This document shows, piece by piece, positions 1-32,898 of a DNA stretch of 32,898 nucleotides. The notes beneath the pieces were generated by a model, which saw nothing but the letters and a program-made list of their open reading frames with translations, was not told where the DNA came from and searched no databases. The stretch comes from Pseudorhodobacter aquimaris (GTDB lineage Bacteria; Pseudomonadota; Alphaproteobacteria; Rhodobacterales; Rhodobacteraceae). The stretch is from assembly GCF_001202025.1 (NCBI RefSeq), contig NZ_LGHS01000042.1:1-32898 (forward strand), given 5' to 3'. Position 1 is the stretch's first letter. Every line of letters begins with the position of its first letter. The position numbers and the translations under genes were made by a program.

Positions 1-610
1 CGACGGCTGTCTTCATGTTGTCGTAGACGCCGCGCCCTGGAACACCCTCAAACCCCCGGAAGCCATGCCAGTGGGCATCGAACAGCATCTCATGCGTTTG
101 CAGCAGATAGGCCCGCACCAAGAAGGCGCGGCTGTGCGACAGCTTGATATGGGCGACCTGAAGCTTGATGCGCTCGCCGCCAACATAGGCCCAGTCCTCG
201 CTCCAATCGAATTGAAACGCCTCGCCAGGCTGGAACACCAGCGGAACGAAGACCCCGCGGTCAGTCGTGTGATATGCGCGTTGCCGTTCACCCTTCCAGT
301 CCCGCACAAAGGCCGCAACCCGCTCATATGAGCCATCAAAGCCAAGCTGCACCAGATCGGCATGCATCTGCTTGGCAGTCCGCCGCTCCTTGCGTGATTT
401 GCGCTGCTCAGACAGCAACCAGGCTGTCAGCTTCTCAGCATACGGATCCAGCTTGCTCGGCCGGTCCGGTCTCTGAAACTCGGGCTCGACAATCCCAGCC
501 CGCAGATACTTCTTGATCGTGTTGCGAGATACGCCTGTACGCCGCGCAATCTCGCGAATGGGCATCTTGTCTCGCAGCGCCCATTTCCGAATAACCCTCA
601 AAAATCCCAT
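1..610 (-). CDS. istA: IS21-family transposase IstA, N-terminal part (runs off window)
   Basis: The open frame starts at ATG 610-608 and stays open to base 1, giving about 203 residues. The N-terminus (MGFLRVIRKWALRDKMPIRE, then IARRTGVSRNTIKKYL) is the helix-turn-helix typical of IstA. The start of the DDE/RNase H-like catalytic core follows: FQFDWSEDWAYVGGERIK carries the first catalytic Asp, and GRGVYDNMKTAV carries the second. The third acidic residue and the C-terminal domain are outside the window. IstA forms the synaptic complex and catalyses strand transfer together with the ATPase IstB, which should lie further left. No internal stop or frameshift is visible, so this copy may be functional. 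It lies antisense to the TRAP genes that follow. Confidence 0.85.
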   Translation of the reverse strand, partial: MGFLRVIRKWALRDKMPIREIARRTGVSRNTIKKYLRAGIVEPEFQRPDRPSKLDPYAEKLTAWLLSEQRKSRKERRTAKQMHADLVQLGFDGSYERVAAFVRDWKGERQRAYHTTDRGVFVPLVFQPGEAFQFDWSEDWAYVGGERIKLQVAHIKLSHSRAFLVRAYLLQTHEMLFDAHWHGFRGFEGVPGRGVYDNMKTAV

Positions 611-723
611 GTCTACCACTCCAATAGCCCCCAGCTGAATCAAGCAGGGGCAAGGTTGCACATGGGTCAATTCTCAATGACAATTTCTGCTGTTGCCGGG
701 TCAGTTCTCAGTGACAATCAACA
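1..723 (-). mobile_element. IS21-family insertion sequence, right-hand end only
   Basis: The stretch holds the 5' part of an istA-type transposase gene reading off the left edge, plus a terminal region of about 110 bp. In that region a 20-bp motif occurs twice, GGGTCAATTCTCAATGACAA at 664-683 and GGGTCAGTTCTCAGTGACAA at 698-717, differing at two positions and spaced 34 bp apart. Multiple repeated sites near the tips are typical of IS21 transposase-binding ends. The presumed tip on the minus strand reads TGTTGATTGTCACTGAG, which places the boundary near 723, just before a truncated TRAP permease gene. The other end, istB and any target duplication lie outside the window, so the exact boundary is inferred. 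Confidence 0.8.
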
Positions 724-945
724 CTGGTTCACGTCTTGATCATAGGTTTTGGCCTGATTTTTGTCTGGTACGGGATTGAATACGCACAGTTCGGCCTGAT
801 CCAAAATTCCCTGATGATGCGTGCCAACCTCATTGTTACCTTTATTTCTGTACCAATCGCCGGAGCCTTCTGGGCAATATTCGCCGGTTACCGGCTTTTT
901 GAAGAAGTCGAGACGTATAGAACAACGCGGAGTGTCGTTAAATGA
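724..945 (+). pseudogene. dctQ: TRAP transporter small permease (DctQ), 5'-truncated by IS21
   Basis: An open frame enters straight from the IS21 end (stop codon inside the IS at 712-714) and encodes the last ~73 residues of a DctQ-type four-helix membrane subunit: a hydrophobic helix (IIGFGLIFVWYGIEYAQFG), a polar linker (LIQNSLMMRANL), a last helix (IVTFISVPIAGAFWAIFAGY) and a charged tail. DctQ proteins are usually 160-180 residues, so roughly the first 90-100 residues are lost. The remaining frame ends at TGA 943-945 and overlaps the ATG of dctM (ATGA), the normal TRAP operon coupling. TTG 736 could serve as a start, but it would give only the last two helices. The cognate receptor dctP would have lain upstream and is not present here. 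Confidence 0.8.
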
Positions 946-2252
946 TCGTATCAACCGGCCTTGCCTGTGGCCTTTTGGTCGGCGGCTTCATCTTGCTTGT
1001 CCTGCTGCGCGTGCCTGTGGCGTTTGCGCTTGGGCTTGCGACCATCCCTGTTGTGCTGATGGATTTGAGGCTCACACCTTTCATCGTGCTGGATCGGATG
1101 TTCCAGTCTTATAACTCCTTCATTCTTTTGGCTGTGCCGTTTTTTCTGTTGGCGGCCAACCTGATGAACTCGGGCAAGATTACCGACAAGCTGATCGACC
1201 TTGCGCGGGTGCTGACGGGGTGGATGCCGGGCGGGCTGGGTCATGTGAACGTGGCTGTTTCCATGCTGTTTGCCGGGATCTCCGGGTCGTCCACGGCCGA
1301 TGCTGCGGGCTGTGGCAAGATCCTGATCCCCGCGATGGTGCGTGAGGGGTATGACCGGCGGTTTACGATTGCGATCACGGCCTGTTCCTCGGTTATGGGG
1401 GTCATCATTCCACTGAGTATCCTGATGGTGGTCTGGGGCGGGGTGATGCAAACTTCGGTTGGCGCGCTTTTCCTGGCCGGTGCGATACCGGGGATCATGA
1501 TCGGCCTTGGCTTGATGGCCACGGTTTACGGCTATGCCAAGGTCTACAACTATCCGATCATCGGGGTGCCGACCTTCCGCGATATCATCACGGCGTTCAA
1601 GGGGTCGTTTCTGGCCATGCTGACGCCAGTCTTTGTGGTTGGCGGCATTGTGGGGGGCATCGTTACCCCGACCGAAAGTGCGATCGTCGCGGCGATCTAT
1701 TCTTTGATCCTCGGCATGTTCGTTTACCGGACGGTCACGGTGCGTGAACTGGGCCAGATTTTCTATGAGACAGGCCGCTTTGCGTCGATCTCATTGTTTG
1801 CGATCGGCACGGCCACTGCCTTTGGCTGGCTCTTGGCCTTTTACAACGTTCCCCGCCTGATTGTGACGGTAATGACCAGCATGGAGTTCGGCTATTTTGG
1901 CACAGCGTTAGTTATCGCAGCGCTGTTCCTGTTCTTTGGGTTGTTCATTGATGCGATCCCGACCATCATCATTTTGGGAACTGTGTTGATGCCGGTTGCG
2001 GCCGCTGCGGATATTCACCCGATTGCCTTTGCGATCATCGGGATCGTGTCTTTGGCCTTTGGGTTGGTGACGCCGCCATATGGGCTGTGCCTTTTGATAT
2101 CGGCGGCAATCGGGGGCATGAACGTTGTGCAGGTGATGAAAGATGTCGTGATCATCCTGCTGCCGATGCTGTTTATCCTGCTGCTGATTATCATCTTTCC
2201 GGAAATCGCGCTTTGGCTTCCGGGTTGGTTGATGCCGCAATCAGTTCGGTAG
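942..2252 (+). CDS. dctM: TRAP transporter large permease (DctM family)
   Basis: This 436-residue, very hydrophobic protein of about 12 predicted membrane segments is the ion-coupled transport subunit of a tripartite TRAP importer in the inner membrane. Family hallmarks are visible: the N-terminal helix with LRVPVAFALGLATIPVVL, the AVPFFLLAANLMNSG segment, the conserved GISGSSTADAAGCGKILIPAM loop, and GGIVTPTESAIVAAIYSL plus FGLVTPPYGLCLLISAA in the second half. The length matches DctM (about 425-440). The ATG overlaps the stop of the truncated dctQ by 4 bp. With dctQ decapitated and no dctP in the window, transport by this copy alone is doubtful. Its substrate may be linked to the dehydrogenase just downstream. 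Confidence 0.9.
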   Translation: MIVSTGLACGLLVGGFILLVLLRVPVAFALGLATIPVVLMDLRLTPFIVLDRMFQSYNSFILLAVPFFLLAANLMNSGKITDKLIDLARVLTGWMPGGLGHVNVAVSMLFAGISGSSTADAAGCGKILIPAMVREGYDRRFTIAITACSSVMGVIIPLSILMVVWGGVMQTSVGALFLAGAIPGIMIGLGLMATVYGYAKVYNYPIIGVPTFRDIITAFKGSFLAMLTPVFVVGGIVGGIVTPTESAIVAAIYSLILGMFVYRTVTVRELGQIFYETGRFASISLFAIGTATAFGWLLAFYNVPRLIVTVMTSMEFGYFGTALVIAALFLFFGLFIDAIPTIIILGTVLMPVAAAADIHPIAFAIIGIVSLAFGLVTPPYGLCLLISAAIGGMNVVQVMKDVVIILLPMLFILLLIIIFPEIALWLPGWLMPQSVR

Positions 2253-2349
2253 CCACATATCCAAAACCTAAGGCTGAACAGCTGCACCTGAACCTCAGGT
2301 GTATCTGTTCATGCCGCCCACCTATTCATGAAGACGTGAGAGACAAGAC

Positions 2350-3357
2350 ATGGAAAAGAAGAGTTACGAGCACATTTCGTTAGAGAGAGCCCGCGCGCTT
2401 GCGGCCGCGATCCTTGCAAAGGCGCAGTATTCTGATGAGCATGCATCAAGTATGATTCAGAACATGGTCGATGCGCAGGCACAGGAGTGCCATTCTCACG
2501 GGTTGTACCGTTTGCTTGATTGTTACAATGCGGCCAAATCCGGCCAGATCAACCTCACGTCACAGCCAGTGGTGACCGACCATGCCGCAAGCGTCGTCAA
2601 GGTGGACGCCCTTCAGGGGAACTCGCTTCTGGCCTTTGAAAAGGGCTTGGTGCTGCTCGCTGAAAAGGCGCGTGCCAACGGGATCGCAGCGATGGCCATC
2701 AACAACAGCTTTCACTATTCCGCACTATGGTGGGAGGTCGAGAAAATCTCTGATCTGGGTCTTGTTGGCCTAGCGATGTCGCCTACGCTTCCTTTTGTGG
2801 CACCTTATGGCGGCATCAAGCCATTGCTGGGCACCAATCCGATGGCGTTCTCATGGCCCCGTCCGGGGAGTGACCCCTATACGTTCGACTTTGCCACCAG
2901 TGCCTCTGCCCGCGGTGAGATTGAGATCCGGCGAAGAAGGGGCGAAACCTTGCCACCCGAATGGGCGATCGACAGTGAGGGCAACCCCACGACCGACGCC
3001 GAAAGCGCGATGTCGGGGGCCTTGTTGCCCTTTGGCAAGCACAAGGGTTCGGCCATCTCGATCATGGTGGAGCTTTTGGCCGGTTCCCTGATTGGCGATT
3101 TGCTAAGCTGTCAGACCGCCCCGTTGAACACCTCTGACACCAAGAACATCACACATGGAGAGTTGATCATTGTCCTAGATCCTGCGTGCTTCGGCGTCTC
3201 ATACGAATCTGCCGAAGGGTTGTTCAAGGAAATTGAGGCGCAGGGTGCCCGCCTGCCATCACAGCGCCGCCGAACAGCCAAGCAACGATCGGATAAAGAA
3301 GGGTTGTTGATTTCAAGCGAGCTGTTGCAAGAGCTGGATCAACTGGCCAAAGACTAG
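2350..3357 (+). CDS. Ldh-family (malate/L-lactate dehydrogenase-like) NAD(P)H oxidoreductase, DpkA/YiaK type
   Basis: The protein of 335 residues belongs to the non-Rossmann Ldh family (L-sulfolactate, ureidoglycolate and 2,3-diketogulonate reductases, and delta1-piperideine/pyrroline-2-carboxylate reductase DpkA). Visible signatures are the N-terminal ECHSHGLYRLLDCYN block (residues 46-60, with His/Ser at 48-50), NNSFHYSALWWEVE with a conserved His near 122, the loop GTNPMAFSWP (161-170), FDFATSASARGEIE (179-192) and the GALLPFGKHKGSAISIMVELLAG region. It most resembles DpkA-type reductases, which act on cyclic imino acids from proline or lysine analogues. That is a recollection of family sequences rather than a search result. 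The start follows the dctM stop by 97 bp; AGAGACAAGAC precedes the ATG. Pairing with a TRAP permease suggests catabolism of an imported keto- or imino-acid precursor. Confidence 0.8.
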   Translation: MEKKSYEHISLERARALAAAILAKAQYSDEHASSMIQNMVDAQAQECHSHGLYRLLDCYNAAKSGQINLTSQPVVTDHAASVVKVDALQGNSLLAFEKGLVLLAEKARANGIAAMAINNSFHYSALWWEVEKISDLGLVGLAMSPTLPFVAPYGGIKPLLGTNPMAFSWPRPGSDPYTFDFATSASARGEIEIRRRRGETLPPEWAIDSEGNPTTDAESAMSGALLPFGKHKGSAISIMVELLAGSLIGDLLSCQTAPLNTSDTKNITHGELIIVLDPACFGVSYESAEGLFKEIEAQGARLPSQRRRTAKQRSDKEGLLISSELLQELDQLAKD

Positions 3358-3372
3358 GCTCGGACCCCTAAG

Positions 3373-3666
3373 ATGAGAGTCAGGCGGCCTGAAACCCAAG
3401 CGGCACGGTGCGTGCAACGGCTTGGGCCGCCTGTTGACCCTATGTATGCGGGGCAGATGGGGCCGGAAGCGATCCATTTTCTTGAAAGCGTGCTGCTTGA
3501 GACAGATCCGATCGCATCGCCCGAACATGCCCGTATGGTGATGGAAAGCTATCTGGCGGTCGATATTTCGGCAGAGACCGGCGACCCGGTGGAGCTGTCG
3601 CTTTCCAACCATTCGCTAGCGCTGCTTGCGGATATGATTGCGGCGATAAGGTCCGACGCGGCTTAG
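3373..3666 (+). pseudogene. Small ORF resembling the C-terminal end of a Gfo/Idh/MocA dehydrogenase
   Basis: The ORF has 97 codons in the same reading frame as the Ldh gene upstream, 15 bp after its stop. No Shine-Dalgarno is visible. The first ~18 residues are Arg-rich and not protein-like. From about VDPMYAGQMGPEAIHFLES onwards it reads as a folded-protein tail: EHARMVMESYLAVDISAETG then DPVELSLSNHSLALLADMI, reminiscent of the last helices of Gfo/Idh/MocA oxidoreductases, where an Ala/Ser-Glu-Thr-Gly-x-Pro-Val block is common. I read it as a deletion remnant, possibly of a dehydrogenase once in the same operon. It could also be a genuine small protein of unknown function. Confidence 0.4.
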
Positions 3667-3771
3667 CGCCCCGGGTTGACACGCCATGTTTTAAAAACGG
3701 GCCCCGCCAAGACAATCGGCCTGGCCCGGCACCGTATTAACTCTCGTAAGGCTGCCCGCCGATAATGGCCG

Positions 3772-5556
3772 TCAGAACCAAAGCCCCGAGAATATGACCG
3801 CAAGACCACCTGCACAAAGAGCGATCGTTGGAACCAGCCGCCGCGCCCCGATCAGCCCTGATGAAAGCAACGTCAAGCCAAGGGCCACGCGGCCGCCCGC
3901 AATCAGAGCGGGCAGAGGATCTTCGGCCAGCCTCAGCATATCTGGATTGGCGATCATGCCCAGCGGGATGATATAAAGGCCAATACCAAGCGCCATCGCG
4001 GTCAACGCGACTTTCAACCAATTTTCGCCGATCATTCCGGCCGCAATAAAAACCGCGCCACAGACGGGTGGCGTGATTGTGGACAGGAGTGCGAACCAGA
4101 ACACGAAAAGATGGGCCTGCAAGGGCGAGAGCCCCAGTTTGATAAGCGCGGGCCCTGCCACGGAAACGCAAATGACGTAGGCCGCGGTGGTCGGCACCTC
4201 CATCCCCAAGATCAGACAGGCCAGTGCGGTCAATAACAGCGATGGCCAAAGAAGTCCGCCCGATCCCTCAAGGATGAGGGAGGTAATTTTCACGCCAAGA
4301 CCGGTAATCGACAGAACGCCGATGATGATCGAGGCGCAAAGGATGATCGCTGCAATCAAGGAAACCTGACGCGCGGCGTTCAGGACGGCGCTTGTCAGAC
4401 GGTTGGCGATCTGGTTTGGCAAAAAGGTCAGCTGGGCGTTAAAGAACAACAGCAAAGCCGCCGAAAGGATCGCCATCGCGGCCGAATACTCTGGAGTGAA
4501 GTTCGCGCCGAACATACCCCATAAAAGTACGGAAAACGGCACAAGGAAGAACAGGGATGTAACGACGACATCCCGCGTTGAGGGCCGGTCGGCCTCTGCC
4601 ATGCTTTTAAGGGCAAAGCGTCGGGCATAGGCGTTGATACCGACCCAGACAGCCAGGAAATACAGCAGCGCCGGCAGTGCGGCCGCCGCCATAATCCCCG
4701 TATAGGGCACTCCGGTCAGTTCAACCATCACAAAGGCCCCTGCGCCCATGAGCGGGGGCATGATCTGCCCGCCTGAGGATGCCACCGCCTCGACCGCCGC
4801 AGCAAGGCGTTTGGGATAGCCAAGCTTGGTCATTGCGGGCAATGTAATCGCGCCGGTTGACGCAACATTTGCCGATGCTGAACCGGAAATCGACCCGAAT
4901 AGTGCTGAGGATAGGACCGAAACCTTGGCTGCGCCGCCCTTTAGCCGACCAGCAGCGGCCGCCGCAACATTCATGAAGCCTTGCCCGGCCTCACCAGCGT
5001 TCAGAACCGCCCCAAAGATAACAAAAATGGCCACAACTGTTACCGATACCCCGGTCAGCGTGCCCCAGATACCGCCCTCGGCGACGGTCAATGTCCCAAA
5101 GAAGCTTTCTGCGGGGGTGCCGGAATGCCCGAATTCCCCGGGTATGTACTGCCCGAACAACCCATAGAGCAGGGCCAGCCCCGCCACCAACGGAAGCGGC
5201 CAACCGATGACACGCCGCGCTGTTTCCAGCACCACCAAAAGAAGTGTTATCGCCACCGCGAGCTGAAAATCGCTTTCGATAAACCCGTATTGGTCCCCAA
5301 GCGCTTCACTGTTGAACGCCACCCAAAGCGCCCCGGCGATTCCCAGTCCCGCCAGAATGGTCCCTGTGATCCGCCGCAAACGCGTGCCTGCATCAAGGAT
5401 CAAGGCGAACGGAAGAATGAAGGCCATATGCAGCGGCCTGCTGACAAGATTTGGCACCAACCCGGAAAATACCAGAGCCAGATGATAGGCGACCAGTGCC
5501 ATCGCGAGCGCGATCCAGAAATACGCCGCCCAACGGTTCTCGGGTAGTTTTATCAT
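3772..5556 (-). CDS. TRAP transporter fused permease (4TM/12TM, TAXI type)
   Basis: This protein of 594 residues has DctQ-like and DctM-like parts fused in one chain, the architecture that goes with TAXI receptors. The N-terminal ~130 residues form about four helices (AAYFWIALAMALVAYHLALV; FILPFALILDAG). The DctM-like core then starts with GLLYGLFGQYIPGEFGHSG-type sequence and contains VIFGAVLNAGEAGQGF, the conserved FGSISGSASANVASTGAIT loop, PPLMGAGAFVMVELTGVPYT and a second-half LGMEVPTTAAYVICVSVAGPAL / TPPVCGAVFIAAG motif. It is an inner-membrane, probably Na+-coupled importer, commonly for glutamate or dicarboxylates, but the substrate is not evident here. It lies 63 bp downstream of its receptor gene; the upstream Shine-Dalgarno is weak. 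Confidence 0.9.
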   Translation of the reverse strand: MIKLPENRWAAYFWIALAMALVAYHLALVFSGLVPNLVSRPLHMAFILPFALILDAGTRLRRITGTILAGLGIAGALWVAFNSEALGDQYGFIESDFQLAVAITLLLVVLETARRVIGWPLPLVAGLALLYGLFGQYIPGEFGHSGTPAESFFGTLTVAEGGIWGTLTGVSVTVVAIFVIFGAVLNAGEAGQGFMNVAAAAAGRLKGGAAKVSVLSSALFGSISGSASANVASTGAITLPAMTKLGYPKRLAAAVEAVASSGGQIMPPLMGAGAFVMVELTGVPYTGIMAAAALPALLYFLAVWVGINAYARRFALKSMAEADRPSTRDVVVTSLFFLVPFSVLLWGMFGANFTPEYSAAMAILSAALLLFFNAQLTFLPNQIANRLTSAVLNAARQVSLIAAIILCASIIIGVLSITGLGVKITSLILEGSGGLLWPSLLLTALACLILGMEVPTTAAYVICVSVAGPALIKLGLSPLQAHLFVFWFALLSTITPPVCGAVFIAAGMIGENWLKVALTAMALGIGLYIIPLGMIANPDMLRLAEDPLPALIAGGRVALGLTLLSSGLIGARRLVPTIALCAGGLAVIFSGLWF

Positions 5557-5619
5557 TTACGGGACGTCCAGTTTCAAAATAGCAAACCGCGGCACGGAAA
5601 CCCCGCACCGCGCATCATG

Positions 5620-6573
5620 TTACTGCGACGCATGCGTCGCAATTCCCGCTTCTTGATAATACCGCAGGGCGCCGGGGTGGAACTCTGTGGTAATGTTGCC
5701 CATCAGGTCTGGCGTAACATTGCCCCACCAAGGTGACGTGTCGGCCATCTTCTCTTTGTTTTCCCAATAGGTCTTGGTCAGTTGATAGGCCGTCTCATCA
5801 TCCATCTTTGTTGTCGTGAATGCGACCACGGGAAGCGAGGTTGTAACGATGTCCTGCTCTTGGCCGGCATAGGTACCTGCCGGAATAACAATTCGCGTGC
5901 GCTTGGATTGGGCGACCTGCTCATCGGTAAGCGAGATCAGGTCCACGGGCGTCGAAGCTGCGGCCTCAACGACATTGGGTGCGGGGAATGACCCTGCGGT
6001 GACGAAGCCGTCGATTTGCCCGTTTTTAAGGGCTGCGACTGCGTTGCTTAGCTCTGCGTCTGCGATGTTAACGCGGTCAGACAACCCGAATATATCCAGG
6101 TATTTTGCGCCTTCGGTGGCGCCAAAGGACCCTTTGCCCAATAGGATTCTCTTGCCTTCAAGATCGGCGAGCGAGGTTGCTTTGCTGTTCTGGGACATCA
6201 CAAAGTGCATGGTCAGCGAGGGGATCGGAAAGAGCGCACGTATTTCATCGAAGGCGGGGACGCTTTTGCCTTCGAACATAGCCTTGCCATCCTGAGCGAG
6301 GCCTACAAGCGACGGTGGGGTCGTAAAGACATAATCGGCACCGCGCGCGCGCACTTCCATGACGTTCTGAACCGAGCCTTGGCTCTCTTCCATCGTGACA
6401 GAGATTTCCCCACCGCTTCCGGTTTTCATAGCCTCGGCAAGTTCGACGCCCATCTGATAGTAGGATGACCCTGATTTGGCGGATTTGTAAGTGACGCGGG
6501 TTTCAGCATTTGCCGCGGTCCCCATCAGCCCGACTGCCAGTGCGGCGCAAATTGTTTGTCTCAATGCATTCAT
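5620..6573 (-). CDS. TAXI-family TRAP solute receptor (periplasmic)
   Basis: The mature start is ATG 6573-6571, preceded by GAAGGAAG, so an in-frame extension up to 6711 is rejected. The product is 317 residues with a Sec signal peptide (MNALRQTICAALAVGLMGTA, cleavage after ANA near residue 23). The mature part begins ETRVTYKSAKSGSSYYQMG, the usual TAXI opening in which a ligand-binding Gly/Ser loop follows the first strand. EESQGSVQNVMEVRARGADYV and LEGKRILLGKGSFGATEGAKY are further family blocks. TAXI receptors deliver ligands such as glutamate to the fused permease, which is the next gene in this operon. A 16-bp perfect palindrome overlaps the last codons (see separate feature). Confidence 0.88.
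   Translation of the reverse strand: MNALRQTICAALAVGLMGTAANAETRVTYKSAKSGSSYYQMGVELAEAMKTGSGGEISVTMEESQGSVQNVMEVRARGADYVFTTPPSLVGLAQDGKAMFEGKSVPAFDEIRALFPIPSLTMHFVMSQNSKATSLADLEGKRILLGKGSFGATEGAKYLDIFGLSDRVNIADAELSNAVAALKNGQIDGFVTAGSFPAPNVVEAAASTPVDLISLTDEQVAQSKRTRIVIPAGTYAGQEQDIVTTSLPVVAFTTTKMDDETAYQLTKTYWENKEKMADTSPWWGNVTPDLMGNITTEFHPGALRYYQEAGIATHASQ
5625..5640. terminator. 16-bp perfect palindrome at the end of the TAXI receptor gene
   Basis: GCGACGCATGCGTCGC is its own reverse complement and covers the last sense codons of the receptor gene, just before its stop at 5620-5622. In RNA it could form a GC-rich stem with a minimal loop. It may moderate transcription or protect the receptor mRNA 3' end from decay, which would favour excess receptor over permease. 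There is no U tract, so a true terminator is unlikely. A protein-binding palindrome is the alternative. Confidence 0.35.
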
Positions 6574-6878
6574 AACCGTTTCTTCCTTCAGATCTAACGA
6601 CGAAATCCCGCGATTCATGTCAGTTGCGGAAAATACCACCGGAGGACTTTGTGGCAGCCCCTTCACATATTGTCGAGACTGCGGCTGTGGTCGCGGCCAG
6701 ATAACGGCCAATGGTCAGCGTTGTTAGGGAAAAAGGGGTATATTCTGTCAGCGGTACGCTGTTGCGCCGCGCGATACGCCAAAACGGCATGTCCGCGATT
6801 GAGACACGCGAACAATAGAGGTAACAGCACGTCCCGCCGGGTTTTTCACCGGCGGGACGGCATTCAGCGTCAGGTCGA
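6574..6878. other. Intergenic region between inositol ABC operon and TAXI operon
   Basis: These 305 bases have no convincing gene. The leftward TAXI operon presumably has its promoter here, with its leader up to 6573. The only clear structure is the hairpin at 6831-6858 just after the ABC ATPase stop. The remaining sequence shows no repeats or RNA gene that I can recognise. Confidence 0.6.
6831..6858 (-). terminator. GC-rich hairpin after the ABC operon
   Basis: GTCCCGCCGG (6831-6840) and CCGGCGGGAC (6849-6858) form a perfect 10-bp stem with an 8-base loop, 20 bases beyond the stop of the ATPase gene. This is the expected place for transcription to end. On the leftward transcript no U run follows, so it is either a weak intrinsic terminator or an mRNA 3' stabiliser. 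Confidence 0.6.
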
Positions 6879-7658
6879 TCAGACGGTTCCGCCCAAACTG
6901 CCCTCAAGCGTGGCAAGTTCTTGCCCGCCGGCCATCAGGTCCTGAAGCTCTTCGGGGGTGATTTCCCCTTTCATTGCGGTGCCGTGGGTTTGGCCCCGGT
7001 TGAGCACGGTAAACCGATCCCCAACCGCCATAGCGTGACGCACGTTGTGGGTGATGAATACCACGGCGATGCCCTGTTTGCGCACCTTATCGATCGTTGC
7101 CAACACATTGGACGTCTGCCGTACCCCCAAAGCCGAGGTTGGCTCATCCAGGATCAGCACCTTCGCGCCGAAATGCACCGCGCGTGCAATGGCAACCGTC
7201 TGACGTTCACCGCCTGACAATGTGCCGACCGCCTGATCCGGTCCGCGCAGGTTGATGCCCATCTTTTTCATTTCGCGCATCGTGATTTCATTGGCATGAT
7301 CGTGATCGAACAGTCTGATCGGACCGAACTTCTTAATCGGCTCATTGCCCATAAAGAAATTCCGGCTGACGCTCATCAAAGGAATCATCGCAAGATGTTG
7401 GTGCACCGTAGCTATCCCGGCCTCAATCGCATCGCGGGGGCGCGTGAAATTCATCGGCTTGCCTTCAAAGATGATCTCGCCCGACGTGGGTTTATGCACA
7501 CCTGACATCGTCTTGATGAAGGTGGACTTACCCGCCCCGTTGTCACCCAGCAGACAGTGACACTCACCCCCGCGAATATCCACGGACACCCCCGCCAGCG
7601 CGATTACACTGCCAAAGTGCTTTTGGATGTTCTTCATCTGGATAATGGGATCGTTCAT
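6879..7658 (-). CDS. Sugar/inositol ABC transporter ATP-binding protein (single-domain, FrcA-like)
   Basis: The 259 residues hold one complete nucleotide-binding domain: Walker [10 protein letters not shown] (38-46), signature LSGGERQ (147-153), Walker [14 protein letters not shown] (Asp171-Glu172) and H-loop His204 (FITHN). Carbohydrate-uptake (CUT2) importers such as RbsA or MglA carry two tandem domains in about 500 residues. A single ~260-residue domain is the FrcA subtype, which must work as a homodimer. The protein energises the permease encoded immediately upstream, with TGATG stop-start overlap at 7656-7660. The setting next to iol genes and the shared operator indicate inositol or a related polyol as substrate. 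A GC hairpin follows the gene. Confidence 0.9.
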
Positions 7659-8770
7659 CAGCGTTCTCCCGTGATAATGCGCCGGATATAGGTGTTCAGG
7701 ATCACGGCTGCCAAAAGAATAACGCCAAGAAACACGCGGAACAGCGAGCTTTCAACACCGGCGAAAAATAGCCCCTGTTGCACAACCCCAAAGATAAGCG
7801 CGCCAAGCGCGGCACCGATCACCGAGCCATAGCCCCCTGTCAGCAACGCGCCACCAATGACCACCGCGATGATCGCCTCAAACTCCTTGAGCAACCCGCG
7901 ATCGGCACCTGCGGACCCGAACTCCATCACCTGGCATACGGCAAAGACTGTGGCGCAAAAGGCGGTGAACATGAACATCTGGATTTTAACCGCGTTCACC
8001 GGAACACCAGAGTTGCGTGCAGCATCGGCGTCACCGCCCGATGCGAAAATCCAGTTGCCAAAGCGTGTGCGCGTCAGCAGCCAATGGCCAAAGATGACCA
8101 GCCCCAAAGCCCAGACCATCAGCATCGGAATGCCGTCGACCACAGGTTCGCCCATCCGGTTGCCGCGCTCAAACGTGGCGATAATGCCCATATCGCCCAA
8201 CCAGTTAAAGATCGGCGCGCCGATCTTGGCCCCAAACAGCGGCGCAAGCCAATCGCCCTCGGCCGCCTCGCGAATACCGCCGATGATGGTCTTGCGCTCA
8301 ATCGTTTGGGGAATGAAAATTGTGAAACCGCGCAGGATGAACAATGTCGCCAGCGTTACGATGAAGCTTGGCAATCCGGTTTTCACGACGATATAGCCAT
8401 TCAAGGCGCCGAATGCGACGCAGATCACGAATGTCACAAGGATCGCGATCCACATCGGCCAGCCCAGGGTGACCCCGAAAATCGCGATCATCATCCCTGC
8501 AAAGCCAATCATCGACCCGACAGAGAGGTCAAACTCCCCCGATATCATCAAGAGGCAGGCCCCCACCGCAATGATCATGAATTGCGCAGAAACGACCGAC
8601 CAGTTCATGATGCCTTGCGCATTGAACATGCCGCTGTCGAAGGCAAACAAACCAAAGAAGACAAAGACCGCGACGGTGCCGACAATCCCGCCCAATTCAG
8701 GCCGCATCAACGCCTTTCGGACCTTTGACATTTCCTTAATTCTTTCGTCACCACTTGAGACGTCAGACAT
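7658..8770 (-). CDS. Sugar/inositol ABC transporter permease (FrcC/RbsC family)
   Basis: The 370-residue inner-membrane protein has about 8-10 hydrophobic segments after a charged cytoplasmic N-terminus ([20 protein letters not shown]). Family blocks are visible: [38 protein letters not shown] plus FILRG, the long periplasmic stretch around [17 protein letters not shown] (longer than in RbsC, as in FrcC-type permeases), [20 protein letters not shown], which is the ATPase-contact loop, and [19 protein letters not shown]. It pairs with the single-domain ATPase whose start codon overlaps its stop. The gene lies 84 bp after the binding-protein stop, separated by an intrinsic terminator (8805-8840), so it is probably expressed at a lower level than the binding protein. 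Confidence 0.9.
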
Positions 8771-8804
8771 CCTATTTCATCCTTGTCGTGCTATGAGGGT
8801 TCCT

Positions 8805-8840
8805 TGAAAAAAGGCGACAATAGCCCGCCGCCTTTTTTCA
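8805..8840 (-). terminator. Intrinsic terminator/attenuator between binding protein and permease genes
   Basis: TGAAAAAAGGCG (8805-8816) and CGCCTTTTTTCA (8829-8840) are perfect reverse complements, 12 bp each, with a 12-base loop. On the leftward transcript the stem ends in a run of six U, the classic intrinsic terminator form, and the symmetric A run makes it potentially bidirectional. Sitting inside the ABC operon, it should let the binding protein be made in excess with only partial read-through into permease and ATPase. Confidence 0.85.
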
Positions 8841-8854
8841 TTCTGCCAAAGAGC

Positions 8855-9805
8855 TTAGCGGTACTCGCCAGCGAACTCTTCAACCTTTTCAAGGCCATCA
8901 GCCGTCACAAACCCCGGACCGGAGTTGATGTTGTTGCCTGGCAGAACGCCGTAGCGGTGATAGTTGGTCATCACCACAACCGGCAGGTAAGCCTGCAGGA
9001 ACGGCTGTTGGTCGATACCCCAATTGATTACGCCCGCCTTGATACCTTTGATGATCTCTTCGCCAAGGTCGAATGTGCCAAAGTAGATGGCACCGGCCAT
9101 GCCGTTTTCATTCAGCGCCAATAGCGTCGGATCAGCAGAGGTTGGCCCAAGTGTCAGGATCGCGTCAGTTTTCGGGTTGGCTGAGAGGTAAGCCAACACT
9201 CGGTTCTTGATTTCGGCAGGGTCCTGACCCGCATCGATCATCTGATTGCCCAGATCCACACCCAGACCGTCCGCGAAACCTTGGCAACGCTCGGCCGACG
9301 AAGGTGAGGAGATGTAGTGGTTCACACAGAGGAACGATTCGATCCCGTCACGCGCCGCGCGCTTGCCTGCAGCCAGACCGGCGTCATATTCAGGTTGGCC
9401 GACATACATCAATGCACCAACTTCGGCTGCCTGCTCGGGCGTGCCGGTGTTCATGATGATCACATCAACACCGGAGTCCACAGCCGCCATGATTGGCCCC
9501 TTGAGAACATCATAGTCGGACAATGTGGTGATGATCCCGTCCGGCTGCGACGCCGCCGCCTGTTCGATGATGCGGGCCATATCTGCCAAGTCACCGGTTG
9601 GCGGGTTGCGGTATTCAACGGTTACATCCATCTGTTCACCGGCAAGGGCGATGCCGTTTTTGACGGTGTTCCACCAGCTGTCGGAATCTGGTGCGTGGCT
9701 TACGAGGATATATTTCTCACCCTCTGCGGCGGCTTGCGTCGCAGCCAGCAGCGGTGTCGCAGCGATTGCTGCCGTTAACAGCAGCTTTCTCATCGTAGAT
9801 TTCAT
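8855..9805 (-). CDS. Periplasmic sugar/inositol-binding protein of ABC importer
   Basis: The 316-residue type I periplasmic binding protein (ribose/galactose-binding, Peripla_BP_4 fold) has a Sec signal (MKSTMRKLLLTAAIAATPLL, cleavage about residue 27 after QAAA). The mature part starts EGEKYILVSHAPDSDSWWNT, followed by EYRNPPTGDLADMARIIEQA and GIITTLSDYDVLKGPI: a hinge-linked two-lobe layout in which aromatic and Asp residues bind the sugar ring. The start at ATG 9805 is preceded by GGGAGGAAAAC, a strong ribosome-binding site. The promoter faces the LacI operator at 9896-9911. It is first in the operon and is followed by the attenuator. The inositol substrate is inferred from the regulon, not from specific residues. 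Confidence 0.9.
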   Translation of the reverse strand: MKSTMRKLLLTAAIAATPLLAATQAAAEGEKYILVSHAPDSDSWWNTVKNGIALAGEQMDVTVEYRNPPTGDLADMARIIEQAAASQPDGIITTLSDYDVLKGPIMAAVDSGVDVIIMNTGTPEQAAEVGALMYVGQPEYDAGLAAGKRAARDGIESFLCVNHYISSPSSAERCQGFADGLGVDLGNQMIDAGQDPAEIKNRVLAYLSANPKTDAILTLGPTSADPTLLALNENGMAGAIYFGTFDLGEEIIKGIKAGVINWGIDQQPFLQAYLPVVVMTNYHRYGVLPGNNINSGPGFVTADGLEKVEEFAGEYR

Positions 9806-9872
9806 GTTTTCCTCCCAAGGAATTTTTTATCCGGACGGTTCAATAAGGGGCATGGCCCCCGCATGTTAGACA

Positions 9873-9901
9873 ATCAAAGCACGGTTTGATCTCTTTTGCA
9901 A
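9873..9901 (-). promoter_or_regulatory. Predicted promoter of the inositol ABC operon
   Basis: On the minus strand TTGCAA (9901-9896) is followed after exactly 17 bases by TTTGAT (9878-9873), four of six matches to a -10 box. The -35 hexamer is the outer half of the LacI-type palindrome, so a bound repressor would block polymerase directly. The same geometry recurs at the iolD promoter. Confidence 0.55.
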
Positions 9902-9911
9902 CCGGTTGCAA
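9896..9911. promoter_or_regulatory. LacI-type operator 1 (TTGCAACCGGTTGCAA)
   Basis: This is a perfect 16-bp palindrome with central CpG-type CCGG, the typical form of LacI/GalR-family operators. It lies between the divergent ABC operon and the lacI-type gene, 88 bases before the regulator ATG. It is identical over 16 bp to operator 2 at 14198-14213, which supports one shared regulator, most simply the protein encoded at 9999-11009. Confidence 0.85.
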
Positions 9912-9998
9912 TAATTTCTTCGACTTACCTGTTTTGCGCCTTTAAATAGCTGGAACCCCGGGCAATGCCCGAACATGTCAAAAGGATAGAAACAGACC

Positions 9999-11009
9999 AT
10001 GGCGGTAACCCTGAAAGACGTGGCAAGCCGCGCCGGTGTATCGACATCCGCCGTCTCGCGGACCTTTACCGATGGCGCTTCCGTTTCCGAAAAGATGCGG
10101 CGCAAGGTCGAAAAAGCCGCGGCGGATTTAGGCTATTCTCCCAATGCCTTGGCGTCCTCTCTGACCACGGGGCGTACCAAGCTTATCGGGCTTGTGTCGA
10201 ACAATTTTCACAACCCGATTTTTCTGCAAGTATTCGATTTGTTCACTCGCAAGCTACAGGACAAAGGGCTGCGCCCCCTGCTGATGAACCTGAGCGGTGA
10301 ACATGACGCGGCGACCTCGGTGCGGCGCCTGCAACAATATTCGGTGGACGGTGTTATTGTTGCTTCTTCAACCCTGCCACCAGAATTTTCCCGCGCATTT
10401 CGCGATGCCGGTGTGCCGGTCGTCAACAGCTTCGGGCGATTCTCGACCTCGCCGGATGTGCATGTCGTCGGGGTGGACAACTCTGAATGTGGGCGCATGG
10501 CGGCCCGCGCATTGATTGAACGCGGCTATACATCCGTTGGCTTCATGGGCGGACCAGAAGCCGCCACCTCGACCCATGACCGGTTTCGGGGATTCGCGCA
10601 GGAGCTTGCCAAACACCCCGAGGCCACGCGCCGCCATTCCTTTGCGGATGACTATTCATTTGAGGCAGGCCGTGCCGAGATGCAGCGCCTGATCGCTATC
10701 GGAGACCTGGCAGAGGCGTATTTTTGTGGTGATGATGTACTGTCCATCGGCGCGCTATCGGCATTGGCCGATGCCGGCCTGCGGGTGCCCGAAGACATCG
10801 GGATTATTGGCTTCAATGATATGGAAATGGCGGGCTGGGCCAATATCAATCTGACGACCATCGGCCAGCCGATAGAGCATATTATCAATTCGTCGGTGGA
10901 GCTGATCGTCGCTATGCTGGATGAGCCGGACCGCTATCCTGAGGTCCGGCTCTTTCCCTGCAAGCTGGTAGAGCGGGGCACTTTGCGCCCCGTCCAATCC
11001 CGTCCTTAG
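9999..11009 (+). CDS. LacI-family transcriptional regulator, probable inositol repressor
   Basis: The 336 residues begin with a canonical LacI helix-turn-helix (MAVTLKDVASRAGVSTSAVS, about residues 3-23) and a hinge helix (YSPNALASSLTTGRTKLIGL). The periplasmic-binding-protein-like effector domain follows (LVSNNFHNPIFLQVFDLFTR; VDGVIVASSTLPPEF; FCGDDVLSIGALSALADAG; GFNDMEMAGWANINLTTIGQ). It sits between the ABC importer and the catabolic genes. Two identical palindromes in the flanking promoter regions are its likely targets, including its own promoter. Rhizobial inositol clusters are usually controlled by RpiR-type IolR and Bacillus by DeoR-type IolR, so a LacI protein is a different solution. 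The stop overlaps by 4 bp the stop region of the convergent dehydrogenase gene. Confidence 0.9.
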   Translation: MAVTLKDVASRAGVSTSAVSRTFTDGASVSEKMRRKVEKAAADLGYSPNALASSLTTGRTKLIGLVSNNFHNPIFLQVFDLFTRKLQDKGLRPLLMNLSGEHDAATSVRRLQQYSVDGVIVASSTLPPEFSRAFRDAGVPVVNSFGRFSTSPDVHVVGVDNSECGRMAARALIERGYTSVGFMGGPEAATSTHDRFRGFAQELAKHPEATRRHSFADDYSFEAGRAEMQRLIAIGDLAEAYFCGDDVLSIGALSALADAGLRVPEDIGIIGFNDMEMAGWANINLTTIGQPIEHIINSSVELIVAMLDEPDRYPEVRLFPCKLVERGTLRPVQSRP

Positions 11010-12139
11010 CGATACATAGGTGGGCGCGCGTCCACCCATTCGCCTTGCTTGGTGGCTGAGGCGACTGCCTGATGTACGGCCGCCATCGACCGCAGGCCGT
11101 CTTCGGCTGTGGGCAGCCCGTCACGACGTTCGCCGCGCAGGGCTGATGCAAGATCGACATAGATATTCGCAACGGCCAATGGGAACCCTTCGGGGTGGGC
11201 AATGGCCACGCGGCTCAGGCGCTGGGCCTCATCGCTCAGCCCGCTATCGCCCTTTTCCATGATCTGTGTGCGGCCCCCGACGGGGGTGTAATAGACTTGG
11301 TTTGGCTCTTCTGAACGCCAGCGCATGCCGCCGGTTTCGCCAAACACCTGAATGTCAAATCCGTGTTGGCGCCCGATTGCGACCGAACTGGTCCAGAGCC
11401 GCCCGACCGTGCCACCTTCAAGGCGGAAATTGACCATCGCATCGTCTTCCAGCTGGCGGCTGGGGATTGTCGATGCGAAATCGGCGCTGAGACTGCGAAC
11501 GGTATCACCTGCGATAAAGCTTGCCATGTGCAGCGCGTGGATGCCGCAGTCTGCAAATTGGCCAGACACCCCGGCCATCGCGGGATCATAGCGCCAGCGC
11601 ACCCGGGGGTTATCTGCATCGGTCGCATCGCCGTGGTGGCCGTGACTGAAATTGGTCACGATAAGACGCACCTTACCCAATTGCCCACTGCGCACCATTT
11701 CGCGCATCTCGCGCACCATGGGATAGGCAGAATAGCAGTAGTTCACCGCACAAATCTTGCCGGTCTTGGCGGCGATTTTCACGATTTCCTCGCCTTCCTC
11801 TACCGTCATTGTCATCGGTTTTTCGCACAGCACGTTGAAACCGCCTTCAAGAAAGGCCTTGGTGATTTCAAAATGGGTGGAATTTGGTGTGGCCACTGTT
11901 ACCAGATCAACGCGGTCCTCGCGCCCGCTCTCACCTTTCAGCATTTCTTGCCAATCGCCATAGGCGCGGTCGGCGGCGACACCAAGGCTTTGCGCATAGG
12001 CGCGCCCTTTTTCAGCGTTATGATCCAAGGCGCCTGCCGCCAGCACAAAATTACCATCTGCAAGTGCGCCCAAGCGGTGGGCCGGCCCAATCTGGCTGCC
12101 TTCACCGCCACCGATCATGCCCCAATTCAGTTTTTTCAT
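11006..12139 (-). CDS. Gfo/Idh/MocA-family NAD(P)-dependent dehydrogenase (inositol-type)
   Basis: The 377-residue protein has an N-terminal Rossmann fold (LNWGMIGGGEGSQIGPAHRL), the EKP motif with catalytic Lys107 (NVLCEKPMTMT) and the downstream active-site pair Asp198/His201 in QFADCGIHALHM. The layout matches myo-, scyllo- or chiro-inositol dehydrogenases and related sugar oxidoreductases that oxidise a ring hydroxyl. The length (377) is larger than IolG (about 330-350) and fits the IolW/IolX/MocA-like subgroup. It is last of a leftward trio with an IolE-like protein and another Gfo/Idh enzyme, 10 bp after the middle gene. It ends tail-to-tail with the LacI gene, overlapping it by 4 bp. 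The exact substrate cannot be read from sequence. Confidence 0.87.
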   Translation of the reverse strand: MKKLNWGMIGGGEGSQIGPAHRLGALADGNFVLAAGALDHNAEKGRAYAQSLGVAADRAYGDWQEMLKGESGREDRVDLVTVATPNSTHFEITKAFLEGGFNVLCEKPMTMTVEEGEEIVKIAAKTGKICAVNYCYSAYPMVREMREMVRSGQLGKVRLIVTNFSHGHHGDATDADNPRVRWRYDPAMAGVSGQFADCGIHALHMASFIAGDTVRSLSADFASTIPSRQLEDDAMVNFRLEGGTVGRLWTSSVAIGRQHGFDIQVFGETGGMRWRSEEPNQVYYTPVGGRTQIMEKGDSGLSDEAQRLSRVAIAHPEGFPLAVANIYVDLASALRGERRDGLPTAEDGLRSMAAVHQAVASATKQGEWVDARPPMYR

Positions 12140-12149
12140 GGGTTATCCT

Positions 12150-13043
12150 TTACTTAAAGCCAATAGTTTCAAGGAACTCTCGGTTTTTGCGTGCATCACC
12201 GACCGGGTCTGGATCAAGCGTCGGATCGCAATCCTGCTCGACGGTGCACCAACCCTCAAACCCGGCGTCCAGCAGGACCTGACGCACGGCTTTGAAATCC
12301 ACGTCACCCTCGCCCAGATTGCAGAAAATCCCTTGCCCGCAGGCGTCATAGAACCCCGTGCGATTGGCGATCACATCTGCCTTTACCTTGGGGTCGATGT
12401 CTTTGAAGTGCATGTAAGAAATGCGGTTGATATGGCGCTTCATGAAGGCAACCGGATCAAAACCCGCATAGGAGTGGTGCCCGGTGTCAAAACATATCTT
12501 GAGGATGCCCTCATCCACCTCGTCCAGCAGCCGTTCCAGCTCGGGCTCAAAATCCATGAAGCCTGCAGCGTGGGCGTGAATGCCGACTGTCAAACCGTAT
12601 TCCTCGGCCCCGATCCGCGCAGTTTCTGCAATGCGATCACGATAGGCGGTCCATTCCGCCTTGTCCATTTGCTCGGCCTCGGCGGCACGTCCCGCAGTTG
12701 GCGCACGGCGCGGAGAGATCGAATCGATCAACACCAGGTGCTTGGCCCCATGCGCCTTGAGCGCCTTTGCCGTCCGGTGGGTGGCGTCCAATACGTCATC
12801 CCATGCATCAGGATCGTGATAGGGGCGAAAGACCACGCCACCAATCAACTCCAGATCATGTTCTGCCAGCGCTTCGCCCAGCAATGCAGGGTCTTCGGGC
12901 ATAAAGCCGACAGGACCCAATTCGATCCCCTTATAACCAGCGGCCGCACAGTCCTTGAGGACGGATTGCCACGTTGGGTTGCGCGGATCATCCGCAAATT
13001 CGACACCCCAGGAACAGGGGGCGTTGCCAATTCTGATTGCCAT
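12150..13043 (-). CDS. iolE: IolE-like inosose dehydratase (TIM-barrel, AP-endonuclease-2 fold)
   Basis: The protein of 297 residues is a xylose-isomerase-like TIM barrel. Metal-site motifs appear in the expected order: ELGPVGFMPED near residue 41, GIHAHAAGFMDF (His156, His158), CFDTGHHSYAG (Asp186, His189), MHFKDID (His212) and CTVEQDCDP (Glu269). The block GQGIFCNLGEGDVDF is the counterpart of the IolE FTVPGDGDIDF region. IolE dehydrates 2-keto-myo-inositol to the diketone that IolD then hydrolyses. No other dehydratase candidate is present in the cluster, which favours this role, although an inosose isomerase (IolI or IolH-like) remains possible. It sits between two Gfo/Idh genes on the leftward transcript. 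Confidence 0.8.
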   Translation of the reverse strand: MAIRIGNAPCSWGVEFADDPRNPTWQSVLKDCAAAGYKGIELGPVGFMPEDPALLGEALAEHDLELIGGVVFRPYHDPDAWDDVLDATHRTAKALKAHGAKHLVLIDSISPRRAPTAGRAAEAEQMDKAEWTAYRDRIAETARIGAEEYGLTVGIHAHAAGFMDFEPELERLLDEVDEGILKICFDTGHHSYAGFDPVAFMKRHINRISYMHFKDIDPKVKADVIANRTGFYDACGQGIFCNLGEGDVDFKAVRQVLLDAGFEGWCTVEQDCDPTLDPDPVGDARKNREFLETIGFK

Positions 13044-13062
13044 TCTTGTGCCTTTCCAATGC

Positions 13063-14166
13063 TCAGAACGAATTTATGTCTTGCCAGATTTCACTGCGCG
13101 ATGAGGCCATGGCGGCCGCAATCACGCGGTTCACCTCCATGCCGTCGCGAAAGGTTGGCCAGACGGGTTTGTTTGTTTCGATCGCGGCCAGAAAGTCCCG
13201 CGACTCGATGATGATCTGGTCCTGATATCCGGTGCCATGCCCTGGCCCCTGACAAAAGGGTTCGTAGTCCGGGTGCGCCGGGCCGGTCAGGATTTTGGTA
13301 AACCCGCGCGTCGCCTCTGGCCCCTCCATCCGATAGAGCCAGATGGCGTTCTGATCCTCTTGGTCGAACCGTATGGCCCCTTTGGTTCCGCTGATTTCAT
13401 AGGCATAGCCCATTTTGCGCCCCGTCGCGATTCGGCTGAAATACATCTGCCCCATTGCCCCGTTTTCAAACCGGCACATCATCTGGGCGTGGTCATCATT
13501 GGTCACCTCGCCGCCGGGGCGGGTTGTATGTACGGTCTCAACAGTTGCGTTGACGCGCGCGATCGGCCCCAAAAGTGCCAGTGCGCCATTGATCATATGC
13601 GGTGCCAGATCGCCCATTGTGCCGTTGGCCTCACCGGTGGTGCGCCATGTTGCGGGGGCGTTCGGGTCGGCGTAGAAATCCTCGGTATGTTCGCCGCGAA
13701 ACCAGGTCACATCGCCGATTGCCCCATCGGTGATCAACTGCCGAGCAAACTGGCTGGCGGGGGTGCGGATGTAGTTGAACCCAACCATATTGGCGACACC
13801 CGCCGCCTCGGCTGCGGCAACCATCGCGCGGCTGTCGTCAAGTGATGCGCCAAGCGGTTTTTCGCAAAACACTGGCTTGCCCAAAGCAAATGCGGCCTCG
13901 GCCACGTCGCGATGGGTCTCTTGCGGGCTGGCGATAATGATCGCCTCAACCTTGGGGTCGTGTACCAGGGCCTTCCAGTCATCGGTGGGCCGCGCAAACC
14001 CGTAGGCCGCGCGGTAACGCTCGGCGCTTTGGGGGGTTGAGGCGCAGACCATCTCCAGCCGTGGGCGCAGCTTTGTGTTGAAAACCGCCCCGACCGCAGA
14101 CATCGCAACGGCATGGGCTTTGCCCATATAGCCCCCACCAAGGATGCCAATTCCTATCTGTGTCAT
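13063..14166 (-). CDS. Gfo/Idh/MocA-family dehydrogenase, first gene of leftward iol operon
   Basis: The start is ATG 14166-14164, preceded by a G-rich stretch (GCGGGGGGGGAC). A much longer in-frame extension to 15189 runs antisense through iolD and past the operator, so it is rejected. The 367-residue product has the Rossmann motif GIGILGGGYMGKAHA, the EKP motif (CEKPLGASLDD, Lys103) and Asp186/His190 in GTMGDLAPHMINGALALLG. It is similar in plan to inositol and other sugar dehydrogenases; the sequence HTEDFYADPNAPATWR is typical of the longer MocA/IolG-like group. The LacI operator lies about 31 bp upstream of its ATG, so it should be co-regulated with iolD. It may oxidise an inositol stereoisomer or an inosose different from the IolG substrate. 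Confidence 0.87.
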   Translation of the reverse strand: MTQIGIGILGGGYMGKAHAVAMSAVGAVFNTKLRPRLEMVCASTPQSAERYRAAYGFARPTDDWKALVHDPKVEAIIIASPQETHRDVAEAAFALGKPVFCEKPLGASLDDSRAMVAAAEAAGVANMVGFNYIRTPASQFARQLITDGAIGDVTWFRGEHTEDFYADPNAPATWRTTGEANGTMGDLAPHMINGALALLGPIARVNATVETVHTTRPGGEVTNDDHAQMMCRFENGAMGQMYFSRIATGRKMGYAYEISGTKGAIRFDQEDQNAIWLYRMEGPEATRGFTKILTGPAHPDYEPFCQGPGHGTGYQDQIIIESRDFLAAIETNKPVWPTFRDGMEVNRVIAAAMASSRSEIWQDINSF

Positions 14167-14197
14167 GTTGTGTCCCCCCCCGCTTTGGAAATATTGT

Positions 14198-14213
14198 TTG
14201 CAACCGGTTGCAA
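14198..14213. promoter_or_regulatory. LacI-type operator 2 (TTGCAACCGGTTGCAA)
   Basis: This palindrome is identical to operator 1, and here the symmetry extends to 18 bp (TTTGCAACCGGTTGCAAA, 14197-14214). It sits in the 126-bp divergent region between the leftward dehydrogenase operon and the rightward iolD operon, where one bound repressor could silence both. Confidence 0.87.
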
Positions 14214-14236
14214 AACTTGTATCTTGAGAATCTAAA
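14208..14236 (+). promoter_or_regulatory. Predicted promoter of the iolD operon
   Basis: TTGCAA (14208-14213) and TCTAAA (14231-14236) are separated by exactly 17 bp. The -35 hexamer is the right half of operator 2. It lies 57 bp before the iolD start and mirrors the ABC operon promoter, which supports direct repression by promoter occlusion. Confidence 0.6.
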
Positions 14237-14292
14237 CCCTGCAAGCTGCATTCGGCAACAGTGCCGGATTTTCCCAAGAGGATCGCGCCGAT

Positions 14293-16161
14293 ATGACCGT
14301 TCAACAAGACACAGTCCACCTTACGACCGCGCAAGCAATTATTCGCTGGTTGTCCAATCAGTTCATTGAGATAGATGGCGAGGAACTGCGCGTCTGCGGC
14401 GGTGGTTTTGGCATTTTCGGCCACGGCAATGTCACCTGTCTGGGTGAGGCCCTGTACGGCGTGCAGGACCAGCTTCCCCTGTATCGCGGCCAGAACGAGC
14501 AAAGCATGGGATTCGCGGCGGCGGGCTATGCAAAGCAATGGCTGCGCCAGCGGTTTATGTTCTGCACGGCCAGTGCCGGGCCAGGCACGACGAACCTGTT
14601 GACCAGTGCCGCACTGGCCCATGCGAACCGGCTGCCGATGTTGTTGTTGTGCGGCGATACGTTCCAGACCCGTCTGCCCGACCCGGTCCTGCAACAGATG
14701 GAGAATTACAACGACCCGACCTTTGGTGTGAATGATGCGTTCAAGCCGGTCGTGCGCTACTGGGATCGTATCACCCATCCCGCGCAAATCATCCAGTCGC
14801 TGCCCAATGCATTGGCGACGATGCTGGACCCTGCTGATTGCGGCCCCGCTTTTCTGGGGTTGCCGCAAGATGTGCAGGGCTGGGCATATGACTACCCCGC
14901 CGTCTTTTTTGAAAAGAAGGTCCACCGCATTCGCCGCCAATCCCCTGACATGCGCGAGATTGCCGATGCAGTCACCGTGTTGTCGGGTGCGAAACGCCCG
15001 ATGATCATTGCGGGCGGGGGCGTCCAATATTCGCGCGCGGTTGCCGAATTGACGGCTTTTGCCGAAGCGCATCAAATTCCGGTCGTAGAGACCATAGCGG
15101 GGCGGGCCAATATGCTGGCCACCCACCCGCTGAATATCGGGCCGCTTGGTGTGACAGGGTCCGACAGCGCCAATGCAATCGCCAAACAAGCCGATGTTAT
15201 TGTTGCAGTTGGCACGCGGCTTCAGGATTTCACCACAGGGTCATGGACGGCCTTTGCCAAGGATGCCCAGCTCATCTCCGTGAACGCCGCGCGCCACGAC
15301 GCGGCCAAGCACCGCTCCCTTCCTGTCGTGGGGGATGCCAAGCTGTCGCTGACCGCGTTGGGTGATGCGCTGGACTACGCAGCCCCGAGCGGCTGGGTTG
15401 CCGAGGCGCAGGGCCATCGCGCAAAATGGGATGACTATGTTGCCGAAAACGTGGCACCGGGCAATCGCCCCAATTCCTATGCGCAGGCGATCGGTGTTGT
15501 GAATGACCTATGCGATCCGCGTGACCGTGTGGTTGCCGCAGCCGGTGGATTGCCTGCCGAGGTGACAGCCAACTGGCGCACATTGGATATCGGCACCGTG
15601 GATGTGGAATTCGGGTTTTCCTGCATGGGCTACGAAATTGCGGGCGCCTGGGGGGCCCGTATCGCCCAAGCGCAACGCGAACCTGACAAGGATACCATCG
15701 TGTTCTGCGGGGACGGGTCTTATCTGATGCTCAACTCGGATATCTACTCTTCTGTCCTCACGCAAAAGAAGCTTATCATCCTTGTGCTTGATAATGGTGG
15801 CTTTGCCGTCATCAACAAGCTGCAAAACAACACCGGCAACGAAAGCTTTAATAACCTGATTGCGGACACGCCCACGGCCACCGCGCAATTTACCGTTGAT
15901 TTTGAGGCGCACGCCGGTGCCATGGGGGCCAATGTCGAAACCGCAGCCAACCCGGCAGAACTAGGCGCAGCGTTCACGCGGGCCAAAGCCGCTGAAAAAA
16001 CCAGCGTGATTGTGATGAAGGTTGACGCCTATGACGGCTGGACCAAACAAGGGCACGCCTGGTGGGAGGTCGGCACCCCCCATACCACCGAAAGCGATCG
16101 GGTGCGCGCCGCCCACGAAAATCAGGAAAGCGGGCGTTCATCCCAGCGTAGGGGGGTGTGA
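14293..16161 (+). CDS. iolD: 3D-(3,5/4)-trihydroxycyclohexane-1,2-dione hydrolase
   Basis: The 622-residue thiamine-diphosphate enzyme cleaves the cyclic diketone to 5-deoxy-glucuronate. The N-terminal pyrimidine-binding domain contains the catalytic Glu69 (YRGQNEQSMGFAAAGYA) and SAGPGTTNLLTSAALAHANR. The central domain (about 225-360) carries KRPMIIAGGGVQYS. The C-terminal cofactor domain has the ThDP motif starting GDGSYLMLNSDIY (Gly473) and ending at LDN (Asn501). The IolD-specific signatures GGFGIFGHGNVTCLGEAL and AGGLPAEVTANWRT make the assignment firm. The ATG is preceded by AAGAGGATCG. It is first in a six-gene rightward operon, under operator 2. Its stop overlaps the next start by one base (TGATG). 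Confidence 0.96.
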   Translation: MTVQQDTVHLTTAQAIIRWLSNQFIEIDGEELRVCGGGFGIFGHGNVTCLGEALYGVQDQLPLYRGQNEQSMGFAAAGYAKQWLRQRFMFCTASAGPGTTNLLTSAALAHANRLPMLLLCGDTFQTRLPDPVLQQMENYNDPTFGVNDAFKPVVRYWDRITHPAQIIQSLPNALATMLDPADCGPAFLGLPQDVQGWAYDYPAVFFEKKVHRIRRQSPDMREIADAVTVLSGAKRPMIIAGGGVQYSRAVAELTAFAEAHQIPVVETIAGRANMLATHPLNIGPLGVTGSDSANAIAKQADVIVAVGTRLQDFTTGSWTAFAKDAQLISVNAARHDAAKHRSLPVVGDAKLSLTALGDALDYAAPSGWVAEAQGHRAKWDDYVAENVAPGNRPNSYAQAIGVVNDLCDPRDRVVAAAGGLPAEVTANWRTLDIGTVDVEFGFSCMGYEIAGAWGARIAQAQREPDKDTIVFCGDGSYLMLNSDIYSSVLTQKKLIILVLDNGGFAVINKLQNNTGNESFNNLIADTPTATAQFTVDFEAHAGAMGANVETAANPAELGAAFTRAKAAEKTSVIVMKVDAYDGWTKQGHAWWEVGTPHTTESDRVRAAHENQESGRSSQRRGV

Positions 16162-17000
16162 TGAAACGCTTTACGGCCGATACCGCCAACCCGGCAGAGA
16201 TCATAGATGAGCTGCTGCACGGGGGCGGTGCTGTCGGTATTTCCGGCCTGTTCACCCCACAAGAGGTCGCCGATGCCCGCGCGATCGTTATGGCCCACTC
16301 CGAAGGCTCCGCCGAAAAGGTGACGCATTTTCAGGGTGCTGCCGCCGAAGACGGCAAGCTGGACCTGCAACGCCGCGTCTGGAACCTTTTGGCCAAGGGT
16401 GAGGTGTTCTCACGCATGGCGGCGCATCCCAAGCTGATGGAAATCCTGCGTGCCTTCCTTGGGACCGAGTTCATCATGGGCTCTATTGCCGCCAACCGTA
16501 TCCTGCCCGGCGGTCCGGGACAGGAACCGCATGTGGATTACCCTTATTGGGATTTCCATAAGCCCGAGACCCACCCCATCGGGCTTAACGGGTCATTTCC
16601 CATGAATGCGCAGGTCTCGGTGTTGCTGGACCCGTTCACACAGGAAAGCGGCGCAACCGGTTACGTGCCCGGATCGCAAAAAGAGCTGCGCTATCCGACT
16701 GCCAAAGACAATTTCTTTGACAAAGTCGCGCAGATGACCGGTCAGCCCGGCGACGTCGCCTTGTTTTACGGGGCAACGTGGCATTGTGCGATGCCCAACA
16801 ACGCAGACCATGATCGCAGTGCGATCCTGATCCAATACCTGCCCAAATGGGTCAAGCCGATGGAAGACATGCCCGGCGCACTGTCGCAAGAGTTTTTGGA
16901 CCAGGCCAGCCCGGATCTGCGTCAACTGCTTGGGCTGAATTATCCCTATCCCGAGGTGCTGGATGCGGCGCGGGGTGGTAACACAGAGGGCCGAAAATGA
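16161..17000 (+). CDS. Phytanoyl-CoA dioxygenase (PhyH)-like Fe(II)/2-oxoglutarate oxygenase
   Basis: The 279-residue protein with double-stranded beta-helix features carries the full metal and co-substrate set: His124 and Asp126 in QEPHVDYPYWDF, distal His208 in YGATWHCAMPNN and Arg219 in DRSAILIQY for 2-oxoglutarate. NAQVSVLLDPFTQESGATGYVPGSQKE is the usual PhyH core with the Pro-Gly-Ser-Gln turn. Such enzymes hydroxylate or demethylate small molecules using O2 and 2-oxoglutarate. The gene is translationally coupled on both sides (TGATG with iolD, ATGA with iolC), so it is part of inositol metabolism here, yet no known step of the iol pathway needs an oxygenase. ATG 16161 is chosen over GTG 16158 because of the overlap pattern. 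Confidence 0.9.
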   Translation: MKRFTADTANPAEIIDELLHGGGAVGISGLFTPQEVADARAIVMAHSEGSAEKVTHFQGAAAEDGKLDLQRRVWNLLAKGEVFSRMAAHPKLMEILRAFLGTEFIMGSIAANRILPGGPGQEPHVDYPYWDFHKPETHPIGLNGSFPMNAQVSVLLDPFTQESGATGYVPGSQKELRYPTAKDNFFDKVAQMTGQPGDVALFYGATWHCAMPNNADHDRSAILIQYLPKWVKPMEDMPGALSQEFLDQASPDLRQLLGLNYPYPEVLDAARGGNTEGRK

Positions 17001-17974
17001 TTCTGGACGGTATCGAGAAACGTAATTTCCTTGTGATCGGGCGCGTTGGAATGGACCTGTCGCCTGCCCCTGCAGGCACACGCACGCGCGACGCCGAGAC
17101 AATGATGGTTGCCATGGGTGGCAGCAGCGCCAATATCGCGGCGGGGCTGGTCAAACTTGGGTGCAGGTCGGCCTTGGTCACCTGCGTGTCGGATGATGCT
17201 GTGGGTTGGTATTGCGAAGGCCAGCTGGACGCCTATGGGGTTGATCGCACCCACGTCAGGCGCATCCGGGGCGAAGAACGCACCTCTCTCGCGGTATATG
17301 AGACCCGTGTGGAAGAGCATCAAAGCGTCATCTATCGCAACAACGCCGCCGACTTCAGGATGAGCATCGAGGATGTCGAGGCGGTGGATTATGCGCAATA
17401 CGGTGCCTTGATCACGGCTGGCACCGTGTTTGCCGCCGAGCCGTCCCGCGCGGCTGCATTTCGGGCGTTCGAGCTTGCCAAAGCTGCGGGGCTGCCGATC
17501 ATCTTTGACGTGGATTACCGCCCCTATAGCTGGCCATCGGCCGAGGTCGCCGCTGATGTCCTGTCGCGTGCCGGGGCTTTGTCGGATGTGATTGTCGGCA
17601 ACGACGAAGAATTCGGCTTTATGGCAGGTGATATTGCACAGGGTCTTGATAAGGCCCGTGAACTGGCGGGATCATCCGCCGGAATTGTTGTTTACAAGAT
17701 GGGCCCCGAGGGGGCTGTCACATTCGCCGATGGTACAGAAATCCGTACCGGCATCTTTCCAACCAAGGCCCTGAAACCCACAGGCGCAGGAGACAGCTTT
17801 ATGGCTGGCTTTCTGTCCGCTTTGGCGGATGGCCATCCGATGCGCAATGCTGTTTTGCGCGGATCTGCCTGTGCATCCATCGTTGTAGCCAAGCCCGGCT
17901 GCGCCCCCGCCATGCCCGACATCGCCGAGCTTGAGGCTTATCTTGCCTCACATCCCGGCCCCACCGACTGCTGA
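16997..17974 (+). CDS. iolC: 5-dehydro-2-deoxygluconokinase (PfkB family)
   Basis: The 325-residue ribokinase-fold kinase has the N-terminal substrate motif (FLVIGRVGMDLSPAPAGTRT; GGSSANIAAGLVKLG), which is characteristic of IolC in the MDL and GGSSAN segments. FDVDYRPYSWPS is another IolC block. The C-terminal PfkB signature PTGAGDSFMAGFLSAL carries the catalytic base Asp266. The enzyme phosphorylates 2-deoxy-5-keto-gluconate. Some alphaproteobacteria have IolC fused to a DUF2090 aldolase-like domain in a ~640-residue chain; this one is the short kinase only, and a separate class II aldolase gene follows two genes later. The start overlaps the stop of the dioxygenase gene by 4 bp. Confidence 0.94.
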   Translation: MILDGIEKRNFLVIGRVGMDLSPAPAGTRTRDAETMMVAMGGSSANIAAGLVKLGCRSALVTCVSDDAVGWYCEGQLDAYGVDRTHVRRIRGEERTSLAVYETRVEEHQSVIYRNNAADFRMSIEDVEAVDYAQYGALITAGTVFAAEPSRAAAFRAFELAKAAGLPIIFDVDYRPYSWPSAEVAADVLSRAGALSDVIVGNDEEFGFMAGDIAQGLDKARELAGSSAGIVVYKMGPEGAVTFADGTEIRTGIFPTKALKPTGAGDSFMAGFLSALADGHPMRNAVLRGSACASIVVAKPGCAPAMPDIAELEAYLASHPGPTDC

Positions 17975-17985
17975 AAGGAACTTCC

Positions 17986-18834
17986 ATGCATATCGCGCCC
18001 CATGACAACCAGAACAAACCTATCGTCGATGCAGATGACCCGACGGTTCCCCTGAACTATTTCAATATCGTCAAGCTTAAGGCGGGCGAGGCGTTCAACT
18101 ATCAGGTTCCCGGCTATGAAACCTGCATTGTACCCGCAACCGGCACAGTTGATGTTGATGTTGAGGGCGTGGCATATGCCGCCCTTGGCAAGCGCCGGAC
18201 CAATGTTTGGGATGGCGATCCCGAAGGCGTCTATGTGCCATCCGGCGCCAAGGTGACCATCGTCGCCAAAACCGACACTGAAACCTTTATTGCGGGGGCA
18301 AGGTACGACAAGGTTCTGGATCCTTTCGACGTACGCCAACATGATTTTGTGCAATACGGTTCTGATGATACCAAGACACATCGTTGCATAAAACACATCC
18401 TTGGTCAGAAACAGCACGACAAGGTTGGCCGCCTTTTGGTGAGTGAGCTGTTTACGGTCGGTCAGGGTGGCTGGTCCGGGTTTCCGGCGCATAAGCACGA
18501 CACAGACCGCAAGGACGCCGATGGCAACATCATCGAAACCCGCCATGACGAAACCTATAACTTCCGGTTCCGCCCCAATCACGGCGCGGGCGTGCAGATC
18601 ATCCAGCATGAAGAAGGTGTTCCCGGTGATGCCTATCAACTGATGGACGGCTCCACGATACTGCTCGGCTCGGGTTATCACCCCTGTGTCGTCATGCCCG
18701 GCTATGAGATGTATTACTTCACCATTCTCGGTGGCCATACCCAGCGCAGCTTGGTGCAGTTCTTTCAGCCAAGCCATGCGTATCAGATCGAAACGATCCC
18801 CGGCATCAAGGACATGGTCGCCAAGTTCAAATAG
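17986..18834 (+). CDS. iolB: 5-deoxy-glucuronate isomerase
   Basis: The 282-residue IolB has two cupin halves. It converts 5-deoxy-glucuronate to 2-deoxy-5-keto-gluconate. Recognisable blocks are LNYFNIVKLKAGEAF, GKRRTNVWDGDPEGVYVPSG, GGWSGFPAHKHDTD (metal ligands His169 and His171), RHDETYNFRFRP and LGSGYHPCVVMPGYEMYYF (His232). The start lies 11 bp after the iolC stop, with GAAAGGAAC as ribosome-binding site. It is fourth in the operon. No irregularity is visible. Confidence 0.95.
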   Translation: MHIAPHDNQNKPIVDADDPTVPLNYFNIVKLKAGEAFNYQVPGYETCIVPATGTVDVDVEGVAYAALGKRRTNVWDGDPEGVYVPSGAKVTIVAKTDTETFIAGARYDKVLDPFDVRQHDFVQYGSDDTKTHRCIKHILGQKQHDKVGRLLVSELFTVGQGGWSGFPAHKHDTDRKDADGNIIETRHDETYNFRFRPNHGAGVQIIQHEEGVPGDAYQLMDGSTILLGSGYHPCVVMPGYEMYYFTILGGHTQRSLVQFFQPSHAYQIETIPGIKDMVAKFK

Positions 18835-18905
18835 TACGCCTTTGCGCGTTCAACCCCGGACAATAAGATGCCTACAAAGGGCGGTTTTCATAAAGGTAGC
18901 AATCC

Positions 18906-19736
18906 ATGACCTTGGTCACACTGAAAGATGTATTACAACCGGCCTTGCGCGACGGCTATGCCGTTGCCGGTCTGGTCACCCTCGGCTGGGAGGACATGCG
19001 CGCCTTTGTGGCGGCAGCCGAAGCGGAGGGGGTGCCCGTGATCTTGCAAGCGGGGCCATCATGCCGCGAGCACACGCCGCTTCCGGTGCTGGGCAAGATG
19101 TTTCGCCATCTGGCCGAAGCGGCCTCGGTGCCGGTCGTGGCCCATCTTGATCACGGCTACACCGCCGAGGAGTGTCGTCTGGCAATCGACAGCGGCTTTA
19201 CCTCGGTGATGTTTGATGGTTCACGCAAACCGCTTGCGGAAAACATCGATGAAACGGCCGCAATCGTCGAAATGGCCCATAGGGCAGGCGTGTCATGCGA
19301 AGGTGAGATCGGCTTTGTCGGCTATTCGGGCGGCGAAAGCTCTGCCGGTACCGACCCGGCCGAAGCTGCGCAATTTGCGCGTGGCACGGGCGTTGATGCC
19401 ATGGCGATTTCCGTTGGTAACGTCCATCTGCAACAAGACAAGGAAGGCGGGTTGGACGAGGCCCGCATCCATGCGATCGCCGCACAGACAAACGTCCCGT
19501 TGGTTATCCACGGCGGTTCCGGTGTGCCGGTGGCGCAACGCACCGCCCTTGCCCGCGGCACCAGTATCTGCAAATTCAACATCGGCACCGAATTGCGTAT
19601 GGTCTTTGGTCAGGCGCTGCGTGATGCGGTGAACGCGGATCCCGACCGCTTTGACCGGGTGCAAATCCTCAAAGAAACCCATAACCCCGTTATGGAGGCC
19701 ACACGCGGCGTGCTGCGTGCCTTCAAAGGAGCATGA
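18906..19736 (+). CDS. iolJ: Class II aldolase, 6-phospho-5-dehydro-2-deoxy-D-gluconate aldolase type
   Basis: The 276-residue zinc-dependent fructose-bisphosphate-aldolase-fold enzyme has catalytic Asp82 and zinc ligand His83 in VVAHLDHGYTAEE, VMFDGSRKPLAENI, GEIGFVGYSGGES, a zinc His in ISVGNVHLQQDKEG (His174), IHGGSGVP (His202) and the phosphate-binding CKFNIGTELRM. In this operon the expected substrate is the IolC product, cleaved to dihydroxyacetone phosphate and malonic semialdehyde. The short length and GNVH motif fit the IolJ/GatY side of the family rather than housekeeping FbaA. It begins 71 bp after iolB, the widest gap in the operon, where no terminator is evident. AAAGGTAGC precedes the ATG. 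Confidence 0.9.
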   Translation: MTLVTLKDVLQPALRDGYAVAGLVTLGWEDMRAFVAAAEAEGVPVILQAGPSCREHTPLPVLGKMFRHLAEAASVPVVAHLDHGYTAEECRLAIDSGFTSVMFDGSRKPLAENIDETAAIVEMAHRAGVSCEGEIGFVGYSGGESSAGTDPAEAAQFARGTGVDAMAISVGNVHLQQDKEGGLDEARIHAIAAQTNVPLVIHGGSGVPVAQRTALARGTSICKFNIGTELRMVFGQALRDAVNADPDRFDRVQILKETHNPVMEATRGVLRAFKGA

Positions 19737-19737
19737 A

Positions 19738-20727
19738 ATGTTGAGAGTTGGACTATTGGGCTGCGGGCGCATCGGGCAGGTCCATGCGCGATCCATCGGC
19801 CAGATCGGTACCGCGCGCGTCTCGGCTGTTGCGGATGCATTCGCCGAACCCGCGCAATTGCTGGCCGCGCAAACCGGCGCGCAGGTCATGGACAGCCATG
19901 CCCTTATCGAAAGCCAAGAGGTTGACGCAATCGTCATCGGCACCCCGACAGATACACATTATGATCTGATCCACGCAGCCGCCCGCGCCGGCAAGGCCAT
20001 CTTTTGCGAAAAGCCTGTTGATATGTCTGCTGACCGCATCCGCGATTGCATCGCGGTTGTAGAGGCGGCGGGTGTGCCTTTTATGACAGCTTTCAACCGC
20101 CGTTTTGATCCGAATTTCGCCAATGTGCAGGCCCGTATCGCCGCCGGAGAGATTGGCGCGGTTGAGATCGTGACCATCCAGTCGCGCGACCCGTCCCCGC
20201 CGCCGGTCAGCTATATCAAAAGCTCTGGCGGGTTGTTTCGCGACATGATGATCCACGATCTGGACATGGCGCGGTTTTTGTTGGGCGAAGAACCCGTCAA
20301 CATCTATGCGGTCGGCTCATCCCTTATCGATCCCGAAATCGGACGCGCGGGCGATGTCGACACCGCCGCCGTAACTCTGACCACCGCCAGCGGCAAGATT
20401 TGCCAGATATCGAATTCGCGCCGCGCGACATATGGCTATGATCAACGGATCGAAGTGCATGGAAGCAAGGGTATGCTGCGCGCGGAAAACGTTCTGGAAA
20501 ACTCGGTGGAAATCGCAACGGAAGCGGGTTTTCGCAAAGCGCCCGCGCAACATTTCTTTCTGGAACGCTATGAGGCGGCCTATCGCGCTGAAATGCAGTA
20601 TTTCCTACGCGGTCTGCTTGAGAATACGCCGTTCTCTCCGGGGATTACTGACGGATTGCGCGCCCAACTGCTTGCGGATGCGGCAACACAGTCGTTGCAG
20701 CAGGGGGTGGCGATATCCGTTGCTTGA
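19738..20727 (+). CDS. iolG: myo-Inositol 2-dehydrogenase
   Basis: The start is ATG 19738, one base after the aldolase stop, with AGGAGC as ribosome-binding site; a longer in-frame start inside the aldolase gene is rejected. The 329-residue Gfo/Idh/MocA protein has the Rossmann motif VGLLGCGRIGQVHARS, the EKP motif (FCEKPVDMS, catalytic Lys92) and the IolG hallmark sequences FNRRFDPNF and GGLFRDMMIHDLDMARFLLG, in which Asp169 and His173 complete the active site. It matches the short IolG group in length and motifs and is the best candidate of the three dehydrogenases for NAD-dependent oxidation of myo-inositol to 2-inosose. It is last in the iolD operon. Confidence 0.93.
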   Translation: MLRVGLLGCGRIGQVHARSIGQIGTARVSAVADAFAEPAQLLAAQTGAQVMDSHALIESQEVDAIVIGTPTDTHYDLIHAAARAGKAIFCEKPVDMSADRIRDCIAVVEAAGVPFMTAFNRRFDPNFANVQARIAAGEIGAVEIVTIQSRDPSPPPVSYIKSSGGLFRDMMIHDLDMARFLLGEEPVNIYAVGSSLIDPEIGRAGDVDTAAVTLTTASGKICQISNSRRATYGYDQRIEVHGSKGMLRAENVLENSVEIATEAGFRKAPAQHFFLERYEAAYRAEMQYFLRGLLENTPFSPGITDGLRAQLLADAATQSLQQGVAISVA

Positions 20728-20886
20728 ACCGCGGATGAGCAAGTTGCAAACTCGGTTGGAGTGCGGCGACTAGGGCAAAGCGTGGTTTTGATTGGTGTCG
20801 GTCGGTAATGTGTTGCCGACACGCAAAGCAGGGTCAAAACCCGTAACAAGAAGCTATGCAGTCAAGCAGTGCACGGTTGCCGCCGT

Positions 20887-20990
20887 GCCGGGGAGTTCCT
20901 TTCAATGGTGTTTCTTAACATCTGGATTGGGCGCTCAATCGCATTGGTGGTACAAAAGCGCTTTTGCACGGTTGGCGACCCGCCCCAGCT
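20887..20990 (-). pseudogene. Possible relic of a mutator (IS256-like) transposase
   Basis: On the minus strand one frame reads VQKRFCTTNAIERPIQMLRN, with TTNAIE encoded at 20936-20953. Thr-Thr-Asn-Ala-Ile-Glu followed by a basic LRN/LRK stretch is the well-known C-terminal tag of IS256-type transposases, where the Glu is catalytic. Neighbouring sequence does not extend the match clearly and stops follow, so this is at most a decayed fragment. Confidence 0.3.
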
Positions 20991-21389
20991 AATGCCGCCC
21001 TGAACAAAAGCTTCGCACTCTTTTCAAAAGAGTAGGCGGGCCAACTGTCGAAAGGGTGCTTTTCAAGCAACATCGATTCGGCTTCGTATTGGATATTGCC
21101 CCAGACACCAGCGCACATCCTCCACGCCGGGGCAATCCAGCCGACGATAGCTGCACAGGCTCTCGGTGCGCATGAGCGAGGCGTAAGCGTCATCTCGGCA
21201 CTGAGGATCATGTTGGCGGCACGCAGCTCATTATTATATACTCCCCGCCGCATTCATCGTCGTGGCCAGAGCATAAACTTCGGATGATGAGCCCTCGCTG
21301 TCCAGGCGCAATCCGGGCAACGAGCGGTTGAGTGACGTCGATTGTCTGTTGCTGAATCTCAATGAGGTAACGGTGAAGGCTGTCGTCCA

Positions 21390-21636
21390 ATCGCTGATGA
21401 TCTGCGACTGTGGCTTGGGTCTGGGCTACGCCAGAGGTGATCTCGGGGTGGTGCAAAGTCATGCCCTTTGAGGTGAAGGCGTCGTCAAGAAATCCCTTCT
21501 TTCGCATAACTATCAAAGACACCTTGAAAGGGGCCATGACATAAGAAACTGGTTGGGGAGCAAGAGGAACGGGTTTACCTTGCCCCGCCCCGGAGACTAC
21601 AGCCCATAAACCGAAAAGGCCCCCGAAGATTAGCAC
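21390..21636 (-). pseudogene. Remnant of an NMT1/SsuA-like ABC binding protein (N-terminal part)
   Basis: The frame starting near 21636 gives a hydrophobic leader (MLIFGGLFGLWAVVSGAGQG), then PVSYVMAPFKVSLIVMRKKG, FLDDAFTSKGMTLHHPEITS and GVAQTQATVAD. This resembles the start of nitrate/sulfonate/taurine-type periplasmic receptors, where the first strand is followed by a 'KKGFLDEAF...PEFTSG..QTEAMAAG' pattern. After about 80 residues the similarity stops and the ORF continues with unrelated sequence, so the gene is broken. Identification is from family memory and is moderate. Confidence 0.45.
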
Positions 21637-22370
21637 CGCAGGAATGCATCGGCCTTCTAATCGTTCCCCCGTTAGTGGTCGATTATTTTTAAAGGACCAG
21701 CTGGTATTCAGTGTCAGGATCCCCCGTTATGAGGGTTACTTCCTGCGCCATGGTCAAGGCATGGCGGCGAGAGTGCATGGTTGGTCGACACATTGCTGGA
21801 TTGGCTCACCCATCACCTAAATTCTTAAAGTGTATGGCGAAAGCTTATGGTTCATGCGGGGCAACTCACGGCTGGCCGTAAACGGTTCGCCATCAAGATG
21901 GTCTGTCGACCAACCCGTCTGAGAAGTTGCCTTTTGTTTTTCCGGGGTAAAAGTCGCAGATTTTTGCATCGCAACAGGGAAGGCAGACATTGGGTTGAGC
22001 GTCTTGGCTTCAGCACAGGGATTAAGGTCGTCGGGGCAGGAGAATGGAATGTGCGCGGGTCTGGCGCAAGGTCCTTGCGGGGAAAAAAGAACCTCGAACA
22101 TCGGAGGTATTGTGTAACTTCGCCAATCACTTCGGTACGGACATTCCAAATTTCTTTCAATATGTTACTTGCATTGCTAAGTCGGTTCATAGATGTAGTA
22201 TTAAGTAAATCTTACAGTTATATTAAATTTTAGAACCTTTGTGTTAAGCTTTTCATCGTGTAAAGCTGCTGGATGCGGATCGCTGTATTGAAGCGTTAGG
22301 CACAAGGGACGAGGGGCGCGGTGTGATTGGGAAGATAGCACCGCTCAATTGCTATTCGGGAGGTAAGTTA

Positions 22371-23573
22371 ATGAAAAAAAACAACAAAGCAGGCGGAGCA
22401 TTAAGCCGTCGGGATATTTTGCGGTTTGGTTTGGGTGGTTGCACAGTCGCGAGCATTGGTTTCGGATTTACATTGGCGGGCGGCAGCAAGGCACTGGCCG
22501 ACGTGGTTGCAGATGAGGCTGAAAAGCGCGCCAATGCCGAGCACATCATGACGATGGGCTTGGATGCGACGCTGAACCAGTTCCCGGGCCGTGTGGGTAC
22601 GCCACATATGGTCTGGATTCACGGCGCGCCAGAGTTCAAGGCCGCTGTCGAGGCCCAGAGTGGGGGCCGCATCTATGTTGAGGTGCATGACGGCGGATCA
22701 CTTGGCGGGCAGGCTGACCTGTTGAAGAAGGTGCAGCAAGGTGTCGTTCAGGCGGGCAGCTGTACCACGCAGAATGCCGCACAGATGGTGCCCTTACTGA
22801 ATGTTCTTGATGTGCCTTATGCGATCGGGACGGATGATGACAACTTCTGGCGGTTGTTGTTCAGCAAGGAGTTCAATGACACGCTGCGCGCAGCGACCGA
22901 ACAGCGCCGGGTCACATTGGCATTTACCCACCCTTGGCGGCGCATGCTTTTGTTGTCGCGCAACGTCGCGACAAAGGTGCGTTTGCCTGAGGATCTGACG
23001 GGTATGAAGGTGCGCGTCACGGCGTCGCGGTTTGAGCAGCTTGCCTTTCAGATTCTGCCGACGAGCGCCACGCCTATCGCCTGGTCGGAAACCTTCTCCG
23101 CGCTGAAAGACGGCGTGATGGAGGGGATGCATATCGGGCCCGGTTCATGCTTTGACGTGGGGATGGCGCCAGTTGTCGGTCAGATCGTTGATACGGATTG
23201 GATGTATAATACCGACTCTATCTGGGTCAGCACGAGATGGCTCGACAAGTTGGACCCCGACCTGAAAGAGGCGGTCATGGAAGCGGCCTATCTGGCACAG
23301 GTCCATGTCTGCGACACCTATGAGACGATCTTGCGCGATACCATTGGTGTGATGCCGGGTTCGCCGCAAAATGCAGGATTCCCCGGTGCCGGTACGGTCG
23401 TGAACTTTTTGACCGAGGAGGAACGTGCCGTTTGGCGTGATGCGCTTTCGGTTGAAAAGAACCCCTCTTTGCAAGAAGCCATCGATAACTACGGGCGCGA
23501 CGCCTACGAAATGGTTGTGAAAGTGGCCGCAGGTTCGGGTAGCCCCGAGCCGGTGCGCTGGTGGAAGCTCTGA
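22371..23573 (+). CDS. dctP: TRAP transporter solute receptor (DctP family) with Tat signal
   Basis: ATG 22371 is preceded by GGGAGGTAAGTTA; an upstream GTG at 22323 lacks this and is rejected. The product has 400 residues. The N-terminus has a twin-arginine motif (LSRRDILRFGLGG, Arg13-Arg14) and a hydrophobic stretch ending ALA (41-43), so export in folded form by Tat is predicted, unlike most Sec-exported DctP proteins. The receptor core shows GGSLGGQADLLKKVQQGVVQ, LLNVLDVPYAIGTDDDNFWR, LPEDLTGMKVRVTASRFEQL with the conserved Arg that binds the ligand carboxylate, and PIAWSETFSALKDGVMEGMH. It is first in a dctPQM operon; a hairpin follows before dctQ. Confidence 0.9.
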   Translation: MKKNNKAGGALSRRDILRFGLGGCTVASIGFGFTLAGGSKALADVVADEAEKRANAEHIMTMGLDATLNQFPGRVGTPHMVWIHGAPEFKAAVEAQSGGRIYVEVHDGGSLGGQADLLKKVQQGVVQAGSCTTQNAAQMVPLLNVLDVPYAIGTDDDNFWRLLFSKEFNDTLRAATEQRRVTLAFTHPWRRMLLLSRNVATKVRLPEDLTGMKVRVTASRFEQLAFQILPTSATPIAWSETFSALKDGVMEGMHIGPGSCFDVGMAPVVGQIVDTDWMYNTDSIWVSTRWLDKLDPDLKEAVMEAAYLAQVHVCDTYETILRDTIGVMPGSPQNAGFPGAGTVVNFLTEEERAVWRDALSVEKNPSLQEAIDNYGRDAYEMVVKVAAGSGSPEPVRWWKL

Positions 23574-23602
23574 CCTTTTACAGGCAATTATAAAAACGCG
23601 CG

Positions 23603-23623
23603 ACCCGCCGCTTTGTGGCGGGT
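23603..23623 (+). terminator. Hairpin between dctP and dctQ
   Basis: ACCCGCC (23603-23609) pairs with GGCGGGT (23617-23623) around a 7-base loop, 30 bases after the dctP stop. There is no clear U run. The position suggests an attenuator or 3' mRNA stabiliser giving more receptor than permease, as in the inositol ABC operon. Confidence 0.5.
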
Positions 23624-23643
23624 TCAACGATGGGGGGTGAGGT

Positions 23644-24165
23644 TTGCGACATTATCTTAAACTGGTGGATCAGTATTTGGAGGATGCGCTGAATGCGATC
23701 CTTTACATGTTTATCATCGCTATAATTTTCACAGAAGTCTTTGCCCGTTACGTCCTTCAGTCGTCGATACTCTGGGCCTATGAGACCGCGATCTATGCCT
23801 TCATCTGGCTGAGCTATCTTTCCATGGCGGGTATGGCGCGGGACCGTTCGCATCTTTCGGTGACGTTCTTGCGCGATCTGATGCCGCAAAGTGTGCAGCT
23901 GGGTTTGTTCCTTTTGTCGGACGTGCTGCTGATTGTGTTGGCAAGCGTCGTTGTCGTTTTTATACGCCAACCGCTTCAGGACGTTATCGATTTTGAGCAG
24001 ATGATGGTGGCCATTGATATACCGTTCTGGATTGCGCTGCTATCGGTTCCGGTGGGATGGTCCTTGGTGGTTTTGCGTGTTTTTCAGCGCATGGCCACAT
24101 CGATCAACAGATACCGGCGCGGGCTGCCACTTATGCCTTCTGCCGCCGCTGTTGCGACTGATTGA
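23644..24165 (+). CDS. dctQ: TRAP transporter small permease (DctQ)
   Basis: The 173-residue membrane protein has four predicted helices (ALNAILYMFIIAIIFTEVFA; ETAIYAFIWLSYLSMAGMA; LGLFLLSDVLLIVLASVVVV; DIPFWIALLSVPVGWSLVVL). The family signature lies around RDRSHLSVTFLRDLMPQ between helices two and three. The start is TTG 23644, supported by GGGGGGTGAGG just upstream; no nearby ATG gives the first helix. It forms the membrane complex with the DctM encoded 22 bp downstream. Unlike the copy at 724-945 it is complete. Confidence 0.9.
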   Translation: MRHYLKLVDQYLEDALNAILYMFIIAIIFTEVFARYVLQSSILWAYETAIYAFIWLSYLSMAGMARDRSHLSVTFLRDLMPQSVQLGLFLLSDVLLIVLASVVVVFIRQPLQDVIDFEQMMVAIDIPFWIALLSVPVGWSLVVLRVFQRMATSINRYRRGLPLMPSAAAVATD

Positions 24166-24187
24166 ACCTTAGAAAAACGAGGGAAAA

Positions 24188-25456
24188 ATGGATCCTAACA
24201 CGATCGTATTCATTGCGCTGGCCGTGCTGTTGCTTCTTGGTGTGGAAATCGTGACCGTGATCGGAATTGGCGCCGTTGTGCTGACGCTGATCACGGACCA
24301 GTTTCCGCTGCTTAACCTTAGTTTGACGATGTTCGACTCGTTGAACCTCTTTCCGTTGCTGGCCTTGCCGCTGTTTGTGGTGACGGGTGACTTGATTGCG
24401 GTTGGCGGAATTGCGGCGCAGATCATGCGCTTTTCGCAAAGTGTGGTCGGCTGGATCCGCGGAGGGTTGGGTTTGACGACCATGGTTGCCTCGGGGATTT
24501 TTGCGGCCATCAGCGGATCGAATGCGGCCACTGTTGCCACGGTCGGCAAGGTCGTGTTTCCAGAGATGTCCAAGCAATCCTATGAGGGCGGTTTCAGCGC
24601 GGCCACGGTCGCTGCGGGCGGTGTTGTGGGGATCATCATCCCGCCCAGCGTTGCTTTTGTGCTTTATGGTGTTTCTACTGGTGTTAGCGTCAGTGATCTG
24701 TTCATCGCGGGCATCCTGCCAGGCATCATGATGGTGACCATCATGTGTTTTGTGGCTTATGTCATCGCCAGACGCAGGAATTACGGTGAGCGAGTCCCGT
24801 TTAGCGCAAAGGGGGCTGTGGTTGCCGCCGTGGAAACGCGCTATGCCCTTGGTGCGATCGCGATCATTCTCGTTGGTATCTACTCTGGTATCTTTACGCC
24901 GACCGAAGCGGGCGCTGTCTCGGCGGTTTACTGTCTCTTCATTACCGTCGTGGTCACGCGTAAGCTGAAAATACGTGACATTCCGGCGGTGCTGGTCAGC
25001 AGTTCCCGGATTTGTGGCCTTGTGGTTCCGATCGTGGCGGTTGCGATGGTGCTGTCTCAAAACCTGACCATCCTGCGCATTCCCGAAACGGTGGTTGCCG
25101 GGCTGTTGGGGATGTCGTCAGACCCGGTTATCCTGCTGTGTCTTGTCGTGGTTTTGTTGATCGTTGCGGGTAGCCTGATGGAGGCGGCACCGAATATCCT
25201 GATCCTTGCGCCCATGCTGACGCCCGTTGCGCGTGAACTCGGTATTGATCCGGTACATTTCGGGGTGATCGTCGTCTCTACCCTTGCCGTGGGTTTTATC
25301 ACGCCGCCCATCGGGTTGAACCTGTTCGTCGCAAGTGCGGTATCTGGCGTAAGTTTTGCGCGCGTGACGCGGGCCGTGATCCCTTATGTTCTGATCCTGA
25401 TCCTCAGCTGTTTTGCCATCGCGTTCATGCCGTTCCTCTCATTGGCATTCCTGTGA
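24188..25456 (+). CDS. dctM: TRAP transporter large permease (DctM)
   Basis: The 422-residue inner-membrane transport subunit shows LNLFPLLALPLFVVTGDLIA, the SGIFAAISGSNAATVATVGK loop, the VGIIIPPSVAFVLYGVSTGV block, IYSGIFTPTEAGAVSAVYCL and AVGFITPPIGLNLFVASAVS, all in family order. Length and about 12 hydrophobic segments are standard. CGAGGGAAAA precedes the ATG. It is the last gene of the dctPQM operon; a hairpin follows at 25464-25482, and the next gene, a LysR regulator, points the other way. Confidence 0.92.
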   Translation: MDPNTIVFIALAVLLLLGVEIVTVIGIGAVVLTLITDQFPLLNLSLTMFDSLNLFPLLALPLFVVTGDLIAVGGIAAQIMRFSQSVVGWIRGGLGLTTMVASGIFAAISGSNAATVATVGKVVFPEMSKQSYEGGFSAATVAAGGVVGIIIPPSVAFVLYGVSTGVSVSDLFIAGILPGIMMVTIMCFVAYVIARRRNYGERVPFSAKGAVVAAVETRYALGAIAIILVGIYSGIFTPTEAGAVSAVYCLFITVVVTRKLKIRDIPAVLVSSSRICGLVVPIVAVAMVLSQNLTILRIPETVVAGLLGMSSDPVILLCLVVVLLIVAGSLMEAAPNILILAPMLTPVARELGIDPVHFGVIVVSTLAVGFITPPIGLNLFVASAVSGVSFARVTRAVIPYVLILILSCFAIAFMPFLSLAFL

Positions 25457-25463
25457 TCGGGGT

Positions 25464-25482
25464 GGGCCTTTGTGATAGGCCC
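25464..25482. terminator. Short hairpin between dctM and the convergent LysR gene
   Basis: GGGCCT (25464-25469) and AGGCCC (25477-25482) form a 6-bp stem with a 7-base loop, 8 bases beyond the dctM stop and in the 61-bp gap between convergent genes. No U tract follows, so termination by it alone is uncertain. Confidence 0.4.
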
Positions 25483-25517
25483 GTTCATCGAAATAACAAC
25501 GGTACGGTTTCAGTCGG

Positions 25518-26429
25518 TCAACCGATTTGATCGATGGTTTCGGGCGAAAAGACCCCGACCTTGACGGCGCGTTCCATTGCCAAGGCGATTTCACGCAAAA
25601 CGCGGCTTTTTGTGCTGTCCTTGCGATGGACCAATCCAAGATGCCGCGCGGGATTGTCTTCGCCCGCCAGCGAAATGCGGCGCAGGGCTGGCGGATTGGC
25701 GATGGACACGCAAGGTTCCGGCACGATGGAAACGCCCAGATTGGCAAGCACCATGCTATAAATCGCCTCCATGCCGCTGAGTTCCACACTGTCATTGACG
25801 GTGATCTTCTTGGCCTGCAGCCATTTCTCGACAATAGAGCCAACAACCGCATCGCGTGAAAAGCGGATAAACGGCTGTTCCTTCAAGATCTTGACCGGAT
25901 CCTCACCCGCCACGCGTGCGGAACAGATCAGGACCAGTTCCTCTACCGCGATGGGATACCACACCAATCCCTGGGGGAGCATATCCGGCTTTGCAATCAG
26001 CGCCCCATCCAGCGCGTTGCGTTCAACCTGGTGGATCAGTGGGGTTGTCAGCCCCGGGAAAAGCTTCACATGCAGGTCTGGACATGTGGATTTCAGCATG
26101 GCCGTTGCAAGGGGCACCAACCCGGTCAGGGACGTCGATACCGCGCCCATGTTGAAGTCACCCTTCAGCCCGTCATCCCCCAGAACCGAGGGGACGATAT
26201 CATCATAGGCGCGCACCACCTCGCGTGTCTTTGCCAATAGGGCGCGCCCGACCGGCGTCAGCGTTGGCGTGCGGGTCGACCTGTCAAAGATCGCGACTTG
26301 CCAGGTTTCCTCTAATGCGCGCATCTGTTGGCTAACCGCGGCGTGGGTGACAAAAACCACATCAGCGGCTGCGCTAAACGTGCCGTGATCGGCAACGGCG
26401 ATCAGTGTCCTAAGCATTCGTATCGACAT
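25518..26429 (-). CDS. LysR-family transcriptional regulator
   Basis: The 303 residues start with a winged helix-turn-helix (MSIRMLRTLIAVADHGTFSA, then AAVSQQMRALEETWQVAIFD and RSTRTPTLTPVG) and continue with a LysR substrate-binding domain (GDFNMGAVSTSLTGLVPLAT; LKEQPFIRFSRDAVVGSIVE). It is transcribed divergently from the aldehyde dehydrogenase gene, the classical position for an activator of that gene, and sits tail-to-tail with the TRAP operon. The 137-bp divergent region contains TTACAT three times and the small palindrome AATAATTATT (26483-26492), which are candidate binding elements. The effector is likely the transported substrate or its aldehyde product. Confidence 0.9.
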   Translation of the reverse strand: MSIRMLRTLIAVADHGTFSAAADVVFVTHAAVSQQMRALEETWQVAIFDRSTRTPTLTPVGRALLAKTREVVRAYDDIVPSVLGDDGLKGDFNMGAVSTSLTGLVPLATAMLKSTCPDLHVKLFPGLTTPLIHQVERNALDGALIAKPDMLPQGLVWYPIAVEELVLICSARVAGEDPVKILKEQPFIRFSRDAVVGSIVEKWLQAKKITVNDSVELSGMEAIYSMVLANLGVSIVPEPCVSIANPPALRRISLAGEDNPARHLGLVHRKDSTKSRVLREIALAMERAVKVGVFSPETIDQIG

Positions 26430-26566
26430 GGTGCCCCAATCCTCAAACGAGCCTTTACATTACATGGGCTTACATTTTGTTCAATAATTATTTTCTTTAT
26501 TTAGCCTAGCTTTCAATGCAGTGTGTCACAGATGTAATTCCCCGAAACAATTGGCAAGAAAACACA

Positions 26567-28030
26567 ATGGATGATGCTTTTCGATCGACACGCGCACTGA
26601 AAACCCAAGCCTATTTTGCGGGCGCATGGCGCAGCGCGTCCAATGGGGCAACGACCGCTGTTATCTGCCCTGCCACGGGCAAGGAAATCGGCACTGTGCC
26701 GCGCTTGACCGCGGCGGACGTGCATGTGGCGATCGACGCGGCGGCAGAGGCTTTTGTCGGATGGTCGGCGCGCACGGCGGCCGATAGGGCACAGGTTCTG
26801 AAACGCTGGCACGGTTTGATCCTGCAAGAGCGCGAGGCTTTGGCCCGTATCCTGACATCCGAACAAGGCAAGCCGCTTGCAGAATCCCGCGCCGAGATTG
26901 ACATTAGCGCCGCCTATATCGAGTGGTTCGCCGAGGAAGGCCGCCGTGTTTACGGTGATATCATCCCGTCGCCTGCACCGGGGCGCCAGACAATCGTGAC
27001 CAAACATCCTGTCGGTGTGACCTGTGCCATTACGCCGTGGAATTTTCCGGCCTCGATGATCACGCGCAAGCTGGCACCTGCGCTGGCCGCCGGTTGCACG
27101 ATGCTGGTCAAACCGTCAGAGCGTACACCCTTCATTGCCCTCGCCTTGGTCGAACTGGCAGAAGAAGCGGGGGTCCCGCCCGGTGTTATAAGCGTTCTGA
27201 CCGGCTCTTCACGCGAGATTATCAAGGTGATGACGGATAGCGCGGTTGTGCGGAAGTTGTCGTTTACCGGCTCCACTGCGGTTGGAAAGGATCTTATCCG
27301 GCAATGTTCGGACACCGTAAAGCGGATGTCGATGGAGCTGGGCGGCAATGCTCCGGTGATCATTTTTGATGACGCCGATGTGGACGCCGCCGTGAACGGG
27401 TTGATGGCGTTGAAATTCCGCAACAGTGGTCAAACCTGTGTCTGTGCGAACCGTATTTTCGTGCAGCGCAACATCGCTGAAAAGCTGTCAGAAGCCTTTG
27501 TGGAGAAGGTCCGCGCATTAAAAGTCGGTGCAGGCGATCAGCCCGGTGTACAAATCGGGCCATTGATCAACGCGGGCGCGGCACAGGACATGGGCCGGAT
27601 CGTCGCCCGCGCGCAGGAGCAAGGCGCGCAGGTGCTTGTGGGGGGCGGTGAGCCCGTGCCGGACAGTGCTTTTTACCTGCCCACAGTCCTTGCAGGTGTG
27701 ACGCCGGATATGGATGTTGCGCGGGATGAAATCTTTGGCCCTATCGCCCCTTTGTTGGTCTTTGACGATGAGGCAACCGTAGTGGCGCAGGCCAATGACA
27801 CGCCTTACGGGCTTGCCTCTTACACCTATACCCGCGATCTGGCGCGTGCGTGGCGGGTTTCTGACGCGCTGGAATACGGGATGGTGGGCATCAACGAGGT
27901 TGCCATCTCAAACGAGGTTGCACCCTTTGGTGGTGTCAAGGAGTCAGGCTTTGGCCGTGAGGGATCGCGCTACGGTCTCGATGAGTACCTCGATATCAAA
28001 TATCGTTGCATGGGCGGGCTTTCTGCCTGA
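26567..28030 (+). CDS. gabD: NAD(P)-dependent aldehyde dehydrogenase, succinate-semialdehyde dehydrogenase type
   Basis: ATG 26567 gives 487 residues, the usual GabD length; the in-frame ATG 26516 adds an unconserved 17-residue tail. Motifs in order: TPWNFPASMITRKLAPALAA (Asn159), VKPSERTPFIAL, FTGSTAVGKDL, MELGGNAPVIIFDDADVD (general base Glu257), RNSGQTCVCANRIFVQ with catalytic Cys291 and the neighbouring Cys293, DEIFGPIAPLLVF and EVAPFGGVKESGFGREGS. The Cys-Val-Cys pair matches the redox switch of succinate-semialdehyde dehydrogenases. Related substrates such as glutarate semialdehyde or sulfolactaldehyde cannot be excluded. Divergent from the LysR gene; hairpins follow its stop. Confidence 0.85.
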   Translation: MDDAFRSTRALKTQAYFAGAWRSASNGATTAVICPATGKEIGTVPRLTAADVHVAIDAAAEAFVGWSARTAADRAQVLKRWHGLILQEREALARILTSEQGKPLAESRAEIDISAAYIEWFAEEGRRVYGDIIPSPAPGRQTIVTKHPVGVTCAITPWNFPASMITRKLAPALAAGCTMLVKPSERTPFIALALVELAEEAGVPPGVISVLTGSSREIIKVMTDSAVVRKLSFTGSTAVGKDLIRQCSDTVKRMSMELGGNAPVIIFDDADVDAAVNGLMALKFRNSGQTCVCANRIFVQRNIAEKLSEAFVEKVRALKVGAGDQPGVQIGPLINAGAAQDMGRIVARAQEQGAQVLVGGGEPVPDSAFYLPTVLAGVTPDMDVARDEIFGPIAPLLVFDDEATVVAQANDTPYGLASYTYTRDLARAWRVSDALEYGMVGINEVAISNEVAPFGGVKESGFGREGSRYGLDEYLDIKYRCMGGLSA

Positions 28031-28062
28031 TCCGCCTTTGGGGCGTCGGAAATTTACAGGGG

Positions 28063-28083
28063 GGGCAGGGCAAAATCCTGCCC
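28063..28083 (+). terminator. Terminator-like hairpin after the aldehyde dehydrogenase gene
   Basis: GGGCAGG (28063-28069) pairs with CCTGCCC (28077-28083) around GCAAAAT, and is followed by TCTTTCTT. It lies 32 bases after the stop codon and is probably an intrinsic terminator for the rightward gene. Confidence 0.6.
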
Positions 28084-28139
28084 TCTTTCTTCGGATGCTG
28101 CCTTTGCCAATGGCGCATCCGATCCACGCCTTGAAACCC

Positions 28140-28178
28140 AAAGCGCCGCGAAACCAGAGGGGCTTCGCGGCGCTTTTT
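28140..28178. terminator. Bidirectional intrinsic terminator between convergent genes
   Basis: AAGCGCCGCGAA (28141-28152) and TTCGCGGCGCTT (28164-28175) form a perfect 12-bp stem with an 11-base loop, followed by a T run (28174-28178). It sits 15 bases from the stop of the leftward dehydrogenase and downstream of the aldehyde dehydrogenase. With an A-starting left arm it can serve both directions, but the U run is best for the rightward transcript. Confidence 0.75.
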
Positions 28179-28192
28179 GCTGTGGCTATTGA

Positions 28193-29092
28193 TCAGGCTT
28201 TGAATGTCTGTCCGGGCAGTCCGGATTTGATCCGCAAGGTTTCAAGCACAGCGGACCAATCGTTTGGTCCCAGCCCGTCCGCCCGCGACATCGCATAGAC
28301 CTGAGAGGCCGCAGCCCCAACGCCCAGAGGGACGTTCAAGCTGGCGGCATAGGTCAGGGCAAGGTTCAAATCCTTGGAGGCAAGCGCCAAGCCGAATTCA
28401 GGAGAGATATCCTGGCTGAAAATCTTGCGCTCATAGGCGCCGGTAAGAAAGCCTTTGCCCGCCGTGGTTCCGGCCAGAACCTTGACCGTCCGCTGCACAT
28501 CAAGTCCGGCCACTTCGGCAAAGGCCAGCGCCTCGGCGGTCAACGCGTTCAGCGCTGTCGACATGTAGTTATTGACCAGCTTGGTGCGTGTTCCGCCGCC
28601 GCTCGCGCCACAGTAAATCGTCTCACGGCCCACCACGTCAAAAATCGGTTGTGCCGCCTCCACGTCCTTTGGATCACCGCCGGCAAGAATAAGCAGCTCG
28701 CCGCGCTCGGCAAATTCCGATGTTCCGCCAACGGGGCCGTCGACCATGCGAATGCCCATGTCCGCCAAGCGTTTTGCGATCTTGTCGGTCGCGTCCGGGG
28801 CGATTGTGCTCATGTCGATATAGAGTGTGTTCTTGGACATGGCGTCTGCTACAGCGGCTTCGCCGAACAGGGTTTCTTCGACATCCGGACCATTGGGAAG
28901 CATCGTGACCACAAAGTCGCGGTTGCTTGCGGCGTCAGCGGCACTTGTCGCGGCATGAACGCCGAGGTCGGCAATGGTTTGAACAGCGGCGGGGTTGATG
29001 TCAAAGACCCAAACCTCATGCCCCGCTTCGACAAGTTTACGCGACATGGCGCTTCCCATGCGCCCGAGTCCGATGAATCCTATAGTGGCCAT
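28193..29092 (-). CDS. Beta-hydroxyacid dehydrogenase (3-hydroxyisobutyrate/4-hydroxybutyrate dehydrogenase family)
   Basis: ATG 29092-29090 follows GGAGGACAGAAA, a strong ribosome-binding site; a 56-residue upstream extension is rejected. The 299-residue protein has the NAD(P) motif TIGFIGLGRMGSAMSRKLVE (GLGRMG, 8-13), the substrate motif VDGPVGGTSEFAERGELLIL (117-136) and the catalytic lysine Lys171 in GGGTRTKLVNNYMS. KDLNLAL (240-246) completes the signature. The family includes 3-hydroxyisobutyrate, gamma-hydroxybutyrate, tartronate-semialdehyde and sulfolactaldehyde reductases. Next to a GabD-type enzyme, oxidation of 4-hydroxybutyrate to succinate semialdehyde is the most economical reading. 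It is convergent with gabD. Confidence 0.88.
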   Translation of the reverse strand: MATIGFIGLGRMGSAMSRKLVEAGHEVWVFDINPAAVQTIADLGVHAATSAADAASNRDFVVTMLPNGPDVEETLFGEAAVADAMSKNTLYIDMSTIAPDATDKIAKRLADMGIRMVDGPVGGTSEFAERGELLILAGGDPKDVEAAQPIFDVVGRETIYCGASGGGTRTKLVNNYMSTALNALTAEALAFAEVAGLDVQRTVKVLAGTTAGKGFLTGAYERKIFSQDISPEFGLALASKDLNLALTYAASLNVPLGVGAAASQVYAMSRADGLGPNDWSAVLETLRIKSGLPGQTFKA

Positions 29093-29449
29093 TTTCTGTC
29101 CTCCCTGCCGGACCACTGTCGTTTCAAGCGCAAGTGGTCCTGTTGTAATATCACCCGCCTGATCCGCTTGGTTTGGATCATGTGCTGGCGGATGCTTCCT
29201 GGTTTTCAACCTTGGAAACGTTCCGAATGAATTCTTTGGAGATTTGGCTGTGCGTGTCATGTTCCAGACGAAGGCCGTTGAAACATTGCGGCCTCTGCCA
29301 AATTCCTCCCATATGGTGCAGGGTAATTGTAATTACTGCGTACGGAAAGTTAAAATTTATATTCGTCTAGTTAAATTATACTTACATAATATGTGGCGGC
29401 GGCCAAAGGATGTCGCTGCGAGTAACGACGTTTTCCAAGGAGGCGGACC
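29093..29449. other. Intergenic region with AT-rich promoter stretch
   Basis: These 357 bases between two leftward genes hold no plausible gene. Bases ~29320-29395 are very AT-rich (GTAATTGTAATTAC at about 29324, then TTAAAATTTATATTCG) and probably contain the promoter for the hydroxyacid dehydrogenase. I see no terminator with a U run after the nitroreductase gene. Confidence 0.5.
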
Positions 29450-30283
29450 CTAATCCAGAGAAAACCCTTTGCGCCGGATGTAATCGCCAAATTGCGCACG
29501 TTCGGGTGCCGAGTATTGGCGGCTTTTCTCTTCCAGCCAGCCGTATTGCTCCGCATGGCCAAGGTCTTTGGTGCGGCGCTGTGTTTCATAGGGCTGTCGT
29601 TCGCGGCGGGTGGTGTCGTAGTCGTGCAAGGATGTTGTCAACCCGTCCTCTGTCCAGCGATTGTGATGCACTGTCGTCGGCAGCGACAACCGTTGTGATA
29701 TGAGGGGCGGTTGTTCCGCCGGATGGCCCACAGCAAGGCCCGCGACAGCGAAGACCAGATCAGGGAGGCCAAGCATCTTATCAATCTTATCCGAATGGTT
29801 GCGCACAGTGCTGATGGGGCAACACCCCAGCCCTGCAGCCTCTGCCGCCAGAACGAAAGCAGAGAGGGCAACGGCCGCATCGACCGTAGCATTGAAAAAA
29901 CCGTCAAGATGGTGGTTCAGAAACTCATGGCCTGTCAGGTCATGTATCTTCCGTTGGCGTGCGTGGTTGCCGCAAAAGATCAAAATATGGGGCACAGAGG
30001 GGATCCATGCCTGCGCGCCAAGTAAGGTTGAAAGCTCTGCCTTTAGCGCGCGCTCGCTGATGATCACGATGTCGCGCTGTTGCAGGTCGCTTTTCGACGG
30101 AGAGGACAGGGCCACAGCACAAAGCGCCTCCAGTAGCGGTGTTGGAACGGGCTGATCCGTGAACTTGCGGCAACTGCCACGCCCGGCGATCTGCTGCAGC
30201 GTTGCGTTTGCTTCAATTTCAGGCGCGGTGGCTATCGTGTGCTGAAAGCGTTCTTGCAGAATTTCGGAAAGGGGTTTGTTCAT
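29450..30283 (-). CDS. Nitroreductase-family flavoprotein (NfsA/Frm2-like)
   Basis: The 277-residue FMN-dependent nitroreductase-fold protein has the N-terminal FMN-binding block GRGSCRKFTDQPVPTPLLEA (about 34-53), SSPSKSDLQQRDIVIISE (conserved SPS.SN.Q position) and a central PHILIFCGNHARQ. VDAAVALSAFVLAAEAAGLG then CCPISTVRNHSDKIDKMLGL form the dimer and flavin-contact helices. VFAVAGLAVGHPAEQPPLIS is the last family block, followed by a long charged tail. It is longer than small nitroreductases (about 200 residues) and closer to NfsA in size. The physiological substrate is unknown; its link to the TRAP/GabD genes is only positional. The upstream ribosome-binding site is weak. Confidence 0.8.
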   Translation of the reverse strand: MNKPLSEILQERFQHTIATAPEIEANATLQQIAGRGSCRKFTDQPVPTPLLEALCAVALSSPSKSDLQQRDIVIISERALKAELSTLLGAQAWIPSVPHILIFCGNHARQRKIHDLTGHEFLNHHLDGFFNATVDAAVALSAFVLAAEAAGLGCCPISTVRNHSDKIDKMLGLPDLVFAVAGLAVGHPAEQPPLISQRLSLPTTVHHNRWTEDGLTTSLHDYDTTRRERQPYETQRRTKDLGHAEQYGWLEEKSRQYSAPERAQFGDYIRRKGFSLD

Positions 30284-30497
30284 TTTCGCAGTCTCGTGGT
30301 GCCGGATTTCAGGCTGTGTCGATGTAGAGTCCGCGCCATGCTATCGAAACAGCTCCCTTAAAGATATTATAAATCACGGTTTTCGAGGGGAATGTGCAGT
30401 AAGCTATGGTTACATAAGTAATAAGAAGTATTTCATTTGCGTTAGGCGGTGCACCTGTAAAGGTTTGAGAAAGAGATTTATCAAAAACGGGTGCGCT

Positions 30498-31193
30498 GTG
30501 AGCAAAGAAGTAAATACGTTCGACGTATCGGTTTGGAGGCGGACAGCGTCGGAGAGTATGAACACTTTCAGGTGCAGGTTCGGGAATACCAAACTGATCT
30601 GGATGTCGTCAGCTGGATTAAGCAGCATATCGATCCGTCGTTGAGTTACCGCTATGCATGCCGGGTAGGGATGTGCGGCTCTTTTGCGATGATGGTGAGC
30701 GATCAGCCGCGCTGGATCTGCCGGACACAGGTGAAGAAGGTCGCAAAGGATCGGGCGCTTCGTAGCGGGCCGCTGTGCAACCTGCCCGTGATCAAGGATC
30801 TGGCGACCGATATGGACCCGTTCTTTGACAAATGGATCGCGGCGGGCGGGTGCATAAACCCGACAAAAGCCGCGAAGACCCTATTCCCGAAATTGGCCCC
30901 GAGGAGGTCGGTCGTGTCGAGGCGATCAAGGGGATGGAATGTACCAACTGTTCGGTCTGCTATGCGGTTTGCGATCGTTGGCTAATAATCCCGACTGCCT
31001 TGGCCCTGCCGCTTTGCAGCGCGCATGGACGCTGTTCAACGACAGCAAGGCCGATGACCGGCAAGCGGTTCTGGATACGGTATCCGGGAGGGGCAGCTGC
31101 ACGCATTTTTGTTTGAATGATCTGGACCCGCTCGGTGCGATTGCGGGCCTGAAGCGGGAAACTACGAAATTCTTACTGAAGCGAAAGGGCTGA
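30498..31193 (+). pseudogene. frdB: Fumarate reductase/succinate dehydrogenase-like iron-sulfur subunit, frameshifted
   Basis: Similarity runs through three frames. GTG 30498 gives VSKEVNTFDVSVWRRTAS. The frame then shifts to EYEHFQVQVREYQTDLDVVS, IKQHIDPSLSYRYACRVGMC, GSFAMMVSDQPRWICRTQVK and LCNLPVIKDLATDMDPFFDK. A second shift gives VHKPDKSREDPIPEIGPEEV and KGMECTNCSVCYAVCD. A third gives NPDCLGPAALQRAWTLFNDS and DPLGAIAGLKRETTKFLLKR. The [2Fe-2S] motif CxxxxCGxC has become CRVGMCGSF, losing a cysteine, and the C-terminal cluster segment is shortened to GSCTHFCLNDLD, losing further cysteines. The subunit cannot be functional. Confidence 0.82.
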
Positions 31194-31196
31194 TGA

Positions 31197-31510
31197 ATGC
31201 TCAATCTCCCTCTTTACATGGCGCAAAGGCTGAGCGCGAAGTTCATGGCATCGCTTTTCTTGGGCCATATCGCGGTCATGATTTCTGCAATACAGGGGGG
31301 GGGCTTAGTACCGCCGAGGTGCTTGGTCGGAACCAAGGCCGCGTGCTGTGGTTTCTGTTTTACGGCAGCCTTGTCATTGCCGCCTCAATTCATGGGGCCA
31401 TCGGCCTTCGGGTGATTGTCCATAAGACGCTGAAGCTGCGTGGCATGGCGCTTGAGCTGGTCATGTGAACGTTCGGAATTGCCACATTGTTTCTGAGAGC
31501 ACGCACCGTA
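31197..31510 (+). pseudogene. Fumarate reductase-like membrane (cytochrome b) subunit, frameshifted
   Basis: ATG 31197 starts MLNLPLYMAQRLSAKFMASL and continues FLGHIAVMISAIQGG. At a run of nine G (31295-31303) the frame changes to GLSTAEVLGRNQGRVLWFLF, then YGSLVIAASIHGAIGLRVIV, HKTLKLRGMALELVM and a TGA at 31466-31468. After that stop the same frame continues TFGIATLFL, suggesting that TGG became TGA. Two helices and the conserved SIHGAIGLR with its heme-ligand-like His are visible. It follows the iron-sulfur pseudogene directly. Confidence 0.7.
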
Positions 31511-31570
31511 TCCCATCCGCGTTGGTTTGCATATTTGCTGCACCGGTTTTCGGGGCTTGCCATCACGCTG
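31511..31570 (+). pseudogene. Fragment of a second succinate dehydrogenase-like membrane subunit
   Basis: The frame reads SHPRWFAYLLHRFSGLAI, the usual start of an SdhC/FrdD-type anchor, where HRxSG contributes to the quinone site. The similarity ends abruptly after about 18 residues, and flavoprotein sequence follows, so an internal deletion has joined the two. Confidence 0.55.
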
Positions 31571-31573
31571 CGT

Positions 31574-31770
31574 GCGGGCTTGCCTTTGCGCGATATGGAG
31601 ATGATGCAGTGCCACCCCACCCGCTTGTTGGTGGGGAACACACATGGATGAATGGCACCGTGCTAGAAGAAGGCTTGCGTGGTGCCGACGGGCAGTTGCT
31701 GAACGCTAACGGACATTGTTTCATGTTCGACTATGACGGGCGCGGCGAAAGTGCCACGCGGGACGTCGTC
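31574..31770 (+). pseudogene. frdA: Internal fragment of fumarate reductase/succinate dehydrogenase flavoprotein subunit
   Basis: AGLPLRDMEMMQCHPTRLLV in one frame, then after a +1 shift GEHTWMNGTVLEEGLRGADG and QLLNANGHCFMFDYDGRGES followed by ATRDVVS. This is the substrate-site region of the flavoprotein: DMExxQxHPT, the EGxRGxGGxLLN block, and RDVVSR, where the catalytic Arg follows. The match is cut off at the Ser of DVVS by a junction with the antisense end of an IS3-family transposase. The N-terminal FAD domain is absent as well. Confidence 0.72.
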
Positions 31771-32445
31771 AGTCCAGGCAAAGGACGTGAACTGAGATCC
31801 TTGATCGGTATTCATGATCTCGGGCGGGCCGAACTTGTGGATGGCCTCGTTCAGTGCCGCAACACAGAAGTCCGCCTCCAGCGTATTCGAGATGCGCCAA
31901 GCCAGCACCTTACGGGTGTGCCAATCCATAATGGCGGCCAGATACGAGGAACCCTCGGCGCATGGGCAGATAGGTAATATCCGAGCACCCACTGACCGGC
32001 AACACATGCTTGCATGTGTGAGAGGGGAACTTGGTTCGGACGCTCTACCCGCAGACCTCTCAGCAGGTAGGGATACGTCTTGTGCCCTTTCGCATGCTTG
32101 CTGGTGTTGGGTTTTTGGTAGATCGGCATCAGCCCCATCAGGCGCATCAGCCGGCGTATCCGTTTCTCGTTCACCAAGTGGCCGTTCTGCGGGCTTATGA
32201 ACAGTCAGGATGATGGATATGGCGATTGAACTGCGCAAGTGCCAAGTCATCTGGCGGACACCGAAGAACGGCGTCTCCAGAAATTGCTCATCGATCCGCC
32301 GCATCAAGCTGAGGTTCTGCTCGGTCTCGCCCTTAGGCTTGTAATAGAATGACGAGCGCGAGATCGACAGCAACCTGCATTGCTGCCCAATGGACAAAAT
32401 GGAATTATTCGGCTCAATCATGTCGCGCCTCACTTGCCGGTCCAT
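31769..32445 (-). pseudogene. IS3-family transposase OrfB, frameshifted and truncated
   Basis: Similarity runs through several frames. The first part is MIEPNNSILSIGQQCRLLSI, SRSSFYYKPKGETEQNLSLM and ETPFFGVRQMTWHLR. After a 44-bp interruption comes GHLVNEKRIRRLMRLMGLMP, IYQKPNTSKHAKGHKTYPYL and LRGLRVERPNQV. After a 36-bp interruption come CSDITYLPMRRGF (first catalytic Asp), AAIMDWHTRKVLAWRISNTL and MNTDQGSQFTSFAWTD (second Asp). The expected RLRRxGVxISMDGKGR continuation and the third catalytic residue are lost at the junction with the frdA fragment. Between the interruptions the residues closely follow the family sequence as I recall it. Confidence 0.8.
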
Positions 32446-32801
32446 GGTTTGAGCTTTCGTGACAAAGCCAAGGGGACCGTGGCCCCAGCGGGGCCGCGCA
32501 AGCCCCCGTACCGTTGGCCACGGCGTGCGCCCGCTCTCTCGAACGCATGGCGTTCGCGGGCTTACCCCACAATCTTGGCGTGGAGTTCTTTCACCTGTTC
32601 TTCATTGATCTCGGGATTCTTTCTGCCACCGCGTTCAAACACGCCGGAGGCGCCCTCAAGGAGCGCACGTTTCCATTGATGGATCATCGTCGGATGCACC
32701 CCGAACCGGCTCGCCAGCTCGGCGGCGGTCGCCTCGCCCTTCAAGGCTTCCAGCGCGACCTTCGCCTTAAATTCAGGCGCATGTTGTTTGCGGTTCGACA
32801 T
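32430..32801 (-). pseudogene. IS3-family OrfA, interrupted by two short segments
   Basis: From ATG 32801 the frame reads MSNRKQHAPEFKAKVALEAL, KGEATAAELASRFGVHPTMI and HQWKRALLEGASGVFERGGR, a typical OrfA helix-turn-helix with leucine-zipper start (EEQVKELHAKI). It stops early at 32562-32564 inside a palindrome-containing segment. The expected end of OrfA is still visible beyond it: AVAN at about 32516-32524, then, after a second segment, LSRKLKPWTGK with stop TGA at 32430-32432. The intact protein would have been roughly 95 residues. Confidence 0.8.
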
Positions 32802-32834
32802 CTGCTGATCTCCTTCTCGTCGAAGATCAGCAGA
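32801..32834 (-). promoter_or_regulatory. Hairpin occluding the ribosome-binding site of IS3 orfA
   Basis: TCTGCTGATCT and AGATCAGCAGA are perfect 11-bp complements (32801-32811 and 32824-32834) with a 12-base loop. On the orfA transcript the stem's 3' arm runs from the AGGAG Shine-Dalgarno region into the A of the ATG. A long read-through mRNA from outside would fold and block translation, a protection known from several insertion sequences (IS10 and IS50 type). Confidence 0.6.
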
Positions 32835-32898
32835 CTGTAAATCGTAGCTTACGTCACTGTCCGAATTTCGGGGGGTAGTTCATGTCGGAGAGTCTTTA

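Follow-up and report, generated by a model that had tools for sequence, protein, structure and literature searches.

The inositol catabolism operon of Pseudorhodobacter aquimaris encodes, between iolD and iolC, a protein of the PhyH family that is predicted to be an Fe(II)/2-oxoglutarate-dependent oxygenase. Comparison across genomes supports a conserved place for this gene in the iol operon, in many Rhodobacterales and in some Rhizobiales. The enzyme is probably an accessory oxygenase that lets substrates enter inositol breakdown by a peripheral, oxygen-dependent route. The window analyzed is the full 32,898-nt stretch of contig NZ_LGHS01000042.1.

The PhyH open reading frame (16158-17000, plus strand) encodes 280 aa from GTG 16158 or 279 aa from ATG 16161, and the ATG is the more likely start. 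The protein passes the threshold of Pfam family PhyH (PF05721; E 2.9e-22, 80.4 bits versus a cutoff of 22) and is the only match to itself in its own genome. Residues H125, D127, H209, and R220 (GTG numbering; H124/D126/H208/R219 from the ATG) are invariant in an alignment of 58 sequences with a mean column identity of 76%. We take these residues to be the HxD...H metal triad and the 2-oxoglutarate-binding Arg of the family. A sequence-only reading of this DNA had described a PhyH-like protein with this residue set intact, which the Pfam match and the alignment bear out. Gene decay is ruled out by the intact catalytic residues and the level of conservation.

The best AlphaFold2 model has a mean pLDDT of 84.7 and a pTM of 0.86 (the remaining four models, 70.8-78.6), with residues 130-134 and the C-terminus below 50. 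Its best structural matches in Foldseek are Fe(II)/2-oxoglutarate dioxygenases (E 1.6e-19 to 7vbq), and the 50 matches listed have TMq values of 0.71-0.78 and identities of 16-24%. The modeled protein thus shares its fold with solved members of the family. TlxJ (7vbq), SptF (7eys), PrhA (5ybm), and DhiD (8zyb) show kinship in both fold and sequence, at 16-24% identity among those 50 matches. Most of these solved enzymes presumably act on fungal terpenoids or alkaloids. Searches of PDB sequences and folds for a clue to the substrate gave none among the matches listed, and no match listed is named for an inositol substrate.

The iolD stop codon (TGA 16159-16161) overlaps the PhyH ATG at 16161, upstream of which AGGGGGG (16150-16156) is a likely ribosome site, and the PhyH stop codon (TGA 16998-17000) overlaps the iolC ATG (16997-16999). 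The codon overlaps at either end of the gene, already pointed out from the sequence, are confirmed by the coordinates. On the plus strand, iolD (trihydroxycyclohexane-1,2-dione acylhydrolase, 14293-16161; TIGR04377, 790 bits versus a cutoff of 715) and PhyH are followed by iolC (5-dehydro-2-deoxygluconokinase, 16997-17974; TIGR04382, 324 bits versus 300), an iolB-like gene (17986-18834; PF04962, E 3.6e-68; TIGR04378, 147.6 bits, below the cutoff of 205), an iolJ-like class II aldolase gene (18906-19736; PF01116, E 2.7e-73), and an iolG-like inositol 2-dehydrogenase gene (19651-20727), identified by Pfam and by similarity to the inositol 2-dehydrogenase 4hkt (E 1.6e-107, 362.7 bits). The true start of this last gene is probably further in than 19651, because matches begin at residue 31.

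The divergent arm, on the minus strand, consists of genes for a scyllo-inositol-dehydrogenase-like GFO/IDH/MocA protein (13063-14100; 5ya8, E 8.9e-84), an iolE-like inosose dehydratase (12150-13043; 3cny IolE, E 7.5e-28; TIGR04379, 180 bits, below the cutoff of 290), and a third GFO/IDH/MocA dehydrogenase (11006-12139; 3v5n, E 8.5e-79). The best NCBIfam match of the scyllo-inositol-dehydrogenase-like protein is levoglucosan dehydrogenase, at 257 bits, far below the cutoff of 650. Beyond this trio lies a plus-strand gene for a LacI-family protein (9999-11009; PF00356 and Peripla_BP_3), presumably the regulator of the cluster; relatives 48-50% identical to it adjoin the GFO-PhyH gene pair in five Luteibacter loci. 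Divergent from lacI are minus-strand genes, assigned by Pfam, for a sugar ABC transporter (6879-9805) comprising a binding protein (8855-9805), a permease (7658-8770), and an ATPase (6879-7658). At E <= 1e-20 the binding protein has a single PDB match, the CUT2-family monosaccharide binding protein 4ru1. The cluster shares iolD, C, B, E, G, and J-like genes with the canonical bacterial iol pathway and differs from it in the PhyH oxygenase, the scyllo-inositol-dehydrogenase-like gene, and the third GFO gene. To our knowledge, the canonical route contains no oxygenase.

A methylmalonate-semialdehyde dehydrogenase of the iolA type is encoded on a different contig. The genome has one iolD, and two more iolD-like matches are just 25-26% identical. 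Elsewhere in the window, a sulfolactaldehyde-reductase-like gene (28193-29260, minus strand; 340 bits versus a cutoff of 348) adjoins a succinate-semialdehyde-dehydrogenase-like gene (26516-28030, plus strand; 626 bits versus 646), and an integrase core domain (31663-32445, minus strand) perhaps marks a mobile element close to the window's end.

Between the two divergent arms we identified a 16-base palindrome, TTGCAACCGGTTGCAA (14198-14213), with a second exact copy between lacI and the ABC transporter genes (9896-9911); these are the only two exact matches in the window, versus 0 in 100 shuffles. The palindrome is exact in 55/58 intergenic regions of PhyH-bearing operons and 16/18 of PhyH-less operons (counts that omit L053 and L071, where the intergenic interval could not be located, and also the window, L160, and L161). 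It is a probable LacI operator, and PhyH by position belongs to the unit that it would control. A palindrome resembling that of the window, TTGCAAGCGCTTGCAA, lies between the PhyH relative and the scyllo-inositol-dehydrogenase-like gene in the 11 Rhodanobacteraceae loci described below; palindromes upstream of Burkholderiaceae PhyH genes were inspected by eye.

The position of PhyH is conserved across genomes. Eight of 295 sampled genomes from the same family carry PhyH at E <= 1e-40 (the genome of the window counted), all eight in the order iolD-PhyH-iolC. From a scan of a contig collection we analyzed the best 80 of 109 PhyH relatives, a choice of nearest relatives that favors linked loci, and iolD adjoins PhyH in 63 of these 80. 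At one more locus (L034) iolC adjoins PhyH and the contig ends before iolD; the 16 others are unlinked. In linked loci PhyH always lies between iolD and iolC, and the gap between PhyH and iolC has an approximate median of -1 nt (70 loci). Linked copies are mostly from Rhodobacterales, with others in Hoeflea and further Rhizobiales and in one gammaproteobacterial bin (L078). The sequence-only reading had proposed a search of other Rhodobacterales iolD-iolC loci for the same insertion, and had named as evidence against itself, on the genomic side, a gene found here only in this strain and elsewhere beside unrelated genes. The insertion instead recurs, and the 8/8 family carriers and 63/80 linked loci rule out a chance insertion in one strain.

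Unlinked relatives have other partners. In Rhodanobacteraceae, the PhyH relative faces a scyllo-inositol-dehydrogenase-like gene in 11/11 loci examined (six Luteibacter loci from the best-80 scan and five more), and a LacI gene is present in 10 of them, the contig of the other (L076) being cut. PhyH is paired there with this dehydrogenase gene and not with iolD, iolC, or iolB, and the iol loci of five Luteibacter genomes (L162-L166) contained no PhyH match. In three Caballeronia loci (L083, L084, and L086) the PhyH relative faces mocD-mocE-mocF-like genes, and in L193 such genes lie ~4.6 kb from PhyH. Against the MocE model the ferredoxin of L086 reaches 130 bits, short of the cutoff of 136, and the desaturase-like protein of this locus shares 49% identity with a plasmid-encoded protein that is annotated as MocD-like. 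At other Burkholderiaceae loci there is an SDR gene or there are sugar-acid genes; of 25 query genes, four loci contain PhyH alone or little besides. None of nine Burkholderiaceae loci within the best 80 of 109 matched the iol enzymes of the window, a point against a role in inositol entry. In a plasmid collection, only distant or partial PhyH relatives were found (five records); two Caballeronia plasmids (NZ_CP049157.1 and NZ_CP049317.1) match PhyH residues 167-280 only, in two pieces, near a MocD-like gene. A Tateyamaria copy (L068) is not part of the iol operon and has genes for a sulfatase, a radical SAM protein, and a Kelch protein nearby; its genome also has a PhyH-less operon of the window's layout (L175).

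Operons without the oxygenase indicate that it is accessory. We hand-picked 20 candidate PhyH-less loci from a list of iolD scores. The window's layout, including the divergent arm, recurs in 17 of them, and the genomes concerned have no PhyH match at E <= 1e-40. Not all of these operons are complete in the iolG-like gene, since it is present after the aldolase gene in 11/17 and absent in 6/17. The remaining three loci (L129, L138, and L139) have another iolD type, 54% identical to that of the window, and a different gene order. On a quick iolD tree built from 81 proteins (PhyH linked in 63 and not in 18; support below 80 on 27 of 77 inner branches), the PhyH state changes at least 15 times, gain or loss alike. 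Given these 17 operons and the repeated changes of state, we regard PhyH as accessory rather than a core step. A step required by every such operon is ruled out by the 17 operons, and their gene content favors a peripheral role, with PhyH possibly dispensable for myo-inositol breakdown.

Since linked copies are always found between iolD and iolC, repeated loss is the simplest reading of the probable history of PhyH. PhyH and iolD distances correlate across 63 loci (r 0.52, a value reached in 0/2000 permutations). A well-supported branch of the PhyH tree sets apart the Luteibacter copies, and another the Burkholderiaceae copies; the branch uniting the linked copies with L068, at a support of 76, is not firm. 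Identities of iolC are in places out of step with those of iolD (iolD is 82% identical to that of the window in each of L010 and L015, whereas their iolC identities are 66% and 84%, respectively), hinting that iolC may have been replaced in some loci.

Across the three families sampled, iolD is present in 24/24 PhyH carriers. The comparison is 8/8 versus 151/295 background genomes with iolD above the cutoff in the window's family (hypergeometric p 4e-3, or 8e-3 minus its own genome), 8/8 versus 19/117 in Rhodanobacteraceae (p 1e-7), and 8/8 versus 60/150 in Burkholderiaceae (p 5e-4); with previously known carriers removed (3/8 and 4/8, respectively), p is 3e-5 in Rhodanobacteraceae and 0.02 in Burkholderiaceae. 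These p values are upper estimates of strength because kinship is uncorrected, and kinship inflates the co-occurrence figures. In three carriers (G032, G055, and G184) the iolD call rests on a genome-table E-value and a linked gene. Unlinked PhyH copies follow the same pattern, with iolD above the cutoff in 14/14 genomes tested (the 16 unlinked loci less L076 and L083).

What might such an oxygenase do? Many operons with this layout do without it, but otherwise it is kept in the unit, and elsewhere it is paired with an inositol-type dehydrogenase; we therefore favor an entry step for a modified cyclitol, a substrate that we consider somewhat more probable than all others together. The ABC transporter would presumably import the modified cyclitol, the oxygenase would oxidize it in an O2-dependent reaction to inositol or an inosose, and the dehydrogenases of the cluster together with IolE, D, B, C, and J would then degrade the product. 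An oxygen-dependent entry into the iol pathway, proposed earlier from the sequence, fits the conserved operon position, the PhyH-less operons, the pairing with the scyllo-inositol-dehydrogenase-like gene, the mocDEF-like neighbors, and iolD in 24/24 carriers. For a modified cyclitol, the likeliest chemistry is O-demethylation, because O-methyl-inositols are common modified cyclitols and mocDEF-like genes neighbor PhyH in Caballeronia; we put this forward tentatively. Hydroxylation of the O-methyl group would lead to loss of formaldehyde. That the Caballeronia loci keep mocDEF-like genes as well is an unexplained point against PhyH as a demethylase.

Within the entry role, it is rather unlikely, though worth weighing, that the oxygenase acts on an amino-cyclitol (converting inosamine to inosose by oxidative deamination) or hydroxylates a deoxy-cyclitol such as quercitol. 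The mocDEF-like neighbors in Caballeronia suggest rhizopine-like compounds, and the only NCBIfam match of the transporter binding protein is the rhizopine model NF052284 (274 bits, below the cutoff of 420). However, that match tells little about PhyH, because the other type of inositol operon (L145 and L146) also has binding proteins, 80-87% identical to the window's. Kanamycin B dioxygenase oxidatively deaminates an amino sugar. It is among the weak PDB sequence matches of PhyH (E 0.007), but is outranked there by many other oxygenases.

The partner dehydrogenase invites another explanation, in which the substrate of the oxygenase is a sugar or lactone other than a cyclitol, one that this LgdA-like enzyme handles and through which the link to inositol genes would arise. 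The nearest solved relative of the dehydrogenase, 5ya8, also oxidizes L-glucose (PMC5969746), its best NCBIfam match is the levoglucosan model mentioned above, and sugar-acid genes lie downstream in some Burkholderiaceae loci. The location of PhyH between iolD and iolC in linked loci and the occurrence of iolD in all 24 sampled carriers make this improbable. Modification of a core-pathway intermediate between IolD and IolC, to which the overlapping codons of the iolD/iolC-flanked gene might point, is highly improbable given the 17 PhyH-less operons, the pairing with a dehydrogenase in Rhodanobacteraceae, and the PhyH-free Luteibacter iol loci.

The modified-cyclitol entry step has a conceptual counterpart in rhizobia, where the rhizopine ferredoxin oxygenase MocDEF, a demethylating enzyme, also feeds an inositol-type pathway. 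A 1998 model of rhizopine breakdown reportedly includes a ferredoxin oxygenase. The MocDEF proteins (FA_desaturase, ferredoxin, and reductase) are nevertheless unrelated to PhyH, whose only Pfam match is PhyH, and a MocD query had no match in the window's genome while recovering its own genome as a positive control.

O-methyl-inositols are major plant solutes. We know of no defined enzyme that starts O-methyl-inositol breakdown in such bacteria, and searches of one open-access library listed none. That library (subscription papers and preprints being outside its scope) also listed no paper linking PhyH to inositol breakdown. The available portions of PMC10107442, PMC6637203, PMC5132102, PMC9430895, PMC6668481, PMC5969746, and PMC5789663 contain no description of a PhyH gene in inositol breakdown, and the word "phytanoyl" is absent from the available text of the survey PMC9430895. 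One open-access paper names phytanoyl-CoA dioxygenase and inositol genes, but in separate table rows. In one study of Mimosa pudica root exudate, pinitol reached a higher concentration than any other component (PMC5789663).

Overall, a more doubtful possibility is that these proteins form a new subfamily of 2-oxoglutarate oxygenases, spanning alpha-, beta-, and gammaproteobacteria, that would demethylate pinitol and related O-methyl-inositols and supply the iol pathway with the products, a different solution from rhizobial MocDEF. As a rare and clearly delimited set of oxygenases whose occurrence follows that of iolD, they offer one specific gene and a short list of candidate substrates.
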